NCBI GenBank assembly: GCA_949293335.1
Contig: CASFDA010000005.1
Coordinates: 1 to 64,000 of the forward strand
Reading direction: 5' to 3'
DNA from: an uncultured Spirochaetales bacterium
GTDB taxonomy: Bacteria; Spirochaetota; Spirochaetia; Sphaerochaetales; Sphaerochaetaceae
DNA: 64,000 bases
Shown here: piece after piece, positions 1 through 64,000 of the stretch
Layout: every line of letters begins with the position of its first letter
Numbering within the stretch: position 1 is the first letter of the stretch
Translations under genes and position numbers: made by a program
The notes under the pieces: generated by a model
Database searches by the model: none
Seen by the model: the letters and a program-made list of their open reading frames with translations, nothing else
Told to the model about the DNA's origin: nothing

Positions 1-944
1 CGGATACAACGCAATAGATCTTAATCAGTATGGGAACACCCACTGGATCTGCTACAGGGATGAGGGCAACAGGAATGGGAAGTACAGGAATACAGTCCAC
101 ATAGCAGGTATCAAAAGACCCATAAGGGTGTTCGGGATGGAACAGATACCGGAGGATGCAGAGCTTGCCAATGCAAAACTCATCAAGAAGCCGTCAGGGA
201 TATATCTCATGCTCACATGCTATATCCCGAAGCCTGAGGGAAGAGCGAAGACAGGGAACAAGCCAGACATCGGCATAGACTTCGGCATCAGGACGACGAT
301 AACGACCTCGGAAGGAGAGAAGTACGACATATCGGTCCGAGAACCGGAACGCCTCAAGGGATTAGAAGAAGCTTGCAAGACAGGAGAAGGGTTCCAGGGG
401 CTGGCATGCCACGAGGCATCTCATTCAGAGGGAATACGAGAAGCTTGCCAACAAACGCAGGGCAAAGGCCAATCAGGTATATCATGATATCGTCACTGGA
501 AGGAAGCTCATCGTCATCCAGGATGAGAACATCAGGGGATGGCACAAGGGACTGTTCGGTAGAGAGGTGCAGAACAGTGCACTGGGGACACTGAAGAGGA
601 AGCTGATGCTGAATCCCGATGTCATTGTCGTGGACAGGTTCTTCCCGTCGACAAAGATGTGTCCACGATGCGGGATCATCAATGAGGATATCACGCTATC
701 TGACAGGATATTCACATGCGGGTGCGGATATTCTGAAGACCGCGATGTGAAAAGTGCAAAGACACTGCTACTTGCAGGAAGGCATATGATGTCCTGCACC
801 CATGCGGAACACATGGGTCCTCCGGAGGAGCGGAAGTCAGTCTTCCATACCTCGTATGAGATATGGGAGCGTTCTGCGAGACGCCCTGGGAAGGGAAAGA
901 GACCGGAAGCTCCATCCTCTAAGCATCAGCGAAGGATGGAATAG
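1..944 (+). pseudogene. tnpB: IS200/IS605-family TnpB (frameshifted, 5' end outside window)
   Basis: Remnant of the RNA-guided nuclease/accessory protein TnpB of an IS200/IS605 transposon. The reading frame is open from the left edge to about 360 and carries the RuvC-I motif GIDFGIRTTITTS. The next segment is readable only in another frame (about 361-420). The last segment (about 430-944) is in a third frame and holds the zinc finger STKMCPRCG...CGCG and RuvC-III (EDRDVKSAKTLL). At least two frameshifts therefore separate the catalytic motifs and the gene cannot make an intact protein. No tnpA is visible. The stop at 942-944 lies just after an 8-bp hairpin typical of the element's right end. 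Identity is firm; the exact number of lesions is my estimate from frame switching. Confidence 0.88.
911..940 (+). repeat. hairpin at the presumed right end of the IS605-type element
   Basis: TCCATCCT (911-918) and AGGATGGA (933-940) form a perfect 8-bp stem with a 14-nt loop, overlapping the last codons of tnpB. IS200/IS605 elements carry subterminal palindromes at their ends that are recognised by TnpA. The homology to a different gene begins within about 10 bases after this stem, which supports it as the element boundary. Confidence 0.6.
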
Positions 945-1239
945 TTCACAAACTGAATCTCATCAAGAAATACATAGAATCTCCTGCTCTTATCAGATAC
1001 CTTGGTTCGTATGTATGCATCAAGTTCAAGAGGATTGCGGTATCTTGTGTTTGCAGCTTCATCCAATGCAAGCTCAATAATGTTCTCATCTGCAATTCCA
1101 ATTAAGTTTAGATATGAATGATACAGATTAAAAAGCAGGAAAGACTTGCCTCACCTTCTAATGCCAGTAATCACTTTGACCATTCCGTTATCTTTCTTTG
1201 AAATAAGCTTATCAAGATAATTCTGCGTTCAATAATCAT
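945..1239 (-). pseudogene. AAA-family ATPase (AAA_14/DUF4143 type), N-terminal remnant
   Basis: Read on the minus strand, this stretch encodes a recognisable N-terminus of the AAA_14/DUF4143 ATPase family. It has ATG (1239) MIIERR, then after a frame change NYLDKLISKKDNGMVKVITGIRR, the rest of Walker A as GKSFLL, and a Walker B-like VFLDEIQFV next to 945. It carries at least two lesions. One is a single-base frameshift after the sixth codon. The other is a TGA stop inside Walker A, between TGIRR and GKS where members of this family usually have cysteine. The reading ends abruptly at the tnpB right end, so the insertion removed the rest. 1261-1368 upstream is AT-rich with no gene. Confidence 0.75.
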
Positions 1240-1368
1240 TTTGCACCCTCTATAAGCAACGCATTTTTGCATCAATCCGCAATTTTAGTTCGGGTTAGTT
1301 TTAGCAGATCATTCTAGAAATACAAGATTGCAAAAATTTTTTTGCATATCCGCATTTTTAATTCAATT

Positions 1369-2289
1369 TCACCTAGCGAATAAACATTGAGACTGATTGA
1401 AATCAGAGATTAGACAATTTTTCCGTTCCCTGACTGCTCCCACAGGCAAACCTGTGGGGTTCTGGTGGATAGGCTTGCACCATGTCCGTACACCATTCTC
1501 AGGCTTTAGGGCCAATGCTGCCACCCAGAGCACCAGAACTGCCTTTCTTTTCTTCTTCTTTGTATACGGAGGGATAGAGAACCCGATCATAGTCTCATAA
1601 AGAATGCCATACCATTCAGTTATAGAGTCCCTACTCATCATCACATCGCTTGCAATATTGGAGTAGTTAATTTCCTCAGCATTGGTAAGGACAGCAACTT
1701 CAAGGAAACGCTCGAATTTCAGAAGCTGTCTCACAAAACCTTCTCCAGCAATTTCTTCCTGAAGATAGACGTTGATATAATCATCAAGAACATCATCAGG
1801 ACTATTTGACAGAAATACAGAAGGAAGCAATCCATACTTCAGGATTCTGTCTAGCATAGGATTGAACTCTCTGATCTCAGGCCATACAAATGGATGGAGG
1901 TTCATCTTTCCTGCCCGTCCACCAAGGAGATTCACTCCCTGTTCCTTGAGCCTTCTAGCACTTAAACCGGTGAGGAGGAATCTGATGTCTGTTTCCTCAA
2001 TCATCAGATGAATCTCATCCAGAAGCTCAGGTACTTTCTGGATCTCATCGATGATCACAAGACAATCATGGATTCCTCTTGTCTCAATCTCATCACGAAG
2101 AACACCAGGATCTGTCTGACATCTCCTCCTTATCCTGGCATTGAGAAGTGACCCTGAAAATTTCACCTCATCCTGAATCTGGTTGCTTATCAAAGAGCTT
2201 TTCCCTGTCTGACTTGGACCGAAAAGGGAAAGAGTCTTGCTCTTGAGCTTAGGCTGGATATCAATGATACGCTTTACGTACCTATCCAT
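1369..2289 (-). CDS. AAA-family ATPase (AAA_14/DUF4143 type) with aberrant C-terminus
   Basis: 306 aa. Residues 1-130 form an AAA domain with Walker A GPSQTGKSS (about 24-32), Walker B LVIIDEIQK (about 77-85) and sensor region LLTGLSARR. The following part matches the DUF4143 wing up to PYTKKKKRKAV (about 240-250). Family members normally run to roughly 380-400 aa with a C-terminal nuclease-like segment. Here the last 55 residues look unrelated and contain the CCCACAGG/CCTGTGGG hairpin, so the C-terminus is probably replaced by transposon-derived sequence. Biological role of the family is poorly known; many copies occur per genome. Probably non-functional or altered. Confidence 0.7.
   Translation of the reverse strand: MDRYVKRIIDIQPKLKSKTLSLFGPSQTGKSSLISNQIQDEVKFSGSLLNARIRRRCQTDPGVLRDEIETRGIHDCLVIIDEIQKVPELLDEIHLMIEETDIRFLLTGLSARRLKEQGVNLLGGRAGKMNLHPFVWPEIREFNPMLDRILKYGLLPSVFLSNSPDDVLDDYINVYLQEEIAGEGFVRQLLKFERFLEVAVLTNAEEINYSNIASDVMMSRDSITEWYGILYETMIGFSIPPYTKKKKRKAVLVLWVAALALKPENGVRTWCKPIHQNPTGLPVGAVRERKNCLISDFNQSQCLFAR
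1439..1458. repeat. perfect 8-bp hairpin, possible IS605 right-end remnant
   Basis: CCCACAGG, loop CAAA, CCTGTGGG. It lies in the foreign-looking tail of the ATPase. On the minus strand it is translated as NPTGLPVGAV, the kind of tail I associate with tnpB 3' ends, where the right-end palindrome overlaps the coding sequence. No other part of a transposase is preserved here, so this is suggestive only. Confidence 0.4.
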
Positions 2290-2374
2290 ATGCCATCTTT
2301 ACTGACATTAAATTATCACTTTCGATATTACTACTATCGATTTTTCTAAAAATTCGTCAATAAAGTTTATTGGC

Positions 2375-2422
2375 TCTTCACGTTTTCTTGAGGGATTGAG
2401 ATCTGACAGAAAAACGTGAAGA
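2375..2422. repeat. 12-bp perfect inverted repeat
   Basis: TCTTCACGTTTT (2375-2386) and AAAACGTGAAGA (2411-2422) are exact inverted copies separated by 24 bases. It lies between the ATPase promoter and the rubredoxin terminator. It is not followed by a T-run on either strand, so it does not read as an intrinsic terminator. Could be a transposon end or a regulator site. Confidence 0.6.
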
Positions 2423-2424
2423 AA

Positions 2425-2450
2425 CAAAAAAAACAGGACCGAAGTCCTGC
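2425..2450 (-). terminator. rho-independent terminator of the rubredoxin gene
   Basis: CAGGAC (2434-2439), loop CGAA, GTCCTG (2444-2449). On the minus strand the stem is followed by eight T residues. It starts a few bases after the stop codon at 2456. Confidence 0.85.
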
Positions 2451-2455
2451 AAAAC

Positions 2456-2572
2456 TCACTCTTCTACTTTCGTAAACTCTTCCGGGCCAGCGCCACAGAG
2501 AGGGCATACGTAATCGTCTGGAAGGGTATCACCTTCATACTCATATCCACAAAGATTGCAAACCCATTTCAT
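2456..2572 (-). CDS. small rubredoxin-like iron protein
   Basis: 38 aa, too short for ordinary ORF calling. Begins [10 protein letters not shown] and has [11 protein letters not shown] near the end. Two CxxC knuckles bind one Fe(Cys)4 centre for one-electron transfer in the cytoplasm. The spacing between knuckles is 14 residues, close to the rubredoxin domain of rubrerythrins rather than the roughly 29 residues of classical 52-54-aa rubredoxins. The start is fixed by a strong Shine-Dalgarno (GAGGAGG, about 7 nt upstream). It has its own terminator and stands alone; a redox partner such as rubrerythrin or superoxide reductase is not in the window. Confidence 0.85.
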
Positions 2573-2644
2573 AAAAAGTCCTCCTCAGATCTTTTTTCTT
2601 GCAATGATTCTAGCACAAGAAGAGAAGAAAAGGAATGAGAGACA

Positions 2645-3076
2645 TCAGATGAAATCCTGCATTGCGCGATAGAGGTGATCTGTTGCCTTCAGAAAGGCCT
2701 CCCTCTCTTCCTTGCTTATCTTCATTGAAAGGTCTTCTTCCAGATCCTCGAGCTCTCTGAATGACTTATATGCAACTTTCCTGCCCTTCTCTGTCAGATA
2801 GACATCTTTCTGCCGCCTGTCTCCCGGGCTTTCCTTGCGCTTTATAAGCCCCTGATTCTCCAGACGCTCCAGAGAGACAGATATGGTTGCCCTCGAGACG
2901 GAGAAGACCTTCTCGATCCCATTCTGCCTAACCGGCCCATCCGAGTAGAACAATAGACCCAGAAGCCTTATCTGCGGGCCCTGAAGCCCCAGACGCTCCT
3001 CTATTATCTTTGACCACATCAGAGAAAGCTTTCCCAGCCGATAACCGATGTGGGATATATCCAGAACCATTGCCAT
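2645..3076 (-). CDS. MarR-family transcriptional regulator
   Basis: 143 aa with a winged helix-turn-helix (about residues 50-110): SVSRATISVSLERLENQGLIKRKESPGDRR, where the DRR turn is the usual MarR wing. Acts as a dimeric DNA-binding regulator. It is the last gene downstream of znuACB, 73 nt away, which suggests control of that operon. MarR-type zinc repressors (AdcR/ZitR) exist in streptococci, but I do not see their C-terminal histidine pair here, so zinc sensing is only a possibility. The gene is probably also transcribed from its own promoter, with an imperfect palindrome just upstream. Confidence 0.85.
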   Translation of the reverse strand: MAMVLDISHIGYRLGKLSLMWSKIIEERLGLQGPQIRLLGLLFYSDGPVRQNGIEKVFSVSRATISVSLERLENQGLIKRKESPGDRRQKDVYLTEKGRKVAYKSFRELEDLEEDLSMKISKEEREAFLKATDHLYRAMQDFI

Positions 3077-3090
3077 AACCGTAGATGAAT

Positions 3091-3119
3091 ATATGTGTTT
3101 GTCCTTTTATGAAACATAT
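3091..3119. promoter_or_regulatory. imperfect palindrome upstream of marR, possible operator
   Basis: ATATGTGTTT (3091-3100) faces AAACATAT (3112-3119), a MarR-like spacing of half sites, 15-43 nt upstream of the marR start. Autoregulation is typical of this family, but the repeat is imperfect in an AT-rich stretch. Confidence 0.35.
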
Positions 3120-3149
3120 AGTTTTTGTGTAGATAATCTGTAGTTTCCC

Positions 3150-3962
3150 CTATTTTCTCTTTTTCCGGAAAAATGAGAAAAGAGAAAAGAGGATATACAT
3201 TAGAAGATCTATCAGGACTACAGTTGCCCCTACTGGAGTTCCGAGATAAAACGAGAGGACAAGCCCTGACACGAAAGAGATTATGGAAATTAGCGCAGAG
3301 GATATAAGCATCGACCTGAAATTCCTGACGACAAGAAGGGATGTCAGTGCCGGGAATACCAGAATTGCGCTTATAAGCAGAGAGCCCATCATCCTCATTC
3401 CAAGAGTGATCGTGACAGATGTCAGGAGCGCGAGTATTGTCATGTACAGTCCATAATCAATGCCGATGGATTTCGAGAATTCAGGATCGAATGTCACGGA
3501 GAATATACGTGGAAGAAGGACAATGAAGAATACAAGTACCACAGAGGAGAGCACTATCGCCAGGTATGCATCGCTCTTTGTGATGGCAAGCACAGAACCG
3601 AAGAGGAAATTGCTTATATCGCTATTGCTTCCGCGGACATAACTGACCAGGAATGTACCGAAAGCCAGAGACGAGGATGAGATGATCGCAATCATCCCGT
3701 CAGATGATGATCTCTTGTTCCAGTCAAGGCGGAGTAGGATCACTGAGCAGAGGGCGACTACAGGAATAGTGAAATATAGCGGAGGAAGGAACAAGACGGA
3801 ACTTACTGCAAGGGAGGCAAAACCGACATGCGAAAGACCATCTCCTATCATCGAATAGCGCCTGAGGACAAGAGGAATCCCCAATAATGATGACGAAAGC
3901 GATATGAGAAGGCCCACGACAAATGCCCGCAGTATGAACGGATATGTGAAGATCTCTATCAT
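3150..3962 (-). CDS. znuB: zinc/manganese ABC transporter permease (ZnuB type)
   Basis: 270 aa, ABC-3 family inner-membrane permease with about eight hydrophobic segments throughout the length. Typical sequences are RRYSMIGDGLSHVGFASLA near residues 34-52 and MRMMGSLLISAILVFPALTSLL in the second half. With ZnuA and ZnuC it would import Zn2+ or Mn2+. The start overlaps the stop of the ATPase gene by 4 nt (ATGA), so the two are translationally coupled. Ends 73 nt before marR. Confidence 0.92.
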   Translation of the reverse strand: MIEIFTYPFILRAFVVGLLISLSSSLLGIPLVLRRYSMIGDGLSHVGFASLAVSSVLFLPPLYFTIPVVALCSVILLRLDWNKRSSSDGMIAIISSSSLAFGTFLVSYVRGSNSDISNFLFGSVLAITKSDAYLAIVLSSVVLVFFIVLLPRIFSVTFDPEFSKSIGIDYGLYMTILALLTSVTITLGMRMMGSLLISAILVFPALTSLLVVRNFRSMLISSALISIISFVSGLVLSFYLGTPVGATVVLIDLLMYILFSLFSFFRKKRK

Positions 3963-4654
3963 CTGTGTCCCCCTTCCTTCAGAACTTCCTTGCCCTTCTC
4001 GCTTCTGAAGAACTCGTCCTTCGGCAGGAAGAGGACTTCCTTTCCAACGTACAGCACGTGGCTTGCATCATTGAGCGCAGGATGTATATCGTGTGTCACC
4101 ATAATTATGCTGAGCCCCTCCTTTTTGAGATCCTCAAGCGTCTGGTATAAAAGCGCCCTGGTCTTCACATCCAGAGAGTTCATAGGCTCATCGAGAACCA
4201 GAAGGTCATCGCCGGCAAGGAGAGCACGGGAAATGAGCACACGTTGCTTTTCGCCACCAGAAAGGGATGAAAATGGCTCATCCATCTTATCCTCCAGATT
4301 GAAACGTGCGAGTATCTCACGTGCCTCTCTCTTCATTTTCCCTGTGTAGAAGAGCTTCTTTCCAAGCTCCCTTATCTTCCCTGAAAGGACAACCTCCATC
4401 ACAGATGCGGGAAATGACAAAAGGACATCAGAACGCTGGGGCAGATAACCGATCTTCACTCCGCTTTTATCAAGAACCCCGCTCAGAGGTGGAAGAAGTC
4501 CCAGGATGGCCTTCAAGAGCGTGCTCTTGCCAGCTCCGTTATCTCCAAGCACCACTAGATAATCTCCACGCGAAAGGAAGAATGTGACATTCTCCAGAAC
4601 AACGCCATCCTCATATCCAAGGACAAGATCCTTGCATTCTATAAGATGATTCAA
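3959..4654 (-). CDS. znuC: zinc/manganese ABC transporter ATP-binding protein
   Basis: 231 aa. Walker A GDNGAGKSTLL (about 38-48), Q-loop GYLPQRSDV, signature LSGGEKQR and Walker B DLLVLDEPMNSLD, followed by the switch histidine in VTHDIHPAL. It energises the ZnuB permease at the cytoplasmic face. Overlaps both neighbours by 4 nt (ATGA), a tight operon with znuA upstream and znuB downstream. Metal specificity cannot be read from the ATPase. Confidence 0.93.
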   Translation of the reverse strand: MNHLIECKDLVLGYEDGVVLENVTFFLSRGDYLVVLGDNGAGKSTLLKAILGLLPPLSGVLDKSGVKIGYLPQRSDVLLSFPASVMEVVLSGKIRELGKKLFYTGKMKREAREILARFNLEDKMDEPFSSLSGGEKQRVLISRALLAGDDLLVLDEPMNSLDVKTRALLYQTLEDLKKEGLSIIMVTHDIHPALNDASHVLYVGKEVLFLPKDEFFRSEKGKEVLKEGGHR

Positions 4655-5565
4655 AATAGCGCCTCCCTGAGGCTTTCTATATTCCTCTCCATCAGATCTA
4701 TATATGTAACTCCATCATCAAAATCCCGCTTCGAGACAGTATGCATCGCATACAGCACACCTACATCCGTTCCCGTCTCCTCGGCAATCATATCGGCCAG
4801 CATCGAAGATGACATGTCCAGATGGAAGACAACGGGAATGTCATCAGATATGACTGTATCTATAAGCTCGCTTACCTTCTTCATCGAAGGTTCGCTTTCT
4901 TCACTGCAGGAAGGAAACGCGGATGAATAGGAAAGTCCGAACTCAGAGGAAAAATAAAGGAGAGGGAAACGGTCAGCCACAACAATCTCCTTCCTCACTG
5001 CCTCATCGACAAGGCTCTCTATCTCTTTCCTGACCTGGACAAGCTCCCCTATCCTCCTGTCGCGGTTCTCCTCATACTTGTTCTTCTTTTCCTCATCGAC
5101 AGACGAAAGAAGAGAGGCAAACTTCCCAGTAAGTGCCATCTCATTCTCGATACTCATCCAGACGTGTTCATCAACTGCATGGTGATGGTCGTCCATCAGG
5201 TCCTCGGTCTCCTCCTCAAGCTTGACAGGGCTTTCAGAAAGGAGCGAGAAAACCCTTATATCATCCAGCTGGGAGAGAAATGATGTGACCCAGTGATCGC
5301 TTTCTCCCCCTGTATAGATGAATATATCTGCGTTTTCCATATCCACAATATCGCTTGGAGAGAGATCATAACCATGGATTTCCATCCCCGGATAAAGGAG
5401 CATCTCCAGACTCCCCTCCTCTCCCATGCATGAACGGGCAAGATCATATGAGGGATAATCAAGGGCAACAACATATGGAAATGTCCTCTCTTCCGCGCTA
5501 TTCCTGCATGAGGAGAAAAGAATTGGAAGAAGGAGAAATAGCAAAATTCCCTTTTTCGCTTTCAT
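4651..5565 (-). CDS. znuA: zinc/manganese-binding lipoprotein (ZnuA/TroA family)
   Basis: 304 aa solute-binding protein. I choose ATG 5565 because it gives a clean lipoprotein signal (MKAKKG..., lipobox LFSSC, Cys20); the longer frame from 5628 would bury it and overlap the upstream gene. Metal ligands are plausible at EIHGYDLSP (His) and the cluster DDHHHAVDEHVWMS, a short histidine-rich loop typical of the zinc members. No convincing Shine-Dalgarno precedes the start, and the upstream gene ends 43 nt before, so translation may depend on coupling. Anchored to the outer face of the inner membrane and feeds ZnuBC. Confidence 0.88.
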   Translation of the reverse strand: MKAKKGILLFLLLPILFSSCRNSAEERTFPYVVALDYPSYDLARSCMGEEGSLEMLLYPGMEIHGYDLSPSDIVDMENADIFIYTGGESDHWVTSFLSQLDDIRVFSLLSESPVKLEEETEDLMDDHHHAVDEHVWMSIENEMALTGKFASLLSSVDEEKKNKYEENRDRRIGELVQVRKEIESLVDEAVRKEIVVADRFPLLYFSSEFGLSYSSAFPSCSEESEPSMKKVSELIDTVISDDIPVVFHLDMSSSMLADMIAEETGTDVGVLYAMHTVSKRDFDDGVTYIDLMERNIESLREALF

Positions 5566-5608
5566 TACAAAGAATAAGAAAATTAAAATCCAGTGATTTG
5601 TCAACTCG

Positions 5609-6388
5609 TCAGATGATCTGAGTTTCATCTGGGAGAGGAACTGAATACTTCATCCAGCTCGGGTCGATCGTGAATACAATATCTATATCGCTCCAGCGGA
5701 ATGAATTCTTGATGCACATCATCATTTCCTTCCGGACAGAGTCAAGGAAGCTCACTCGCATGTCCCTAGCAAGAACGATATGCACAGTAAGCGTTATGGT
5801 GCGACCCCGTTTTGCAGAATAGATGAAATAATCTGAAAACGAATATTTCTCAACAAATGAAGAGACTATCCCGTCAAGCTCATCGGTGATCTCAAGCGGA
5901 GGAGCTTTGTCCAACATATCGGAGAGGGCTCTGAAGAGTTCACGGAGAATCGAGGGGAGCATCGCCATGACGAATAGTATCGTCAGAAGGGGATCGATAT
6001 ACAGAGAGATAGAGTGAAGACCGAAGTGATTCAGCACTGCCATCAGGGAAAAGGAAACAAGGACAGCAAGACTGATGATAAGGTCGTTCAGCCAGCTCTT
6101 CGCCTCTGTCCTCAGCAATGGTGAGGAAAGGACATTCCCTTCCCTTTTAAGAAACAGTTCGAATGAGGCATAACCGAACTGGTAGTTCTCATCATCCTTC
6201 TTCTCGATGATCCTGACTATGAACGATGAAAGGAAAATGAAGATGCTCTGGATGAGCGAATAAAGGCCATCAAATAGCATCGATACAGATCCTGAAAGAC
6301 GAGCAAGGATTACTCCGAGCAGACCGAAAAACAAGCATATCAGGGTAACGATCCTGATATAAAGCACTTCCTTATTCTGATTTGACAT
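5609..6388 (-). CDS. cation diffusion facilitator (CDF) family protein, internally shortened
   Basis: 259 aa from ATG 6388. TM1 and TM2 (about 12-60, with FDGLYSL), the loop motif YQFGYASFE (69-77) and a late pair of helices beginning SWLNDLIISLAV (about 98-109), followed by a cytoplasmic CTD, mark it as a CDF metal/H+ antiporter. Between the YGxxxFE motif and the TM5 aspartate there are only about 25 residues where the family usually has about 75-85, so helices TM3 and TM4 appear to be missing. The second TM2 aspartate and the TM5 histidine of the usual DxxxD/HxxxD site are Ser here. Sits between the hemA-like gene and znuA in the metal operon. Confidence 0.8.
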   Translation of the reverse strand: MSNQNKEVLYIRIVTLICLFFGLLGVILARLSGSVSMLFDGLYSLIQSIFIFLSSFIVRIIEKKDDENYQFGYASFELFLKREGNVLSSPLLRTEAKSWLNDLIISLAVLVSFSLMAVLNHFGLHSISLYIDPLLTILFVMAMLPSILRELFRALSDMLDKAPPLEITDELDGIVSSFVEKYSFSDYFIYSAKRGRTITLTVHIVLARDMRVSFLDSVRKEMMMCIKNSFRWSDIDIVFTIDPSWMKYSVPLPDETQII

Positions 6389-6572
6389 AATTGAACCAGG
6401 GAAGACATCCGGAGCGAATCCCCAGTCTGTTCTTTCCGACCTCTTTTCCATACCTCCAACGGAGGGATCTGGCTGGATATAGTTTATCATATTTTCAACA
6501 AATGTGTGAAGACAGGGCACATAATTACCATTATGGCAAATGATTAGCAGAAAAATGCAAAAATTAATGAAA

Positions 6573-7661
6573 TCATTCTTTTCTTCTTGAAATGACTTTG
6601 ATATATGCGTTCTTTATCGAGGAGAAGAGCCTTTCGCGAAACTCATCCTTGTCTTCGATGCATGAAGAATCTATCGTACTATCCATGCGTCTGAGACACT
6701 CATACGCAACATCCTCAGAAACAAGAAGAGCCTTCTCCTTTTCCAGCTTTTCCAGATATTCAGCATAAGCAGAACGGCAGAGATCATAAACTCCTTCGAC
6801 GATGGCCTTCTTCGCCATTCCGTCAGTCAGGTCATTTACCCTGATAGCACCCAAGTTCGCAGGTAGATCAGGAGGAGATGCCAGATCGATGAGCAAGATG
6901 CCTTCAAATAATTTCTCATCTTCATCACCAAAGACATGACACAGTCCTCCTGTCGCAGTGATAATGGCATCCTTACCTGAAATATGTTCATATCTCTCGT
7001 CATAGGAGACAGGCTTTGCTCCAGGGGGAACCAGTTCAACTTTCTCCTTGTCCCTCAGCGTGATCGTCACACTCTTTCCTTCGTTCAGCAGGAGAGCAGA
7101 CACTGTCCTAGCAAGAAAACCGGAACCGATGACAAGTATCTTCTCCTTGTCTTTCAGGAGTGAGAGGACATTGCGTTCAAGCACCTGATCACGGAACTGG
7201 AACGAGAATGTCTGATGGACATGTCTGGAAAATGGCGTAACTAGAGAAAAGAGCTTATTCAGTCTGGATGACAGATGGCCAAGCTTTCTCGAGCGGTTCA
7301 ATGCAGACCTGATCTGGAACGGGATCGTGTCGTCCCCGAAAAGAGGGGAAATCACTCCACTCGAGAACTCGAGAAGATGGAGAGCTGCCTCCTCTCCCTC
7401 CATTTTCTCTTCTTCCATCTCCTTCCTTGTAAGTGGAAGTGAAAACATCCTCTTCAGGCACTCGGATGAGAATTCACGACTGCTTTCATAGTAAATCTCT
7501 ATCCTCATGCACGTGACGATGAGGACCATGGGAGATGAATGGAAAACAGCAAAAAGCTTCCTTTCTGCTCTCTCCACCTCCTCCTCGCTCATCTGGTATG
7601 CCTTTTCAAAAAGTTTTCCGTCTTCTTCTGTATAGAGCGCCAGTAGTCTCAGCATCCTCAT
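6573..7661 (-). CDS. hemA: glutamyl-tRNA reductase homologue
   Basis: 362 aa from ATG 7661, which has AAGGGA 8-10 nt upstream. Family marks are VTCMRIEIYYE (catalytic Cys of TCNRxE, with Asn changed to Met), LFGDDTIPFQIRSALNRSR (GExQI motif, Glu changed to Asp) and an NADPH-binding segment ILVIGSGFLARTVSALLL. The enzyme would reduce Glu-tRNA to glutamate-1-semialdehyde, the first step to haem or cobalamin. It is divergent at several conserved positions and heads a metal-transport operon rather than a tetrapyrrole cluster; no other tetrapyrrole gene is in the window. Divergent from the two-component genes. Confidence 0.8.
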   Translation of the reverse strand: MRMLRLLALYTEEDGKLFEKAYQMSEEEVERAERKLFAVFHSSPMVLIVTCMRIEIYYESSREFSSECLKRMFSLPLTRKEMEEEKMEGEEAALHLLEFSSGVISPLFGDDTIPFQIRSALNRSRKLGHLSSRLNKLFSLVTPFSRHVHQTFSFQFRDQVLERNVLSLLKDKEKILVIGSGFLARTVSALLLNEGKSVTITLRDKEKVELVPPGAKPVSYDERYEHISGKDAIITATGGLCHVFGDEDEKLFEGILLIDLASPPDLPANLGAIRVNDLTDGMAKKAIVEGVYDLCRSAYAEYLEKLEKEKALLVSEDVAYECLRRMDSTIDSSCIEDKDEFRERLFSSIKNAYIKVISRRKE

Positions 7662-7705
7662 AATAGTATCCCTTTTCCTCTTCCAATGATAGAATTCAGT
7701 GATGT

Positions 7706-8383
7706 ATGAAAATATTAGTCGTAGAAGATGATCAGGACATATCAACCCTGATTTCATTCCATCTCAAGAGTGCTGGACACTCTGTCTTTGTCGCATCAGA
7801 CGGCAAGAAGGCACTTGAAGGACTGAAAAAGGAAGATTTCGATCTTGCCCTATTGGATATACTCCTGCCTGAAGTAAGCGGAATAGAGATACTGAAGTTC
7901 ATCCGGAAAGAAAAGGATGAGAAGATGATGGTGATCATGCTCAGTGCCCTTGAGGACGATTCTGTTGTCATATCAGCCCTCGAGAACGGGGCCGACGATT
8001 ATATCACAAAGCCGTTCAGTCCACGTGTGCTGCTGGCCAAGATCAATACGATAAGGAGGCTTAAAAGGGACGAGAAGGAGAAGGATATCGTCTCAAGCCC
8101 CACCGGCATAAAGATGGACAAGAAAAAAAGGAAATGCGTCCTCGATGGAAAGGATCTAAAGCTCAAGGAAACAGAGTTCGATATCCTGTTCATCCTCCTC
8201 TCTTATCCGGAGAAAGTCTTCAGCAGGAAAGAGCTGATAGAGAAACTCAGGGGAGATGATTACTTTGTTGTGGAACGCAGTGTGGATGTTCAGATGACAG
8301 GGTTAAGGAAGAAGCTTGGATCTCTTGAAAGGAACATCAATACAGTCTGGGGGATTGGATACAGATGGACGGAAAACCCATAG
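7706..8383 (+). CDS. OmpR/PhoB-family response regulator
   Basis: 225 aa. Receiver domain (1-120) with acidic pocket EDD (8-10), phospho-acceptor Asp51 in LALLDILLPE, and KPF after ADDYIT. A C-terminal winged helix (about 130-222) contains LKLKETEFDILFILLSYPEKVFSRKEL and ends GIGYRW, as in PhoB. Pairs with the overlapping histidine kinase. A TAGAAT -10 box (7690-7695) sits only 10 nt before the ATG and no Shine-Dalgarno is visible, so the transcript may be nearly leaderless. Phosphate or envelope response is likely but not proven. Confidence 0.93.
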   Translation: MKILVVEDDQDISTLISFHLKSAGHSVFVASDGKKALEGLKKEDFDLALLDILLPEVSGIEILKFIRKEKDEKMMVIMLSALEDDSVVISALENGADDYITKPFSPRVLLAKINTIRRLKRDEKEKDIVSSPTGIKMDKKKRKCVLDGKDLKLKETEFDILFILLSYPEKVFSRKELIEKLRGDDYFVVERSVDVQMTGLRKKLGSLERNINTVWGIGYRWTENP

Positions 8384-9408
8384 AGAAGAAGAGGCTCTTA
8401 CAGATTCTGAATGTGCTTGATGACCCTATCATACTCCTTGGCAAAGACTTTACGGTGATTTATTCAAACGAGATGGCGAACAGCCTCTTCAAGGATGGCC
8501 TTGGCGGGAAGAAGATCACAGAGATCTTTCCATCAGAGAGATTTGTCACATTCCTGAAAAGCAAGAAGAACACAGAGGGCGGAGACTACCGCACATACAT
8601 CTACAAAAGCCACATCGGACATGATGCGATAGTGAAAGGAAAAGGACGCGAACATGTCTACAGGATCAACGTAAAGAAGATAGCAGAGAACACACTGCTC
8701 ATTTTGAAGAACATCACGAAGGAAGAGAAGCTCCTGATGGTCAGGCAGGACTTCATTGCAAATGCATCGCACGAGCTCAAGACCCCGCTGACTGCGATCG
8801 CAGGTTTTGCGGAGACCCTGGGAGACGAGAACCTCTCGAAAGAGGAAGTGAAGTACTTCTCATCGATAATCTACAAGAACAGTACGAGGATGGAGAGCAT
8901 CCTATCCGATTTGCTGCTCCTCACAAGCTTGGAGAGAAGTGATATCGCGCCAACGTTCGAGCAGATAGATGCACTGGATATCATCAACGAAGCAGTAGGC
9001 TTTTCAGATTTCAAGGCGGAAGAGCGGAAGATAAAGCTGATAATCGAAAAGAGCGAGGGCAAACTCAGGGGAAACAAGTCACTTCTGGTGCAGGCCCTGA
9101 TCAATCTCATCACAAATGCAATCACCTACTCGGATGAAAAGAGCAAGGTATTCATCTCAAGCAGTCAGAATCAGATGTTCATTGACATCTCTGTCCGCGA
9201 TCTGGGTGTAGGAATCAGCAAAGAGGACCAGGAGAGGATATTCGAGCGTTTCTACCGCGTTGACAAAGCAAGGAGCAGGAATTCCGGAGGAACAGGTCTC
9301 GGACTCTCAATCGTGCGGCACATCGCACTCCTTCACGGCGGAACAGTCCAGCTTGAAAGCGAACTCGGGAAAGGCTCGACGTTCACTCTCCATATTCCAC
9401 GTGAGTAA
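8365..9408 (+). CDS. PhoR-like soluble sensor histidine kinase
   Basis: 347 aa, overlapping the response-regulator gene by 19 nt. An N-terminal PAS-like domain (about 12-115) precedes a DHp helix with His136 in NASHELKTPLTAIAGFAE. The catalytic domain follows: N-box NLITNAITYS, G1 DLGVGISKED, F-box ERFYRVDKARSR and G2 GGTGLGLSIVRH. No transmembrane helix is present, unlike canonical PhoR, so it senses a cytoplasmic signal or depends on a partner protein. Confidence 0.92.
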   Translation: MDGKPIEKKRLLQILNVLDDPIILLGKDFTVIYSNEMANSLFKDGLGGKKITEIFPSERFVTFLKSKKNTEGGDYRTYIYKSHIGHDAIVKGKGREHVYRINVKKIAENTLLILKNITKEEKLLMVRQDFIANASHELKTPLTAIAGFAETLGDENLSKEEVKYFSSIIYKNSTRMESILSDLLLLTSLERSDIAPTFEQIDALDIINEAVGFSDFKAEERKIKLIIEKSEGKLRGNKSLLVQALINLITNAITYSDEKSKVFISSSQNQMFIDISVRDLGVGISKEDQERIFERFYRVDKARSRNSGGTGLGLSIVRHIALLHGGTVQLESELGKGSTFTLHIPRE

Positions 9409-10473
9409 TCAGCGCAGGAGCGAGAAAGAGAAAGATGGAGCAAAGCGTGAGAACGAAGATGTGTCTACATTGAACCCGAGGCGAAGGGAATAGAACCTGT
9501 CGAGGAATTCGATTGCGAACATCATCGTTCCCCTATCTTCATTGAAACGGAAGAAGCTATGGTCATACTCCATATACCCGGCTGCAACGCTCAGAGACAT
9601 TGTAGGAAGAAGCTGAAATTCCAGTGCCCCTACTATATACATCTCATAAGCTCCTGCAGGATTTCCATAGATCGTATATGATGCACGCGGACGGAGGAAA
9701 TTCAGTTCTCCGCGCGAATTGAATTTCGGGTAAGTGAGCGCAAACGAGATTTCCATACTGTCAAGTACTGCATCGGAGCCGACATATATGCTCGGGCTTG
9801 ACATGTTGTCCGGGAAACGGAGAGTCACTATATCCTCTATGGCAAATGATGCGGAGAAGAATGAGTATTCGAAAGACAAATATCCACCAAGTGAGAAGAA
9901 CTCAGAGTGAGGCATCACCTCAAAAGGTGAAAAGTACGCATTTCCGACAGCCTGGAAGAAATCATCCAGTCTCCTGTCTTCCCTGATGAGCCGGTTGCCC
10001 CCTTTTATCCTCACCCCGATAGACACATATGGAAACGAATATGATGCATCGAGCTGGAGCATCAGCGTATTGAAGATATCTGATTCCAGATAATCTCCCC
10101 TCATCTCCCTGTTCCTGAAATATGTGTTGGTGAGGATCGTCGCACTGAAATACTTGCTGATGAAAGAGAATGTCATCTCACTCTTGAAGTTCTGGATGTA
10201 TGGAAGCTTTTCACCAGAGGAGAATACATCCCGTGAAAGAAGATCGGAAAAAGTGGTCGTGAAATAGAATATTCCACTGTCACTTCTCTTCGAGAGGTTT
10301 GCGGGGTTGAGTATTGAATCGATGAAACGCCCGGAGTATGAAGGGCTGTAAAGCGGAGATGCCAGAAGATCCTCGAAGCCGAAGGAGAGAGATGACATAC
10401 CATCATCCTCCCTTGAAAAGAGAGGAGAAAGTGTCAGCAATACCATTAAAAAGATTACCAGCTTCCTGATCAT
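9409..10473 (-). CDS. secreted beta-barrel-like outer-membrane protein, unknown function
   Basis: 354 aa from ATG 10473 (AGAGAG upstream). An N-terminal signal peptide (MIRKLVIFLMVLLTLSPLFS) is followed by many short alternating, aromatic-rich strands such as FSFISKYFSATILTNTYF and LSFEYSFFSASFAIEDIV, ending in FAPSFSFSLLR. This pattern suits an outer-membrane barrel of roughly 14-16 strands. I do not recognise a named family. Convergent with the histidine kinase, with no space between stop codons. Confidence 0.7.
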   Translation of the reverse strand: MIRKLVIFLMVLLTLSPLFSREDDGMSSLSFGFEDLLASPLYSPSYSGRFIDSILNPANLSKRSDSGIFYFTTTFSDLLSRDVFSSGEKLPYIQNFKSEMTFSFISKYFSATILTNTYFRNREMRGDYLESDIFNTLMLQLDASYSFPYVSIGVRIKGGNRLIREDRRLDDFFQAVGNAYFSPFEVMPHSEFFSLGGYLSFEYSFFSASFAIEDIVTLRFPDNMSSPSIYVGSDAVLDSMEISFALTYPKFNSRGELNFLRPRASYTIYGNPAGAYEMYIVGALEFQLLPTMSLSVAAGYMEYDHSFFRFNEDRGTMMFAIEFLDRFYSLRLGFNVDTSSFSRFAPSFSFSLLR

Positions 10474-10528
10474 ATGTTCTCTCTTGCATTTTTGCACGTT
10501 TGTTTTTCTGAGGCAACAAGACCTTTTG

Positions 10529-10537
10529 TGCTACTCT
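10529..10537 (+). promoter_or_regulatory. extended -10 promoter abutting dinB
   Basis: TGC TACTCT forms an extended -10 box (TGnTAnnnT); 6 nt follow before the ATG at 10544. No good -35 and no Shine-Dalgarno are visible, consistent with a leaderless message. Confidence 0.4.
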
Positions 10538-10543
10538 TAGTTC

Positions 10544-11719
10544 ATGAGCTGTGTCTTTTTCCATATCGACCTTGATGCCTTCTTTGCCTCAGTAGAGATC
10601 CTCGATCATCCTGAGTGGAGAAACCTTCCACTCATAATAGGGTCAAAAGAAAAAAGAAGCGTGTGTTCCACCTGCTCATACGAGGCGAGGAAATACGGGG
10701 TGCACTCTGCAATGCCGATGGCGACAGCTCTGCGCCTGTGCCCTGATGCGCTTGTAGTAAAGCCAAGAATGTCCCGCTATGTGGAAAAGAGCAGAGAGGT
10801 GATGGATATCATAAAAAGCTATGCACCTTCGTTTTTGCAGGTATCTGTTGACGAGGCTTTCCTCGATATGAGCGGCATGGAGAAAATCCACGGACTTCCG
10901 GGAAAGGCTGCAAAAAAGCTCAAGGAGGAAATAAGGCAAAAAACAGGGCTCACGGCATCGCTGGGTGTCGCATCATCGAGGTACATCGCAAAGCTTGCCT
11001 CCGATTATCACAAACCTGATGGAATGACGATCGTACCTCCGGGAAAAGAGATGGAATTTGTCGACAGAGTGGGACTGGAAAAACTCTGGGGAATCGGCTC
11101 AAAGACACTGGAAGCGTTGAAAGAAAAAGGAATAAGGAATGTACGGGATATAAGGGAGAAAGATATCGCTTATCTGGAGAGGAACTTCGGGAAAGCGAGC
11201 GCGTCATTCCTCTACAGCGCATCGCACGGAATTGATCCCGGAATATACAAAGATGAAGCAAAGTCACATTCCATCTCGACAGAAAGCACCTACTGGCCTG
11301 ACATTGTTGGCAAGGAGAATCTGAAGCCTTTCCTGCTGCGCATGTCAGAAGAGCTTATGATGAGAGCTATCGATGAAGGCGTTGTTCCCCGTCAGGTAGG
11401 TCTGAAGATCAGGTATTCCGATTTCTCCACCTACTCCATACAGGAAACTCCAGAGGAAGGAATATACTCCTCTGGCGATGTCTATAAAATCGCGCTCAAG
11501 CTTCTGGACAGAAAGCTAGAAAACCGTGGAGTTCGCCTGATCGGGCTGCAGCTGAAGGAACTCTACAAGGCCAAGGATCCGGAGCAGCTCGAACTTTTCA
11601 AGGACAAGAGCGAGAAAGAGAGGAAACTCGAGAAGACAATACTTGATCTGTCAAAGAAAGGTCTTGATGTAAAGAGGCTTTCCAGCATAGACGATAAGAA
11701 AATGCCAGAAGAGAATTGA
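10544..11719 (+). CDS. dinB: DNA polymerase IV
   Basis: 391 aa Y-family translesion polymerase. Catalytic carboxylates lie in FFHIDLDAFFASVE (residues 5-18) and VSVDEAFLDMSG (about 102-113). A helix-hairpin-helix thumb (LEKLWGIGSKTLEAL) and a little-finger domain follow. Near the C-terminus, EQLELF resembles the QLxLF clamp-binding peptide. Performs error-prone bypass of lesions. Length is slightly above the 350-aa norm because of a charged tail. Stand-alone gene. Confidence 0.95.
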   Translation: MSCVFFHIDLDAFFASVEILDHPEWRNLPLIIGSKEKRSVCSTCSYEARKYGVHSAMPMATALRLCPDALVVKPRMSRYVEKSREVMDIIKSYAPSFLQVSVDEAFLDMSGMEKIHGLPGKAAKKLKEEIRQKTGLTASLGVASSRYIAKLASDYHKPDGMTIVPPGKEMEFVDRVGLEKLWGIGSKTLEALKEKGIRNVRDIREKDIAYLERNFGKASASFLYSASHGIDPGIYKDEAKSHSISTESTYWPDIVGKENLKPFLLRMSEELMMRAIDEGVVPRQVGLKIRYSDFSTYSIQETPEEGIYSSGDVYKIALKLLDRKLENRGVRLIGLQLKELYKAKDPEQLELFKDKSEKERKLEKTILDLSKKGLDVKRLSSIDDKKMPEEN

Positions 11720-11795
11720 AAAATACTTATCCTCCAAATAATTAATACCCAACATCCGCATGATTACCTGTGCTTCTCTAAAGGAGATTCCCCTG

Positions 11796-11824
11796 TTGGC
11801 TTTCTCATCCGATTAAAGTAAAAT
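11796..11824 (+). promoter_or_regulatory. sigma-70 promoter of trmL
   Basis: TTGGCT (11796-11801), 17-bp spacer, TAAAAT (11819-11824). The ATG is at 11831, so the predicted +1 coincides with the start codon. Confidence 0.6.
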
Positions 11825-11830
11825 CATCAC

Positions 11831-12298
11831 ATGCTCAATATAGTGCTCTTCGAACCGGAAATACCTCAGAACACAGGGAATATCGCGAGGACCGCAGCCT
11901 GTACAGGTTCCCGCCTGATCCTAGTTCATCCCCTGGGTTTTGACATTTCAGAAAAGAGCGTGAGGCATGCTGGCCTTGATTACTGGAAGGATGTGGATAT
12001 CATCGAGTACGAGAATAAGGAAAAATTCCTTTCTGACCACAGAAACGACGAGCTTTATTTCTTCTCCGTAAGGGGAAAGAGATGTTTTTCATCTGTAAGT
12101 TATGGAAAAGATGTATACCTTATCTTCGGAAAAGAAAGCACGGGACTTGGATGTGAAATCCTCTCGGAATATGCTGATCGCTCACTCTACATCCCTATGC
12201 GCAGTTCTGTCAGAAGCCTCAATCTGTCGAACTCAGTCGCAATTGCGGCATATGAGGTACTCAGGTGTTGGGACTATCCTTTTCTCGGAGGAAAATGA
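11831..12298 (+). CDS. trmL: tRNA (cytidine(34)-2'-O)-methyltransferase
   Basis: 155 aa SPOUT-class enzyme. Motifs are LFEPEIPQNTGNIARTAACTGSRLILVHPLG (motif 1), YLIFGKESTGLG (motif 2) and YIPMRSSVRSLNLSNSVAIAAYE (motif 3, knotted SAM site). It 2'-O-methylates the wobble base of tRNA-Leu isoacceptors. First gene of a compact run, with proC starting 1 nt after its stop. Confidence 0.95.
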   Translation: MLNIVLFEPEIPQNTGNIARTAACTGSRLILVHPLGFDISEKSVRHAGLDYWKDVDIIEYENKEKFLSDHRNDELYFFSVRGKRCFSSVSYGKDVYLIFGKESTGLGCEILSEYADRSLYIPMRSSVRSLNLSNSVAIAAYEVLRCWDYPFLGGK

Positions 12299-12299
12299 T

Positions 12300-13082
12300 A
12301 TGGGAAAAACAGTCGGAGTCATCGGGCTCGGGAACATGGGGAGCGCAATCCTTTCTGCCCTCATGGATGAAAAGGAATATACCCTTGCCGCATATGACAT
12401 GGACGAAGAAAAGAGGAAGGCCTTCTCTTCTGTTTCGACATCTTCTCTGGAGAATCTCGTATCCTCTTCAGACTTGATCATCATTGCTGTAAAGCCGAAC
12501 GTTATCGACAGCGCTTTCCTTGCAAGCATAAAGAAAGAGAACGCTCAATACATATCGATTGCGGCAGGCGTTGACCTGGCAAAGCTTGAGAAGGGACTTG
12601 GAAGCAGGAATATAGCTCGGTACATGCCGAACATTGCGGCAAAGAAGAAAAAGGCGGTTACCGCTATCTGCTTTTCCGCATCTGCCGATGATGAATTCAA
12701 GAAAGACGCGAAGAAGATCGGCAAGAGTTTCGGCTCGGTATACGAACTGAAAGAACGTGACATGAACGCATTTACAGCCATATCCGGGTCCTTCATCGCA
12801 TATGCGCTTGCATTCTTTGACAGTGCAGCCTATGGAGGGACATATGTAGGAATACCCTACCCTGTGTCACTTGAAATAGCGAAGAAGACAACAGAGAGTG
12901 CAATTGCTCTTCTGGAGGACGGAGAAGCTCCGGGCGCACTCATTCCTTCTGTGTGTTCAGCAGGAGGGACTACGATAGAAGGCATGAAAACCCTCTTTGA
13001 CACTGGTTTTCAGAGTGCACTGATCAATGCGATAATCGCCACATGCCAGAAGGCTGAAGATATGGGAAAGAAGGAGAAATGA
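12300..13082 (+). CDS. proC: pyrroline-5-carboxylate reductase
   Basis: 260 aa from ATG 12300, preceded by GGAGG within the end of trmL. N-terminal Rossmann motif VGVIGLGNMGSAIL, then IIIAVKPNVI, and the C-terminal dimerisation domain with ICSAGGTTIEGMKTL, the family's signature. Catalyses the last step of proline synthesis using NAD(P)H. Begins 1 nt after trmL stops and ends 4 nt before serS. Confidence 0.95.
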   Translation: MGKTVGVIGLGNMGSAILSALMDEKEYTLAAYDMDEEKRKAFSSVSTSSLENLVSSSDLIIIAVKPNVIDSAFLASIKKENAQYISIAAGVDLAKLEKGLGSRNIARYMPNIAAKKKKAVTAICFSASADDEFKKDAKKIGKSFGSVYELKERDMNAFTAISGSFIAYALAFFDSAAYGGTYVGIPYPVSLEIAKKTTESAIALLEDGEAPGALIPSVCSAGGTTIEGMKTLFDTGFQSALINAIIATCQKAEDMGKKEK

Positions 13083-13086
13083 CAAA

Positions 13087-14364
13087 ATGATAGACATAAA
13101 GGAACTCAAGGAAAGGGAAAGCGAGATCAGGGAGAATATAAAGAACAGGTACATGGATGTCGATCTGGACAAGATACTCGCGCTTTCAGAGAAAAGATAT
13201 GGCTTATTGCAGAAGACAGAGGATCTCAGGGCAAAGAGGAACCTGACTGCAGAGAAGATGAAGAAGAAGCTTTCACCAGAAGAAAGGAGTATCTTCATCG
13301 AAGAAGGAAAGAAGATAAAGGAAGAACTTGCCGAAGTTGAAGCAGAATTCAATGCAGTCGACGAGGAGTTTCAGAAAGAAGCGAGGAGAATTCCGAACTA
13401 CGCATCTCCAGAGGCTCCGGTCGGCAAGGAGGACAAAGATAATCTCGCAATCAAATTCGTGGGAGAACCGAGGAAATTCAGCTTCAAGGCAAAAGATCAT
13501 GTTGAGCTCGGCGAGAGTCTGGACATACTGGATTTCGAGAGCGGTGCAAAGGTCTCAGGCCAGAAGTTCTACTACATAAAGAACAAGGGAGTCATCCTCC
13601 AGATGGCACTTGAACGCTTTGCCATGGACATCGTACTCAAGCATGGCTTCACTCCATTCATCACCCCGGACGTAGCCAAGGAAGAGATACTCTCCGGAAT
13701 AGGGTTCAATCCCCGCGGAGAAGAATCGAACATATATACGCTGGAGGGAACAGGTACATGTCTTGTCGGAACAGCAGAGATCACACTTGGTGGCTATTAC
13801 TCCAACATGATCATCGACAAGAAGAGCCTTCCTGTTAAGATGACAGGACTTTCACACTGCTTCAGGAGGGAAGCGGGAGGAGCTGGACAGTACTCGAAGG
13901 GACTTTATAGAGTCCATCAGTTCTCGAAGCTTGAGATGTTCATATACTGTCTTCCTGAGGAGAGCGAGAAGTACCATCAGGAGATCCTTTCAATAGAAGA
14001 AGAGATATTCTCCAAACTTGGCCTGCCATACCGTATCGTCGATACTGCAACAGGAGATCTCGGTGCCCCTGCGTATAGGAAATTCGACATCGAGGCATGG
14101 ATGCCGGGAAGGGGGGAGAATGGGGAGTACGGAGAAGTCACCAGTACCTCCAACTGCACGGATTATCAGGCAAGGAGCCTGAACATCAGATACAAGGACG
14201 ATGATGGGAAAAGCAAGTTTGTCCACATGCTCAATGGAACTGCTGTCGCTCTCTCGAGAGCAATAGTCGCGATCATGGAAAATTACCAGAACGAGGATGG
14301 TTCGATCTCAATTCCAGAAAATCTCATCCCATATACAGGATTTGATAAGATAGAAAAAATATGA
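13087..14364 (+). CDS. serS: seryl-tRNA synthetase
   Basis: 425 aa class II synthetase. An N-terminal coiled-coil arm (about 1-110) is rich in Lys/Glu. Motif 2 region GLSHCFRREAGGAGQYSKGLYRVHQFSKLE and motif 3 LNGTAVALSRAIVAIMENYQ are intact. Charges tRNA-Ser. Its stop overlaps the next gene's ATG by 4 nt. No T-box leader; it sits inside an operon. Confidence 0.97.
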   Translation: MIDIKELKERESEIRENIKNRYMDVDLDKILALSEKRYGLLQKTEDLRAKRNLTAEKMKKKLSPEERSIFIEEGKKIKEELAEVEAEFNAVDEEFQKEARRIPNYASPEAPVGKEDKDNLAIKFVGEPRKFSFKAKDHVELGESLDILDFESGAKVSGQKFYYIKNKGVILQMALERFAMDIVLKHGFTPFITPDVAKEEILSGIGFNPRGEESNIYTLEGTGTCLVGTAEITLGGYYSNMIIDKKSLPVKMTGLSHCFRREAGGAGQYSKGLYRVHQFSKLEMFIYCLPEESEKYHQEILSIEEEIFSKLGLPYRIVDTATGDLGAPAYRKFDIEAWMPGRGENGEYGEVTSTSNCTDYQARSLNIRYKDDDGKSKFVHMLNGTAVALSRAIVAIMENYQNEDGSISIPENLIPYTGFDKIEKI

Positions 14365-15797
14365 AAAGTGCACTGATTACCGACTTTTATGAACTGACAA
14401 TGGCCGAGGGATATTTTCTCAAAGGACATAATCCCCGCGTTGTCTTCGACATGTTCTACAGAACAAACCCATTCAAAGGCGGTTATATTCTATTTGTAGG
14501 ACTTGAAGATCTTCTCCAGAAACTGGAGGAATTCTCTTTCAGTGAAGATGACATCAGCTACCTGAGAAGTCTCGGCATTTTTGAGGAAAGCTTCCTCACC
14601 TACCTTTCCACATATCACTTCCATGGTGATATCTGGGCATTTGAAGAGGGCTGTCCGGCTTTCCCCGGAGAACCGCTTATAAGAGTTGAGACCGATCTCA
14701 TTGATGCACAGATAATCGAGTCCTTCCTGCTGAACACCATAAACTTCCAGTCCCTCATTGCCACAAAGGCATCGCGCATGGTACATGCGACAAGGGGAAA
14801 AGGAAGCATAATGGAATTCGGCCTGAGAAGGGCACAGGGAGAAGATGGCGCCCTTGCTGCAGCCAGAGCATCTTTCATTGGCGGCACAAAGGTTACAAGC
14901 AACACATACGCTGCAAAGATCTATTCGATTCCTCCTGCAGGAACAATGGCACATTCATGGGTCATGAGCTTTGATAGCGAGGAGGAGGCCTTCAGGACCT
15001 ATGCATCTCTCTATCCAGACAATTCCGTATTCCTGATCGATACTTATGACACGCTGGGAAGCGGGATTGAATCTGCAATCAAAGTAGGACTTGAAATGAA
15101 GAAGAAGGGAAAGAGAATCGGAGTCAGGATAGACTCAGGAGACCTCTCCTACCTTCCGAAAGTCATCAGGAGGAGGCTTGACGAGAGCGGACTAGAAGAT
15201 GCGACCATCTGTGTATCGAATGACCTTACTGAAGAGATCATATCCACTCTCATCAGCGACAAGAGTCCCATAGACAGCTGGGGAATCGGAACACACCTTG
15301 TAACAGGAGGAAGCCAGGCATCGCTCAATGGAGTCTACAAGCTCGCAGCAAAAGAAGAGAACGGCATATTCGTTCCTACTCTGAAAGTCTCGAACAGTTA
15401 TGAGAAGACAACAAATCCAGGAATCAAGCAGGTCTGGAGGTTCTTCGATGGATACAGGAACGCGCTTGCAGACCTGATCACCCTCTCAGATGAGGAAATA
15501 CCTCTTGGTGAGGACATTGTATTCTATCATCCGAGTACTGATGATTCTTTTGTAATGAAGAAGAAGCTCTACAAGGAAGTGAAGCCTATGCTCACAAAAC
15601 AGATGGAAAAAGGAAAGATGATCAATGAGAAGAGAAGTCTGAGAAAGCTCCAGGACAGAGCAGAAGAACTTCTTTCGCTCTTTGATGAGTCCTACAAGAG
15701 GCAGATCAACCCTCATATATACAAAGTCTCGCTTTCAAAGAAGCTGAAAGATCTCAAGAGTTCCCTGATCAACGAATATAAAGAAAAGATAATGTAA
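14361..15797 (+). CDS. pncB: nicotinate phosphoribosyltransferase
   Basis: 478 aa. Starts with the family pattern ITDFYELTMAEGYF and RTNPFKGGYILFVGLEDLL. The phosphoribosyl-binding core includes GVRIDSGDL and SWGIGTHLVTGGSQASLNGVYKL. Converts nicotinate and PRPP to nicotinate mononucleotide in the NAD salvage (Preiss-Handler) pathway. ATGA overlap with serS; followed by a strong terminator at 15856. Confidence 0.95.
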   Translation: MKSALITDFYELTMAEGYFLKGHNPRVVFDMFYRTNPFKGGYILFVGLEDLLQKLEEFSFSEDDISYLRSLGIFEESFLTYLSTYHFHGDIWAFEEGCPAFPGEPLIRVETDLIDAQIIESFLLNTINFQSLIATKASRMVHATRGKGSIMEFGLRRAQGEDGALAAARASFIGGTKVTSNTYAAKIYSIPPAGTMAHSWVMSFDSEEEAFRTYASLYPDNSVFLIDTYDTLGSGIESAIKVGLEMKKKGKRIGVRIDSGDLSYLPKVIRRRLDESGLEDATICVSNDLTEEIISTLISDKSPIDSWGIGTHLVTGGSQASLNGVYKLAAKEENGIFVPTLKVSNSYEKTTNPGIKQVWRFFDGYRNALADLITLSDEEIPLGEDIVFYHPSTDDSFVMKKKLYKEVKPMLTKQMEKGKMINEKRSLRKLQDRAEELLSLFDESYKRQINPHIYKVSLSKKLKDLKSSLINEYKEKIM

Positions 15798-15855
15798 CCT
15801 TTCAGTGGATAGAAGCATTTATTAGTTGTCTTTAAGACGAATATCACACACACCC

Positions 15856-15880
15856 GCCCTCTTTTATAGAGGGCTTTTTT
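15856..15880 (+). terminator. terminator after pncB
   Basis: GCCCTCT (15856-15862), 5-nt loop, AGAGGGC (15868-15874), then six T. It closes the trmL-proC-serS-pncB transcription unit. Confidence 0.9.
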
Positions 15881-15931
15881 CGTCAACAGTCTTCAGGATA
15901 TGCCTGTCAGATTTTCTCGCTGCAATATTCA

Positions 15932-15960
15932 TAAAAAACCCTCATGAGGATTCATGAGGG
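15932..15960 (-). terminator. terminator of the LarA operon overlapping the lipoprotein stop codon
   Basis: CCCTCATGA (15939-15947), loop GGAT, TCATGAGGG (15952-15960): a 9-bp perfect stem. On the minus strand it is followed by TTTTTT. The last codons and stop of the small lipoprotein are built from this stem. Confidence 0.9.
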
Positions 15961-16098
15961 ATCAAAGTTTATCGCAGTACCCATATTGAGCTCCATCGAA
16001 AAATTTATTCCGTTCTCACTTGCACTCTTTTCCCCGCCACTTGATGCACAGGAAAAGAGAAAAAGCAGGAGCACAAAAATCAGGATAGTGCGGAACAT
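15952..16098 (-). CDS. 48-aa lipoprotein
   Basis: Missed by length filters. Starts MFRTILIFVLLLFLFSC; the lipobox LFSC-A gives lipidation at Cys17, followed by only 31 residues (ASSGGEKSASENG...INFDPS). ATG lies 1 nt after the stop of the VOC gene, so it is probably translated by coupling. Its stop falls inside the operon terminator. Function unknown; no homology recognised. The clean signal, the operon position and the absence of another use for the stretch support it as a real gene. Confidence 0.6.
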   Translation of the reverse strand: MFRTILIFVLLLFLFSCASSGGEKSASENGINFSMELNMGTAINFDPS

Positions 16099-16099
16099 G

Positions 16100-16408
16100 T
16101 CAGATGATCTCAATAAGAAGACCTGTCGGGATCACAACCCAGTTCTTACCCTTCTCCATCGAGTGGGATCCTTTCTCATATGCCTTCTCGATAGCTTCTT
16201 CAACATTATCAACCTTCAGGCAGATGTGATCCATCCCCACAAACGGTTTGTCTTCTCCCTTGATGAGCTGGATCATCTCATCAAGCCATAGCTGTGTCTT
16301 GTCATCGTTCCACTTTGACACTTTCAGACCGAACACGTAATCGAAGAAATCGATATACCAGTCCACGTCCTTTGCATATATTGCTACGTGATCAAGCTTT
16401 GTCCCCAT
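16100..16408 (-). CDS. VOC-superfamily (glyoxalase-like) protein
   Basis: 102 aa from ATG 16408, chosen for GGAGG 9 nt upstream; an in-frame ATG at 16426 has none. One beta-alpha-beta-beta-beta VOC module pair: KLDHVAIYAKDVDWYIDFFDYVFGLKV and GMDHICLKVDNVEEAIEKAYEKG. The His residues in LDHVAIY and MDHICLK are at metal-ligand positions of the family. Substrate unknown; the catabolic operon suggests an isomerase, epimerase or lyase acting on a pathway intermediate. Confidence 0.8.
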   Translation of the reverse strand: MGTKLDHVAIYAKDVDWYIDFFDYVFGLKVSKWNDDKTQLWLDEMIQLIKGEDKPFVGMDHICLKVDNVEEAIEKAYEKGSHSMEKGKNWVVIPTGLLIEII

Positions 16409-16475
16409 TTCTCTTGTTCCTCCCATGAAAAAGGGAGAAAGTCTCCTTCCTCCCCCAGTTATGATGTAAAAATCG

Positions 16476-17282
16476 TCAGATGTACTTTGCTCTCAGGAAC
16501 TCAACTGCCCTCTTTGCAGCTGTATCCGGATCAGGATAAGGCAGGCACTCTACTGTGCACCAGCCATCATACTTGATCTTTCCAAGTGCGCTGAAGACAT
16601 CGTCAAAATCCAGATGTCCGTCTCCAGGAGCATGACGCTGTGAAGATGCAAGATGGATGTACTTCACATACTTCTGGTTCCTGATGAGAGCCTCTCCGAT
16701 ATGTGCATCCTCAATGTTCATATGGAACACATCAGGCATCATCATGAAATTCTTCCTGTTGATCTTGTCCAGAAGCTCAGTACACTGGTCAAGGTTATTG
16801 ATGTAATCGATCTCATACCTGTTCACAGGTTCGAGAATAAGGGTCACACCCTTTGTCTCTGCATAATCAGCCACTCTGTTTGCCATATCGAGGAAAAGGG
16901 TTTCACAAAGATTCTTGTCCCTTCCAGCGATCTGTCCGCGTACCCGTCCGATGTTAACAAGTCCGCCAAACTCAGATGCGAGATCAATAAAGCCCTGGAA
17001 TGCCTTGTAAACCTCTTCTCGCCTCTCTTTGTCCTCATCTGTAAACATGAGGCCACGGGCAGCATATACCTGACCTGAAGAGATGGCACTGACTTCCATG
17101 TGATTGTCTTTCAGCAGTCTTCCAAGTTCCTGATGTGTGATCTCTCCTGGATCCTTGAGAGCAAGCTCAACACCATCGTATCCATACTCGTGGGCTTTCT
17201 TTATAGACTTCTCAAGCCCTCTCATCACGACGAATGCTGAAGGAAGAGCATTGTCTGATGCGATTGCAACACCAAGTTTCAT
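16476..17282 (-). CDS. sugar phosphate isomerase/epimerase-like TIM barrel protein
   Basis: 268 aa, AP-endonuclease-2/xylose-isomerase-like fold. Candidate metal ligands are Glu in LILEPVNRYEIDYINN, Asp/His in MMPDVFHMNIED, His in YIHLASSQRHAPGDGHLDF and Glu in WCTVECLPYPDPD. This matches hydroxypyruvate isomerase/ketose 3-epimerase relatives. Likely interconverts a ketose or sugar acid. Starts 6 nt after the stop of the LarA gene in the same operon. Confidence 0.85.
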   Translation of the reverse strand: MKLGVAIASDNALPSAFVVMRGLEKSIKKAHEYGYDGVELALKDPGEITHQELGRLLKDNHMEVSAISSGQVYAARGLMFTDEDKERREEVYKAFQGFIDLASEFGGLVNIGRVRGQIAGRDKNLCETLFLDMANRVADYAETKGVTLILEPVNRYEIDYINNLDQCTELLDKINRKNFMMMPDVFHMNIEDAHIGEALIRNQKYVKYIHLASSQRHAPGDGHLDFDDVFSALGKIKYDGWCTVECLPYPDPDTAAKRAVEFLRAKYI

Positions 17283-17288
17283 AATGAA

Positions 17289-18674
17289 TCACTCCTTTTG
17301 ACTGCGAGGTATCTCGTAAGGACCCTCTGCTATATAGATGATTGACATATCCTCAATCTTCTTTCCACTCTTTTTCGAAATATCTTCAAGCGCCTTGTCG
17401 ATAGCCACCTGATAGATTCCCTTGTCACTCTCATCTGTTCCCTTGTCAAAGAGGGATCTGATCTCAACTCCAGGCTGGAGCTGATAATATCCATGAGTGA
17501 TCTGCGGAGCATATTCGTAATAGTGGTCCTGCGGAATGCGGTCAAACACCTTCGCCCACTGCTGGACCTGCCACTGCTCAGGAAGGAACACCCAGTCTGG
17601 AGAGACAAGGAGCTTCACAAAATCCTTGCTTCCAAGAAGATGAAGGAGCGCAAGGGTCACTCTGTAGTTGGCACTTCCAATAACATGTCCCTTGTCGGTC
17701 GCATTTCCGATAGCGACAAGATATCCATCCTTCTTGAGTGCACCGAGGGAAGCAACACCGCATTTTGCAAACTGATAATGGTTGATTCCAACAAAGCCTG
17801 CATTGGTAAGGACAATATCAGCTTTTTCTGGAACCGGCACTTCAACAACATCCCTAATCTTCTCTACAGCTGCAAGATGTGCCTTCTCCAGATCTCCGGA
17901 GAATACGCCAGTGACTTCAAACGAATGATTGAGAGTAACGTTCACAATAAAGTCAACTCCTGCAAGCTTCGCGACAGCAAGGGACTCCTCGTGAACAGGA
18001 TTGTTTTCTAGATTCAGATCTCTGGCGTTCTCATCTGCCATCAGTGCCGGACCATGAAATACGTAGGTAGATTCCTCTCCGATCAGACCGGGACAGATTG
18101 TCTTCCTTCCGCCAGAAACACCTGCCATGAAATGGCTTTCAACCAAGCCTGTTGCGATCTTCAAATCCGCATTCATATACAGCGTGTCGATCATGGCCTT
18201 CGTGCCACGCTTTGTAGTTCCTACGAAAGTAAGCCTTGACTCGTCCTTTGGAAGATGGTTCTTGATCTGTACTCCGAGAGCAAATACCCTCTCGTCGATC
18301 ATGTTCCTGAGCTCTTCCTCTTTCATCTCGCGATGCATTCCTGTCGCGACGAGAACAAGGATATCCTCGGCGCGGTAGCCCGCGTCGAGGAGTGTCTCAA
18401 TGACAGGTAAAAGAATGCCAGAATCCCCTTTGTAAGGAACAGGTCTCGTGTTGTCACTGACAGCTATGCAAGCTGTCGGATGTTCCTTGGAACCTTTCTT
18501 CTCTAGTGCTACTTCCTTCAGACTCTTTGAGCCGATCGGATGTACAAGAGAATCACTTATCGCCTTCTTCGGATCACTGAGCACTTCCGGGTTCTTCATA
18601 TGTGCCACGAAAGTATGCTCAGGAAGTACGAGATCTGAAAACTCCTTTCCTAGTGGGTTTGGAACTCTAAGCAT
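17289..18674 (-). CDS. LarA-family nickel-pincer racemase/epimerase
   Basis: 461 aa. All key positions of lactate racemase LarA are present with the same spacing: Asp74 and Arg77 (SDNTRP), His114 (ATGMHREM), His181 (VESHFMAGVSGG), Lys191 (the residue linked to the nickel pincer cofactor) and His207. LarA homologues racemise or epimerise 2-hydroxy acids such as lactate, malate or sugar acids. The family needs LarB/C/E for its cofactor, and those genes are not in this window. Located between the alcohol dehydrogenase and isomerase genes; substrate probably a 2-hydroxycarboxylate used by the operon. Confidence 0.9.
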   Translation of the reverse strand: MLRVPNPLGKEFSDLVLPEHTFVAHMKNPEVLSDPKKAISDSLVHPIGSKSLKEVALEKKGSKEHPTACIAVSDNTRPVPYKGDSGILLPVIETLLDAGYRAEDILVLVATGMHREMKEEELRNMIDERVFALGVQIKNHLPKDESRLTFVGTTKRGTKAMIDTLYMNADLKIATGLVESHFMAGVSGGRKTICPGLIGEESTYVFHGPALMADENARDLNLENNPVHEESLAVAKLAGVDFIVNVTLNHSFEVTGVFSGDLEKAHLAAVEKIRDVVEVPVPEKADIVLTNAGFVGINHYQFAKCGVASLGALKKDGYLVAIGNATDKGHVIGSANYRVTLALLHLLGSKDFVKLLVSPDWVFLPEQWQVQQWAKVFDRIPQDHYYEYAPQITHGYYQLQPGVEIRSLFDKGTDESDKGIYQVAIDKALEDISKKSGKKIEDMSIIYIAEGPYEIPRSQKE

Positions 18675-18695
18675 TTCTTTTCACCTACCTAATAA

Positions 18696-19979
18696 TTACA
18701 TTTCCTTGATGATGGAAAGATCACCTGTAGCAGCTGCCTTGAGAATTGGGAGCATGTACTCATCAACGTCATCAGCTGTCATTGGAACTGGCATGTTCTG
18801 AAGCTTCATCTTCAGATCAGGATCCTTTGCTGCTGCAATAGCTCTTGTGATATGAACCTCTTCCTTGAAGCCCTTGAGATCAGAAAGCTTTGTAGGAGCT
18901 CCGATGCTCTTGGAGAAGTTGATCATAGCTTCTGCTACTGCCATTGCAAGATCTCTGCCCTCAAGCTTGTCCATATCCTTGTCAGAATATCCATGAGCCT
19001 TGAAAATGTTGCCTACAACGTGGAGCTGAGGCTGAATTGCCTTGCTGTAGAATACAGCATAGTACGGATTCATAAGACCGCAAGCAGTTCCGTGGCTTAC
19101 AATGTCAACGAGGCTGAAGGATGTGAGGTGTGCACCACTTGTTCCTCCGACCATGATTGCATAGCCGCCAAGGTCTGTTGCAAGACCGATAGCCTCTCTT
19201 GCCTTCTCGTCCTTAGGATTCTTCACAACGTCCTTAGCATATGTTGTAACAAGACCGATTGCGCACTCAGCAAGCTCTTTTGCCTCATCATATGCCTCAC
19301 CCTTAGCGCCACAGAATACCTCGAAAGTATGTGCAATTGCGTCAAGAGCTCCATCAAGTGTTACACTCAGTGGCATTGTGCAAGTTACCTTGTAATCGAA
19401 GATAGCATGTGCAGGTGTGATCGCAGGATCAACAATAAGCTTCTTCTGTCCAGCAACTGGGTCAGTGATGTTTGAATACTTTGTCAGGTGTGCGCCTGAA
19501 GATGCAGATGTCTCAACAGCAACAACTGGAGTCATCTTAGCTCCTGTCTCCTTGAGGAATGCTGTGACCTTTCCTGTTCCGAAGTACTCATCGATCTCTG
19601 GAGTTACCTTCTCGCCAAGTGCAGCGAGCATGCTAGCTGCCTTACAAGCATCGATTGTTGAACCACCGCCAACAGCAACGATGCAGTCTGGCTTGTACTG
19701 AAGAACATATGTTGTGAGGCGATATACGTCCTCTCTTGGTGCGTTTGGCTTTACATCTGGAGCAATATTACCACCAGCAAGCTCAACACCTGCCTTCTCG
19801 AGATAACCCTTGATCTCGTCAGCAACTGGCTTCATATAAGTATAGTTGGAGACAAGGAGAGCCTTCTTTCCATATGATGCAGCAACAGGGCCAACTTCCT
19901 TGAGGCAGCCGAGTCCGAAAGTGTAGGCATCGCCCTTCCACTTCTTAAGAAGGTCATATGACCTCTTCATGTAGTCCAT
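18696..19979 (-). CDS. iron-dependent (group III) alcohol dehydrogenase
   Basis: 427 aa from ATG 19979, which has AAAGGAG 6-8 nt upstream. Nucleotide site VAVGGGSTIDACKAASML (GGGSxxD), and metal-binding histidines in LDGALDAIAHTFEVF and VDIVSHGTACGLMNPYYAVF. Oxidises or reduces a primary or secondary alcohol with NAD(P). In this operon it may act on a hydroxy acid or sugar alcohol partner of the LarA product. High-confidence family, unknown substrate. Confidence 0.92.
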   Translation of the reverse strand: MDYMKRSYDLLKKWKGDAYTFGLGCLKEVGPVAASYGKKALLVSNYTYMKPVADEIKGYLEKAGVELAGGNIAPDVKPNAPREDVYRLTTYVLQYKPDCIVAVGGGSTIDACKAASMLAALGEKVTPEIDEYFGTGKVTAFLKETGAKMTPVVAVETSASSGAHLTKYSNITDPVAGQKKLIVDPAITPAHAIFDYKVTCTMPLSVTLDGALDAIAHTFEVFCGAKGEAYDEAKELAECAIGLVTTYAKDVVKNPKDEKAREAIGLATDLGGYAIMVGGTSGAHLTSFSLVDIVSHGTACGLMNPYYAVFYSKAIQPQLHVVGNIFKAHGYSDKDMDKLEGRDLAMAVAEAMINFSKSIGAPTKLSDLKGFKEEVHITRAIAAAKDPDLKMKLQNMPVPMTADDVDEYMLPILKAAATGDLSIIKEM

Positions 19980-20054
19980 TTTGTACTCCTTTCCAGGCCA
20001 GAAAGGCCTGGATAAAATCAAAAATCTAACAACCTGAATATAGTCAGGGCTACC

Positions 20055-20987
20055 TTATTTGGCAAGGAGCTCCTTGACTGTCTTCACGATGTTATCTGCA
20101 GAAAGACCATACTTTGCAAGAAGATCTGTGTAAGGTCCTGTCTCGCCGAACTTGTCGTTGATAGCGATGTTGCTTACCTTGCACTTGATCTGCTCCGGGA
20201 ATGCCTTTTCTGCAATAGCGGATGCAAAACCACCAGCAAGGAGATGCTCCTCAACTGTAACAAGAGCACCTGTCTTCTTCACAGAAGCAAAGAGGGAATC
20301 TGTATCAAGTGGCTTGACGAACGGTACGCTGAATACCTCTGCGCTGATTCCTTCCTTCTTCAGAAGTGCCTCAGCCTCAACTGCCATGCTGGCTGTAATT
20401 CCATTAGCAGCGATAGTGACATCAGTTCCTTCTGTGATCTTGATAGCCTTGCAAGCCTTGAAATCCTCTTCCTTTGTCTCGATGTCAGGCATAGCATTCC
20501 TGTTGAGTCTGATATATACAGGCTTCTTTACAGAAAGAGCATACTCGAGAGCAAGTTCTGCCTGATGGGAATCGGAAGGTACGATGACTTCCATGTTCGG
20601 AAGAGCACGGAAGATAGCAATATCTTCGATTGCCTGATGGCTTGCGCCGTCGAATGAGTCTGAAAGTCCGCCATAAGCACCTGCGATGATTACAGGAAGC
20701 TTGTTGTAGCACATATCATTCCTGATCTGATCAAGGCTCTTGAGGGAAAGGAAGATTGCGAATGCGTTGATAACCGGATGATAACCGCATGTAGCAAGAC
20801 CTGCGGCCATGCCAGCGAGGTTACCCTCTGCAACGCCAACGTTATAGAATCTCTCAGGGAACTCCTTGCCGAAGAGGGCACTCTTCGTGGAGGATGAGAC
20901 ATCTGCATCAAGAACAACGAGTTCAGGATGCTTCTTACCCATTTCTACAAGATGCTTTCCAAAAGCATCACGCATTGCCAAACTCAT
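20055..20987 (-). CDS. transketolase, C-terminal subunit
   Basis: 310 aa. Pyrimidine-binding half: VVLDADVSSSTK, RFYNVGVAEGNLAGMAAGLA (the Glu activates ThDP), and FDGASHQAIEDIAIFRALPNMEV, then a C-terminal domain with LVTVEEHLLAGGFASAI. Forms one active site with the N-terminal subunit encoded just upstream (4-nt overlap). Split transketolases in catabolic operons transfer a C2 unit from a pathway-specific ketose phosphate. Confidence 0.93.
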   Translation of the reverse strand: MSLAMRDAFGKHLVEMGKKHPELVVLDADVSSSTKSALFGKEFPERFYNVGVAEGNLAGMAAGLATCGYHPVINAFAIFLSLKSLDQIRNDMCYNKLPVIIAGAYGGLSDSFDGASHQAIEDIAIFRALPNMEVIVPSDSHQAELALEYALSVKKPVYIRLNRNAMPDIETKEEDFKACKAIKITEGTDVTIAANGITASMAVEAEALLKKEGISAEVFSVPFVKPLDTDSLFASVKKTGALVTVEEHLLAGGFASAIAEKAFPEQIKCKVSNIAINDKFGETGPYTDLLAKYGLSADNIVKTVKELLAK

Positions 20988-21874
20988 AGAAGCGCCTCCT
21001 TCTTGTCAGCATCAGCATTGAGCTGCTTGATACCAATCTCATAGTGCTCATCGTCGATAGCTGCTCCATGCCATGTGTTCTTGCCTTCGGAGAAGTCTAC
21101 GCGTGCACCCTTGATTGTGTCGTAGATACATGCCTTCGGCCAGATGTCATCACTGTCCATCCATTCGAAGGACTTGAGGATATCCTCAGTGTTGTTTCCG
21201 TCATACTTTTCTTCGTTGACGTGCCAGCCAAATGCCTTGAGCTTGTCTCTCAGTGGCTCGAGGTCGAGGATCTGTGATTCTGTACCATCAAGCTGTACCT
21301 TGTTGTAGTCAATCATGAGGATAAGTCCCTGTGGCTTGTACTTTGCAGCTGCAAGGAAGGCTTCCCAAGTTGATCCCTCATCAAGGCATCCCTCACCTGT
21401 CATGACATATGTCTTGTAGTTCTTTCCGCTGAGACGGGCTGCCTCTGCCATGCCAAGAGCTACGGAAACACCATGTCCGAGAGCACCTGTGCTCATGTCA
21501 ACTCCAGGAATCTTGAGCATTGCAGGATGTCCCTGAAGATAGCTGCCGAGCTTTCTGAAAGAGTGCACATCCTCAAGAGGGAAATAGCCCCTTGCACCAA
21601 GAACTGTGTAATAGTTTACACTTGCATGTCCCTTGGAAAGGATGAAGCGGTCACGATCTTCCCAGCTTGGATTCTTCGGATCGATGTTAAGCCTGTTGAA
21701 GTAAAGGCTTGTCGTAAGCTCAATAGCACTAGATGAACCACCCCAGTGTCCTGTCTGTCTCTCATGAAGTACAGTGAACATGATTTCCCTGAAACATGCC
21801 GCTAGATACGCAAGTTCTTTTGCGTTCATCTTGCGGGAAGGATCAGAGAGCAATTCCATCAACTTTTCCCTCAT
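20984..21874 (-). CDS. transketolase, N-terminal subunit
   Basis: 296 aa from ATG 21874 (AAGGAGAAG upstream). ThDP/Mg2+ half with HWGGSSSAIELTTSLYF, RDRFILSKGHASVNYYTVL, GALGHGVSVALGMAEAARL and the GDG-like TGEGCLDEGSTWEAFLAAAKYK. First gene of the GntR-controlled operon. Acts with the downstream C-terminal subunit. Confidence 0.93.
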   Translation of the reverse strand: MREKLMELLSDPSRKMNAKELAYLAACFREIMFTVLHERQTGHWGGSSSAIELTTSLYFNRLNIDPKNPSWEDRDRFILSKGHASVNYYTVLGARGYFPLEDVHSFRKLGSYLQGHPAMLKIPGVDMSTGALGHGVSVALGMAEAARLSGKNYKTYVMTGEGCLDEGSTWEAFLAAAKYKPQGLILMIDYNKVQLDGTESQILDLEPLRDKLKAFGWHVNEEKYDGNNTEDILKSFEWMDSDDIWPKACIYDTIKGARVDFSEGKNTWHGAAIDDEHYEIGIKQLNADADKKEALL

Positions 21875-21909
21875 TTTTCTTCTCCTTGTGCAAAAGATGA
21901 TTTTTGCTT

Positions 21910-21925
21910 TTGTATACAATATACA
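21910..21925. promoter_or_regulatory. GntR operator-like palindrome 1
   Basis: TTGTATACAA (21910-21919) is a perfect 10-bp palindrome, and TGTATA-CAA-TATACA is a wider one covering 21911-21925. It lies 36 nt before the transketolase start and 145 nt before gntR. FCD-type GntR proteins favour such TTGTATAC-like sites. Confidence 0.65.
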
Positions 21926-21996
21926 TATCATGGAAAAATTCAGATGTCAAACTCTTTTTTGCCATCTCAACTTATTAAATTATATAATATTGAATT

Positions 21997-22014
21997 TTGT
22001 ATACGATACACCAA
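21997..22014. promoter_or_regulatory. GntR operator-like palindrome 2
   Basis: TTGTATACGATACACCAA contains TGTAT-ACG-ATACA. It shares TTGTATACnATA with palindrome 1 about 87 bp away. Paired sites in a divergent promoter suggest autoregulation together with operon repression. Confidence 0.65.
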
Positions 22015-22069
22015 ATTTATTTGACTACCACCCTTTTCTCCTTTAATATCGAAAACATAGGTGGAATAG

Positions 22070-22711
22070 ATGAAAATCGTACGTGAAAGCCTGGCGGATC
22101 AGGTTTACAAATCCGTGAAGGATGAAATACTCAATGGCAATCTGAAGTTCGGAGACAAGATAAGCGAGGACAGTCTCGCAATCCAATTCGGAGTCTCAAG
22201 GACACCTATCCGGGAAGCATTGAGAATGCTTTCTGAGTATGGCCTTATAGAGCTCTCCCCTCGCTCACACGCATCGATCGCATTCATCTCTGACGAGGAT
22301 GCAAGGGATATAGCGGACCTGAGGATTGATCTTGAGCTTTTTGCGCTCGACCATATCAAGGAAAGCGTCTTCTTGAAAATGCTTCCTGAAATTTCACGTT
22401 ATGCAGCCGACTGCCAGTATGCGTCTTCTGTCGGAGATAGGGCAAAGTCATTCGAGCAGGACAGTCTATTTCATCTCGCCATCGTCAAAAGCACTGGGAA
22501 CAAGGCCCTTATAAACGCCTATGAGAAGCTTGACGCGAAGATCCAGATGCTCAGAGTTGAGCAGAATCTTCCCGAAGGAAGGCTCAATGACTATCTGATG
22601 CAGCACCTGAAGCTTATCGAATTGCTGAAAAACGGCAGGATCGATGATGCGAAAACGCTGACGGCAGATCATATCAAACACGAAAGCGGAAGAGCTTTCC
22701 AAGAAAAATAA
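22070..22711 (+). CDS. GntR-family regulator, FCD (FadR) subclass
   Basis: 213 aa. N-terminal winged helix (about 5-70) with ISEDSLAIQFGVSRTPIREALRMLSEYGLIEL. The C-terminal all-helical FCD domain (75-205) has metal/ligand residues in the pattern D-x3-H (DSLFHLAI), then H in MQHLKLIELL and ADHIKHE. FCD regulators bind carboxylic acids and release DNA. Divergent from the split transketolase/LarA operon, with two matching palindromes between them. Confidence 0.92.
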   Translation: MKIVRESLADQVYKSVKDEILNGNLKFGDKISEDSLAIQFGVSRTPIREALRMLSEYGLIELSPRSHASIAFISDEDARDIADLRIDLELFALDHIKESVFLKMLPEISRYAADCQYASSVGDRAKSFEQDSLFHLAIVKSTGNKALINAYEKLDAKIQMLRVEQNLPEGRLNDYLMQHLKLIELLKNGRIDDAKTLTADHIKHESGRAFQEK

Positions 22712-22735
22712 TAGGGCCTTAAGAAAGACCCTATT
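22710..22735. terminator. bidirectional terminator between gntR and the racemase gene
   Basis: AATAGGG (22710-22716) pairs with CCCTATT (22729-22735) between the two convergent stops. Flanking T/A-rich stretches are modest on both sides. Confidence 0.65.
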
Positions 22736-22758
22736 GAACTTGCCGAATCTTAATTCTT

Positions 22759-23421
22759 TTATTTTTCAAGCTCGTGAAGCTTGTCAACGACCTCGGCAAT
22801 ACATGTTTCCGGACTTGTGAGCACGGTCTTTGCAGTTGCCTCTTCGCAAAGCTTCTTAGCAGTTGCCATTGAAGCCTGTGCGAGCACGATGACGTCGGCA
22901 TCCTTGCAAGTCCTGCTCAGATCTGCAAGTCTTGCGTCATGCCCCTTCACGTCCCCTGCATTCAGAAGAGTCATGGCTTCTGTGTCAAGATAACTTTTTA
23001 CAACTACTTTCTTCTTCGCTTTCTCCGCCTCTCCCAATATTTTGGAGACTGTCGGATCTACAGTAGTAGGTGCGGTTGCGAGAACAGCAATATTGCTCCC
23101 TCTCACCACGGCCTCCCTGCACATTGCATCATCAATAGAGACAATCGGCATCGGGAATGAAGCGAGGATCTCCTTCACAAAAGGAGTGAGGGAAGAACAG
23201 GTAACGCAGATAAGATCTGGATTCTCGAGAGAAGCGGAAAGAAGATCAAGATAGAGCTTCTGTCTGTTCTCTGGCGGAAAATACCCTTTCTTCTTTGCGT
23301 TAGTGACAAGGAATTCGTCAAGAAGACTTGTCACCTCAAGTTCTTTTCCATAAGCCCCGATAAGCTGTGAAGGAAAAGATTCATATACGCTTTTGACGGT
23401 GTGTAACAATGTTACCTTCAT
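22759..23421 (-). CDS. Asp/Glu/hydantoin racemase-family protein
   Basis: 220 aa. The first catalytic segment LICVTCSSLTPF carries Cys75; the region of the second catalytic cysteine reads VIVLAQASMA, with no Cys. Two-cysteine racemases use both residues, so this one-cysteine version may be an isomerase, decarboxylase-like enzyme or racemase of a different type. Last gene of the pdxA2-tct operon, after an attenuator hairpin. Its own Shine-Dalgarno (GGAG) lies just after that hairpin. Confidence 0.8.
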   Translation of the reverse strand: MKVTLLHTVKSVYESFPSQLIGAYGKELEVTSLLDEFLVTNAKKKGYFPPENRQKLYLDLLSASLENPDLICVTCSSLTPFVKEILASFPMPIVSIDDAMCREAVVRGSNIAVLATAPTTVDPTVSKILGEAEKAKKKVVVKSYLDTEAMTLLNAGDVKGHDARLADLSRTCKDADVIVLAQASMATAKKLCEEATAKTVLTSPETCIAEVVDKLHELEK

Positions 23422-23433
23422 GATTCCACTCCA

Positions 23434-23462
23434 AAAAGGAGGGGGACTTTGAAATCCCCCTC
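23434..23462 (-). terminator. attenuator hairpin after tctC (copy 1)
   Basis: GAGGGGGA (23439-23446), 8-nt loop, TCCCCCTC (23455-23462), followed on the minus strand by TTTTT. It lies between the binding-protein stop and the racemase start, so it probably reduces downstream expression and stabilises the tctC end. Confidence 0.75.
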
Positions 23463-23484
23463 ATTGCTTTTTCAAGCTTTATGC

Positions 23485-24471
23485 TTACTTGTCCTTACCA
23501 ATCTGCTGCAGGTAATCTACCTGGAACTCAGTCATGTATTCTTTTGCTGCATGCCTGTCAAGATACATTGGAACAAGACCATTCTTAGTGATGTATGCTT
23601 CCCATTCCGGAGTCTGAGCAACCTGAGCAAAGATACCTGACCAGTAGTCAGCAGCGGCTTCTGACATTCCACCAGGTCCGACAATTCCTCTCCAGTTAGG
23701 AACATCACATGCCTCGTAACCGAACTCTACGATTGTAGGCATATCCTTGAGAAGCTCTGTCTCGAAGCGATTCTCTGAAAGTCCCACGATCGGTGTCATG
23801 CGGCCTGCGAGAATGTACTGCTCACAAGATGCTGGCTTACCAAGAACGAGATCAACGTGTCCTCCGAGGAGAGCAGTGATTGCAGAAGAAGTACTGTCGT
23901 TCGTGATATATGCGAGCTTTGTCTCGTCTACACCAAGAGACCTGAGCATAGCATTGTATGTCTCAATGTCGTCGCCCTTGCTTCCTGCGATGACAACTCT
24001 TTCACCAGCTGCGAGAGCGTCAAGTACATCCTGGAAAGTCTTGTACTTTGAAAGCTCTCCTGTGAGGATGAGGTGATTGTCAACAGCCATGAGAGCAAGC
24101 GGTGTGAAGTTCTCAATACGGTTATTTGTATTCAGACACATCGGCATGAGGTCTCCAGAGTTGAAGGTGAGGATGTTGTGGTTGGCCCTTGGTCCTGTAA
24201 GACGGGAAACGTTGAGCCTTCCTACCTCTCCACCACCATCTGTCTGATAGTCGATAACGATGTTCGCATCAGAGAAATGATTGGTTGTGATGGAGTTCTT
24301 GATCTCCTGTGTGAAGATGTCAGATCCACCTCCTGGGCTGGATGTGCATGTCCATGTAACAGTCTGTGACGGTGTGAATGAGTCACCACTTCCCCCGTCG
24401 CTTGCGCCGCCGGCAAATGCCATTGAGCAAACAAGGAGCAGCGAGAAGGCAAGTACTAATACCTTTTTCAT
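23485..24471 (-). CDS. tctC: TTT transporter solute-binding protein (TctC family), copy 1
   Basis: 328 aa, secreted. Signal peptide MKKVLVLAFSLLLVCSMAFA with GG after it, then the Bug/TctC fold: WTCTSSPGGGSDIFTQ near the N-terminus, ITALLGGHVDLVLGKPASCEQYI and VEFGYEACDVPNWRGIVGPGG. Binds a carboxylate in the periplasm and delivers it to TctAB. Encoded directly after tctA; followed by an attenuator hairpin. Substrate unknown. Confidence 0.92.
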   Translation of the reverse strand: MKKVLVLAFSLLLVCSMAFAGGASDGGSGDSFTPSQTVTWTCTSSPGGGSDIFTQEIKNSITTNHFSDANIVIDYQTDGGGEVGRLNVSRLTGPRANHNILTFNSGDLMPMCLNTNNRIENFTPLALMAVDNHLILTGELSKYKTFQDVLDALAAGERVVIAGSKGDDIETYNAMLRSLGVDETKLAYITNDSTSSAITALLGGHVDLVLGKPASCEQYILAGRMTPIVGLSENRFETELLKDMPTIVEFGYEACDVPNWRGIVGPGGMSEAAADYWSGIFAQVAQTPEWEAYITKNGLVPMYLDRHAAKEYMTEFQVDYLQQIGKDK

Positions 24472-24494
24472 TTTATATCCTCCTATTGTTTGGA

Positions 24495-26012
24495 TTAGCC
24501 ATTTTTCTTCTTCGTTACACCAGCTTTGCGAAGGATGAACTTCACAACTGGGAATGCGCAGAATCCGATGAGAATAATCGTCAGTACAGTAGCGATACCA
24601 CTTGCGAAGAAGACTTCGCTGATATCTCCAGCTGTAGAGATGAATGCCTTTCTGATGTTGTCCTCAAGAAGCGGAGCGAGTACGAATGCAAGAAGCATAG
24701 GTGCTGTCGCATAGCCGTTCTTCTCGAAAATATATCCGCATACACCAGCGATGAGCATGATCATAACTCCGAAGAGTGAGTATGTGGATGCATATGCTCC
24801 TACGAAACAGACAATCATGACGATAGGAATCATGAGCTTGATAGGAACCTGCAGGATCTTCAGAAGAGCAGGAATAACACCAAGGGAGATTGCAAGCGCT
24901 ATGATGTTTGAAATGAAGAGCGATGCAATGAGGCCCCAAGCGAAGTCCGGATCGTTCTGGAAGAGAAGTGGTCCAGGGTTCAAGCCCCACATCATGAGTC
25001 CGCCAAGGAGAACTGCGCCTGTACCTGATCCCGGGATACCGAGGGCAAGCAGAGGAGCAAAGCTTCCGGCAGCTGCTGCGTTGTTTGCAGACTCACTTGC
25101 TGCAATACCTTCAATAGCACCTGTTCCAAGCGGCTCTTCGCTCTTGAAACCTTTCTGCATAGCGTATCCAAGGAATGCTGCGGATGTAGCACCTGCTCCA
25201 GGAAGAACACCAACGAAAGTTCCGATAAATCCAGCTCTCAGTGATGGTCCGAGGAGTCTCTTGTAGTCATGCGCTGTAAGCATGGAGCCACGAATTGTGA
25301 GCTTCATATCTACAGTCTTTACCTTGATATCCTTCTCGTCCATAAGCTTCATCAGCTGTGCAAAACCTACAGTTCCGATAACGAATGGGATGAACTCTAC
25401 TCCACCGAGGAGGTAGATATTTCCGAAATCGTAACGTGGAGCACCTGTCTGTACATCCATACCGATCGATGCAACGAGGATACCGATGAGCGAAAGGAGA
25501 ATACCTGTTGTCGGGTTATCACCAACGAGCCATCCGATACTTGTCATTGCGACAAGAAGAAGGATAGTCATCTCCGCCGGTCCGAAAAGAAGACCGAGCT
25601 CAGCAAGTGCTGGTCCCAGGAAGGTGAGGATGATCATGCCGACAATACCACCGATACACGATGAGGCATTAGCGGTCATGAGCGCCTGTCCAGGACGTTT
25701 CTTTACCGTTGCCATCGGATAACCGTCAACGGCTGTCATAACTGCAGGTGAGTCACCAGGGATGTTCAGAAGAATAGCTGAGAACGCACCGCCGTACATG
25801 TTCGAATAGTAAAGCGCACCAAGCATGATGATGGCTGTTGTAGGATCGAACTTATATGTCAGAGGCAGAAGAAGTGCAACTCCAGCAAGCGATCCGATAC
25901 CAGGCATAGCTCCTACGATAAGGCCGAGAATAGAGCCGAAGAGACATGCAAAAATATTATCAAATGTGAAGACGATTCCAAAACCATGGAACAGCCACAT
26001 TAAGTTTTCCAT
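24495..26012 (-). CDS. tctA: TTT transporter large membrane subunit (TctA family), copy 1
   Basis: 505 aa with about 12 membrane segments. Family signatures: GAMPGIGSLAGVALLLPLTYKFD near the start, YSNMYGGAFSAILLNIPGDSPAVMTAVDGYPMA, and GVLPGAGATSAAFLGYAMQK plus LLALGIPGSGTGAVLLGGLMMWGLNPGPLLF in the second half. Forms the Na+/H+-driven uptake channel with TctB. Good Shine-Dalgarno AAGGAGG. Between tctB and tctC. Confidence 0.95.
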   Translation of the reverse strand: MENLMWLFHGFGIVFTFDNIFACLFGSILGLIVGAMPGIGSLAGVALLLPLTYKFDPTTAIIMLGALYYSNMYGGAFSAILLNIPGDSPAVMTAVDGYPMATVKKRPGQALMTANASSCIGGIVGMIILTFLGPALAELGLLFGPAEMTILLLVAMTSIGWLVGDNPTTGILLSLIGILVASIGMDVQTGAPRYDFGNIYLLGGVEFIPFVIGTVGFAQLMKLMDEKDIKVKTVDMKLTIRGSMLTAHDYKRLLGPSLRAGFIGTFVGVLPGAGATSAAFLGYAMQKGFKSEEPLGTGAIEGIAASESANNAAAAGSFAPLLALGIPGSGTGAVLLGGLMMWGLNPGPLLFQNDPDFAWGLIASLFISNIIALAISLGVIPALLKILQVPIKLMIPIVMIVCFVGAYASTYSLFGVMIMLIAGVCGYIFEKNGYATAPMLLAFVLAPLLEDNIRKAFISTAGDISEVFFASGIATVLTIILIGFCAFPVVKFILRKAGVTKKKNG

Positions 26013-26033
26013 ACTCTGTTTCCTCCTTCCTTA

Positions 26034-26507
26034 TCAATATCCGCGGATCAGCTCAACGATCATACCGGCAGGGAAACTGACGCCAAGCCACATCGTGAAG
26101 ATAGGAATGACGATTATGAGACAGAAGATAACGCAGATAATTGTTGTCTTCCAGCTCATCTTCTCATACCACTTCACCCAAAGAATTTCGAAAAGAATTA
26201 CAGCAGGAACAGTTCCGATGACCATGAGCGCAACGATGAAAAGCGCAAAGCCAAATGGAACATACCAGTTCCTCAGATGGTACTCAACACTCTTAGCCTT
26301 GAGACTCTGCAAGAATGCCAGAACGCTGAATATGCAGAGCAAGACCGCAACGATTACCGGGAAGAACCCAGCCGTAGGTGTGTTTGTTGTGGAGTTCCAG
26401 AATCCGTAATTCTTCAGTCCCACTGAAAGGAATACTACCCCGACAATCAATCCCACTACAGGAATCAACTGCAGAGAAGGAACCTTAAAAGTCTTATCTC
26501 CTTTCAT
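26034..26507 (-). CDS. tctB: TTT transporter small membrane subunit (TctB family), copy 1
   Basis: 157 aa, four hydrophobic segments (about 12-30, 47-68, 80-108, 120-145), the normal TctB layout. Contains GFFPVIVAVLLCIFSVLAFLQS. Works with TctA in the inner membrane. Poorly conserved by nature; assignment relies on topology and its place upstream of tctA. Confidence 0.88.
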   Translation of the reverse strand: MKGDKTFKVPSLQLIPVVGLIVGVVFLSVGLKNYGFWNSTTNTPTAGFFPVIVAVLLCIFSVLAFLQSLKAKSVEYHLRNWYVPFGFALFIVALMVIGTVPAVILFEILWVKWYEKMSWKTTIICVIFCLIIVIPIFTMWLGVSFPAGMIVELIRGY

Positions 26508-26608
26508 TTTCCCTCCATTTTCTCTCTTTAGAAATTATCCAATCCGGGATGAGTGTAATCATCCCGGAAATGAAACCTGAATAAATGTGTGAACTAGAAA
26601 CTGGCTGA

Positions 26609-27622
26609 TCAGCCGTTTACCTCATGAAGGTGTGTTGCCATCTTTGTGCACATCTTTACCGCATTTTCAAATGCGCTTGTCTTTACGATGCCCTTTCCTG
26701 CAATGTCATATGCAGTTCCATGTGCACATGTGACGATTGGGCACGGAAGACCTCCGGCAATTGTGATTCCCTGATCAAAGCCCTTGAGCTTGAGCGCAAT
26801 CTGTCCCTGATCGTGATACATTGTCACGACACCATCGAACTCACCGCGGAATGCTCTAATGAAGAGGATATCTGACGGGAATGGTCCCTGAGCATCAATG
26901 CCCTGGCTCTGTGCCTTTTCAATTGCTGGCTTGATGACATCAATCTCCTCTGTTCCGCAAAGTCCGTTCTCACCTGCATGAGGATTGAGAGCTGCGATTG
27001 CAAGACGTGGCTTTGCAAGTCCGCTGTTCTTCAGCGATACGTTCGCAAGGGTTATTGCCCTCATGATCGAATCGACTGTTAGGTGACTGCTGACTTCTTT
27101 GATAGGAATATGGCTTGTTGTTCTTGTTGTCCAGAGATCTGCACAGACATTGATCTCTCCGAACGGTGCTGTGTGATTGAATTCATGAGCAAGAAGGTGA
27201 TGCTCGCTTTCAAATGGACATCCAGCTTCCTTCATTCCAGCCTTGTTAAGCGGTGCGAAGCAGAAGCCTTCGATCTTCTTTTCCTTATACAGCTTGACTG
27301 CATATGTGAGCATGTCAAGGTTTGCCTTTCCACAAGCGACTGTAAGCTTTCCGATAGGAGCATCATTTGGATCAAGGTTGTTCCTGTTGAGCATATTGTA
27401 TGCCTCACCGTCCCAGTTAGCTTCACTTGGATCGGAAATTTCTTTGATCTCTGCTTTACCCCCAATCATCGAAAGAGCTCTCTCGATAATTCTTCTGTCT
27501 CCGATGAGAATTGGCCTGCAATGCTCATTCAGGAATCCGGAAACCATACACTTTGCAACGATCTCAGGGCCTACTCCTGCGCCATCGCCAAGAAGGATGC
27601 CCAATACTGGCTTATAACCCAT
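26609..27622 (-). CDS. PdxA2-type 4-hydroxythreonine-4-phosphate dehydrogenase homologue
   Basis: 337 aa. Begins LGILLGDGAGVGPEIVAKC and carries the family's metal-site region SEHHLLAHEF and ALNPHAGENGLCGTEEIDVI, with VVTMYHDQGQIALKLKGFD. NAD-dependent oxidative decarboxylation of a phosphorylated hydroxy acid. It heads a transport operon rather than a pyridoxine cluster, so the PdxA2 role (sugar-acid catabolism) is more likely than vitamin B6 synthesis. The usual partner kinase (DUF1537/DtnK) is not in the window. Driven by the sigma-54 promoter at 27685-27704. Confidence 0.88.
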   Translation of the reverse strand: MGYKPVLGILLGDGAGVGPEIVAKCMVSGFLNEHCRPILIGDRRIIERALSMIGGKAEIKEISDPSEANWDGEAYNMLNRNNLDPNDAPIGKLTVACGKANLDMLTYAVKLYKEKKIEGFCFAPLNKAGMKEAGCPFESEHHLLAHEFNHTAPFGEINVCADLWTTRTTSHIPIKEVSSHLTVDSIMRAITLANVSLKNSGLAKPRLAIAALNPHAGENGLCGTEEIDVIKPAIEKAQSQGIDAQGPFPSDILFIRAFRGEFDGVVTMYHDQGQIALKLKGFDQGITIAGGLPCPIVTCAHGTAYDIAGKGIVKTSAFENAVKMCTKMATHLHEVNG

Positions 27623-27684
27623 TTTTCAAACCTCCAAATTGATTAAGGTACACTTGTGAATTATACCTGACCAACTATCTCAAT

Positions 27685-27704
27685 TAAAGCACCATTTATG
27701 CCAA
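27685..27704 (-). promoter_or_regulatory. sigma-54 promoter of the pdxA2-tctBAC operon
   Basis: On the minus strand the site reads TTGGCATAAATGGTGCTTTA. The -24 (TTGGCAT) and -12 (GTGCTTT) elements keep the invariant GG-N10-GC spacing of RpoN promoters. Expected +1 is about 55 nt before the pdxA2 ATG. An RpoN activator gene is present at 36154-38043. Confidence 0.8.
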
Positions 27705-27827
27705 CTGGAAGATAAAATTTTCTTAACTATTGTTTTACATCGAGTTTTTCTTTTGCTTCTCTGAAATTACAAAAAAAATGTTTTTATAAATTGTATGTTT
27801 TTCCCCAGAAGTTGTTATATTCAAATT

Positions 27828-27883
27828 GTTTCATATATGTTTCATTTTGCGTTACATCACGTTTCATTTTTATTTAATGAAAC
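27828..27883. promoter_or_regulatory. array of GTTTCAT boxes, candidate enhancer (UAS)
   Basis: GTTTCAT occurs at 27828-27834, 27839-27845 and 27861-27867, spaced exactly 11 and 22 bp. An inverted copy ATGAAAC lies at 27877-27883. The set lies about 140-195 bp upstream of the sigma-54 -12 element, the normal enhancer distance. The rest of 27623-27931 holds only this promoter region and a terminator. Confidence 0.65.
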
Positions 27884-27912
27884 AAAAAGGCCCAATCGTA
27901 ACGAAAGGGCCT
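27884..27912 (-). terminator. terminator after the amidohydrolase gene
   Basis: AGGCCC (27888-27893) and GGGCCT (27907-27912), then TTTTTGTTT on the minus strand. It separates the TRAP/TTT-2 unit from the pdxA2 operon. Confidence 0.8.
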
Positions 27913-27931
27913 AAGTGAAATATTCGTATGC

Positions 27932-29095
27932 CTAGAGAAGAACTTTCTTTCCTCTGTGCATTACAAAATGTGGATCAGCAAGGGCAGAAAAATCCTCAAT
28001 CGGATTTCCCTTTACTGCTATGATGTCTGCAATCCTTCCCTCTTCAAGAGACCCTGCATTAACACCCATCAGCTCGGCAGGATTGACCGTAACACCCTTA
28101 AGTGCATCACGTGAACTCATGCCAAGTTCTTTCATGAACACCAGATCATGCCACAGAAGTCCATGATAGGCATCGCTTCCGATGACATACTTTGGTCCTG
28201 CGCTGACAAGTTTTGAAAGCCGTCTTACAACCTCGTCCCTTGTCTTGAGAACTTTCTCTCCATGTTCTTTCGGACACATCGGCAGGCGTTCATCGTCCAT
28301 GAATACGCCAGGAGTGAAACAGACGGTGGTCCCATGCTTCATTATCAGGTCAATATCCTCATCGCTTGCCCAATAGCAGTGGTCGAGGACATCAATTCCT
28401 TCCTCCGCACAGTACCTCAGCCCCTCACCTCCGATACAGTGGCAACTGGTCTTCACGCCGATAGCCTTTGCCTCATCAACTACTGTCCTCACCTCCTCTC
28501 GCGAGATGAAGTAAGGAACATGATCAGAGCCTACAGGAGGCTGACCTGCAGTAATGAAGATCTTGAGCCAGTCAGTATGATGAAACAGATTCTCCCTGGC
28601 CTGTCTCCTGAACTCCTCTTTCCCGGAAAAGCCTTTCCCGACATATCCGTGGCCATGAAGTCCCTTCATCCCGATTCCCGCGACCTGCATCCATGGAAGA
28701 AGCAGATTTCCCTTCTTCTCCTCATCGCGAAGCTCGACATCAAGATAGTATCTATCACCAAGACATCTCAGTCCGGTAATTCCCTTCTTCAGGTCATCAG
28801 AGGCTGCCTTCAGAGCTCTAAGAGTCTGTTTTGTCTCACTGTCGTCCATCATCAGAAGATGTCCGGGAATCCTCGCATCGAGTGCAAGGTGAGCATGAGC
28901 GTCAATGAGGCCGGGAAGAACGAAACTGTCCTTCAGATCCTCAAAAACATCATCTGCATACTTTCCACTCTCAAACGGCTTTCCAACAGAGATCTCCCCT
29001 ATCTTGCCATTGTCATCAACGTGTATGTATACATCGCTCTTCTTTTCTAGTTCTCGCCCCAGAAGTGCATGTTTTGCAAATATGGTGGTACTCAT
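27932..29095 (-). CDS. metal-dependent amidohydrolase
   Basis: 387 aa amidohydrolase superfamily. Metal ligands: HAH in LPGLIDAHAHLALD (about 63-70), His in TSCHCIGGEGL and LDHCYWASDED, and Asp in VIGSDAYHG. Resembles imidazolonepropionase/prolidase-like members, which hydrolyse cyclic or linear amide bonds. ATGA-overlap with the second tctA, so its substrate or product is probably what that transporter imports. Terminator follows. Confidence 0.88.
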   Translation of the reverse strand: MSTTIFAKHALLGRELEKKSDVYIHVDDNGKIGEISVGKPFESGKYADDVFEDLKDSFVLPGLIDAHAHLALDARIPGHLLMMDDSETKQTLRALKAASDDLKKGITGLRCLGDRYYLDVELRDEEKKGNLLLPWMQVAGIGMKGLHGHGYVGKGFSGKEEFRRQARENLFHHTDWLKIFITAGQPPVGSDHVPYFISREEVRTVVDEAKAIGVKTSCHCIGGEGLRYCAEEGIDVLDHCYWASDEDIDLIMKHGTTVCFTPGVFMDDERLPMCPKEHGEKVLKTRDEVVRRLSKLVSAGPKYVIGSDAYHGLLWHDLVFMKELGMSSRDALKGVTVNPAELMGVNAGSLEEGRIADIIAVKGNPIEDFSALADPHFVMHRGKKVLL

Positions 29096-30588
29096 ACCCC
29101 CTCCCTCTTCGCACTCCGTTTCTTCATCTGCTTTCTGATGACTGGCCAGCCAAGGGAAACAAAGATAAAGAGTGTGAACACGACAGTAAGAGGACGTGTG
29201 AAGATCATCAGGAAGTTGCTTCCGTACATCGTTGCGGTAAGCCCGATAGCCTCTTCAAGCATCGGTCCGAGAAGGAGTGCCAATGCGACAGGCGAAAGAG
29301 GATATCCGTAACGGTCAAGGAAGTATCCGATGACACCGGCTGCGTACATAACAATCACATCCATCATGTTCTGCTGGATAGAGAATGCACCAACAGAAGA
29401 GAGACAGACGATCAGTACAGCAAGAATCGGCTTCGGAATGACGAGGATTTTGCCCGCGAACTTGCAGCACAGCCAGCCAAAGAAGAACAGCAGGATGTTT
29501 ATGACAGCAAATCCGATGAGAAGCGTATAGATAGTCTCAGCGTTCTGTGTGAAGAGAAGCGGACCGGGTCTCAGACCATGGATGATCATCGCACCAAGGA
29601 AGATGGCAGCAGGGGCAGAGCCTGGGATTCCCAGCGTGAGCAGAGGAATCAGAGAACCTCCTGTGACACCGTTGTTTGCAGCCTCACTTGCGATGATGCC
29701 ATCAATAGAGCCATGACCGTATTCCTCTTTGTGCTTGCTTGCCTTCCTTGCCTCGTTGTAAGAAAGGAACGACGCGATATCTGGCCCGGCAGCAGGGATG
29801 ATGCCGATCACGATTCCGATGATCGTCGAACGGATATAGTTTCCGATATGCCCTGTGAAATCAGAGAGGCTCATGGTCATCTTTGAGACTTTCGAGACCT
29901 CCTGTCCCTCTTCTTCCTTCTGCACAAGCATCTTGAACACTTCAGGAAGTGAGAAAAGGCCGATGAGGACAGATACTGTCTCGAATCCACCGGTAAGCAT
30001 GAAGTTGCCGAATGTAAAGCGCGGGAAGCCAAGGACCGGATCCTGTCCGACTGTTGCGAGAAGAAGCGAGACGACTCCGACAAAAAGTCCCTTGAGCATG
30101 TTTCCCTCGCTGAGCATACAGACGACAGTAAGGCCGAAGATAGCGATCATCATCTGCTCTGGAGGACCTACTCTCATCGCGATTATCGCAAGAAGCGGTG
30201 CGAAGAAGAGAAGTGCAATGGATGACATGAAGCCACCGAATGCAGATGCGAACGTGACGATAGCAAGCGCGTGTCCGCTCTCTCCCTTTGCAACAAGTGC
30301 CCTTCCTTCAAGTGCCGTAGGAACGGAAGCTGGCGTTCCAGGAATTCCAATAAGGACCGCAGGAATCGATCCGCCGTACACACCGCCACAGTAAATGCCT
30401 GAGAGAAGCAGGAGGGCAGGACCGGGATCGAGGACATATGAGAAAGGTACGAATACAGCGACACCCATCGTTGCAGAGAACCCAGGGAGAGCACCGAAGA
30501 TGATTCCGATGACGACCCCGAGGATCATGAAAAAGAAATTGGTTACAGTGAATGTTCCTGTAATACCAAGCAATAGATTCTCTAACAT
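29092..30588 (-). CDS. tctA: TTT transporter large membrane subunit (TctA family), copy 2
   Basis: 498 aa, about 12 membrane segments. Motifs GALPGFSATMGVAVFVPFSYVLDPGPALLLLSGIY, GVYGGSIPAVLIGIPGTPASVPTALEG and LTLGIPGSAPAAIFLGAMIIHGLRPGPLLF are intact. Clearly diverged from copy 1, so the two systems likely have different substrates. Purine-rich GGGGGAG precedes the start. Preceded by tctB copy 2, followed by the amidohydrolase. Confidence 0.95.
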   Translation of the reverse strand: MLENLLLGITGTFTVTNFFFMILGVVIGIIFGALPGFSATMGVAVFVPFSYVLDPGPALLLLSGIYCGGVYGGSIPAVLIGIPGTPASVPTALEGRALVAKGESGHALAIVTFASAFGGFMSSIALLFFAPLLAIIAMRVGPPEQMMIAIFGLTVVCMLSEGNMLKGLFVGVVSLLLATVGQDPVLGFPRFTFGNFMLTGGFETVSVLIGLFSLPEVFKMLVQKEEEGQEVSKVSKMTMSLSDFTGHIGNYIRSTIIGIVIGIIPAAGPDIASFLSYNEARKASKHKEEYGHGSIDGIIASEAANNGVTGGSLIPLLTLGIPGSAPAAIFLGAMIIHGLRPGPLLFTQNAETIYTLLIGFAVINILLFFFGWLCCKFAGKILVIPKPILAVLIVCLSSVGAFSIQQNMMDVIVMYAAGVIGYFLDRYGYPLSPVALALLLGPMLEEAIGLTATMYGSNFLMIFTRPLTVVFTLFIFVSLGWPVIRKQMKKRSAKREGV

Positions 30589-30600
30589 CTCATCTCCCCC

Positions 30601-31041
30601 TTAGAAATTGATTCCAATCCAAGTTCCCATTGGAAGGATGACAGACAGCACTCTTGTGAAAAGCAGGTACAGAACAAGAGTGAGGATCGGAGGGAACAGG
30701 AAGAAGACAGCACTCTTCTTCAGTCCCAGCATCCACTGCCCTATGTATAGGAACAAAAGAGTGCTGAGAATATATCCGATTTTCGACATCAGCATCAGGT
30801 AGATGAAGATGACGATAGCAAACTCAAGTATTTTCATTATTGAGGACTTATCAAGGGCCTCCACTTCAGGCTGCTTTTTCCTGAAAATGAGGACTAGTGC
30901 CATGATTATTCCAGTTATTATGAATACCAGAGGATAGTTCTTTGCCTCTGCAGGGATTTCTCCGACCTGAGTGAAAAAAGCAATCAGGACAAGAAGAAGG
31001 CAGAAGATGAATATCCTGTGGCTGGTCAAGAATTTATTCAT
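30601..31041 (-). CDS. tctB: TTT transporter small membrane subunit (TctB family), copy 2
   Basis: 146 aa with four hydrophobic stretches (about 8-24, 33-50, 68-95, 105-140). Sequence is low in conserved motifs as usual for TctB; contains LFLYIGQWMLGLKKSAVFF. Lies between tctC copy 2 and tctA copy 2. Confidence 0.87.
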   Translation of the reverse strand: MNKFLTSHRIFIFCLLLVLIAFFTQVGEIPAEAKNYPLVFIITGIIMALVLIFRKKQPEVEALDKSSIMKILEFAIVIFIYLMLMSKIGYILSTLLFLYIGQWMLGLKKSAVFFLFPPILTLVLYLLFTRVLSVILPMGTWIGINF

Positions 31042-31078
31042 ACTTTAACAAACTCCCTTCGGATATTAACAAATATCC

Positions 31079-31100
31079 CCCTGAGAAAAGACTCTCAGGG
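31079..31100 (-). terminator. attenuator hairpin after tctC (copy 2)
   Basis: CCCTGAGA (31079-31086) pairs with TCTCAGGG (31093-31100). Only a weak T-rich stretch follows on the minus strand, so partial termination or mRNA stabilisation between tctC and tctB is more likely than full stop. Confidence 0.6.
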
Positions 31101-31120
31101 AGATTGGATCATTGATTATT

Positions 31121-32086
31121 TCAGAGCCCTTCCTGCTCGATCAGTCCCTGATAAATTTCATGATTTTCAAGGTAGAACTGCTCGAATTCATCGTGACCCA
31201 TGTACTGGCTGAATGTGCCAGCTTCAAGGTTAGCCTGAAGATATTCCGGATTTTCAAAAACTTGCTTTACTGCGTTGTCGATTGCTGTAACAACCTCATC
31301 CGGCAGTCCTGCAGGTCCTACGAAACCTCTCCACATGGTGTGAACAAAATCAAGACCACTTTCCTTGCATGTCGGAACGTCTGGAAGAAGCTCGAATCTC
31401 TCTTCACTTGTGATTGCGATAGGAATGACATTTCCAGCCTGAATCTGTGCAAGAGCTTCAGAGACGAAAGGAACTGCCACCATGCAGTTTCCGCCAGCAA
31501 CTGCCGTGACAGCAGCTGTTCCGCCCTGGAATACCATCCTCTTGAACTTGACTCCTGTCATTTCTTCAAGCGAGATGCGAAGGAAGTCGTGGCTTGTCCA
31601 TGCTCCGCCAAGACCGAATGTGATCTCTTCAGGATTTTCAGCGGCAGCCTGAATCAGACCGTTGATGTCTGTGATTCCGCTGTCCTTGCTGACGACGATG
31701 ACGTGCGGGTCATTTGAATACATACAGATCGGCGTAAAGCTGTCTACTCCATATGTAACACCCTGGAAAAGCCTTGCATCGTTTGAGTTTGTCGAAGCGA
31801 AATATCCGAGAGTATATCCATCTGGAGCAGCTGAAGCGATCTGTGAGAAACCGATTGTTCCGCTACCACCAGAAACATTCTGGATCACGATTCTCTGTCC
31901 GAGGATATCTTCCATATAGTTGGTAAGAAGACGTACAGAGATGTCCGCGCCACCGCCAGCACCAAAAGGAACGATCATCTGGATGATCTTATTCGGATAA
32001 GCAGCGTTTGCATCTGAGCCACCGCCGGCATAGACAGAACCGAAGGCGCATACGAGAACAAGCAGAAGAACTATTACCTTCTTCAT
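31121..32086 (-). CDS. tctC: TTT transporter solute-binding protein (TctC family), copy 2
   Basis: 321 aa from ATG 32086 (GGGAGGA upstream; longer frame from 32122 lacks a signal at its start). Signal peptide MKKVIVLLLVLVCAFGSVYA, then YPNKIIQMIVPFGAGGGADISVRLL, the typical TctC start, and SGGSGTIGFSQIASAAPDGYTLGY. Periplasmic carboxylate receptor. First gene of tctCBA-amidohydrolase, with a 430-bp non-coding region before it. Confidence 0.93.
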   Translation of the reverse strand: MKKVIVLLLVLVCAFGSVYAGGGSDANAAYPNKIIQMIVPFGAGGGADISVRLLTNYMEDILGQRIVIQNVSGGSGTIGFSQIASAAPDGYTLGYFASTNSNDARLFQGVTYGVDSFTPICMYSNDPHVIVVSKDSGITDINGLIQAAAENPEEITFGLGGAWTSHDFLRISLEEMTGVKFKRMVFQGGTAAVTAVAGGNCMVAVPFVSEALAQIQAGNVIPIAITSEERFELLPDVPTCKESGLDFVHTMWRGFVGPAGLPDEVVTAIDNAVKQVFENPEYLQANLEAGTFSQYMGHDEFEQFYLENHEIYQGLIEQEGL

Positions 32087-32122
32087 GTTGTATCCTCCCT
32101 TTTTCTCTTTTTTCCCTGACAA

Positions 32123-32510
32123 GAAGCCAGGGCTGATTCCTTATCATCAATGTTTCAGCATTTTGGAGATTCGGCGGCAAAATAGCAGAAACAAGCGCAG
32201 AAAAAAGGGAGAAAAACACCAAGAAAAGCAGATAACTTATAACTAATACAGAACAAACTCCACGAAAAAAATAAATGGTCCAATGGCAATAAAGACCATT
32301 TAATCCAGCGGCCTTCCTTCTGTTGTTTACTCCCTTTGTTCTTCAGATATTTTAGCATGCAACCTTGGCAATATAAAGGGAAAATATGACTTGAAGCATA
32401 TATTTTGTTTAAGTAAAAGAAATCAACTTGTTATTTCAAAAAGGGAAAGTAGGAATTATTGATTTTGCAGAATTGAAGAAAATAAACTCTTGAAATTCGG
32501 GAAAAAATAA
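32123..32510. other. long non-coding promoter region upstream of tctC copy 2
   Basis: No gene seen on either strand. Contains a 9-bp inverted repeat at 32272-32302 and AT-rich stretches that could hold the promoter of the second TTT operon. No GG-N10-GC sigma-54 element was found here. Confidence 0.5.
32272..32302. repeat. 9-bp inverted repeat upstream of tctC copy 2
   Basis: TAAATGGTC (32272-32280) and GACCATTTA (32294-32302), 13-nt spacer. Could be a regulator site or an RNA hairpin in a long leader, about 190 nt upstream of the start codon. Confidence 0.55.
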
Positions 32511-32532
32511 GGGACGGGGGGAAACCCGTCCC
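32502..32532 (-). terminator. terminator after dctP
   Basis: GGGACGGG (32511-32518), loop GGGAAA, CCCGTCCC (32525-32532), followed on the minus strand by TTATTTTTT. Ends the cyclase-dctQMP unit. Confidence 0.85.
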
Positions 32533-32552
32533 GAAGAGAAAATGGAATTCCT

Positions 32553-33545
32553 TTACTCGCTGCGGAGCATATCGAGGAATGTTGAACCATAGTCCTGCTC
32601 GAAGAGAGCATAAGATGCGGACATCTTCTCGCGGAAAGCGTCTGCGTCAACATCTGTTGTGAGCTCGAGATTGCCACTTGAGACCATCTCGTCAAGGAGG
32701 CTCTGCTCTTCTGCATCGTTGATGCTGTAGACTTCAGCCTGAGCGTCCTTTGCCGCGCGGAGGATGATATCCTGCTGCTCAGGAGTAAGCTGTGCCCAGC
32801 GCATTGCAGACATTGAAAGGAGCATAGGAGTATATACATGGTTTGTCATGGAGATATACTTCTGAACCTCATAGAACCTGTTAGCATAAATCTCGCTGAT
32901 CGGGTTCTCCTGTCCGTCAACAACACCCTGCTGGAGTGATGAATAGAGCTCGGATACGTCCATCGGAACAGGGATTGCACCTGCAGCTTCCCATGCCCTT
33001 ACCTGATAAGTAGCTGGGAGACAGCGGAGCTTGATTCCCTTGAGGTCGTCTGGAGTAGAAACAGGACGAGTGTTGTTTGTCAGCTGCCTGAATCCGATTT
33101 CCCAGAAAGCAAGGCCCTGAATGCCCTTTGTTGAAAGCTGATCAAGGATGTACTGTCCTGGCTCACCGTTTACAGCTGCACGTGCAGCTTCCTTGTCGCT
33201 GAACATGAACGGAAGCTCGAAGCCCTGGATTTCAGGAACAAGACCTGAGTAGTAGCTGTCGCCGCAGATACCGATATCAACTGTTCCCTGGATCATGCCA
33301 GAAACAACAGCAGTAGAGTTACCGAGCGTTGTATCATAGAAAACCTGAACGGTTATGTCACCATTTGAATACTCGTTAACAAGCTCTGCAAACTTTGCAA
33401 GTCCTCGTCCGGCTGCACTGGAAGCGCTCATTCCGCCTGTGCTTGCAGCAAGCTCGAGCTTGCCTCCGTTATCGGATGCGCCACCAGCATAGACTGTGCT
33501 GAATGCGCATACTAGAACTAAAAGGATAACCAATAGTTTCTTCAT
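32553..33545 (-). CDS. dctP: TRAP transporter solute-binding protein (DctP family)
   Basis: 330 aa. Signal peptide MKKLLVILLVLVCAFSTVYA, then DctP-fold landmarks GDSYYSGLVPEIQGFELPFMFSD, the region with Arg in GLAFWEIGFRQLTNNTRPV (carboxylate-binding arginine), and QQGVVDGQENPISEIYANRFYEVQKYISMTNHVYTP. Captures an organic acid in the periplasm for DctQM. Last gene of its unit, with a strong terminator. Confidence 0.94.
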   Translation of the reverse strand: MKKLLVILLVLVCAFSTVYAGGASDNGGKLELAASTGGMSASSAAGRGLAKFAELVNEYSNGDITVQVFYDTTLGNSTAVVSGMIQGTVDIGICGDSYYSGLVPEIQGFELPFMFSDKEAARAAVNGEPGQYILDQLSTKGIQGLAFWEIGFRQLTNNTRPVSTPDDLKGIKLRCLPATYQVRAWEAAGAIPVPMDVSELYSSLQQGVVDGQENPISEIYANRFYEVQKYISMTNHVYTPMLLSMSAMRWAQLTPEQQDIILRAAKDAQAEVYSINDAEEQSLLDEMVSSGNLELTTDVDADAFREKMSASYALFEQDYGSTFLDMLRSE

Positions 33546-33569
33546 CTCAAAAACTCCTTAAGTTTTTAC

Positions 33570-34853
33570 TCAGGCCGCTGCACTCGCATTTGGAAGGAAT
33601 GTAACGATTCCTGGTACATAGATCATTATAACAACACAAATCACCATTGCAATTACGAAAGGCCATATCTTCTTTGCAACAGACATGACTGGACGTTCGC
33701 CGATGCCAGCTGCTACGAAGAGTGTCATTCCTACAGGAGGAGTGATGAGGCCGATACAGAATGTAATGACCATGAGTGTTCCGAAGTGGATTGGATCCAG
33801 TCCGATACTTAATGCAACCGGTGTGAGGATCGGCGCAAAGATAAGGACCGCAGGAACTGGGTCGAGGAAGCATCCTACAACAAGGAGGACTGCCATTGAG
33901 AGGATCAGGAACAAAGACGGTGTGTCACTGAATGAAGCACATGCTGCTGCGATTGCCTGTGGAAGACCTGCACGAGTGAGGATCCAGCTGAAGAGCTGAG
34001 TTGTAGCAACAATACCGAGAATCTGTCCGATGAGGCCAACAGAGTTATAAAGGCTCTTGATAAGTGCCTTGACTGTGAGCTCACGATAGACAAAGAAACC
34101 GACGATGATTGCATAGAGACAGCTGACAGCAGATGCTTCTGTCGGTGTAAAGAGGCCACTGTAGATACCGCCAAGGATGATCATTGGCGTAAGAAGTGCC
34201 CAGACTGAGTCCTTGAGTGTTACAAAAACATTCTTGAGACTGAACTTGCTTGTCCCGACATATCCCCTCTTCTTGGAAATCACGAGAGTTACGATTGCAA
34301 GGGCAAGAGCGATAAAGAGACCAGGGATTACTCCAGCAAGAAGCATGTCTCCCACGCTGTTTGATGTACAGCAGCTGTAGAGAACCATGAGGATGCTTGG
34401 AGGAATGATCGGGCCAAGTGAACCACCTGCTGCCTGAAGAGCACAAGCGAAGTCCTTGTCATATCCATTGTCGACCATTGCAGGAATCATCATACCGCCG
34501 ATAGCTGCGACACAAGCCGCACCTGAACCTGTCATTGCCGCAAAGAATGCAGATGCAACAACAACAGCAAGTCCGAATCCGCCAGGGAAGTGACCTACTA
34601 GAGAGTTAGCAAATGCAACGATTCTCTTTGAAATACCACCATTCTCCATGAGCGCACCAGCAATAATGAAGAAAGGGATAGCCATAAGAGGAATCGAGTT
34701 GACACCTGCATAAAGCTGAGAAGCGACAATATTCAGAGGAATATTCATGAACAAGACAATGTATGCGATTGCCCCAAGACCCATTGCACCAAGAACAGGT
34801 ACTCCAGTGAAAAGGAGAATCAGAAAGAAAACAAGCATCAATGCACTACTCAT
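33570..34853 (-). CDS. dctM: TRAP transporter large permease (DctM family)
   Basis: 427 aa, about 12 membrane segments. Contains the family patterns IPLMAIPFFIIAGALMENGGISKRIVAFANSLVGHFPGGFGLAVVVASAFFAAMTGSGAACVAAIG (as separate blocks) and GLITPPVGMTLFVAAGI. Couples uptake to the Na+ gradient. 4-nt overlap with dctQ, then dctP 24 nt downstream. Confidence 0.95.
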   Translation of the reverse strand: MSSALMLVFFLILLFTGVPVLGAMGLGAIAYIVLFMNIPLNIVASQLYAGVNSIPLMAIPFFIIAGALMENGGISKRIVAFANSLVGHFPGGFGLAVVVASAFFAAMTGSGAACVAAIGGMMIPAMVDNGYDKDFACALQAAGGSLGPIIPPSILMVLYSCCTSNSVGDMLLAGVIPGLFIALALAIVTLVISKKRGYVGTSKFSLKNVFVTLKDSVWALLTPMIILGGIYSGLFTPTEASAVSCLYAIIVGFFVYRELTVKALIKSLYNSVGLIGQILGIVATTQLFSWILTRAGLPQAIAAACASFSDTPSLFLILSMAVLLVVGCFLDPVPAVLIFAPILTPVALSIGLDPIHFGTLMVITFCIGLITPPVGMTLFVAAGIGERPVMSVAKKIWPFVIAMVICVVIMIYVPGIVTFLPNASAAA

Positions 34854-35344
34854 GCCTCAACCTCCGGATTCTTTAATTTCTTACAGAGCTGAACCAGCTT
34901 ATAGATTGTAGCGACGATCCATGCCGCTGATCCGACGGACATAGCGACAGTCGTGTACCAGACAGGCAATCTCAGGATCGGTGTCGTCTGATTGATTGCT
35001 GCCTGCATCTTGCAGATCTGGATACTGGTAACAAGCAAAACAGTGATGAAGACAAGCATGAGAAGATTCTGGATGATCTGAAGTACAGTCTTGGACTTTC
35101 CATGCAGAGCATCAGTGAGGATCGTGATCTCGATGTGCTTGTTCGTCACACAGGCAATCGCACAGCCGATGAAAATCAGCCATATGAATGTGGTTGTGAA
35201 GACTTCATCAGACCAAGCATACGACCGTTGCAGGATAAAACGTGCGAAAACGATGAAGTTCTCAAGGATGATCCAGCAAAAGACGATCGCAGCAAGAACA
35301 AGTCTGCCGACAGTCAATGCTTTGTCGAAAAAAGGACTTTTCAC
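34850..35344 (-). CDS. dctQ: TRAP transporter small permease (DctQ family)
   Basis: 164 aa with four transmembrane helices. Typical features are FARFILQRSYAWSDEVFTTTFIWLIFIGCAIACVTNKHIEI in the first half. Partner of DctM in the inner membrane. 19 nt downstream of the cyclase gene and overlapping dctM by 4 nt. Confidence 0.9.
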   Translation of the reverse strand: MKSPFFDKALTVGRLVLAAIVFCWIILENFIVFARFILQRSYAWSDEVFTTTFIWLIFIGCAIACVTNKHIEITILTDALHGKSKTVLQIIQNLLMLVFITVLLVTSIQICKMQAAINQTTPILRLPVWYTTVAMSVGSAAWIVATIYKLVQLCKKLKNPEVEA

Positions 35345-35363
35345 ATTTCCCTCCTAAAGTTTT

Positions 35364-36032
35364 TCATACCTTTGCAACGAACCTGACGGGACAACCGTCA
35401 ATGTGTTCAAGTCTCAGAGGCATACAAATAATTTCACAGGTATCTTGTCCAATCTGATCGAAGTTCCATACATACTCGATCAGAAGGGTACCTTTACGTA
35501 GTAGGGCAACGTGTGTCCTTTGCTCTTCCGGACTTACCGGATGATCGAAGATCGGTCTGATTGCATAGTCCTGCGGGAAGTCAAATGCAATCGCATTGAG
35601 GCCGAGTGTTGCAAGATAATCGATCGCATCATCTGACAGATATGGCGCATCGAGCCAGAACTCTCTCGTCATATGGGACTGTTCTTTGTCCCAGTCACTT
35701 CTGAGCAACCAGATTTTCTCCATCTTGCGGCCTTCTGTCGCTTTGATGATCTCGTCTTTTGTGAATGCATGGTTCTTAAGTGAAGATCCTGTCCTCAGAT
35801 CAACTACGGACGCCATGCCGTTGTAATGTTCCAGAGGAAAACAGTTGCTGTCCTCAAGCCCCTTTCCTGAGTGCAGAGGAAAGTCCATGTGTGAAAACCA
35901 GTGTGATCCAAGTGTGAATTTTGTGATCTGCCAGAGTTTCCCGTCATCGAAAGATGAAAATAAGCTTCTCTCAAAGAGTGGATAACGCCAATGCTCTTCA
36001 ATAGGCCATGTGAGGTCTATATACTTTGCCAT
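35364..36032 (-). CDS. cyclase/kynurenine-formamidase-like metal hydrolase
   Basis: 222 aa, PF04199-like. The metal motif is GSHWFSHMDFPLH (family HxGTHxDxPxH; the first part deviates). Other members hydrolyse N-formylkynurenine, isatin or cyclic amides. Starts the cyclase-dctQMP operon, so it probably acts on the TRAP substrate or a related cyclic amide/lactone. Adjacent to the divergent-in-role but co-oriented PrpR-like regulator (121 nt upstream gap). Confidence 0.82.
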   Translation of the reverse strand: MAKYIDLTWPIEEHWRYPLFERSLFSSFDDGKLWQITKFTLGSHWFSHMDFPLHSGKGLEDSNCFPLEHYNGMASVVDLRTGSSLKNHAFTKDEIIKATEGRKMEKIWLLRSDWDKEQSHMTREFWLDAPYLSDDAIDYLATLGLNAIAFDFPQDYAIRPIFDHPVSPEEQRTHVALLRKGTLLIEYVWNFDQIGQDTCEIICMPLRLEHIDGCPVRFVAKV

Positions 36033-36153
36033 GCTATGAGTCTCTCCTTTTTCAAACCTGTCAGATATCTTACCATAACATGTACAGAAAGTTAAGATTT
36101 TATATGGGTTCTGATAATTTTTTACTCAAATTCAGTACTGTAAGAAAATTATC

Positions 36154-38043
36154 CTACTCCGAAGCGAGATTTTTGAGCTTTCTCCATAGCGTAGTACGCG
36201 AAATTCCCTTCATCTTCGCAAATTCTGAAAGTGTTAGTCCGCTTTCGTTAAATTCATTGAAGAGCTCAGCCGGAGATTCCTTCTTTCCATGACTTTCTAC
36301 TGTATTTTCTGTTTGTACATCTTCGATCGTCTCGCTCTCAGGAATATCGATTGAGAGTATCGTCTCATCGGTAATCGGCAGACTTCCATTGAGGACGATT
36401 ATGCGCTCTGCAACATTCCTAAGCTCCCTGATGTTGCCATCCCACTTGTAGCGGTGCAGCAGGGCAAGTGACGATGTGTTTATCTCAGGCATCTGGATAT
36501 GCATGCGCTCTGCATCGAGACGGATGAAGTGCTGGAAAAGGAGATCTATATCCCCTCCCCTCTCCCTCAGTGGCGGAATATGAAGGGCAAGGAGGTTTAT
36601 CCTGTAATACAGGTCTCTTCTGAAAAGGCCTTTCTCTACAAGGTCTGGAATATTCTGGTTCGTGGCGCTCATTATCCTCACATCAACAGGAACGATCTCA
36701 TCCCCGCCGACTTTGCGAATCTCTTTTTCCTGAAGTACCCTCAAGAGTTTTGCCTGAAGATTTAGTGGCATCTCCCCTATCTCGTCAAGGAAGATGGTTC
36801 CACCGTGGGCAAGTTCGAAAAGTCCGCGTTTTCCCCCTTTACGAGCACCTGTGAAAGCCCCATCAGCATAGCCAAAGAGCTCTGACTCCAGAAGCTGTTC
36901 TGAAATCGCAGCACAGTTTATCGCGACAAAAGGGCCATCTGCCCTCTGGCTTGCATTGTGCATGGACTGCACGAAAAGCTCCTTTCCTGTCCCTGTCTCT
37001 CCTGTCAGGAGCACATTGCCCTCCGCCTGGGCATATCTGATCGCTTTGGCTATCAGCTGGCGCATTTTTATATTATCTGCAACGATATCGGAAAAATGAT
37101 AACGGGCCCTGAGTCCCTTTTCCCCGATCTTGTCCCTCACCTTTTTCTCTGTATTGAAGAACTGCTCGACCTTCTGCATCGAAATGAGGATCCCGTCTTC
37201 CTCTTCGCCACCTGAAAATGGAGTCTGGGTGACAAGCATCTCAGTCCCTTTCACCGACTGCACAATATCAAGATTCTCATGATTCTTGATCGTGAGAGAA
37301 GCTACATTGTCAGGGAAGAACTCTGAAAGGGCGTGTCCCACAAGATCTTTTGAAGAAAAGAAGAGAGATGCTGCATCATTTGCCGCAATGATGGTCTGGA
37401 AGCGGTTCACGGCAATCAGAATTGAGGGGATGCTGTTCACGATCGTATTGGTGATCTTCGCCCTGGTCCTCTCCTTGTCGAGGATCATTGCAGCATTTAG
37501 AGCTTCCTTGATCGTCCTTGTGATAGTCACATCACTTGTCATCAGCTGTTCGTACGGGATATTCCTTTTGCCGGCATAGCTTCCGACGGTAAGGCCACCG
37601 ACAATCACCTTGCATCCGCTTTCAAGGAGTTCATCGATCGCGATATTCACGTCATCTTCGTCATGGACTTCCCTGACATCGACATCAAAACCAGTGAGGC
37701 TCTTCAGCACATTCGATCCAGAGATCGTTATATCAGGAAGGATGATCCCGACTTTAACCAGCCCCATCTTCTTTTTTATCTGATAGAGCGCATCAAGGAT
37801 GTCGGTATTGCTCATCGGGATCTCGACTACATGCACATCAGGGCATGCATTACGTACAGCAAGATATGTCATGCCGCGAACGACTACAATATCATATCCC
37901 TTGATCTGATCGATTACCTTCTTGCCGGTTCCATAGGCATATGTAGTGGAGAAATTAACTTCCTTGACCCGGATCCTTCCAATGGCCTTCTCATAATTTT
38001 CCCCTATCCCCGGATACGGGATGACGACAAGAATATTGATCAT
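36154..38043 (-). CDS. PrpR-type sigma-54-dependent transcriptional activator
   Basis: 629 aa from ATG 38043. An N-terminal PrpR_N-like sensor (about 1-190) is followed by a PAS-like domain (about 195-300), then an AAA+ domain with Walker [11 protein letters not shown], the sigma-54 contact loop GAFTGA (in [15 protein letters not shown]), Walker [13 protein letters not shown] and the R-finger region [22 protein letters not shown], and a C-terminal Fis-type HTH ([25 protein letters not shown]). PrpR_N domains bind small carboxylate-derived signals. It is the only such activator in the window and the natural candidate for the sigma-54 promoter at 27685. Confidence 0.93.
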
Positions 38044-38129
38044 GAAATCAATTTTCAACAATTTGGGCGAAGAGGACAAGTGGCAATTCAGACGTTGCAA
38101 CTACCTTGAAAGAAAACTATGATTTCCCT

Positions 38130-38654
38130 ATGCGAATATTTACATACATCCTGTGTTTTGCCTTGGTTATCTTCACTGTCTTCAACTTCATTGCACTGAT
38201 ATCCGCAAAGAAGAGGAAGGCCGTCGGCAACAGATCATATCAGGCAATAATATGGCCTATTGAGCAAAGGCTGCTGAAGTATATGAAGGAACGGGGTCTG
38301 GACTACTCCATAGTCAAGAGAATGATCAACGACAAGGGAGAAGGGATAATCTTTGTATCCGATCCGAAAAACAAGGTCGCGGCAGTCGCGATGTCTGACG
38401 ATACGCTCCACTTCCATTTCTCGGAACTAGAGAATGTCGAGAGGTATTACCAGTTGGAAGGAAAGAAGACAACAGGAGCGATGGTGGTACTCACGGTAGA
38501 CGGAACCGACTACAAATACATGATCGCAAGCAGCAAGTTCAACCCGCGTGGACTTCTGGGAAAGGTCCTCTATGACACTACAGAAGATTTCTACTCAGTT
38601 GTGCACGCGATACTCGAAGATAAGGAGAAGGGAAATGATCAAGAAAAAAAGTGA
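38130..38654 (+). CDS. conserved-looking membrane-anchored protein, unknown function
   Basis: 174 aa from ATG 38130 (a TTG at 38106 is also possible). One N-terminal transmembrane helix (about 5-27, FTYILCFALVIFTVFNFIALI) and a soluble domain of mixed alpha/beta pattern. No motif recognised. Overlaps the cupin gene by 20 nt. Divergent from the PrpR-type regulator with only 86 nt between starts. Confidence 0.6.
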   Translation: MRIFTYILCFALVIFTVFNFIALISAKKRKAVGNRSYQAIIWPIEQRLLKYMKERGLDYSIVKRMINDKGEGIIFVSDPKNKVAAVAMSDDTLHFHFSELENVERYYQLEGKKTTGAMVVLTVDGTDYKYMIASSKFNPRGLLGKVLYDTTEDFYSVVHAILEDKEKGNDQEKK

Positions 38655-38982
38655 GATGAAGATCAATATGATCGAGCACATGAGAGGAGGAGACGGAATT
38701 GCCATCAGGGAGGATATCCTCTCTCAGGACGATATGGCAAAGCATTCTCGCCTGTTCTCACTCTTCACGCTCAAGAAGGGATGCTCTATCGGTGAACATG
38801 AGCACAAAAAAGAAACAGAGTACTATTACATTGTTTCCGGAAAGGGAATTGTGACTGAAAAGGATGGAGAAAGGGTTGCAAATGCAGGTGATGTGGTCAT
38901 CACAGGAGACGGAGAGTCCCATTCAATCAGGAATGAGGAGGATGAGGATCTCGTATTTGTAGCAGTCATCATCCTGGATTGA
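38635..38982 (+). CDS. small cupin-domain protein
   Basis: 115 aa from ATG 38635, chosen for AAGGAGAAGG upstream. Cupin motif 1 CSIGEHEHKKETEYYYIVSGKG has HxH and a Glu; motif 2 NAGDVVITGDGESHSI has the His. Metal-binding beta-barrel protein; members of this size include sugar isomerases, sensors and detoxifying enzymes. Function not predictable. Terminator follows at 39014. Confidence 0.85.
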   Translation: MIKKKSEMKINMIEHMRGGDGIAIREDILSQDDMAKHSRLFSLFTLKKGCSIGEHEHKKETEYYYIVSGKGIVTEKDGERVANAGDVVITGDGESHSIRNEEDEDLVFVAVIILD

Positions 38983-39013
38983 CAGAACACATATATTCGT
39001 CGCAAACGCAAAC

Positions 39014-39043
39014 CACAAGGCAGGGCTTCGGTCCTGCTTTGTG
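39014..39043 (+). terminator. terminator after the cupin gene
   Basis: CACAA-GGCAGG / CCTGC-TTTGTG stem with an inner CTTCGG loop. The following T-rich stretch is short. 39044-39118 holds nothing recognisable. Confidence 0.6.
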
Positions 39044-39118
39044 TTTGATTATCATGTTGATTTAGGGCAAATCTGATCAGTTTGACAACAACATTCACAG
39101 ATACAGGCAAATACTGTA

Positions 39119-39172
39119 AAAAACAACGAGCGGGTGTGACAAAGGATTTTCCTCGTCGCACCTCGCCCGATG
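39119..39172 (-). terminator. terminator after the glycerate kinase gene
   Basis: GGTGTGAC pairs with GTCGCACC (one G-U) around a 14-nt loop, near 39134-39163. The minus-strand flank is GTTGTTTTTT. About 50 nt beyond the stop at 39224. Confidence 0.6.
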
Positions 39173-39223
39173 TAGTGTATCGTGTGGCGATCCATTTCGC
39201 CATCTTGGCAAACTTCTGATTGC

Positions 39224-40360
39224 TTATTTTTCTGTTGCTCTCTGGAACCTGATGAGGTTATCTACAGTGAGTGCAAGATCCTTCTTTGCCCTTGGTCTAG
39301 CCTCGAGGTACGGAACTGCAACCCTGTTGATTGAGAAAATACCGACAACTCCTTCGTTATACGCACCCTCGACAGGATCCTTGATATCTCCAACGAAAGC
39401 GACAACAGGAACGTTCTTCTTCTTCGCCTTCCTGGCAACGCCTATCACGACCTTACCTCTGAGCGACTGGCCATCGATTCTTCCCTCGCCTGTGTAGACA
39501 TAATCGGCACCCTCAAGAAGCTCATCGAAATGCACTGTATTGAGAACTGTCTCGATGCCCATCTGAAGCTCTGACTTGAAGTATGCAGCCATCGCACCAC
39601 CCATGCCACCTGCAGCGCCGGAACCAGGAATCTTCTGGACATCTACTCCTGTCGCTTCCTCGATCTTGGAAGCAAGGTACTTCATCTTACCGTCAAGAAG
39701 CTCAACCATCTTTTCGTCAGCACCCTTCTGCGGGCCGTATACGTAACTTGCACCTTCCTTTCCATAGAAAGGATTGTCAATGTCACACATCGTGATGATC
39801 TCAACACCTTTGAGGCACTCATTGATAGTAGATGTATCTATCTTGTCAACTTCATCAAGATTTCCGCCTGTAGGCACAAAAGCCTCTCCCTTCTTGTTAT
39901 AGAAGGTAACGCCCATGCCTGCCGCTATTCCGCTTCCTCCGTCATTTGTTGCACTTCCGCCAAGTCCGATGATGATCTTCTTTGCTCCACCCTTAGCAGC
40001 TTCAACCATCAGTTCACCTACTCCATATGTAGTTGTAAGGAGCGGATTCTTTCTGTCCTCGACCATAGGAAGTGCTGCCGCAGCAGCCATCTCCACTACG
40101 GCAGTTCCATCTGGAAGGACACCGTAGTAACCATTCACCTTCTCTCCAAAGAACGGTCCTGTCACTTCCTTATATTTCTTCTCTCCTCCCAAAGCCTCGA
40201 GGAACGCATCTACAGATCCCTCGCCGCCATCTGCGACAGGAATAGAGATCACCTCACACTCAGGATAGTACTTGAGCACGACCTCTTTCATGATTCCACA
40301 GACTTCTGCAGATGACATCGTCCCCTTGAATGAATCGGGAATGAGAATAAGCTTCTTCAT
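39224..40360 (-). CDS. glxK: glycerate kinase (type I, GlxK family)
   Basis: 378 aa. N-terminus MKKLILIPDSFKGTMSSAEV, then GGEGSVDAFLEALGG, GLGGSATNDGGSGIAAGMG and PGSGAAGGMGGAMAAYF, the standard GK-I landmarks, with VYTGEGRIDGQSLRGK near the end. Phosphorylates D-glycerate to 2-phosphoglycerate. Its place near the carboxylate transporters suggests it feeds their breakdown products into glycolysis. Own transcript with a terminator after it. Confidence 0.94.
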   Translation of the reverse strand: MKKLILIPDSFKGTMSSAEVCGIMKEVVLKYYPECEVISIPVADGGEGSVDAFLEALGGEKKYKEVTGPFFGEKVNGYYGVLPDGTAVVEMAAAAALPMVEDRKNPLLTTTYGVGELMVEAAKGGAKKIIIGLGGSATNDGGSGIAAGMGVTFYNKKGEAFVPTGGNLDEVDKIDTSTINECLKGVEIITMCDIDNPFYGKEGASYVYGPQKGADEKMVELLDGKMKYLASKIEEATGVDVQKIPGSGAAGGMGGAMAAYFKSELQMGIETVLNTVHFDELLEGADYVYTGEGRIDGQSLRGKVVIGVARKAKKKNVPVVAFVGDIKDPVEGAYNEGVVGIFSINRVAVPYLEARPRAKKDLALTVDNLIRFQRATEK

Positions 40361-40479
40361 TATTCAACCTCTCCTTTGTTTTCTCATTGTTTACGTAGAA
40401 TTATGAGATCCAAAACTTTGTTTGTAAAGTCATAGGGAAGCAGATAAAGTAACCAAAAGCCTAACTATGCCCACCAAAA

Positions 40480-40509
40480 TTGATGCACGTGTAAATTGTA
40501 TGGTATATC
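40480..40509 (+). promoter_or_regulatory. putative promoter of the 40519 gene
   Basis: TTGATG (40480-40485), 18-bp spacer, TATATC (40504-40509); the ATG is 9 nt later and there is no Shine-Dalgarno. Elsewhere in 40361-40518 nothing is recognised. Confidence 0.4.
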
Positions 40510-40518
40510 ATCATATAC

Positions 40519-41124
40519 ATGAAAAGAATATTGACAACTCTTATGATAATCCCGCTCGGACTCGGGTTGCTCTTCGGTGCATCTCCTTCAAGTGCTCAGC
40601 TCTCGAACGAGGAGAGGGCTTTCTATATCAACAATGCACTCAGCATCCAGACAAGGGAGCACACACGGACATCTGTAGACGCATACACTTTGCCCCTCGG
40701 ATACTTTTCAGACTGGACTCTCTATGATGCGAATACATACACAGAAACCAACTGGTATCCTTATCTGGGACCACAGGAGATATCAAAAATCGACTTTTTC
40801 CGCATCACTGGCTATGACGACATCGTAGCCTCGATGGAGAAGGATCTCGAGACACAGAGGGCAATGGTGATCGCTGGGGGGACGCTCATGGGAGCCGGCC
40901 TCATAGGCCTCATCGCAGGCACAATAATGCTTGTATCGATGGAGGACAACATCCTTCCCGGAACTATTACCGCAACGGTCTCTGCGGTGGCTCTTGGAAT
41001 AAGTGTTCCACTTGTAATGTGGCAGCCAGATGACAACATAAGCATCTCATTTGCAGTAAATGCTGCAGACATGTACAACAGGAAGCTTCTCGAAGCGATA
41101 AAAACCGGAAACAATACACGCTAG
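40519..41124 (+). CDS. secreted/membrane protein of unknown function
   Basis: 201 aa. Signal peptide MKRILTTLMIIPLGLGLLFGASPSSA, a hydrophilic part rich in Tyr/Asp, then two hydrophobic segments (about 116-138 and 146-166) flanking a short loop, and a polar C-terminus. No family recognised. Followed 52 nt later by the SIMPL gene, so the two may be co-transcribed and envelope-located. Confidence 0.65.
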   Translation: MKRILTTLMIIPLGLGLLFGASPSSAQLSNEERAFYINNALSIQTREHTRTSVDAYTLPLGYFSDWTLYDANTYTETNWYPYLGPQEISKIDFFRITGYDDIVASMEKDLETQRAMVIAGGTLMGAGLIGLIAGTIMLVSMEDNILPGTITATVSAVALGISVPLVMWQPDDNISISFAVNAADMYNRKLLEAIKTGNNTR

Positions 41125-41176
41125 AAACATTTTCTTTCCATCATTGTGTTCTTCAATTGTGCAAAAGGAGATCATT

Positions 41177-41860
41177 ATGAGACGGATAATCATCTTTACA
41201 CTCGTATTATTTGCTTCCATTTCGCTCTTTGCGGGAACAATTTCAGTCACAGGCAACGCAGAGGTACAGGCAAAACCTGACATAGGAACGTTTTCAGTCA
41301 GTGCAGTGGCAATAGAGGACACGACTATGGCCTCACGCGACAAGACAAGCCAGATGATGAATACTGTCATCTCCATTCTGAAAGATGAGTTCTCGATCGC
41401 GGAAAGCGACCTCAGGACATCGTATATAGATGTCAGACCATATACAAGATACATCGACGGGGAAGAAGAGCTGATCGGACAGCGGGCAAGCCAAACACTT
41501 ACTGTGAAAGTGAGGGACATCGACAAGATCGGTGAAATCTATGACCGCCTGATGAGCATCGACTCGATTGAACTGTCAAGCATAACGCTCGACAAGGAGA
41601 ACAAGGATGAGGAGATGGTACTTGCCATGACAAAGGCGATCGAGAATGCATATCTCAAGGCATCAACATATGCAAGTGCTGCAAATGCTTCATTGGGGAA
41701 AGTCCAGTCGATCACAGACCAGAGCAACAGCTACACTCCTGTCTATAGAGCCAATGTGATGTATGCGGCCGCAGCTTCAGATGAAGGGGCAGCAATAGAG
41801 TACATAGCGGGAGACATTACGCTCAGCGCTACAGTATACGTGACATATGAACTTAATTAA
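41177..41860 (+). CDS. SIMPL-domain (DUF541) secreted protein
   Basis: 227 aa from ATG 41177 (AAAGGAG upstream). Signal peptide MRRIIIFTLVLFASISLFA, then the typical SIMPL start ISVTGNAEVQAKPDIGTFSVS and ASQTLTVKVRDIDKIGEIYDRL. Periplasmic or surface proteins of this family are linked with oxidative stress and envelope functions; biochemistry unclear. Its stop shares the palindrome TTAA with the convergent MATE gene. Confidence 0.88.
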   Translation: MRRIIIFTLVLFASISLFAGTISVTGNAEVQAKPDIGTFSVSAVAIEDTTMASRDKTSQMMNTVISILKDEFSIAESDLRTSYIDVRPYTRYIDGEEELIGQRASQTLTVKVRDIDKIGEIYDRLMSIDSIELSSITLDKENKDEEMVLAMTKAIENAYLKASTYASAANASLGKVQSITDQSNSYTPVYRANVMYAAAASDEGAAIEYIAGDITLSATVYVTYELN

Positions 41861-43194
41861 GTGAGGACAACACCGCTCTTCCATTTTCCCCTGAAATAGA
41901 AAAGGAGGGAAATCGTCATTCCGATTGTCCAGCCGATAGGCCAGGATAGCCAGATGCCAATGACGCCGAGGAAAGAGGAAAAGAGGAAAGAAAGGAACAC
42001 GCGGAGGAAAAGGTCGGCAAATGTCGAAACAAGGAATGGCAGCATCGCACCGCTTCCGCGCAGGACCGCATCCGAAACATCCTTGACAGACACAATGAAA
42101 TAGAACGGGGCGACGATCTTCAGGAAATCCATTCCAACGCCATAGGCTGTCGAAGCTGGATCATCGAGGAAGAAGAACAAAAAGAAGCCGGTGAAGAACT
42201 CGAAGAGTATAACTATCGGCAGGGAGACAAGCCATGATATCTTTATCCCTGCCTTCATACTTTCCCTTATCCTGTCATATTTCCCCGCCCCGAGGTTCTG
42301 AGCCGCAAATGAGGAAATCCCGTTTGCGAATGTTAAAAGGCTCGTGACGACCATGTTGTTGAGTTTTATTGCAGCCGAATATCCTGCTATTACACTGGGG
42401 CCGAAACTATTGATTCTTGCCTGAAGTATTATATTCCCGAAACTGATGAAACACTGTTGCATGATCGAAGGGATCGCAAGGGAAATGAACTTCTTTGTCA
42501 TCGAAAATGAGAAGATCACCCCCTTTTCCTTGCTCCTGATTCCTCTCAGCCGCCTGAAAAGCACAATGTTCGCTATGATTGACGAACAGCCTTGGCAGAG
42601 GAACGTTGCCCAGGCAACACCGTCGACACCCATGGAGAAGAGGGTGACAAAAAGAATGTCAACGAAAATGTTGGAAAGGCTCGATGCCATCAGAAAGAGA
42701 AACGGAGTGCGGCTGTCTCCCATCGCGGAAAATATCCCGGTAGCCAGATTGTAAAAAAAGAGGAAGAAAAGGCCATAGATGTATATATCAAGATACGTGG
42801 CACTCTCCTGATGGATCTCAGGAGGTGTATTTATCAGAAGGAGGAGTGAGTCCGAGAAGAAGAGGCCGAAGATGACAAGCAGAAGAGCGAGGAAGAAGAC
42901 GACAATGTAGGATGTGGAGATCGCACTCTTCATGTCCCCTATCCGCTTTGCGCCGAAATACTGCGAAACGAGTATGCCAGCTCCCATGTTCGCGCCTATT
43001 GCGAACGCGATGAAAATAAGCGTGATCTCATATGAGTTCCCGACAGCGGCGAGCGCGCTTTCTCCGATGAATTTGCCAGCTACGAGCGAATCTGCAATAT
43101 TATACAGTTGCTGGAATACCATCGATCCCAGAATAGGGAGCGTGAACTTGACTAGATTAGCAGTGACATTTCCTTCTGTCAGGTCGTGATTCAT
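41857..43194 (-). CDS. MATE-family multidrug efflux transporter
   Basis: 445 aa from ATG 43194 (GGGGAA upstream). Twelve membrane segments. N-terminal pattern LVKFTLPILGSMVFQQLYNIADSLVAGKFIGESALAAVGN, mid-protein GFGPSVIAGYSAAIKLN-like block and NGISSFAAQNLGAGKYDRI. Exports cationic compounds using Na+ or H+. The longer frame upstream (to 43401) overlaps the divergent tatD gene and lacks MATE features, so it is rejected. Confidence 0.93.
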   Translation of the reverse strand: MNHDLTEGNVTANLVKFTLPILGSMVFQQLYNIADSLVAGKFIGESALAAVGNSYEITLIFIAFAIGANMGAGILVSQYFGAKRIGDMKSAISTSYIVVFFLALLLVIFGLFFSDSLLLLINTPPEIHQESATYLDIYIYGLFFLFFYNLATGIFSAMGDSRTPFLFLMASSLSNIFVDILFVTLFSMGVDGVAWATFLCQGCSSIIANIVLFRRLRGIRSKEKGVIFSFSMTKKFISLAIPSIMQQCFISFGNIILQARINSFGPSVIAGYSAAIKLNNMVVTSLLTFANGISSFAAQNLGAGKYDRIRESMKAGIKISWLVSLPIVILFEFFTGFFLFFFLDDPASTAYGVGMDFLKIVAPFYFIVSVKDVSDAVLRGSGAMLPFLVSTFADLFLRVFLSFLFSSFLGVIGIWLSWPIGWTIGMTISLLFYFRGKWKSGVVLT

Positions 43195-43294
43195 TTTTCT
43201 ATTCCCCGCTTTCCGGCTGAAAGAGATATCACTTACAAAAGCTTTTGAAAAGATCTCTTGAAGAAGAAAGGCCTTTTGAAGAAAAATCTTTTCC

Positions 43295-44080
43295 ATGATA
43301 CTGGATTCGCACTTCCATACACTGTCAATGGCAAGACGGGAAGTAGATATGGATCTTGAGAAGATAATCGGAATAGATGTCGGTACAGATCCTTTCGACA
43401 TAGAAGACCGGCTTGTTTATATAAAAGGCAGAGAAAACATATATTATTCCCAGGGGGCAGGCCCATGGTGCCTGAAAGATGGAGAGGTTAATGAAATATA
43501 CTCACGTCTGGTCTCTTCTTTCGAGAAATACAAGGGAACATTCCTCGGCGAGACAGGGCTGGACTACTTCCACAAGGACTACGGGGACAAAAGGGAGATG
43601 ATAAAACTCTTTTTGAGGCAAATAGAACTTGCCGAGAAACTCTCCCTCCCGATCATCATACATTCGCGTGACGCAGATGACGACATGAAGGAAATCATAT
43701 CCTCTTCCTCTTTCCCCCACTCGGGCGTGATGCACTCATATTCATCAGATCCTGGCTTGATGGAAAAAGCACTCGAAAAAGGGCTCTACATATCATTTTC
43801 AGGGAATATAACATATAAAGGAAACGACAAGATAAGGGAAAGCGCGAGAGCTTGCCCAAAAGACAGGATACTCTACGAGACCGACTCGCCATATCTTGCG
43901 CCAGTTCCGGTGCGCGGCCGTCCCTCTTGCCCGAGCTTCACCGAGTACACATCAGCGTTCATAGCGTCTCTGAGGAATGAAGACGTGGAACAATTCCGGG
44001 AAAACGCGATAAATAACTTCCTGACACTTCTCAGTCACTCTGGAGGAGAGGAAGTATATAGGCATCCCAGTCGGGAGTAG
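43295..44080 (+). CDS. tatD: TatD-family metal-dependent hydrolase/DNase
   Basis: 261 aa TIM-barrel enzyme. Ligands and motifs in order: LDSHFHT (HxH), LGETGLDY (Glu), LPIIIHSRDADDD (His), VMHSYSSDPG (His) and YETDSPYLAPVPVRGRPSCPS (Asp). 3'-5' exonuclease activity on damaged DNA is reported for the family. The start is 100 bp from the divergent MATE start. Its last 50 nt overlap the convergent gene at 44031. Confidence 0.93.
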   Translation: MILDSHFHTLSMARREVDMDLEKIIGIDVGTDPFDIEDRLVYIKGRENIYYSQGAGPWCLKDGEVNEIYSRLVSSFEKYKGTFLGETGLDYFHKDYGDKREMIKLFLRQIELAEKLSLPIIIHSRDADDDMKEIISSSSFPHSGVMHSYSSDPGLMEKALEKGLYISFSGNITYKGNDKIRESARACPKDRILYETDSPYLAPVPVRGRPSCPSFTEYTSAFIASLRNEDVEQFRENAINNFLTLLSHSGGEEVYRHPSRE

Positions 44081-44672
44081 CGACAATATATGTCTCAACG
44101 CTGCTTTCAAGCGCTGCATTGTCAATATAGTCGATCACAAGGCGGACTGGAAATTCCAAGAACCTGATGAATGGAGCAAGTCTCTGATAATCAAAAGCAA
44201 TTACTATGTCACCTTCACTTAGCTTTCCCCTCTCTATCTCATAACTCGATCTTGGCAATTCACCTGCATACGGAATATATGTGAACTCAGGATAGAGGGA
44301 TGAAATTGAATCAACATACTCCCTTTCACTTGCGTTGTCCTCATTGTAGTAGAGAAACACATTGCCGCTCAAATCAGGAAGAATCGGGGAAAAGAGTAAA
44401 TCCGGATCTGTTGGAAGAGAGTAGGTCTCCACTCCATCGACATCTGATGAAAGAGAAATGACAACATCCCCCACTCCATCATAGCTCTGACAGACGTGCC
44501 TTCTGTAGTTGGCTGTCAGGACTGGCATTAACTCCAGCTTGTCCAGATAGCTTTTGTCGATCCTCCCTGTAACAACAGTGACGACAGGGCGGGTGAAATA
44601 GAAAACAGAAAAGGCCAGAGCCAGCAGAAGAACGCAGAGGAGGAAAAAATGGACCAGTTTACGTCTTTTCAC
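44031..44672 (-). CDS. membrane-anchored protein of unknown function
   Basis: 213 aa. One N-terminal transmembrane or signal-anchor helix (LVHFFLLCVLLLALAFSVFYF), then a soluble domain with regular beta-alpha alternation (VVTVVTGRIDKSYLDKL, GDVVISLSSDVDGVETYSLP, GDIVIAFDYQRLAPFIRF), loosely like a periplasmic binding or Rossmann-like domain. No family recognised. Convergent with tatD with a 50-nt overlap of coding sequence. Confidence 0.65.
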   Translation of the reverse strand: MKRRKLVHFFLLCVLLLALAFSVFYFTRPVVTVVTGRIDKSYLDKLELMPVLTANYRRHVCQSYDGVGDVVISLSSDVDGVETYSLPTDPDLLFSPILPDLSGNVFLYYNEDNASEREYVDSISSLYPEFTYIPYAGELPRSSYEIERGKLSEGDIVIAFDYQRLAPFIRFLEFPVRLVIDYIDNAALESSVETYIVATPDWDAYILPLLQSD

Positions 44673-44738
44673 GTCAAAACATTAGCGCAGTTTGAGCAAA
44701 AGAGAGAAGAGGTAAACGGCTGGAGGGCAAAGGAAATG

Positions 44739-44767
44739 TTGACCATAAGGTGATAAGAAAGTAAATT
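44739..44767 (+). promoter_or_regulatory. sigma-70 promoter of the aldolase gene
   Basis: TTGACC (44739-44744), 17-bp spacer, TAAATT (44762-44767). The AGGAGG ribosome site and ATG follow about 20-30 nt later, a conventional leader. Confidence 0.7.
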
Positions 44768-44797
44768 TATAGCGATATCATTTAGGAGGCTGTCATA

Positions 44798-45796
44798 ATG
44801 ATTAGCTACAAGGAACTTGGTCTTGTGAACACAAGAGATATGTTCAGCAAGGCCGTTAAGGGAGGCTATGCCATTCCGGCATACAACTTCAGCAATATGG
44901 AACAGCTGCAGGCTATCATCCAGGCCTGTGTCGAGACAAAGAGCCCAGTAATTCTTCAGGTATCCAAGGGTGCACGCGACTATGCGAACATGAACCTTCT
45001 GAAGAATATGGCAAGGGGCGCAACAGAGTATGCTCATGAGCTCGGATGTGACATTCCTATCGTTCTCCACCTCGACCACGGCAGCTCATTCGAGCTTTGC
45101 AAGGAGTGTATCGAGAACGGTTTCTCTTCTGTCATGATCGACGGATCACACCTTCCATATGACGAGAACGTAGCTCTTACAAAGAAGGTTGTTGACTTTG
45201 CACATCAGTACGACGTGACTGTAGAGGGAGAGCTTGGTGTTCTCGCTGGAATCGAAGATGAGGTTTCTGCTGCACAGAGCCACTACACAAAGCCAGAGGA
45301 AGTCGAGGACTTCGTATCGAAGACAGGTGTAGATTCTCTCGCAATCAGCGTAGGAACAAGCCACGGTGCATACAAGTTCACTCCGGAGCAGTGCACAAGG
45401 AACAAGGACGGAATTCTCGTTCCACCAGACCTCAGATTTGACATCCTCCACGAGATCGAAGTCAAGCTTCCAGGATTCCCGATCGTACTCCACGGCTCAT
45501 CATCCGTTCCTCAGGAATATGTGAAGATGATCAATGAATACGGCGGAAAGCTCACAGACAGCGTAGGTATTCCTGAAGAACAGCTCAGGAAGGCTGCAAA
45601 GAGCGCAGTATGCAAGATCAACATCGACAGCGATGGAAGGCTTGCAATGACAGCGATCGTGAGGAAGACTCTTGTAGAGAAGCCACAGGAGTTCGATCCG
45701 AGAAAGTATCTCGGACCAGCTCGCGACGAGCTCAAGAAGATGTACATGCACAAGAACATCGAGGTTCTCGGTTCTGCAGGTCATGCACTTGACTAA
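44798..45796 (+). CDS. fba: class II fructose-1,6-bisphosphate aldolase
   Basis: 332 aa Zn2+-dependent enzyme. IPAYNFSNMEQLQAII, then LHLDHGSSFELCKECI (catalytic Asp, zinc His), SVMIDGSHLPYDENV, the EGELGVLAGIEDEV segment and IVLHGSSSVPQEY. Splits fructose bisphosphate to DHAP and glyceraldehyde-3-phosphate. Strong promoter, Shine-Dalgarno and a terminator mark it as a well expressed single gene. Confidence 0.96.
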   Translation: MISYKELGLVNTRDMFSKAVKGGYAIPAYNFSNMEQLQAIIQACVETKSPVILQVSKGARDYANMNLLKNMARGATEYAHELGCDIPIVLHLDHGSSFELCKECIENGFSSVMIDGSHLPYDENVALTKKVVDFAHQYDVTVEGELGVLAGIEDEVSAAQSHYTKPEEVEDFVSKTGVDSLAISVGTSHGAYKFTPEQCTRNKDGILVPPDLRFDILHEIEVKLPGFPIVLHGSSSVPQEYVKMINEYGGKLTDSVGIPEEQLRKAAKSAVCKINIDSDGRLAMTAIVRKTLVEKPQEFDPRKYLGPARDELKKMYMHKNIEVLGSAGHALD

Positions 45797-45807
45797 TCAG
45801 TAAAGCA

Positions 45808-45842
45808 AAAGGGTCGATTGGAGAAAATCGGCCCTTTCTTCT
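45808..45842 (+). terminator. terminator after the aldolase gene
   Basis: AAAGGG-T-CGATT pairs with AAATCG-G-CCCTTT, followed by TTTCTTCTCTTC. Partly mismatched but well placed just after the stop. Confidence 0.75.
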
Positions 45843-45862
45843 CTTCATGTTCATGATTGCTT

Positions 45863-45892
45863 TTGACAAAGCAACTCTAGCTATGCTAGTAT
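45863..45892 (+). promoter_or_regulatory. promoter of infC-rpmI-rplT
   Basis: TTGACA (45863-45868), 18-bp spacer, TAGTAT (45887-45892). The leader to 45965 includes short hairpins (GTTTG/CAAAC and GGTAA/TTACC), possibly an L20-type autoregulatory leader. Confidence 0.6.
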
Positions 45893-45965
45893 TCATGATC
45901 GTGTTTGGTTTCTTCAAACAAAATTTCCATTGGGGTAAGGGTTTTACCGACATAAAGGAGTATTC

Positions 45966-46493
45966 TTGGCTACTAAAGACTTGAGGATCAACCGCCAGAT
46001 CAGGGCGCGCGAGGTTCTGGTTATCGACGAAAACGGAAACCAGAGGGGGATCATGGACATTCATTCAGCCAATGCACTGGCTGACGAGGCAGGACTGGAC
46101 CTTGTAGAAGTCAGCCCGAACGCCAACCCTCCTGTCTGCAAGATACTCGACTTCGGAAAATACCGTTACGAACTTGAGAAGAAGAACAGGGAAGCGAAGA
46201 AAAATCAGGTTGTTGTGAAGATCAAAGAGATCAGGATGCAACCGAAGATTGAGAAGCACGACCTCGAGACAAAGAGCAAGGCAATCGCTGAGTTCTTGGG
46301 CGAAGGTAACAAAGTAAAGGTTTCTATCCGCTTCAGAGGAAGGGAACTGGCCCATCCGGAACTTGGAAAGGCTGTTCTTGACAGGATAGTTGAAAAGCTC
46401 GCTGAAGACGGAGTGCTTTTCAATTTGGACAAAGGTGCGCAGATGGAAGGCAAAATGATGAGCATGATGCTCTCCCCTGCGAAGAAAAAGTAA
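45966..46493 (+). CDS. infC: translation initiation factor IF-3
   Basis: 175 aa. N-domain DLRINRQIRAREVLVIDENGNQRGIM, linker KKNREAKKNQVVVKIKEIRMQPKIEKHDLETK, C-domain VKVSIRFRGRELAHPELG. Controls start-site selection on the 30S subunit. The start is a TTG with AAAGGAG 5-11 nt upstream. Non-ATG starts in infC are linked to its own autoregulation. First gene of the ribosomal trio. Confidence 0.95.
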   Translation: MATKDLRINRQIRAREVLVIDENGNQRGIMDIHSANALADEAGLDLVEVSPNANPPVCKILDFGKYRYELEKKNREAKKNQVVVKIKEIRMQPKIEKHDLETKSKAIAEFLGEGNKVKVSIRFRGRELAHPELGKAVLDRIVEKLAEDGVLFNLDKGAQMEGKMMSMMLSPAKKK

Positions 46494-46568
46494 ACAATCT
46501 CCGTATGGAGTTGTCATATCGTGCATAGGGGTGTTTCTTGTTCCCTATCACGTTCAAGGAGTTTAGGC

Positions 46569-46766
46569 ATGCCTAAGATGAAAACAAGAAAGTCCGCTGC
46601 TAAAAGGTATAAGATCACAGGCAGTGGCAAGGTAATCATCAAGAAGATGGGACTTCGCCATATTCTCACCAAGAAGTCATCAAAGCGCAAGATGGATTTG
46701 CGTCACCCTGGTGTACTTTGCGACGTAGAGGCTAAGAGAGCAAAGAAAATGCTCCCTTACGGTTAA
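46569..46766 (+). CDS. rpmI: 50S ribosomal protein L35
   Basis: 65 aa, MPKMKTRKSAAKRYKITGSGKV... with the typical basic C-terminus HPGVLCDVEAKRAKKMLPYG. The upstream frame to 46521 is an artefact; ATG 46569 follows an AAGGAG. Middle gene of infC-rpmI-rplT. Confidence 0.96.
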   Translation: MPKMKTRKSAAKRYKITGSGKVIIKKMGLRHILTKKSSKRKMDLRHPGVLCDVEAKRAKKMLPYG

Positions 46767-46778
46767 AGGAGTGAGAAG

Positions 46779-47135
46779 ATGCCAAGAGCAGTAGACGGAA
46801 CAAGAAGAAAGGACAGAAGGAAGAAGATCCTTGATCAGGCAAAGGGTTACTACGGAAGAAGAAGTACTAACCATCGCGTCGCCAAGGATGCAGTTGCAAA
46901 AGCTGGACAGTACGCATATCGCGGAAGAAAGGAGAAGAAGAGAGACTTCAGGAAGCTCTGGATTGCCCGTATCAGCGCGGCAGTAAGAGGTGAGGGACTC
47001 AACTACTCCCAGTTCATGCATGGGCTCACGATGGCAAACATCGACCTTAACAGGAAAGCCCTGAGCAACATGGCTATCGAAGACAAGAATGCATTCTCGC
47101 TCCTTGTCAAAGAGGTTAAGAAGGTCCTTGCTTAA
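46779..47135 (+). CDS. rplT: 50S ribosomal protein L20
   Basis: 118 aa, standard length. MPRAVDGTRRKDRRKKILDQAKGYYGRRS and WIARISAAVRGEGLNYSQFMHGL are classic. RNA-binding early assembly protein; in several bacteria it represses infC-rpmI-rplT. 12 nt after rpmI. Confidence 0.97.
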   Translation: MPRAVDGTRRKDRRKKILDQAKGYYGRRSTNHRVAKDAVAKAGQYAYRGRKEKKRDFRKLWIARISAAVRGEGLNYSQFMHGLTMANIDLNRKALSNMAIEDKNAFSLLVKEVKKVLA

Positions 47136-47156
47136 GGACAGATGAAGGAGGTTCTG

Positions 47157-47486
47157 ATGACTGAAGTTGAACTGACGAGACTGGCTGGCATAAGGCTCAA
47201 GAATGCCATGGCCTTGGTTTCACAGCTCAGGGATTCTTATCGCGAGCTTGAATCAAGGTACAGGATGGTCGAGACACACAATCTTGAACTTCAGGAACTT
47301 CTGGACAAAGTCAGCGCTGATCAGGCAGTCGTTGAAGAGGCAATCGATGAGGCTCTCAAGAATCTCGAGGAGCTTGGAACGCTCGATACGTTCGGAACTC
47401 TCGATCTCGGAGAACTTGAGGATGCAGAATCCTTCACTCTTGACGGAAGCGGAGAAGAGCTGGATACGTTCGAAGAAAATCAGTAA
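47157..47486 (+). CDS. small coiled-coil protein of unknown function
   Basis: 109 aa from ATG 47157, with GAAGGAGG upstream. Residues 10-80 form a heptad-rich coiled coil (LRDSYRELESRYRMVETHNLELQELLDKV), then an acidic Asp/Glu/Gly/Thr tail. Shape resembles ZapB-like division proteins, but no family is recognised. Linked to the ribosomal trio by 21 nt. Confidence 0.65.
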   Translation: MTEVELTRLAGIRLKNAMALVSQLRDSYRELESRYRMVETHNLELQELLDKVSADQAVVEEAIDEALKNLEELGTLDTFGTLDLGELEDAESFTLDGSGEELDTFEENQ

Positions 47487-47568
47487 TACAACTTTCAGAA
47501 TCCTACTTGAAGGGTATGGGTGAACCATGCCCTTTTTTCATCATCAATCAACTTTTGTCGTTGGAGGA

Positions 47569-47597
47569 TTCACAGAGGAAGTTAATTAGGCTAGAAT
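47569..47597 (+). promoter_or_regulatory. promoter of the candidate 6S RNA
   Basis: TTCACA (47569-47574), 17-bp spacer, TAGAAT (47592-47597). Predicted +1 near 47604 coincides with the 5' side of the closing stem. Confidence 0.6.
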
Positions 47598-47603
47598 TAA
47601 ATA

Positions 47604-47785
47604 TGCCCATAGATACCTGGCTTCCTCAAGCCTCTTGGAGCAAACCATATTATTGGATTTCGGAATAGCAAGGCCGCATTGATCCGGGTCTATCCTGGAA
47701 CAGAAAGCCTAGGCAACTAGAAGTCCCCCTTGACACTTAGTTCAAGAGCAAGTAGCTGTCGGGTTTATGGGCGTTTATTTTTCTT
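47604..47785 (+). ncRNA. ssrS: candidate 6S RNA
   Basis: About 180 nt, non-coding. Ends GCCCATA (47605-47611) and TATGGGC (47766-47772) close a long stem that continues inwards with GATACC against GGGTT. A 3' central hairpin CTTGA...TTCAAG (around 47729-47745) resembles the CCTTGAAC...GTTCAAGG element of E. coli 6S RNA. It has its own promoter and a T-rich end (GTTTATTTTTCTTT). Length, closing stem and internal bubble fit the RNA-polymerase-binding 6S family. tmRNA and RNase P signatures are absent. Needs a covariance-model test. Confidence 0.6.
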
Positions 47786-47792
47786 TGATACT

Positions 47793-49139
47793 ATGACAAG
47801 ACGAGACGAAAAACTAAAAGGCATTTCCTTCATTGACGTACCAAAGGATCTGAAGGTCAGCTTCGGTTCCTTCAAGGTAGACCCTGGCATAAAGTTGCCG
47901 GTGGAGAGGAAAGAAGGCAAGAAGGCGCTTGAACCTCAGGATGTGACAGTAGAAGCAATTATAGCTGGCATGATAACCATCATAGCGTATGATGAGAAAC
48001 ACCCCTCCTATGACTACTATCGGGCATTTGTGAATGCTGTGGAGCCGAGAACTGCAGAGGAGCTCAACAAGGCCGCGATAGCGAAGCAGGAAGTGAAGGA
48101 CTATGACTTTGCAGAGGAACTATTCCTCGCTGTCTATCATCTGATGCCACAAAGTGCCAGCGCGATCAATCTTGCGACCCTTTATTCATACAGAAGCGTT
48201 GATGAAGAGGAGAAGAAGAACGAAGAAGAGGCAGAACGTTATCTGATACTCTCGAAGAATACACTTTTCGATGCACTTTCACGGTTCGGGGAGAATGAAG
48301 ACATACTCAGGGAGCTTAGTTCATTCGAAGGATACATGGGCAACCTTGAGAATGCCCTTTCCTATGGTGAGAGATACATGAAAGTGGCCTCTGAGGGAGA
48401 GAAGAAGGAGGAGATGAAAAAGTACCTCAAGAAGGTACGTTCCCGCATCGAGTCAGATGAGCTTTTCAAAGAGGCGTATGACTTCATAATGCTCGATGAA
48501 CCGGATAAGGCCCTCGAGAGCATCGGGAAATTCCTCAAAAACAATAGCGATGTGTGGAACGGACATTTCCTCAAGGCATGGGCGCTGAGGAAGAACAAGG
48601 ACTACAAGGGAGCAAAGGAAGCTCTCCTTAAATGCCTTGAACTCGGTGAGAGGAACAGCGACATATACAATGAACTTTCCCTCTGCGAGCTTGAAGATGG
48701 GAACAGAGAACTTGCAAAAGCCTATCTCGATACAGCGGTGGACCTTGATGGGGAAAACTTGACTTGTGTATCAAACCTCGCTTATCTTCATCTGATGGAC
48801 GATGAGTTCGATGAGGCAAGGTATTTCCTGGAAAAGGCAAGGGCCCTTGCTGAGAACGATCTTCTGATAAAAGACCTGATCTCTATCTATGAAGAGAAGA
48901 CAGGTGAAAAGATCGGTGCTGTCATCGAGGAAGTCGTGAAGAAAGAGGAGAATGAGATGGACGAAGAGAAGCATTGCCATAACGAAGATGGCGCTCATGA
49001 GTGCTGCCATCATCATGAGCATGGAGAGGGGCATGAATGCTGCCATCACCATGAAGAGGGCCATGAGTGCCATCATGGAGAACACAAAGAAGGCTGCCAC
49101 CACAAAGAAGGTGGATGTTGCCATCATCATGATAATTGA
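47793..49139 (+). CDS. TPR-repeat protein with His/Cys-rich metal-binding tail
   Basis: 448 aa from ATG 47793. N-terminal 60 residues unlike TPR, then several TPR-like helix pairs (e.g. DYDFAEELFLAVYHLMPQSASAINLATLY, DVWNGHFLKAWALRKNKDYKGAKEALLKCLELGERNSDIYNELSLCELEDGN read as blocks). The final 55 residues hold about 20 His and 9 Cys, in repeats of HECCHHHE. Such tails bind Ni, Zn or Cu in chaperones and storage proteins. The start lies right at the end of the 6S RNA T-tract and lacks a Shine-Dalgarno. Ends 14 nt before tsaE. Confidence 0.75.
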   Translation: MTRRDEKLKGISFIDVPKDLKVSFGSFKVDPGIKLPVERKEGKKALEPQDVTVEAIIAGMITIIAYDEKHPSYDYYRAFVNAVEPRTAEELNKAAIAKQEVKDYDFAEELFLAVYHLMPQSASAINLATLYSYRSVDEEEKKNEEEAERYLILSKNTLFDALSRFGENEDILRELSSFEGYMGNLENALSYGERYMKVASEGEKKEEMKKYLKKVRSRIESDELFKEAYDFIMLDEPDKALESIGKFLKNNSDVWNGHFLKAWALRKNKDYKGAKEALLKCLELGERNSDIYNELSLCELEDGNRELAKAYLDTAVDLDGENLTCVSNLAYLHLMDDEFDEARYFLEKARALAENDLLIKDLISIYEEKTGEKIGAVIEEVVKKEENEMDEEKHCHNEDGAHECCHHHEHGEGHECCHHHEEGHECHHGEHKEGCHHKEGGCCHHHDN

Positions 49140-49153
49140 CAGAGGAAAAGTTG

Positions 49154-49585
49154 ATGGATTTTCTACCTCCTGTTGTTTCCCGTTCTCCTGAAGAGACAGA
49201 AGAGATCGGGAAAATGTTTGCAGGACACCTAGAGAAGGGAGATGTGATATCTCTCCGGGGAAGTCTTGGCGCCGGAAAGACCGTACTGGCGAAAGGAATC
49301 GCAAAGTATCTTGGCATTCAAGAGGCCATCGTCTCCCCTACTTTTACTATCGTTCAGGAGTACGACGGGAAGATGAAGATGTATCATCTTGACCTGTACC
49401 GGATCTCCGGCTGTGATGAATTTGAATCAATGGGAGGCGAGGACTTCCTCTTTCCAGATGGACTTACGCTGATCGAATGGTCAGAGAAGATCGAACCGAT
49501 GCTTCCGGAAAACACCATTTATGTTGATATCGCGATAAATGATGATGATTCTAGGACGATAAGGTTCGAAAGGGAAGAAAAGTGA
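49154..49585 (+). CDS. tsaE: tRNA threonylcarbamoyladenosine biosynthesis ATPase TsaE
   Basis: 143 aa from ATG 49154. Walker A RGSLGAGKTVLAKG, then SPTFTIVQEY and MYHLDLYRISGCDEFESMG, and TLIEWSEKIEPMLP. ATPase needed for t6A formation at position 37 of ANN-decoding tRNAs. Overlaps tsaB by 4 nt. Confidence 0.95.
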   Translation: MDFLPPVVSRSPEETEEIGKMFAGHLEKGDVISLRGSLGAGKTVLAKGIAKYLGIQEAIVSPTFTIVQEYDGKMKMYHLDLYRISGCDEFESMGGEDFLFPDGLTLIEWSEKIEPMLPENTIYVDIAINDDDSRTIRFEREEK

Positions 49586-50274
49586 ACATACTCCTTGTGG
49601 ATACGGCAACAGAGAGGGCGACAGTGGCCTTCTCTACACCAGACGGATATGAAGAGCATATCTATGAGAAAGGGTTTTCCCCATCAGAGGATCTCCTTAT
49701 GGAGATAAAGGGGATGCTTGGAAGGAAAGGCATAACTCTGAAGGACCTTGACCTTCTTGTGACGACAAAAGGACCGGGATCTTTTACCGGGCTGCGTGTC
49801 GCCCTTGCAAGCCTCAAGGGAATCAGGAGTGCATCAAACGCCAAGCTCGTCTCTGTTCCGACACTTGACGTGATGATCGAGAGCGCAGCCGATTGCAAGA
49901 AAGTAGTCCTGGCCGCAATCGATGCTAGAAGGGGAAGATATTACCTGAAGGCCAGAAAAGGTGAAAAAGTCTATGTAGATGTAACAGACTCTGCTCTTTC
50001 GGATATCGCTTCACTTCTTCCGCAAAATGAAGAGGTTTTCGTAACAGGACTTGTTTCAGAGAAGGTCGCATCAGATCTGAGGAAAATGGGATTCTGTGCA
50101 GATTATGACAGGGACGGAATGAAGGCCATAGGAAAGAGTATGATGCGCCTTGCCCTACGTCAGCTTGAAGAAAAAGGCGAAGACGAGATTGGGGAAGGTC
50201 CGCTTTATGTCAGAAGGTCTGATGCAGAGGAAGCTCTTCTGAAGAAGAAGGAGGAAAAGCGTGAAGGAATGTGA
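49582..50274 (+). CDS. tsaB: tRNA threonylcarbamoyladenosine biosynthesis protein TsaB
   Basis: 230 aa, GTG start overlapping tsaE. Begins NILLVDTATERATVAF; contains TTKGPGSFTGLRVALASLKGI, the standard TsaB core of the ASKHA fold. Partners with TsaD and TsaE in t6A synthesis. Overlaps trxB by 14 nt. Confidence 0.94.
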   Translation: MNILLVDTATERATVAFSTPDGYEEHIYEKGFSPSEDLLMEIKGMLGRKGITLKDLDLLVTTKGPGSFTGLRVALASLKGIRSASNAKLVSVPTLDVMIESAADCKKVVLAAIDARRGRYYLKARKGEKVYVDVTDSALSDIASLLPQNEEVFVTGLVSEKVASDLRKMGFCADYDRDGMKAIGKSMMRLALRQLEEKGEDEIGEGPLYVRRSDAEEALLKKKEEKREGM

Positions 50275-51163
50275 TGTCCTGATAATCGGAGCAGGGCCGG
50301 CTGGCCTCACCGCCGCACTTTATACAGCAAGATACGGAAATTCACTTATCATCGTTGATCAGGGTGCACCTGGCGGACAGATGCTCCTGATGGATGAGAT
50401 CGAGAACTACCCCGGAGTCGGGAAGATAAAGGGATTTGAACTTGCAGAGAGGATGGAAAAAGAGGCAAAGGATGTCGGGGTCGAAGTCCTCTTTGAAGAA
50501 ATCTCATCAATAGAGAAAAAAGACGGGAAATTCATCTCTCATGGAAATGATGATGACTACATCTCGAAGGCAGTGCTGATTTCAAGCGGTGCAAGTCACA
50601 GAAAACTTGGTGCAGAAGGTGAAGATGAGCTTGTCGGAAGAGGCGTAAGCTACTGTGCGACCTGCGATGGTCCGTTCTTCCGCGGGAAAAGTGTAGTTGT
50701 CGTGGGCGGTGGAGACACCGCACTGACAGATGCGCTCTACCTTTCGAAGATCGCAAAAGAAGTTCATCTGGTGCACAGGAGAGACGAATTCAGAGGACAG
50801 AAGATACTATCCGAGAGAGTCAGGAAGTGTGAGAACATAACACTGCACCTGAAAAGGAATGTAAAGAAAATACTCTCAGAGAATGGCAAGGTCTCAGGAG
50901 TCCTTCTGGACAGTGGAGAGGAAATCAGGGCCGACGGGGTTTTCATACTCGTAGGCGTCGTGCCAAACAGCGCATTCGTATCCTCTCTCGTTGAAACGGA
51001 AAACGGCTTCATAAAGACCGATGGGAAAATGGAGACATCTGCTTCGGGCATTTTCGCTTCCGGAGATGTACGCACTACCCCACTCAGACAGGTCTCCAGT
51101 GCAGTGGGTGATGGCGCGATCGCTAGCCATGCGATAGACGAATACATAAGAAACACGTTCTGA
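50261..51163 (+). CDS. trxB: thioredoxin reductase
   Basis: 300 aa flavoprotein, GTG start after AGGAGG. FAD motif VLIIGAGPAGLTAALYTARYG, redox active CATCDGPFF, NADPH motif VVVVGGGDTALTDALYL and C-terminal GIFASGDVRTTPLRQVSSAVGDGAIAS. Reduces thioredoxin with NADPH. Last gene of tsaE-tsaB-trxB. Confidence 0.95.
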   Translation: MKECDVLIIGAGPAGLTAALYTARYGNSLIIVDQGAPGGQMLLMDEIENYPGVGKIKGFELAERMEKEAKDVGVEVLFEEISSIEKKDGKFISHGNDDDYISKAVLISSGASHRKLGAEGEDELVGRGVSYCATCDGPFFRGKSVVVVGGGDTALTDALYLSKIAKEVHLVHRRDEFRGQKILSERVRKCENITLHLKRNVKKILSENGKVSGVLLDSGEEIRADGVFILVGVVPNSAFVSSLVETENGFIKTDGKMETSASGIFASGDVRTTPLRQVSSAVGDGAIASHAIDEYIRNTF

Positions 51164-51176
51164 CGGGCATTTTTCC

Positions 51177-51205
51177 TTGACTCCAGAACTTCCCTGAGTT
51201 GTAAT
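51177..51205 (+). promoter_or_regulatory. sigma-70 promoter of glgA
   Basis: TTGACT (51177-51182), 17-bp spacer, TGTAAT (51200-51205); only 10 nt separate the -10 box from the ATG at 51216, and no Shine-Dalgarno is present. Confidence 0.6.
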
Positions 51206-51215
51206 TTTTAGTTGT

Positions 51216-52655
51216 ATGGAAGTTCTGTTTGTATCGCCGGAAACGGTACCTTTCAGCAAGAGCGGAGGTCTTGCTGATGTGGTTGGTGCTCTCTCAAAAG
51301 CACTTTCAAAGGAAAATGTTACGGTAGAGGTTTTCATGCCACTCTACCCGTTCATTGATAAAAAAGGATTCAGGGAGTTTGACACAGTCTCTGGAGAACT
51401 CCTTGGATCTGTGTTCCAGGCAAAGCTCTATAAAAAGAGCCTTTCCGGGGTGACATACATTGCGCTTGATCACCCATACTTCTCTCAGAGGAATGGCATA
51501 TACGGGGATTCTTCGTTCACCCCGTACCCAGATAACGCAAAGAGATTCTATCTTTTCTCCCTATCTGCGCTGCTTTATGCAGAGAAGAGAAAATTCGACA
51601 TAATCCACGCAAATGACTGGGCTACTGGAATTATCCCATTCCTGATGAAAACGCGGAAGATGAAAGCAAGATCCGTATATACGATACACAATCTTGCATA
51701 TCAGGGGGTATTCCCAAAGCTTGATGCATTGTCATTCGGCATTCCGATGGATCTTTCCCTTTTTGAGGGCAAGACAGGAAGGGAGAGACTGAACCTGATG
51801 AAGGCGGGAATCGAATATGCCGATCTCGTGACAACAGTCTCGAAGACATATTCAAAGGAGATCCTGACACCTGAATTCGGCTATGGCCTTGAGGGAACGC
51901 TGAAAGAACGAGAAAAGGATATTGTAGGCATAACCAACGGAATCGACACTGATGAATGGAACCCAGAGAAGGATAAGGCTCTCAGGTACAAGTACTCCCC
52001 TTCCAAGCTGAAGGGAAAAGAGGAGATGAAGAAACTCGTCTTGGGTGAAAACGGCCTCGAGTACTCGCAAAATCGTCCACTGATTGCAATGATCAGCAGA
52101 CTTGCAGAGCAGAAAGGATTTTCAGAACTCCTCGACGGAGATGATCCGCTTCTTGAAGAGATACTGGGAGAAGATGTTTCACTCATCGTGATCGGCACAG
52201 GAGAAAAGAGATTCGAAGAGAAGCTCCTGGAACTGTCAGAGAAATATCCGAACATGAAAGCGAACATCATCTTCAGTCAGGAAGAATCGCACAAACTTGA
52301 AGCCGCGGCAGATTTTTTCCTCATGCCATCACGTTACGAACCATGCGGACTGAACCAGATGTATTCAGAACGATACGGGGCACTCCCAATCGCTCACAAG
52401 ACGGGAGGACTTGAGGACACAATCATCGACGTCAGGGAAAATCCTGAGAATGGAACTGGTTTTCTTTTCGAGAAAATGTCGCGAAGAGAAATTCTGGATG
52501 CTGTAAGATCTGCGATTAAGTTCTATAATGATGACAGAACAGGCTATCTTGAAGCTCAAAAAAGGGGAATGCTTGCTGATTTCTCATGGAAGAAGTCGGC
52601 GGAAAGTTACATAGAATCGTATTCGTACATTCTCAGGGAGGAAGGAAAAAAATGA
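51216..52655 (+). CDS. glgA: glycogen synthase (ADP-glucose)
   Basis: 479 aa GT5 enzyme. N-terminal KSGGLADVVGALSKAL (ADP-glucose lysine), HANDWATGIIPFLMK, YTIHNLAYQGVFP, TNGIDTDEWNPEKD and the C-terminal nucleotide site MPSRYEPCGLNQMYSERYGALPIAHKTGGLEDTI. Elongates alpha-1,4-glucan. Four-nt overlap with glgC, so synthesis of ADP-glucose and its use are co-expressed. Confidence 0.96.
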   Translation: MEVLFVSPETVPFSKSGGLADVVGALSKALSKENVTVEVFMPLYPFIDKKGFREFDTVSGELLGSVFQAKLYKKSLSGVTYIALDHPYFSQRNGIYGDSSFTPYPDNAKRFYLFSLSALLYAEKRKFDIIHANDWATGIIPFLMKTRKMKARSVYTIHNLAYQGVFPKLDALSFGIPMDLSLFEGKTGRERLNLMKAGIEYADLVTTVSKTYSKEILTPEFGYGLEGTLKEREKDIVGITNGIDTDEWNPEKDKALRYKYSPSKLKGKEEMKKLVLGENGLEYSQNRPLIAMISRLAEQKGFSELLDGDDPLLEEILGEDVSLIVIGTGEKRFEEKLLELSEKYPNMKANIIFSQEESHKLEAAADFFLMPSRYEPCGLNQMYSERYGALPIAHKTGGLEDTIIDVRENPENGTGFLFEKMSRREILDAVRSAIKFYNDDRTGYLEAQKRGMLADFSWKKSAESYIESYSYILREEGKK

Positions 52656-53947
52656 ACAAAGGTGCGAAGGTGATTGCAATCATCTTAGGTGGAGGTAGAG
52701 GAACCAGGCTTTATCCGCTTACAATGGACAGGGCCAAGCCGGCGGTACCGTTTGCTGGCAAGTACAGGCTGGTGGATATCCCTATCTCGAACTGTATAAA
52801 TAGCAACGTGAAGAAGATCTATGTTCTCACTCAGTTCAATACTGCTTCGCTCCACAACCACATTGTGAACACATATCAGTTTGACCAGTTCTCCGGTGGT
52901 TTTGTAGAGATCCTTGCAGCTGAACAGACTTATACAAGCGAAAGCTGGTATCAGGGAACAGCAGACGCTGTAAGGAAGAACCTGAAGCACTTCACGGACC
53001 AGCAGGCAGACTACTACATCATCCTCTCTGGCGATCAGCTTTACAGGATGGACTTCACTGTTATGCTCGACAGGCATATAGCATCCGGAGCAGAGCTTAC
53101 AATCGCAGCAAAGCCGATCAGCAGAAGCGAAGCGACAGGGCTTGGAATCGTTGGAGCAGATGAAGAAGGCATGATCAGGAAGTTCTATGAAAAGCCGGCA
53201 CCTGACATGGACATCTCTGAGTACAAGGTACCTGAGAAACTCCTGAAGGACCAGCTCGGACAGAGTCTCAATTCCGGAAACGAATACCTCGCTTCAATGG
53301 GTATCTATATCTTCAACAGAAAGGCTCTTGAGAGTGCGCTGAACAACGACAAGACAGATTTCGGAAAGGAGATCATCCCTGAAATCATCAAGACCCGTCC
53401 AGTTGCAGCATACCTATTCGATGGCTTCTGGGAAGATATCGGAACTATCAAGGCTTTCTACGAGACGAACCTCAATCTCGCATCAGAAAAGCCTCTGTTC
53501 AACTTCTATGACGAGGAGATGCCGATCTATACACACAGGCGTCATCTTCCAGCAACGAAGGCAAACTTCTGCAATATCTCAAACTCGCTCACCAGTGAAG
53601 GCTCGATCATCACGAATGCCTACATCGTGAACTCGATCATCGGTGTCAGGACATTCATCGAGGCCGGTGCATCGCTTGACGGTGTCTACTGCATGGGAGC
53701 AAGTCATTACGAGACAGAGGAAGAGAAGGCCGAGAACGCGAAGAAGGGCATTCCGAACATTGGAATCGGAAAGGCAACCATCATCAAGAAGGCCATTATC
53801 GACCAGAACGCGAGAATCGGATCTAACTGCCGCATCGGAATAGACAACATCGACCGCCCTGAAGGGGACTATGAGATGTACTCTGTCCATAACGGGATCA
53901 TTGTGATCAACAAGAACGCAGTCATCCCAGATGGAACGGTGATGTAA
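52652..53947 (+). CDS. glgC: glucose-1-phosphate adenylyltransferase
   Basis: 431 aa from ATG 52652. Pyrophosphorylase motif LGGGRGTRLYPLTMDRAKPAVPFAGKYRLVDIPISNC, YYIILSGDQLYRMDF, and the C-terminal left-handed beta-helix with VVNSIIGVRTFIEAGASLDGVYCMG-type repeats. Forms ADP-glucose from ATP and glucose-1-P, usually the allosterically regulated step of glycogen synthesis. Followed by a terminator. Confidence 0.96.
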   Translation: MNKGAKVIAIILGGGRGTRLYPLTMDRAKPAVPFAGKYRLVDIPISNCINSNVKKIYVLTQFNTASLHNHIVNTYQFDQFSGGFVEILAAEQTYTSESWYQGTADAVRKNLKHFTDQQADYYIILSGDQLYRMDFTVMLDRHIASGAELTIAAKPISRSEATGLGIVGADEEGMIRKFYEKPAPDMDISEYKVPEKLLKDQLGQSLNSGNEYLASMGIYIFNRKALESALNNDKTDFGKEIIPEIIKTRPVAAYLFDGFWEDIGTIKAFYETNLNLASEKPLFNFYDEEMPIYTHRRHLPATKANFCNISNSLTSEGSIITNAYIVNSIIGVRTFIEAGASLDGVYCMGASHYETEEEKAENAKKGIPNIGIGKATIIKKAIIDQNARIGSNCRIGIDNIDRPEGDYEMYSVHNGIIVINKNAVIPDGTVM

Positions 53948-53968
53948 GGAAAACAAAATCTGATTGCG

Positions 53969-54000
53969 CCCCTCTTTCATCCGAGAGAGGGGTTTCCTTT
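53969..54000. terminator. terminator shared by glgC and the NUDIX gene
   Basis: CCCCTCT (53969-53975) and AGAGGGG (53986-53992), then TTTCCTTTT on the plus strand. The minus-strand NUDIX stop (53977) falls inside the stem, so it may slow both transcripts. Confidence 0.75.
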
Positions 54001-54381
54001 TGACAATTTCTCTGCAATCTTGTAATCAGATGGAGCAAAGTCATACGAAAGGAGATCTGCTAATGGGACCATCCTCACCTCTTCATGTACAGAGAGCCTG
54101 TAATCTTCTGAAAGCGGCTTTATAAAATGTGCCACAAGATGGTATCTTGTCCCTTTGTTCTCAAAGTCAGTAGAGAAAAACTCTTCGTCCGAAACAACTA
54201 TCGCAACACCAAGTTCCTCGAGGTACTCCCTCTTGAGAGTGTCGGAAACACTCTCTCCATACCTGTTCTTTCCACCAGGGAACTCCCACTTTCCAGAGAT
54301 CGATCCCCCCTTTTCTCTCCTAGCTATCAGGACTGAACCATCCTTTACATACAGTCCTGCTGTCGTTATCCGGTCATACAT
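53977..54381 (-). CDS. MutT/NUDIX hydrolase
   Basis: 134 aa from ATG 54381. The NUDIX box GGKNRYGESVSDTLKREYLEELGV fits Gx5Ex7REUxEExGU exactly; upstream GKWEFPGG is MutT-like, suggesting 8-oxo-dGTP cleansing or a related CTP/dNTP substrate. Starts 1 nt after the stop of the membrane protein gene and lacks its own strong Shine-Dalgarno, so translation is likely coupled. Confidence 0.9.
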   Translation of the reverse strand: MYDRITTAGLYVKDGSVLIARREKGGSISGKWEFPGGKNRYGESVSDTLKREYLEELGVAIVVSDEEFFSTDFENKGTRYHLVAHFIKPLSEDYRLSVHEEVRMVPLADLLSYDFAPSDYKIAEKLSKGNPSLG

Positions 54382-54382
54382 T

Positions 54383-54730
54383 TTAGATGAGTATGAACGA
54401 GGGAAAGAGCAAATGCAACAGCAGGAAGAATAGAAAATAGATCCTTTGCTTTCCCAATGCAACCCCATATCTCATGGAATTGAAGGAAAGGAGGAGAAGA
54501 AGGATTGCGGGAACAAGATCTCCGAGTATCATCGGCCCCGGGAATAATGGGAAAAACAACACGCAAGGAGCAAGTATGAGAGGGAAAAGGACAAAGAATT
54601 TCCTTTTCTCTTTCTTCTCGCACTCTGTCCTGAAAGGCTGAATGAAAGAAAGGGCAGGTACATCAGAAGAGTACGAGAGAAGGAGGATGAATGTCAGATA
54701 CAGAATGAACAGAAAAGAAAAAGTGATCAC
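54383..54730 (-). CDS. small membrane protein of unknown function
   Basis: 115 aa with three or four hydrophobic segments (about 3-19, 45-60, 66-84 and 97-115) and a basic loop TECEKKEKRK. No family recognised. Overlaps the NnrD gene by 4 nt and abuts the NUDIX gene, so it belongs to that operon. Confidence 0.6.
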   Translation of the reverse strand: MITFSFLFILYLTFILLLSYSSDVPALSFIQPFRTECEKKEKRKFFVLFPLILAPCVLFFPLFPGPMILGDLVPAILLLLLSFNSMRYGVALGKQRIYFLFFLLLHLLFPSFILI

Positions 54731-55545
54731 ACAAGACCTACCTGATCGATGAGGTCAAGGGCATCGAAAAAGCCGAACTTGTCCCGAGCCATGAGCCCTG
54801 CCTTCTGATGATGGAGCACTCCGTTTATCGCAGCGTTTTCAGGATCACGCCTAGTCAGATAGAAACCGATGATTCCAGAAAGCACATCCCCGGATCCTGC
54901 AACGCCAAGCGAGGGGTTCGCTCCGTCAAACAGATATCTTCTCTTGCCGTCACTTATCGAAACTATAGAAGTTTTCAGGACTATGACAGCTTCAAGAGCA
55001 CTTGCGACCTCCTCTTCTGTAGCATCTGGCATGCCGATATGATCCTTCAGTTTTCTATACTCCCCGAGATGCGGTGTTATTACCGCTTTGAAAGAAAAGC
55101 AATCCCCTTTTTCAATCAGGCTGATCGCATCTGCGTCTATTACCTTCTTTCCATCCAGAAACAGATACTCCCTCCGTCCGGACCTTCCCCACCCCGGGCC
55201 GATAACATATGAGTCATATTCAGTCTTTCCATCGAGGGATGTACGCATTATGAAAGGAGAAAAGAGAGAGATCGGCAGGAAAGCATCCTCATCTGTAATT
55301 ACAGTAACAAGCCCTGCTCCGGAGTGGAACAGACTCTCGCCAGCCATCCTCGCCGCGCCCACATAATTCCTTGAGCCGGCGATAAGAGCGACATGTCCTC
55401 TCGTGTTCTTGTAATCATCCGGAGAAAACTCTATCTTCATCAGATCGTCAAAAGACAGAATGAAGGTCTCTGTCCCCTCTCCTATCTTCATCTCCTCGCA
55501 GAGGCCGAGAGATTCAATTTCTTCCCTTGTCTTGACTTCAATCAT
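54727..55545 (-). CDS. nnrD: ADP-dependent NAD(P)H-hydrate dehydratase
   Basis: 272 aa from ATG 55545 (ATG 55578 is also possible; neither has a clear Shine-Dalgarno). Ribokinase-like dehydratase domain: GHVALIAGSRNYVGAARMAGESLFHSGAGLVTV, SYVIGPGWGRSG, VITPHLGEYRKL and NPSLGVAGSGDVLSGIIGFYL. Repairs damaged NADHX/NADPHX. The NnrE epimerase half that is often fused is absent. First gene of a three-gene operon. Confidence 0.88.
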   Translation of the reverse strand: MIEVKTREEIESLGLCEEMKIGEGTETFILSFDDLMKIEFSPDDYKNTRGHVALIAGSRNYVGAARMAGESLFHSGAGLVTVITDEDAFLPISLFSPFIMRTSLDGKTEYDSYVIGPGWGRSGRREYLFLDGKKVIDADAISLIEKGDCFSFKAVITPHLGEYRKLKDHIGMPDATEEEVASALEAVIVLKTSIVSISDGKRRYLFDGANPSLGVAGSGDVLSGIIGFYLTRRDPENAAINGVLHHQKAGLMARDKFGFFDALDLIDQVGLV

Positions 55546-55647
55546 TTGAAAATAGAGTATAGCTTTTCCTTTGTGCATTCAAGAAAGGCATGAACAATCC
55601 TCTCTTTTTGAAATCCTTCAAAAGGTTTAGAATGTAGGTACTTGAAG

Positions 55648-55712
55648 TCCAGGGGTGGTCAGAAGGCCTGAGATTATACCCAACCTGATCTGGATAATAC
55701 CAGCGTAGGAAA
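55648..55712 (+). promoter_or_regulatory. TPP riboswitch (THI element)
   Basis: Contains the conserved core GGGGTGG...CCTGAGATTATACCC and ACCTGATCTGGATAATACC followed by AGCGTAGGAAAGG. Binds thiamine pyrophosphate. It precedes thiBPQ. Confidence 0.93.
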
Positions 55713-55714
55713 GG

Positions 55715-55742
55715 ATCCCCCGAGACAAAGAAGGGGTTTTTG
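55715..55742 (+). terminator. expression platform of the TPP riboswitch
   Basis: CCCC and GGGG (loop about CGAGACAAAGAA) followed by TTTTT, ending at the thiB ATG. The GGGG strand is also the ribosome-binding purine run, so the hairpin can both stop transcription and mask translation. Confidence 0.7.
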
Positions 55743-56762
55743 ATGAAAAAAACAATTCTTATCACACTTTCTCTCCTTCTTTCACTCTCACTCTTTGCGC
55801 AGGCAAACGTAGAGACGGGAAGTGGAGAAAACACAGTAACTGTCTACACCTATGACACATTCTCGAGCGAATGGGGAGCAGGGCCAGAACTCATCCCTCT
55901 TTTCGAGAGCATGACAGGAATCAAGGTCAATCTGGTGACAATAGGAGACACGGGAGAACTTATAAACAGGGTGCTCTCTGAAGGAGAAAACACAGAAGCT
56001 GACGTGATTCTAGGCATTCCAGACGATATGGCATACCGCCTATTTGACGCAGATGTGCTTTCATCTTACGAGTCCCCTCTTCTATCAGAGATAGATGACT
56101 CTCTCGAGTTTGACCCGGAACATCGCCTGCTTCCGTTCGACTACGGGGTCTTCGGCTTTGTATTCGACAGTGAAAGCGGCATTACTCCCCCAGAGAGCCT
56201 TGAGGATCTGACAAAGCCTGAATACAAGGATCAGATCATCCTGATCGATCCGAGGACAAGTCCAGCTGGTCTCGGCCTTCTCCTCTGGAGCTACGAAATA
56301 TTCGGAGATGACTACCTCACATGGTGGAAAGAGGTCGGAGAGAACGCCCTCACGATTACAGACGGATGGTCAAGCGCATATGGCCTCTTTACAGAGGGAG
56401 AAGCACCCCTTGTGATCTCATATACCACAAGCCCTGTATATCATGTGCTCAACGAAAATACCACAAGATATGTGGCGCTCATATTCCCTGAGGGCCATCA
56501 CGGGACCATCGAAGGAATAGGGATAAGCAAATATGCCAAGAACAGGGAAAACGCAGAGAAATTCATTGATTTCCTCCTCACTGACGGACAGGAGACAATG
56601 GCTGTACTCAATTCGATGTATCCTGCAAATGGAAGCATTTCGCTCCCTCAGGCATATGACTATGCGCCAAAACCGGATATCATCAGAAGAAGTTCAGAAG
56701 ACGTAGTCAGGAATCAGCTCAGCGTGATGCTTGATGACTGGACAAAGGTGATGACAGAATAA
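55743..56762 (+). CDS. thiB: thiamine ABC transporter solute-binding protein
   Basis: 339 aa. Signal peptide MKKTILITLSLLLSLSLFA, then VTVYTYDTFSSEWGAGPELIPLFESMTGIKVNLV and LPFDYGVFGFVFDSES, typical of the ThiB/iron-type binding-protein fold. Carries thiamine or a phosphate ester across the periplasm. The riboswitch upstream ties it to thiamine. Confidence 0.92.
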   Translation: MKKTILITLSLLLSLSLFAQANVETGSGENTVTVYTYDTFSSEWGAGPELIPLFESMTGIKVNLVTIGDTGELINRVLSEGENTEADVILGIPDDMAYRLFDADVLSSYESPLLSEIDDSLEFDPEHRLLPFDYGVFGFVFDSESGITPPESLEDLTKPEYKDQIILIDPRTSPAGLGLLLWSYEIFGDDYLTWWKEVGENALTITDGWSSAYGLFTEGEAPLVISYTTSPVYHVLNENTTRYVALIFPEGHHGTIEGIGISKYAKNRENAEKFIDFLLTDGQETMAVLNSMYPANGSISLPQAYDYAPKPDIIRRSSEDVVRNQLSVMLDDWTKVMTE

Positions 56763-56764
56763 AA

Positions 56765-58381
56765 ATGACAGATAGGAAGACCAGGACATTCTACATGCTT
56801 ATAGCGCTACCCGCGCTTTTAATCCTCCTCTTTCTATTCATACTCCCGCTTTCCGCCATCCTCTCAAGAGCTTTTCAGGAAGGCGGGATCCATATCAGAG
56901 AAGTGTTCTCATCGAGCTATACTTACAAGGTTCTCTCCTTCACGCTCCTTGAGAGCTTTCTCTCAGCATTGCTTTCAACTCTGATCGCCCTGCCTTTCGC
57001 TTATTTCTGGGCAAACTACAAGTTCCCGCTGCGGTCTTTCATTCTCTCCCTGTCGGCCCTCTCTTTCACAATTCCATCAATCCTTGTAGTACTTGGATTC
57101 GTGATATTCTATGGGAGGAACGGTTATTTCAATAATCTGATTGCAGCCATTTTCGGAGATGATTCCCGTCTTAGGATACTCTACTCTTTTCCAGCAATAA
57201 TATTCGCACATGTCTATCTCAACCTTCCTGTCGCATTCAACCTGATCGTAAACGGATGGAGGAGGATGAACCCGATATTCTCCGAATCATCCCTCCTTCT
57301 CGGAAAGAGCAAGAGAGAGACGTTTTTCAATATAACGCTTCCGAAACTCTGGAAAGAGATTTCATCCGCATTCCTGTTGATATTCCTATTCTGTTTCTCG
57401 TCGTTCTCAATCGTTCTGGTCCTCGGTGGATCACCAAAATATACAACGCTTGAAGTAGAAATATACAGACGGATACATATTTCCATGGAAGAGGGAACGG
57501 CATGCGCATTCGCGCTCTTCTCATTTCTGGTGACAACACTCTTACTTATCGCAGTAGGCCGATCAAGGAGAAGTGAGGGAAAGCGGAACATAAGGATCCG
57601 GACAATGCGATTCCATCCTATGCACAGAAAGGAGAAAATAACCGCGTTCATACTCGTCATACTCATGCTCCTTTTCATACTTCCGCCTATGCTGTCGATA
57701 CCCTACAGATCTTTTGTGGACAGGAATGGTGATTTCTCCCTCACATCCTGGGAAAAGATATTTTCAAGAAGCACAATGAATGCTTCTATAGTGAACTCCC
57801 TCTCGATCGCACTCATTGCATCAACACTCTCCGTTTTCCTTTCTGAGGCGCTTGCGCTTTCAGCAGCGCGGAGGAAATCCAATATCATACCCCTGCTTGC
57901 GACCCTACCGCTTGCGACAGGAAGCGTGACTTTAGGCCTCGGCGTAAGCATGATTTCAAAAAGTGCAACGCTCTTCAGCGTTCCAATCAGCTATCTGATG
58001 ATCATACTGACCCATCTGATGATGACAATTCCGTTCTCACTGAGAACCATACTGCCAGGGGCACTCGATATTCCGGAAGGGAAGATACTCTCTTCATACA
58101 CACTTAAAAAGAGCCGGATGAACACATTCATCTACGTTGAACACCCGATGCTCAGAGGCTACAGGAAGAAAGCATTCCTGTTCGCATTTGCCCTCTCTCT
58201 TGGGGAAGTCAATGCAACGCTCACTCTATCATTGGGAAAAATAACGACCCTTCCTGTGCTGATTTATGATCTCATTGGAAGCTATGACTATCAGGGGGCA
58301 TCTGCCCTTGGAAGCGTTCTCCTTGCCGTTGCACTTCTAGTGTTCCTGATAGGAGGGCGGGAGAAAAAGGTGGAAAAGTAA
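56765..58381 (+). CDS. thiP: thiamine ABC transporter permease
   Basis: 538 aa, two fused permease halves with about 12 membrane segments; each half has an EAA-like loop (e.g. ESSLLLGKSKRETFFNITLPKLWKEI). Typical ThiP arrangement. 2 nt after thiB and 1 nt before thiQ. Confidence 0.92.
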   Translation: MTDRKTRTFYMLIALPALLILLFLFILPLSAILSRAFQEGGIHIREVFSSSYTYKVLSFTLLESFLSALLSTLIALPFAYFWANYKFPLRSFILSLSALSFTIPSILVVLGFVIFYGRNGYFNNLIAAIFGDDSRLRILYSFPAIIFAHVYLNLPVAFNLIVNGWRRMNPIFSESSLLLGKSKRETFFNITLPKLWKEISSAFLLIFLFCFSSFSIVLVLGGSPKYTTLEVEIYRRIHISMEEGTACAFALFSFLVTTLLLIAVGRSRRSEGKRNIRIRTMRFHPMHRKEKITAFILVILMLLFILPPMLSIPYRSFVDRNGDFSLTSWEKIFSRSTMNASIVNSLSIALIASTLSVFLSEALALSAARRKSNIIPLLATLPLATGSVTLGLGVSMISKSATLFSVPISYLMIILTHLMMTIPFSLRTILPGALDIPEGKILSSYTLKKSRMNTFIYVEHPMLRGYRKKAFLFAFALSLGEVNATLTLSLGKITTLPVLIYDLIGSYDYQGASALGSVLLAVALLVFLIGGREKKVEK

Positions 58382-58382
58382 T

Positions 58383-59357
58383 ATGTACCTTGAACTGAAC
58401 GACATAAAGAAGAGCTACAAGGATTTCAATCTCGAAGTGAACATCTCTGTCGAGAAAGGTGAATTCCTCTCCATTCTCGGACCATCTGGAAGCGGCAAGA
58501 GCACAGTGCTTTCGATCATAGCAGGGCTGGAGAGTCCGGATAGCGGTTCTGTGATCCTGGATGGAAGGGACATTACAGGAGAAGAGATACAGAAGCGCGA
58601 GATTGGTCTGGTGTTCCAGGAGTTCTCTCTCTTCGAGAACATGAATGTCCAGAAGAACATAACCTATGCTATGGACAGGAAGATTCCGAAGAAGAAAAAG
58701 AATGAGGCAGTTGCCGGATTATTGAAGCTTGTCGGGCTCTCGGGATACGAAAAGAGGAATGTTTCATCGCTCTCAGGCGGAGAAGCGCAGAGGATAGCAC
58801 TTGCAAGGACGCTTGCATCAGAACCGAAGATACTGCTTCTGGACGAACCTTTATCAGCGCTTGATGCTCCGCTCAGGAAATACCTCCGCACGAAGATAAG
58901 AGAAATACATGACCAGCTCGGGATAACGATCATCCACGTCACGCATGACAGGGAGGAGGCTTTCGCAATAAGTGACCGGATCGTGATCATGAGCGAGGGA
59001 AAAGTAGAAAAGATCGGAAAAGCCGAAGAGCTCTACAGGAAGCCTTCTTCCCCATTTCTCGCGACATTCCTCGGAGATGGTACTTTCATTCCACGTTCCC
59101 TCCTTGAAGACGGAAACGATGGGTTTTATTTCTTCCGTCCCGAATCCGTTCTCGTGAGCGAGGGAGACATAGAGAGGGAACTTTCGACATACATAGTATT
59201 GAAGAATGCGAAGATCCTTTCTTCGGAGTTCCAAGGGGGAAACTACATCCTCACACTTGACTACAAGGGAATAAAAGTGACGGCCCTGACAAGCACAAGA
59301 CCGAAGAAAGAATATGTGGATCTTGCTGTAATGAGAAACTACCTGAACGTTTTTTAA
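58383..59357 (+). CDS. thiQ: thiamine ABC transporter ATP-binding protein
   Basis: 324 aa. Walker A LGPSGSGKSTVLSI, signature LSGGEAQRIALARTLA, Walker B ILLLDEPLSALD, H-loop VTHDREEAFAI. The C-terminal 100 residues form a TOBE-like regulatory domain longer than in small ThiQ proteins. Powers thiamine import with ThiBP. Confidence 0.92.
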   Translation: MYLELNDIKKSYKDFNLEVNISVEKGEFLSILGPSGSGKSTVLSIIAGLESPDSGSVILDGRDITGEEIQKREIGLVFQEFSLFENMNVQKNITYAMDRKIPKKKKNEAVAGLLKLVGLSGYEKRNVSSLSGGEAQRIALARTLASEPKILLLDEPLSALDAPLRKYLRTKIREIHDQLGITIIHVTHDREEAFAISDRIVIMSEGKVEKIGKAEELYRKPSSPFLATFLGDGTFIPRSLLEDGNDGFYFFRPESVLVSEGDIERELSTYIVLKNAKILSSEFQGGNYILTLDYKGIKVTALTSTRPKKEYVDLAVMRNYLNVF

Positions 59358-59388
59358 AACTGGGGCACTTATAGAGAAGAGGAGACAA

Positions 59389-59919
59389 ATGGTGCGCAAA
59401 GTTCTCATCGTTTTTCTATTGCTTCCGCTCATGAATGCCTTTCCTGCTATCGGCTATGAACCAGCGATCTCCATGAGAGCTGGGTTTTCTTCAGTCAAGA
59501 GCCCATATGATTCACTTCGTTCAAGTCCGAATTTCGAATTGGAACTCGACCTGCTTTCACTGAAGATGGAGAGACGTCATGTGCTCTCACTTCCCGTCGC
59601 TATAGGTTATACAGCGACGACAAGGACAATAAACAATGTCCGCCTTCAGGACCATTTTGATATCTCACTGGCACTTGCGTACAGGTACAAAGCTCTCTCC
59701 TTCCTTCACTTGCGTGCCCGTGCGATCATTCAGATGGACATTTACCAGAAAAGTGGAGGAATCGTGATGAAATACGGAGGGGAAATAGAATTCTGGCTTC
59801 TTCCCGCATCGTTTGTAGCAATCACTTTTCCATTCAGGACAATGTACGGTCAGGGCAACTACTATATATCTGGCGGCATTGGCGTTTCATTCCTTTTCGG
59901 GAAGGGAGATGTGCTATGA
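59389..59919 (+). CDS. small outer-membrane beta-barrel-like protein
   Basis: 176 aa. Signal peptide MVRKVLIVFLLLPLMNAFPAIG, then alternating hydrophobic strands ending in GNYYISGGIGVSFLFGKG, with the aromatic/glycine pattern of an eight-stranded barrel. GAGGAG is upstream. Overlaps the caspase-like gene by 4 nt, so they are probably partners. Confidence 0.65.
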   Translation: MVRKVLIVFLLLPLMNAFPAIGYEPAISMRAGFSSVKSPYDSLRSSPNFELELDLLSLKMERRHVLSLPVAIGYTATTRTINNVRLQDHFDISLALAYRYKALSFLHLRARAIIQMDIYQKSGGIVMKYGGEIEFWLLPASFVAITFPFRTMYGQGNYYISGGIGVSFLFGKGDVL

Positions 59920-60890
59920 AAAGACTACTGACATTCCTCATCCCGTTTCTCCTTCTCTTTTCATCATGCGACTACTTCATCGCACATCCAGATCAGGAAA
60001 GACCCAAGATCTATATGTTCTCTATTGGGTTAGGATATGGAACTGGACCAGAGAACAATGTACTGGAAAACACACTAAGCGATTCTGATGCCATGGCAAA
60101 AGAAATTGAAGCTCTGGCAAAAAGCTACAAATTGGAATATGAGATCCTCTCATTCAGAGATGACTTCAATAAAGGAAGTTCCAGTTGGCAATTCACGATC
60201 GAGAGGTTCTCATCTTCAGGGGCAAATGAGGTGATTCCATTCATTCCTCAAGAAAGGGATGATGTCTCAGACGAATTTATATCCTTCCTCCTTTCTTCTC
60301 TAGAAGGGGAAGTGGATGGAAATGACATAATGGTCTTCTATTTCAGCGGACATGGAGAAGACTATTCGGGAGGACTCTATATCTACCATTATGAAGATGA
60401 GGATGGATACAAATACACAGCTGTGCCGGCACGTACTGTCATCGATTTTATAAAATCATTCCCGTCAAACACTCTGATGATCCTCGACTCATGCTATAGC
60501 GGTGTGTATGTAGAGGAAAATGATGTTGCCAATCTCAACGACGGGATAGAGGCTCTCCTTGAAGCCTTCGCCAATTCAACAGGAAAAGAGAGTGGCAACT
60601 TCAAGGATTTTGCAATTACTGCCGCACACAATACAGTCAGCTATGACAATGATCCCTATCAGGGAACAGAAGGAGCGGGCAGGCATGGAGCTTTCACGTA
60701 TCAAGTGCTTTCATACCTCGGATATGATTTTGAACATGAGGAAGGAGTGATCACAAATGGAAAGAGGACGATCTGCCTTTCTGAAATGTACAGACATGTA
60801 ATGGACAATATCAGCTGGCAGATAAGACTGGGAGCAACCCCGAATGTGAGCCACACCAGATACGATCTGGTACTCTTCTCCCCATACTAG
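59916..60890 (+). CDS. caspase-fold (C14/metacaspase-like) lipoprotein
   Basis: 324 aa. Lipobox LFSSC (Cys18) makes it surface or periplasmic. The caspase p20 core shows both catalytic residues: His146 in VFYFSGHGEDY and Cys193 in LMILDSCYSGVY. Residues 31-130 and 230-320 complete the alpha/beta domain (ITAAHNTVSYDNDP, GAFTYQVLSYLG). Bacterial orthocaspases cut after basic residues; the true role here is unknown. Its stop shares a CTAG with uvrB. Confidence 0.85.
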   Translation: MKRLLTFLIPFLLLFSSCDYFIAHPDQERPKIYMFSIGLGYGTGPENNVLENTLSDSDAMAKEIEALAKSYKLEYEILSFRDDFNKGSSSWQFTIERFSSSGANEVIPFIPQERDDVSDEFISFLLSSLEGEVDGNDIMVFYFSGHGEDYSGGLYIYHYEDEDGYKYTAVPARTVIDFIKSFPSNTLMILDSCYSGVYVEENDVANLNDGIEALLEAFANSTGKESGNFKDFAITAAHNTVSYDNDPYQGTEGAGRHGAFTYQVLSYLGYDFEHEEGVITNGKRTICLSEMYRHVMDNISWQIRLGATPNVSHTRYDLVLFSPY

Positions 60891-62932
60891 CTGTCCTTGC
60901 CTTCCCGGATGCGCTGGATCTCATCGCGCAGTTCTGCGGCCTTCTCGAACTCCAAGAGCTTTGCATACTCAAGCATCTGCTTCTCAAGTTCCTTGATGTA
61001 TTTCTTCCTGTCCCTCTCCAGAAGCAGATTGTATGCACCCTTGCGGATCTTGATCTCATCCTTCGCGCTCTCCTTCTTCTCGATATCCTCCCTCTCAATG
61101 ATGTCCTCTATCGCCTTGTGCACAGTCTTCGGGGTAATGCCATGGGCTTTATTGTAAGCCTCCTGTACACTTCTTCTGTGTTCCGTCTCCTCTATGGCCT
61201 CTGCCATGGCAGGAGAAATCTTATCCGCATACATGATCACATGTCCGTGTTCATTACGCGCAGTCCGTCCTATGGTCTGTATCAGCGATGTTGCAGAGCG
61301 GAGGAAGCCGATCTTGTCTGCATCAAGTATTGCAACAAGAGACACCTCAGGCATATCAAGACCCTCACGCAGGAGATTGATTCCGACCAGCACATCGTAC
61401 TTCCCTTTTCTCAGATCCCTGATTATCTCTACCCTCTCGATAGTCTCGACCTCTGAATGAAGATAACGCACCTTGAGGCCAAGGGACGATAGATAATCTG
61501 AGAGGTCCTCGCTCATCTTCTTTGTAAGTGTAGTGACAAGAACCCTCTCGTTATTTGCGATCGTCTTCCTGATTTCCCCGTAAAGGTCTTCCATCTGGCC
61601 TTCAGTGGAACGCACTTCGATATATGGATCCAGAAGTCCGGTAGGCCTTATCAGCTGCTCAACGATCTGGCTCGATTCCCTCTTCTCCCTCTCTCCAGGA
61701 GTAGCAGAAACATAAATCCTCTGCCCGACTTTCTGGTCAAACTCCTCATATTTCAGCGGACGGTTATCGAGGGCAGAAGGAAGACGGAAACCATACTCAA
61801 CCAGATTCTCCTTCCTTGACCTGTCCCCTTCGTACATCGCACCTATCTGTGGGAGCGTAACATGGGATTCGTCTATGAATGTGACAAAATCAGACGGGAA
61901 GTAATCGAGAAGCACCTGTGGCCGTTCCCCTGGCATTCGGCCGGAAAGAGGTCGTGAGTAGTTCTCGATACCGGGGCAGTGTCCTACTTCGGAAAGCATC
62001 TCAAGGTCATACTCGACACGAGTCTTGATCCTCTCGGCCTCCACTAGCTTGCCAAGGCTCTTGAAGTACTCTACCCTCTCCTCTTTCTCCTCATTGATAC
62101 GCTCTATTCCCTTCTTTATGAAAGAATCCGGAAGAACAAACTGCTTTGCAGGATAGAGTGTGACGGAATCAACAGATTCGAGCTTATGGCCTGTAATCGG
62201 ATCAAACCACACGATCGATGCGATCTCATCCCAGTCAAGGGTGATCCTGAACGCGCTCTCCAGATATGCAGGATAGATTTCAATCACATCTCCATGACTC
62301 CTGAAGTTTCCCCTCTCGAGAACCATGTCATTGCGCTCGTAAAGCATCCTGGCAAGCTGCGAGAACTCTTTCTTGTGATCAAATGCATCCCCGACGTTGA
62401 AGGAATGCACCATATCTGTGAGGGCCACTGGATTGCCGAGGCCATAGATACAGGAGACTGTCGCGACTACGATGACATCACGTCTTTCCAGAAGGCTGAA
62501 AGATGCCTTGAGCCTCAGCCTGTCGATCTCATCGTTTATATCGGTCTCCTTCTCTATGTAAAGGTCTTTTCCAGGGACATATGCCTCAGGCTGGTAATAG
62601 TCGTATGTCGAGACAAAATACTCCACTGCGTTCTCGGGAAAGAACGACTTGAATTCCCTGTAAAGCTGCGCAGAAAGTGTCTTGTTGTGGGAAAGCACCA
62701 GAGTAGGACGCTGTATCTTCTCGATCAGTTTTGCCATCGTGAATGTCTTTCCTGATCCTGTGACCCCTTTCAGAGTCTGTGCCCTGTCTCCGTCAAGATA
62801 GCCTCTGTAGAGTTTCTCAACAGCCTCCCCCTGATCACCAGAGAGGGAAAAGTCACTCACGACATGAAAAGGTCTCGACCTGCCCGTCTGGAAATCATAG
62901 ATCGCAGGCTCTGCCAAATTCATTTCTGCCAT
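60887..62932 (-). CDS. uvrB: excinuclease ABC subunit B
   Basis: 681 aa. Walker A KGVTGSGKTFTMAK, Y-rich beta-hairpin STYDYYQPEAYVP, DEAD-like TFIDESHVTLPQ, helicase motifs RLIQTIGRTARN, and a C-terminal UVR domain (ELEKQMLEYAKLLEFEKAAELRDEI) that contacts UvrC. Verifies damage in nucleotide excision repair. ATG 62932 is chosen for GGAGG about 7 nt upstream; ATG 62923 would give an ATGA overlap. Confidence 0.96.
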   Translation of the reverse strand: MAEMNLAEPAIYDFQTGRSRPFHVVSDFSLSGDQGEAVEKLYRGYLDGDRAQTLKGVTGSGKTFTMAKLIEKIQRPTLVLSHNKTLSAQLYREFKSFFPENAVEYFVSTYDYYQPEAYVPGKDLYIEKETDINDEIDRLRLKASFSLLERRDVIVVATVSCIYGLGNPVALTDMVHSFNVGDAFDHKKEFSQLARMLYERNDMVLERGNFRSHGDVIEIYPAYLESAFRITLDWDEIASIVWFDPITGHKLESVDSVTLYPAKQFVLPDSFIKKGIERINEEKEERVEYFKSLGKLVEAERIKTRVEYDLEMLSEVGHCPGIENYSRPLSGRMPGERPQVLLDYFPSDFVTFIDESHVTLPQIGAMYEGDRSRKENLVEYGFRLPSALDNRPLKYEEFDQKVGQRIYVSATPGEREKRESSQIVEQLIRPTGLLDPYIEVRSTEGQMEDLYGEIRKTIANNERVLVTTLTKKMSEDLSDYLSSLGLKVRYLHSEVETIERVEIIRDLRKGKYDVLVGINLLREGLDMPEVSLVAILDADKIGFLRSATSLIQTIGRTARNEHGHVIMYADKISPAMAEAIEETEHRRSVQEAYNKAHGITPKTVHKAIEDIIEREDIEKKESAKDEIKIRKGAYNLLLERDRKKYIKELEKQMLEYAKLLEFEKAAELRDEIQRIREGKDS

Positions 62933-64000
62933 ATTCCCCCCTCCATGGAAGAGAGCGTCACGTCATATTCTCTCACGTCTTTTCCCCTACGTACCATGAC
63001 GCTCACAATATCTCCCGCTTCATGATAGAAAAGAGCCTTCCTGTAGTCATCCATAGAATTTGTAGTTATTCCGTCAATAGATAGAATCACATCACCATCG
63101 AGATATATCAGGGACTGACCATACTGGACTCTCCTATTTCCTCCCCTGATTCCGCTTTCATCCAGATTTCCGCCACTTTTCACTTCAGAGACAAGCAGGC
63201 CTACAGAAGGAGTGATGTTCATGCTAGATGCAATTGCCTCATCAATCGGAAGTACCCGTGCTTCGAATTCACCCCGCTCTACCTTGCCATTTTCGTACAG
63301 TGACCGGATGATTTCCTTCAGTCTCAGAGAAGGAAGGGCAAAGGCAATCTGGCTCTGTGAGTAATTTGAATCAACAAGCCCAAGCACTTCTCCTTTTCTA
63401 TCAAGGAGAGGGCCTCCGCTGTTTCCGGGATATACGAGCATATCCATCTGCAAAAGAGAAGGAATCACAGTCCCGTTTTCTGTGACCGCACTACGATCAA
63501 GGCCACTGATTTCCCCATAGCTCTGGCTCCAGTTATTTCCATATGGATGTCCGATTACATATACTTTCTCGCCAACAAAAGGAGCAGAAGATGAAAGGAC
63601 GAGGACATTTGGGGTACTTCTCCTTACTCTCACCAGCGCAACGTCCGAAAGATCATCAGAACCTATGAGCTCGCCTTTTTCCCTGCTTCCATCAGAGAAA
63701 GTCACATCGATGGAATTCCTGTCCCTGATATTATGGCTGACAGTCAGTATGAGGCCTTCGGGAGAAATTATGATGCCGCTGCCTGTAGAGGAAAGAGAAG
63801 TTATCTTAACCACTCCATCGCGACAAGAATCATATACATAGAGGTTATCATTCTCCTCTTCATCAATATCCTCATAGAGGGAAAACTCGCGATTGAGTTG
63901 GGCTGTATCATAACCGAACAGGGAAAGGAGCTCGTCATCGCCAAGCTCTTTCCGTACACTAGAAATGTATGAAAGAGCATCAGATTGTACCCGCTTTTCT
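62920..64000 (-). CDS. HtrA/DegP-type serine protease with PDZ domain (partial, runs off right edge)
   Basis: At least 360 aa; the frame is open to base 64000 with no upstream start visible, so the N-terminus (membrane anchor or signal) lies outside. Trypsin-like catalytic triad: His in ILTVSHNIRDR, Asp in DLSDVALVRVR, Ser in YPGNSGGPLLD. A PDZ-like domain follows (about the last 130 residues, with VLSIDGITTNSMDDYRKALF). Protein quality control in the envelope. Overlaps uvrB by 13 nt, suggesting coupled expression. Confidence 0.9.
   Translation of the reverse strand, partial: EKRVQSDALSYISSVRKELGDDELLSLFGYDTAQLNREFSLYEDIDEEENDNLYVYDSCRDGVVKITSLSSTGSGIIISPEGLILTVSHNIRDRNSIDVTFSDGSREKGELIGSDDLSDVALVRVRRSTPNVLVLSSSAPFVGEKVYVIGHPYGNNWSQSYGEISGLDRSAVTENGTVIPSLLQMDMLVYPGNSGGPLLDRKGEVLGLVDSNYSQSQIAFALPSLRLKEIIRSLYENGKVERGEFEARVLPIDEAIASSMNITPSVGLLVSEVKSGGNLDESGIRGGNRRVQYGQSLIYLDGDVILSIDGITTNSMDDYRKALFYHEAGDIVSVMVRRGKDVREYDVTLSSMEGGIWQK

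Follow-up and report, generated by a model that had tools for sequence, protein, structure and literature searches.

A possible transketolase-based route for sugar diacid catabolism in an uncultured Spirochaetales bacterium

What pathway is served by an operon that joins a split transketolase (TK), an Fe-type dehydrogenase (Fe-ADH), a LarA homologue and an isomerase under a GntR regulator? The first-pass annotation reported this gene set in a 64,000-nucleotide stretch of DNA from an uncultured Spirochaetales bacterium (the window; contig CASFDA010000005.1, positions 1 to 64,000). All of these genes were found between 16100 and 22711, where the isomerase is an IolO-like epimerase and a VOC protein completes the set, and no described operon with exactly this composition was matched in the open-access literature.

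16100..16426, minus strand: VOC protein (glyoxalase/methylmalonyl-CoA epimerase fold; PF00903)
16476..17282, minus strand: IolO-like, tagatose-3-epimerase-family ketose-acid epimerase (NF041099, 3.2e-77; TM0416 alignment)
17289..18674, minus strand: LarA homologue, predicted glycerate racemase (NPN enzyme; PF09861, 2.9e-44)
18696..20021, minus strand: Fe-ADH, predicted tartronate semialdehyde reductase (PF00465, 7e-33; context in 80 loci)
20055..20987, minus strand: TK C-chain (PF02779/PF02780)
20984..21931, minus strand: TK N-chain (ThDP domain; PF00456, 9e-49)
21910..21919, no strand: putative GntR operator TTGTATACAA (exact copy unique in the genome; conserved)
21997..22006, no strand: putative second operator copy TTGTATACGA (87 bp from the first)
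22070..22711, plus strand: divergent GntR/FCD regulator (PF00392, PF07729)

The two TK chains overlap by 4 nt and the gaps past the pair measure 75, 21, 6 and 49 nt, a spacing that would fit a single transcript. Alignment A1 places the conserved Fe-ADH start at 19979 (MDYMKRSY), and relatives suggest that the TK N-chain truly begins near 21874. Both operator palindromes sit between the divergent units; the exact 10-mer is absent elsewhere in the 1.92-Mb genome, and the motif occurs at the same position in about 20 relatives. A promoter scan returned matches no more frequent than in shuffles. Conservation of the gene arrangement across relatives is far above chance.

The gene set extends beyond this operon, and the neighbouring operon at 22759-27622, encoding a PdxA-like dehydrogenase, a TctABC importer and an Asp/Glu-racemase family protein, belongs to the same unit. 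Two further genes of the window are listed with it.

22759..23421, minus strand: Asp/Glu/hydantoin-racemase family protein (PF01177, 2e-12)
23485..24471, minus strand: TctC-type binding protein (weak similarity to terephthalate-binding protein 8hkb, 7.7e-12)
24495..26012, minus strand: TctA membrane subunit (79-88% identity in congeners)
26034..26507, minus strand: TctB-like small membrane subunit (conserved, placed between TctA and PdxA)
26609..27622, minus strand: PdxA-family beta-decarboxylating dehydrogenase, apparently without phosphate site (TIGR00557; motif comparison)
36154..38100, minus strand: PrpR-type sigma-54 regulator (PF00158, PF06506; synteny)
39224..40360, minus strand: glycerate kinase, likely final step (PF02595, 4.7e-131; TIGR00045)

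In relatives the TK/Fe-ADH/LarA set adjoins a PdxA-TctBAC-Asp/Glu-racemase operon, with operators common to both; one locus (L062) has an exact site 40 bp upstream of PdxA. The PdxA upstream region of the source genome contains no operator at one mismatch or fewer and, at 27815, a single half-convincing candidate that carries two mismatches. By synteny, the PrpR-type regulator lies immediately upstream of PdxA in relatives.

The favoured reading, at about even odds, is that the 16100-22711 and 22759-27622 operons together serve a single pathway that breaks down a sugar diacid (hexarate). Our tentative proposal is an undescribed pathway that combines phosphorylation-free decarboxylation by PdxA, epimerisation, TK cleavage of a carboxylated ketose, an Fe-ADH reductase and a nickel-pincer glycerate racemase required by TK stereochemistry. 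TctABC would import the hexarate (step 1), and the PdxA-like enzyme would oxidise its beta-hydroxyl and decarboxylate it to 4-pentulosonate, HOCH2-CO-CHOH-CHOH-COO(-), with release of CO2 and NADH (step 2). The IolO-like epimerase would then set the ketone-adjacent stereocentre to the D-threo form used by TKs (step 3), from which the split TK would transfer the C2 ketol to an aldose phosphate, for example glyceraldehyde 3-phosphate to give xylulose 5-phosphate, releasing tartronate semialdehyde (step 4). Fe-ADH would reduce this aldehyde to glycerate with the NADH from step 2 (step 5); a D-threo donor would give L-glycerate, which LarA would racemise to D-glycerate with its Ni-pincer cofactor (step 6), and the glycerate kinase at 39224-40360 would feed glycolysis (step 7). 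When the stereochemistry was worked out, all TK-competent D-threo pentulosonates yielded L-glycerate, which would explain the need for a racemase. A search of open-access papers turned up none that links tartronate semialdehyde, TK and aldarates. The sequences show the gene identities, their conservation and co-regulation, that PdxA has lost its phosphate site, that a TK head-group residue is altered and that Fe-ADH and LarA converge on glycerate; each reaction, foremost steps 2 to 4 and the use of hexarate as substrate, is what we infer from them.

At the front end, the PdxA-like enzyme scores 263.5 bits against TIGR00557 (cut-off 290) and has the PdxA fold, with metal-binding H171, H215 and H270 invariant in alignment A2. 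In every TK-cluster copy covering the relevant positions, SEHH and GITIAGG..IVTCAHG stand in place of the phosphate motifs GHTE and GVNIT..RTSVDHG; these phosphate motifs are kept in solved PdxA/threonate-4-P enzymes and in two copies located beside a DUF1537 kinase (L043 and L045). Judged by these motifs, the TK-cluster PdxA has lost its phosphate site. A dedicated kinase for this enzyme was considered and rejected, as the sole DUF1537 gene in the genome is an orphan among unrelated genes; the presence of this orphan nevertheless counts against the proposed route. PdxA occurs in 21 of 45 TK-type Fe-ADH loci vs 0 of 35 others, and IolO in 34 of 45 vs 4 of 35. Five loci (L083, L092, L104, L116, L123) share the order PdxA-IolO-VOC-TKN-TKC-FeADH-LarA; in the first two, PdxA is separated from IolO by transporter genes. 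This association suggests that PdxA and IolO feed the TK. The epimerase, at 259.5 bits against the IolO model NF041099 (5-keto-L-gluconate epimerase; cut-off 300), is assigned by sequence to the same family as IolO but not as an equivalog. IolO and LguG act on HOCH2-CO-(CHOH)3-COOH (PMC12632266), one carbon longer than the substrate predicted here. Relatives also have VOC genes, placed differently, and the Asp/Glu-racemase protein gave no solved relative by sequence search; both proteins stand outside the proposed model, with no step in it. As a fate for the C2 unit, xylulose-5-P phosphoketolase was rejected because its gene is absent from the genome; a transaldolase gene is present.

These front-end genes also bear on an unlikely but serious alternative, in which TK cleavage and the Fe-ADH/LarA half stay the same and the imported compound is a keto-hexonate, a uronate-derived or a branched acid, made into the ketose acid by PdxA or other enzymes. 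In two loci without PdxA (L073 and L074), genes resembling UxaE and transaldolase accompany TK-FeADH-LarA instead; related loci thus differ in the substrate that is fed in, and they differ in transporter type as well (TTT, TRAP, ABC). By established chemistry, tartronate semialdehyde would also arise if a transaldolase cleaved a C6 ketose acid. In clades with PdxA, however, oxidative decarboxylation of a hexarate leads in one step to the very C5 ketose acid from which TK cleavage would yield tartronate semialdehyde, whereas a uronate or keto-hexonate would have no need of PdxA.

The glycerate end of the proposed hexarate route draws on a wider set of genomes. The Fe-ADH keeps its Asp/His/His/His metal ligands and weakly matches lactaldehyde and sulfoacetaldehyde reductases; its role as tartronate semialdehyde reductase is predicted solely from gene context. 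At least 80 genomes, from Spirochaetota, Bacillota and Synergistota, encode the same enzyme at 58-96% identity; its gene follows TK, sugar-acid aldolases or a glyoxylate-carboligase-like enzyme, and a LarA gene usually comes next. Among 65 informative loci it has TK ahead of it in 36 and the carboligase-like enzyme in 8 more, while DHDPS-family aldolases precede it together with a galactarate-dehydratase-like gene in L075 and an enolase-superfamily sugar-acid dehydratase in L091. The Fe-ADH tree indicates repeated swaps between these contexts. True glyoxylate carboligase lacks a catalytic Glu that the carboligase-like enzyme retains, so this context is weaker than it appears. LarA lies within 3.2 kb downstream of Fe-ADH in 49 of 71 loci, and L099 has the order TKN-TKC-FeADH-IolO-LarA-glycerate 2-kinase. 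Given these contexts and this kinase, the most likely role of Fe-ADH and LarA is to convert tartronate semialdehyde to glycerate and to racemise the product.

The window LarA keeps its nickel-pincer residues, as the first-pass annotation had noted: the Lar_N domain, the NPN ligands, two catalytic His and the NPN-binding and catalytic motifs (SDNTRPVP, TGMHRE, ESHFMAG, GGRK, FHGP, YQFAK) are present. LarE, LarB and LarC and two glycerate kinases are encoded in the source genome. The window LarA scores 253 bits against the lactate racemase model NF033504 (cut-off 460), which the displacing LarAs of L099 (626 bits) and L110 (568 bits) pass. The window LarA has Trp-Gln at LarA positions 358/359, as do the full-length LarAs beside this Fe-ADH, and glycerate-active LarAH43 carries the same Gln (PMC11770544). 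The closest solved chain, the broad-spectrum LarA of I. pallida (9eid), has Gln359 too, which weakens this residue as proof of glycerate specificity; the signature points to a short-chain hydroxyacid (lactate/glycerate). LarA is missing beside Fe-ADH in several TK clusters of Sphaerochaeta and Treponema, although a copy lies elsewhere in those genomes that were tested. LarA also speaks against a pentarate or C4-acid variant, which we consider improbable, in which PdxA would give 3-keto-tetronate, TK would release glyoxylate or glycolaldehyde, and Fe-ADH would form glycolate or ethylene glycol. Fe-ADH families do include such aldehyde reductases, as the weak matches above reflect, but glycolate and ethylene glycol are achiral and would leave LarA no substrate, and the L099 operon closes with glycerate 2-kinase.

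For the TK of the proposed route, the C-chain has its closest solved relative in the split TK of C. hydrogenoformans (6yaj, 4.6e-84). Phosphate contacts R6, S33 and R160 are kept, and the His of the canonical RSFHR phosphate motif is replaced by Tyr105, as in all TK-type relatives aligned. The only other TK of the genome, also split and adjoining a TRAP transporter, likewise lacks the phosphate His, so the change also occurs outside this family and was dropped as its marker. With just that one other TK in the genome, general use of the window TK in pentose metabolism is conceivable, the other genes being loosely associated lactate/glycerate enzymes and no single pathway existing. This reading is also improbable, given the gene order and private operator conserved across many genomes, the association of PdxA/IolO with this TK type and the altered active site. 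A pathway for a sulfonated or branched sugar, resembling the sulfo-TK (SqwGHI) or apulose TK pathway and favoured by a split TK whose neighbours are an isomerase and an Fe-ADH, the arrangement of the sulfo-TK scheme (PMC11659671), is very improbable, since Tyr replaces the phosphate His without the sulfo-TK head-group motif RAFDR (PMC11659671; R6, S33, Y105, R160 instead), the operon has no SqvD/SqwI-type isomerase, sulfonate exporter or kinase, and LarA and PdxA would have no place; the apulose and sulfoquinovose TK pathways were rejected for their motifs and gene content.

The first-pass suggestion of an undescribed, GntR-controlled sugar-acid route with C2 ketol transfer by the split TK thus gains support. 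Its order of reactions (LarA epimerises, Fe-ADH oxidises, TK cleaves) is not supported by the comparative context, in which PdxA and the IolO-like epimerase come ahead of TK, and Fe-ADH (acting as a reductase) and LarA (acting on the C3 product) follow it; its sulfonated or branched sugar does not agree with a TK without RAFDR, an operon without a kinase and the short-chain signature of LarA.

Known systems share parts of the proposed hexarate route. The sulfo-TK pathway (SqwGHI; Clostridium MSTE9, Acholeplasma, Faecalicatena) also has an isomerase/epimerase and a split TK on a ketose with a non-phosphate head group, and passes the aldehyde fragment to a dehydrogenase or reductase; its head group, however, is a sulfonate read by RAFDR, whereas the window TK has His to Tyr with Ser kept, and its described scheme exports the end product and has no PdxA, LarA or glycerate kinase. 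The galactarate/glucarate pathway (GarD/GudD, GarL, GarR, GarK) likewise takes hexarate through tartronate semialdehyde and glycerate to phosphoglycerate, but by dehydration and a pyruvate-forming aldolase instead of the proposed oxidative decarboxylation and TK, with GarR in place of Fe-ADH and no racemase; a hexarate dehydratase and aldolase are absent from both window operons and present only in L075-type loci. In the glyoxylate carboligase pathway (Gcl, GlxR, GlxK) a ThDP enzyme also makes tartronate semialdehyde for reduction and phosphorylation, but from glyoxylate and without PdxA, IolO, LarA or TK; a carboligase gene is absent from the window operon and occurs only in related Fe-ADH loci. 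The threonate/erythronate pathway (DUF1537 kinase and PdxA2) shares PdxA-family oxidative decarboxylation of a sugar acid, but its substrate is phosphorylated, its PdxA keeps the phosphate site and it has no TK. The Thermotoga inositol route (IolO) and Luteolibacter LguG use a same-family epimerase on a ketose acid, but on a C6 substrate and feeding a reductase and dehydratase rather than TK. Terephthalate catabolism pairs the PdxA-family TphB, on a non-phosphorylated dicarboxylate, with a TTT importer (TctABC/terephthalate-binding protein), but its substrate is aromatic, from a dioxygenase, and it has no sugar enzymes.

If true, the proposal would mean that gut and termite spirochaetes, along with some Bacillota, have a TK-based and redox-balanced way of using sugar diacids, and would give LarA glycerate racemisation the physiological role left open by PMC11770544. 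It would also assign functions to a large Fe-ADH subfamily and to a PdxA subfamily whose members currently receive a default annotation as vitamin B6 enzymes. Each enzyme of the set can be expressed and tested separately, and the sulfo-TK idea, that TKs accept non-phosphate head groups, would extend to carboxylated sugars.

The window lies on contig 5 of a 1.92-Mb genome (35 contigs, 99% complete) whose nearest named relatives are Bullifex-like Spirochaetaceae. Family searches recovered the gene list of the first-pass annotation: the transketolase (TK) operon (16100-22711) matched TK N- and C-chains (TKN, TKC), an iron-type dehydrogenase (Fe-ADH), Lar_N, a VOC protein and a GntR/FCD regulator, and the product of its epimerase gene is a xylose-isomerase-like TIM barrel that comes nearest to IolO. 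TKN and TKC overlap by 4 nt and the remaining gaps are 6-75 nt, making one transcript likely. Four of the enzymes scored below the curated cut-off of the nearest NCBIfam equivalog:

LarA, 253 (cut-off 460)
IolO-like epimerase, 259.5 (cut-off 300)
PdxA-like protein, 276 (cut-off 470) and 263.5 (cut-off 290)
Fe-ADH, 118 (cut-off 523)

Built from known enzyme families, these genes form a credible pathway that is conserved and apparently undescribed. This agrees in part with the first-pass proposal, which had however put LarA epimerisation and Fe-ADH oxidation before ketol cleavage; we place both enzymes after TK. PdxA would oxidize the beta-hydroxyl of a hexarate, the inferred pathway substrate, with CO2 loss, converting any hexarate to HOCH2-CO-CHOH-CHOH-COOH. 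The IolO-like enzyme presumably epimerizes this C5 ketose acid, on which TK would act to leave tartronate semialdehyde. Fe-ADH would reduce that to L-glycerate, spending NADH made by PdxA, and LarA would racemize it to kinase-usable D-glycerate. Judged from sequence, the whole route to D-glycerate has about an even chance of being correct. The genome also encodes LarE, LarB and LarC, two glycerate kinases and a transaldolase; a phosphoketolase search of it found none. The LarE-LarB-LarC genes (contig 21, 20000-27000) have an FmdE-like gene and the ATPase gene of a metal-type ABC transporter as neighbours. A second LarA homologue (429 aa, contig 5, 159921) shares its operon with genes for an amino-acid ABC transporter and an aminotransferase, which suggests a different 2-hydroxyacid.

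An alignment scan of the collection found 251 Fe-ADH relatives, and locus counts cover the best 80. Of the 65 among these that had sufficient sequence, 36 had TK directly upstream of Fe-ADH and 8 a glyoxylate-carboligase-like ThDP enzyme; LarA followed within 3.2 kb downstream in 49/71. Directly upstream of Fe-ADH, other loci have sugar-acid dehydratase/aldolase pairs: a galactarate-dehydratase-like protein with two DHDPS-family proteins (L075), or an enolase-superfamily dehydratase with a DHDPS-family aldolase (L091). On the Fe-ADH tree, carboligase context changed at least three times and TK context at least eight; tartronate semialdehyde is what these varied enzymes can have in common. Locus L099 (TKN-TKC-FeADH-IolO-LarA-glycerate 2-kinase; also incomplete locus L059) supplies the missing pathway end, as glycerate 2-kinase closes the operon. 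Its LarA, a full lactate-racemase-family member from another clade, displaces the usual one, and full-length LarAs of both clades beside Fe-ADH carry Trp-Gln at positions 358/359. LarAH43, which has Gln359, is at least as efficient on glycerate as on lactate (PMC11770544). Together, these contexts, the kinase and the Trp-Gln pair make it quite probable that Fe-ADH, predicted to work reductively, makes glycerate from tartronate semialdehyde and LarA racemizes it.

True glyoxylate carboligase is not known to have the catalytic Glu that the carboligase-like enzyme of related loci keeps, which weakens the carboligase context. In termite-gut Treponema loci (L103, L117, L119 and others) this enzyme, nearest glyoxylate carboligase but with an ALS-type Glu, accompanies Fe-ADH and LarA, sometimes with FAD oxidoreductases (PF12831) and ABC sugar transporters; this is another uncharacterized pathway. 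NPN isomerase 'group 22' (NF052515) may stand in for LarA beside two TK-FeADH operons (L071:14312-15625, 537 bits; L073:2331-3635). In Sphaerochaeta-type genomes a DUF362 protein (LarA outgroup family) adjoins GntR or the operon, often where LarA is missing (L060, L062, L065-L068, L072, L074, L076, L080, L082, L090).

The TK C-chain keeps head-group residues R6, S33 and R160, with Tyr105 at the phosphate-His position in every TK-type relative. Sulfo-TK also alters this site, but differently (RSFHR to RAFDR; PMC11659671). IolO and LguG epimerize the one-carbon-longer homologue of the C5 acid (PMC12632266). By stereochemical bookkeeping over all hexarates, any route via the TK-competent D-threo isomer yields a fragment that reduces to L-glycerate. 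Known glycerate kinases use D-glycerate, so a racemase would be required. The genome's only other TK (contig 13, 229000-236000), also split and without the phosphate-contact His (TYAGITSEKNGG), is flanked by LacI regulator and TRAP transporter genes; a PF00456/PF02779 search of the genome found no canonical TK and no DXS. It possibly marks a second specialized TK pathway, or a genome without housekeeping TK.

Among the same best 80 loci, PdxA occurred in 21/45 TK-type loci versus 0/35 others and IolO in 34/45 versus 4/35, counts that are descriptive because loci are related and flanks unequal. With at least 9 kb upstream, 17/23 TK-type loci had PdxA; L066 is a further case, with PdxA just outside. 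Three loci (L104, L116, L123) run PdxA-IolO-VOC-TKN-TKC-FeADH-LarA, as do L083 and L092, but with TctBAC between PdxA and IolO. The three metal His are conserved in the TK-cluster PdxA copies. GHTE and GVNITxGLPFIRTSVDHG are the motifs that carry the 4-phosphate contacts of PdxA/threonate-4-phosphate enzymes, with residue roles taken from the E. coli PdxA structure. In their place the TK-cluster copies have SEHH (three distant copies have SELE and one has SEHY) and GITIAGGLPxPIVTCAHG or similar sequences. Both motifs are kept in G049 and G069, where PdxA lies next to a DUF1537 kinase. TK-cluster PdxA should therefore act on a non-phosphorylated acid, as is the case for TphB of this family, whose substrate is terephthalate dihydrodiol. 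Weak similarity links the TctC protein to a terephthalate-binding protein.

Congeners have a larger unit, PdxA-TctB-TctA-TctC-Asp/Glu-racemase-(VOC)-[GntR]-TKN-TKC-FeADH-LarA-IolO, and upstream of PdxA they carry a PrpR-type sigma-54 regulator. In the window a block of further transport genes (27.9-36 kb), an insertion relative to congeners, parts this regulator from PdxA, and a glycerate kinase lies farther on:

27932-36032, amidohydrolase, TctA and TctC-type binding protein; TRAP DctP/M and cyclase-family protein
39224-40360, glycerate kinase (PF02595), beyond the PrpR-type regulator

Two palindromes lie in the TKN-GntR intergenic region: TTGTATACAA at 21910 and TTGTATACGA at 21997. The exact operator 10-mer occurs once in the genome, and about 20 relatives have the motif in the corresponding position. 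L062 has an exact copy 40 bp ahead of PdxA (0.00 expected in shuffles), and near matches precede PdxA or TctB in L052, L104, L116 and L123, which makes the TK and PdxA operons one regulon there; this genome has a clear site at the TK side only.

In loci L073 and L074 (positions 261-7114) the TK-FeADH-LarA cluster lacks PdxA and instead has a UxaE-like epimerase together with a large protein of transaldolase/FSA-like type, which may form a transaldolase branch leading to tartronate semialdehyde. This gene swap suggests that carboxy-sugar TK/transaldolase routes form a wider family.

Follow-up and report, generated by a model that had tools for sequence, protein, structure and literature searches.

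The window analysed here is a stretch of DNA of 64,000 nucleotides from a gut spirochaete of the Bullifex/Sphaerochaeta family. On its minus strand, it carries an organic-acid uptake operon, pdxA-tctB-tctA-tctC-racemase, before which a strong sigma-54 promoter is predicted to stand. The features needed for the interpretation of this locus are the following:

22759–23421, minus strand: Asp/Glu/hydantoin racemase-family gene (PF01177), last gene of the conserved operon, the order of which is identical in relatives
23485–24471, minus strand: tctC, solute-binding protein (PF03401)
24495–26012, minus strand: tctA (PF01970)
26034–26507, minus strand: tctB (PF07331)
26609–27622, minus strand: pdxA-family dehydrogenase, first gene of the controlled operon (PF04166, E 7.4e-90)
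27688–27704, minus strand: predicted sigma-54 -24/-12 promoter TTGGCATAAATGGTGCT, a perfect TTGGCAYN6TGCW match with GG-N10-GC
27828–27834, minus strand: upstream activating sequence (UAS) box 1, ATGAAAC, TGAAAC starting at -129
27839–27845, minus strand: UAS box 2, ATGAAAC, TGAAAC at -140
27851–27857, minus strand: degenerate UAS box with one mismatch, ATGTAAC (GTTACAT on the plus strand)
27861–27867, minus strand: UAS box 3, ATGAAAC, TGAAAC at -162
27877–27883, plus strand: UAS box 4, inverted, GTTTCA at -179 in the pdxA sense
27883–27912, minus strand: probable intrinsic terminator that closes the amidohydrolase operon upstream and directly adjoins the array (AGGCCC...GGGCCU hairpin and U-run, -13.5 kcal/mol, z -4.15)
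27932–36032, minus strand: intervening block of eight genes (8.1 kb), namely cyclase, dctQ, dctM, dctP, tctC2-tctB2-tctA2, and amidohydrolase
36154–38043, minus strand: putative cognate activator, PrpR_N - AAA+ - Fis-type HTH (SRTTLWRKL)

Judged by its sequence, the dehydrogenase encoded by the first gene certainly belongs to the PdxA superfamily. The designation pdxA2, used in an earlier note on this DNA, can be kept as a name by context only, the protein lying below the NCBIfam cut-offs for PdxA and for D-threonate-4-phosphate dehydrogenase (PdxA2; 212 against a cut-off of 583 bits). In several spirochaetes, the surroundings of pdxA-tct also retain genes for an Fe-alcohol dehydrogenase, a split transketolase, and a glycerate kinase (18696–21931 and 39224–40360), which may point to a pathway for C3/C4 sugar acids.

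The promoter site features the GG and GC elements and the TTGGCAY...TGCW consensus of sigma-54-dependent promoters, and the exact GG-N10-GC spacing claimed in the earlier note was recovered at TTGGCATAAATGGTGCT on the minus strand. A pattern scan, the type of search used for all regulon analyses in this genome, identified it as the sole perfect TTGGCAYN6TGCW match in the window, and 12 such sites were found in the genome, compared to none for the reversed control pattern. The pdxA start codon follows 66–82 bp downstream, beyond a GGAGG ribosome-binding site, and transcription of the operon is predicted to start near 27677, ~12 nt past the GC. Consensus scans for sigma-70 promoters and terminators were uninformative.

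The region 124–180 bp upstream of the promoter contains the GTTTCAT/ATGAAAC box four times in exact form and once in degenerate form, positions being counted from the first base of the promoter site in the pdxA sense. Three direct copies (starts 27828, 27839, and 27861) and one inverted copy (27877) had been described before, and all four were found again; the one-mismatch box GTTACAT at 27851–27857 had been overlooked. Boxes 3 and 4 form an inverted pair with a 17-bp step, which is present in the nearest relative too. In the genome-wide search, five GTTTCAT pairs at most 30 bp apart were obtained versus one for the control, and no multi-box array other than the present one was found.

The earlier note made its reading depend on an RpoN gene in the genome and on conservation of the boxes in relatives. 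RpoN is indeed encoded in this genome (Sigma54_DBD, E = 5.1e-45). The product of the gene at 36154–38043 comprises PrpR_N, Sigma54_activat, and AAA lid domains, its GAFTGA and Walker motifs are intact, and it ends in a C-terminal HTH, as expected for a functional sigma-54 activator (bEBP); this HTH was judged from sequence and alignment, since Pfam reported no HTH_8 match. Alignment with orthologues places the start at the first in-frame ATG and not at the TTG at 38100. The best NCBIfam match of the protein is TIGR02329 (PrpR), with 370.4 bits against a cut-off of 499.2 bits, by which it is classified as PrpR-like, not as PrpR. That no other RpoN activator is visible holds true within the window; the genome, however, encodes six, two of them NtrC-like and four PrpR_N-like, and thus five besides this one.

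Two of the other PrpR-type activators (L004, G000:C13:406801, and L006, G000:C19:14556) feature the differing recognition helices RSTLYRK and VSTLYRK, and downstream of each there is a sigma-54 promoter that has TTGCA-type instead of TGAAAC boxes. Elsewhere in the genome (L080 8271-14708; G000:C13, ~351–358 kb), a sensor kinase and an NtrC-like activator lie approximately 3 kb upstream of the sigma-54 promoter TTGGCACGGATGTTGCT, which precedes an RpoS/RpoD-type sigma factor gene (best match to the RpoS model, below cut-off). Two Hsp20-like genes (L023 1250-2372; G000:C23) are likewise preceded by a sigma-54 promoter, whose TGACTCA-type boxes resemble those of the first. These two loci suggest that sigma-54 may act above a sigma-70-family factor, a cascade that would recall the Rrp2-RpoN-RpoS pathway of Borrelia in a gut spirochaete only distantly related to it.

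Orthologues of the activator, taken from family genomes and a scan of named genomes, were detected in Sphaerochaeta, Bullifex porci, gut Spirochaetes, and some Bacillota. In these genomes, TGAAAC boxes, a sigma-54 site, and pdxA come after the activator gene, and in the spirochaetes pdxA is accompanied by tctB-tctA-tctC-racemase in the same order as in the window. In nearly all relatives, the activator gene and pdxA directly flank the boxes and the promoter, the sigma-54 site being located ~130–250 bp after the activator gene (further in a few) and preceded by 4–6 TGAAAC/GTTTCA boxes, which indicates that this arrangement is probably ancestral. Exceptions are T. socranskii and a Treponema bin, with pdxA divergent or elsewhere, as well as two gut relatives, in which the array is placed before another operon. 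Bacillota members possess fewer exact boxes (1–4). In the tree, the window activator nests in the clade of pdxA-linked activators, as sister to that of the closest relative, G048 (100/99).

Considered by itself, the array is moderately unusual for AT-rich DNA, with a borderline post hoc p of ~0.05: dinucleotide shuffling of the 309-bp intergenic region never gave four copies of GTTTCAT in 20,000 trials, but some 7-mer occurred four times in 257 of 5,000 shuffles (~5%). Repeats arising by chance beside an unrelated GG-N10-GC would fit the latter value, and the decision therefore rests on the relatives. A set of 29 non-redundant pdxA promoters, each associated with an orthologue of the activator, contained 130 TGAAAC boxes within 260 bp, compared to 8.0 expected (16 times expectation). 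These counts are considered decisive for the reality of the array, in line with the conservation on which the earlier note had staked its reading, and they leave a chance origin with next to no probability. In a 48-genome genus set, moreover, TGAAAC at a window-like distance from TTGGCAYN6TGC gave 17 matches versus one for the control, all but three of them (G029, G063, and G033) residing at target promoters of this activator or of its paralogue. Within the 29 pdxA promoters, most boxes start between -180 and -100, and -140, the position of box 2, is the most frequent one (7/29). Adjacent same-strand boxes are mostly 10–12 bp apart (34 pairs), but 7–9 bp steps also occur (16). The claimed 11- and 22-bp phasing is thus present in the window and common in relatives, but represents a common form and no rule, steps ranging from 7 to 12 bp and boxes occurring in both orientations. 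A shared helical register of boxes to promoter was rejected as weak and confounded by descent, being reached by 51 of 2,000 random shifts on non-independent rows. Activators with the SRTT motif are followed by 3.2 TGAAAC hexamers on average versus ~1 for other classes; a clean code relating recognition helix to box was also discarded, exceptions being known and the suggestive correspondence being confounded by descent.

The boxes could in principle be read by another regulator. The presence of a GntR/FCD gene at 22070, just past the operon end, would allow them to serve a repressor or other regulator unrelated to sigma-54 activation. However, GntR operators usually overlap the promoter, whereas across genera such arrays are found with sigma-54 promoters that are linked to PrpR-type activators, between positions -100 and -200 relative to the -24 element, which also supports the claimed enhancer distance and makes this explanation highly improbable. 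Main or joint reading of the array by the paralogous activator C5:125514, encoded 98 kb away on the contig, is unlikely as well. This protein carries the same SRTTLWR recognition helix and has a TGAAAC hexamer at its own tctBAC promoter, for which reason cross-activation is possible. Yet among the seven promoters of the paralogue group (its own copy and those of six relatives), a convergent TGAAAC-N6-GTTTCA dyad is exact in six and has one mismatch in the seventh (L125), while no pdxA promoter among the 29, that of the window included, shows this arrangement. In addition, the array is still present in genomes with a pdxA-linked activator but without a match to the paralogue (e.g., G072, G030, and G001). 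Both observations favour the activator at 36154–38043, although some cross-activation by the paralogue may still take place. Its proposal as the regulator is very likely right, given that its orthologues are contiguous with box array, sigma-54 site, and pdxA-tctBAC; in all probability, it drives pdxA-tctBAC-racemase via the TGAAAC array and TTGGCATAAATGGTGCT.

In the window, the activator gene lies ~8.5 kb from the operon that it probably controls, while the predicted binding sites stayed with the operon. Almost no other relative has the intervening block between its activator gene and pdxA. In G048, the activator is followed by the cyclase and TRAP genes up to the contig end, and pdxA is found at the start of another contig, which lacks the activator, behind four boxes of its own and TTGGCACAAAAAATGCT; the same split arrangement is therefore likely there, the two contigs not being joined. 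The hairpin at 27912–27883, which the consensus scanner did not report because its loop limit is 8, would likely close off read-through from the block. The gap between the activator and the cyclase gene (36032–36154) contains no sigma-54 site with at most one mismatch and no boxes, whereas a sigma-54 site with two boxes occurs at the equivalent place in G048. Control over the intervening block may thus have been lost in the window lineage.

The observed elements are compatible with the following mechanism. The repeated TGAAAC half-sites would constitute the upstream activating sequence of the RpoN promoter, to which the PrpR_N-AAA+-Fis protein would bind via its C-terminal SRTTLWRKL helix. The bound activator would loop over ~120–180 bp to the promoter and use ATP to open E-sigma-54 at TTGGCATAAATGGTGCT, and we infer that binding of a pathway ligand by the PrpR_N domain switches on pdxA-tctBAC-racemase. 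In the ancestor, array and promoter probably resided between the activator gene and pdxA; the cyclase/TRAP/Tct2/amidohydrolase block would then have come between, leaving both with the operon behind the terminator. It is tentatively proposed, as one possibility, that two PrpR_N-type activators using one helix and one hexamer are kept apart by the half-site arrangement (loose, mostly direct arrays versus TGAAAC-N6-GTTTCA dyads), which preserved the link when the insertion split activator and target. With two activators of one genome sharing a hexamer but differing in its arrangement, crosstalk avoidance between paralogues becomes directly testable.

Compared to known systems, the array corresponds to a bEBP upstream activating sequence in having repeated sites 100–250 bp upstream that are conserved together with the activator. 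The NifA/FhlA-type UAS is TGT-N10-12-ACA. In several Sphaerochaeta relatives, the sequence TGTTTCA-N2-TGAAACA conforms to it (TGT-N10-ACA). The window contains no TGT-N10-12-ACA dyad; most of its half-sites are repeated in direct orientation and one pair is inverted, and the array was not assigned to the NifA/FhlA type. With PrpR, the activator of propionate catabolism, the window protein shares the PrpR_N sensor, AAA+, and Fis HTH, but it is linked to PdxA/Tct uptake genes and not to prpBCDE.

Regulons of one-component bEBPs have been reconstructed for Clostridiales (PMC6615313) and Desulfovibrio (PMC4641369). According to the passages searched, these regulons likewise feature activators with a Fis-type HTH, PrpR_N EBPs among them, and multiple UAS, the activator usually lying beside its target and the UAS mostly 100–250 bp upstream of TTGGCAT-N5-TTGCT. 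The window differs in its spirochaete host and in the split of regulator and target by the intervening block; the passages searched concern clostridial and desulfovibrio groups and contain neither a TGAAAC array nor a pdxA-tctBAC target. A literature search covering abstracts and searched passages returned no description of a TGAAAC/PrpR_N/pdxA-tct sigma-54 system. The architecture of bEBP, UAS, and -24/-12 promoter is well known, whereas the activator-site pair appears to be undescribed. For sigma-54 regulators of this group, which occur in Spirochaetota and in some Bacillota, our results predict an activator, a binding-site word, and a target operon, and they add a natural example in which a gene block separates an activator from the operon that it probably controls.
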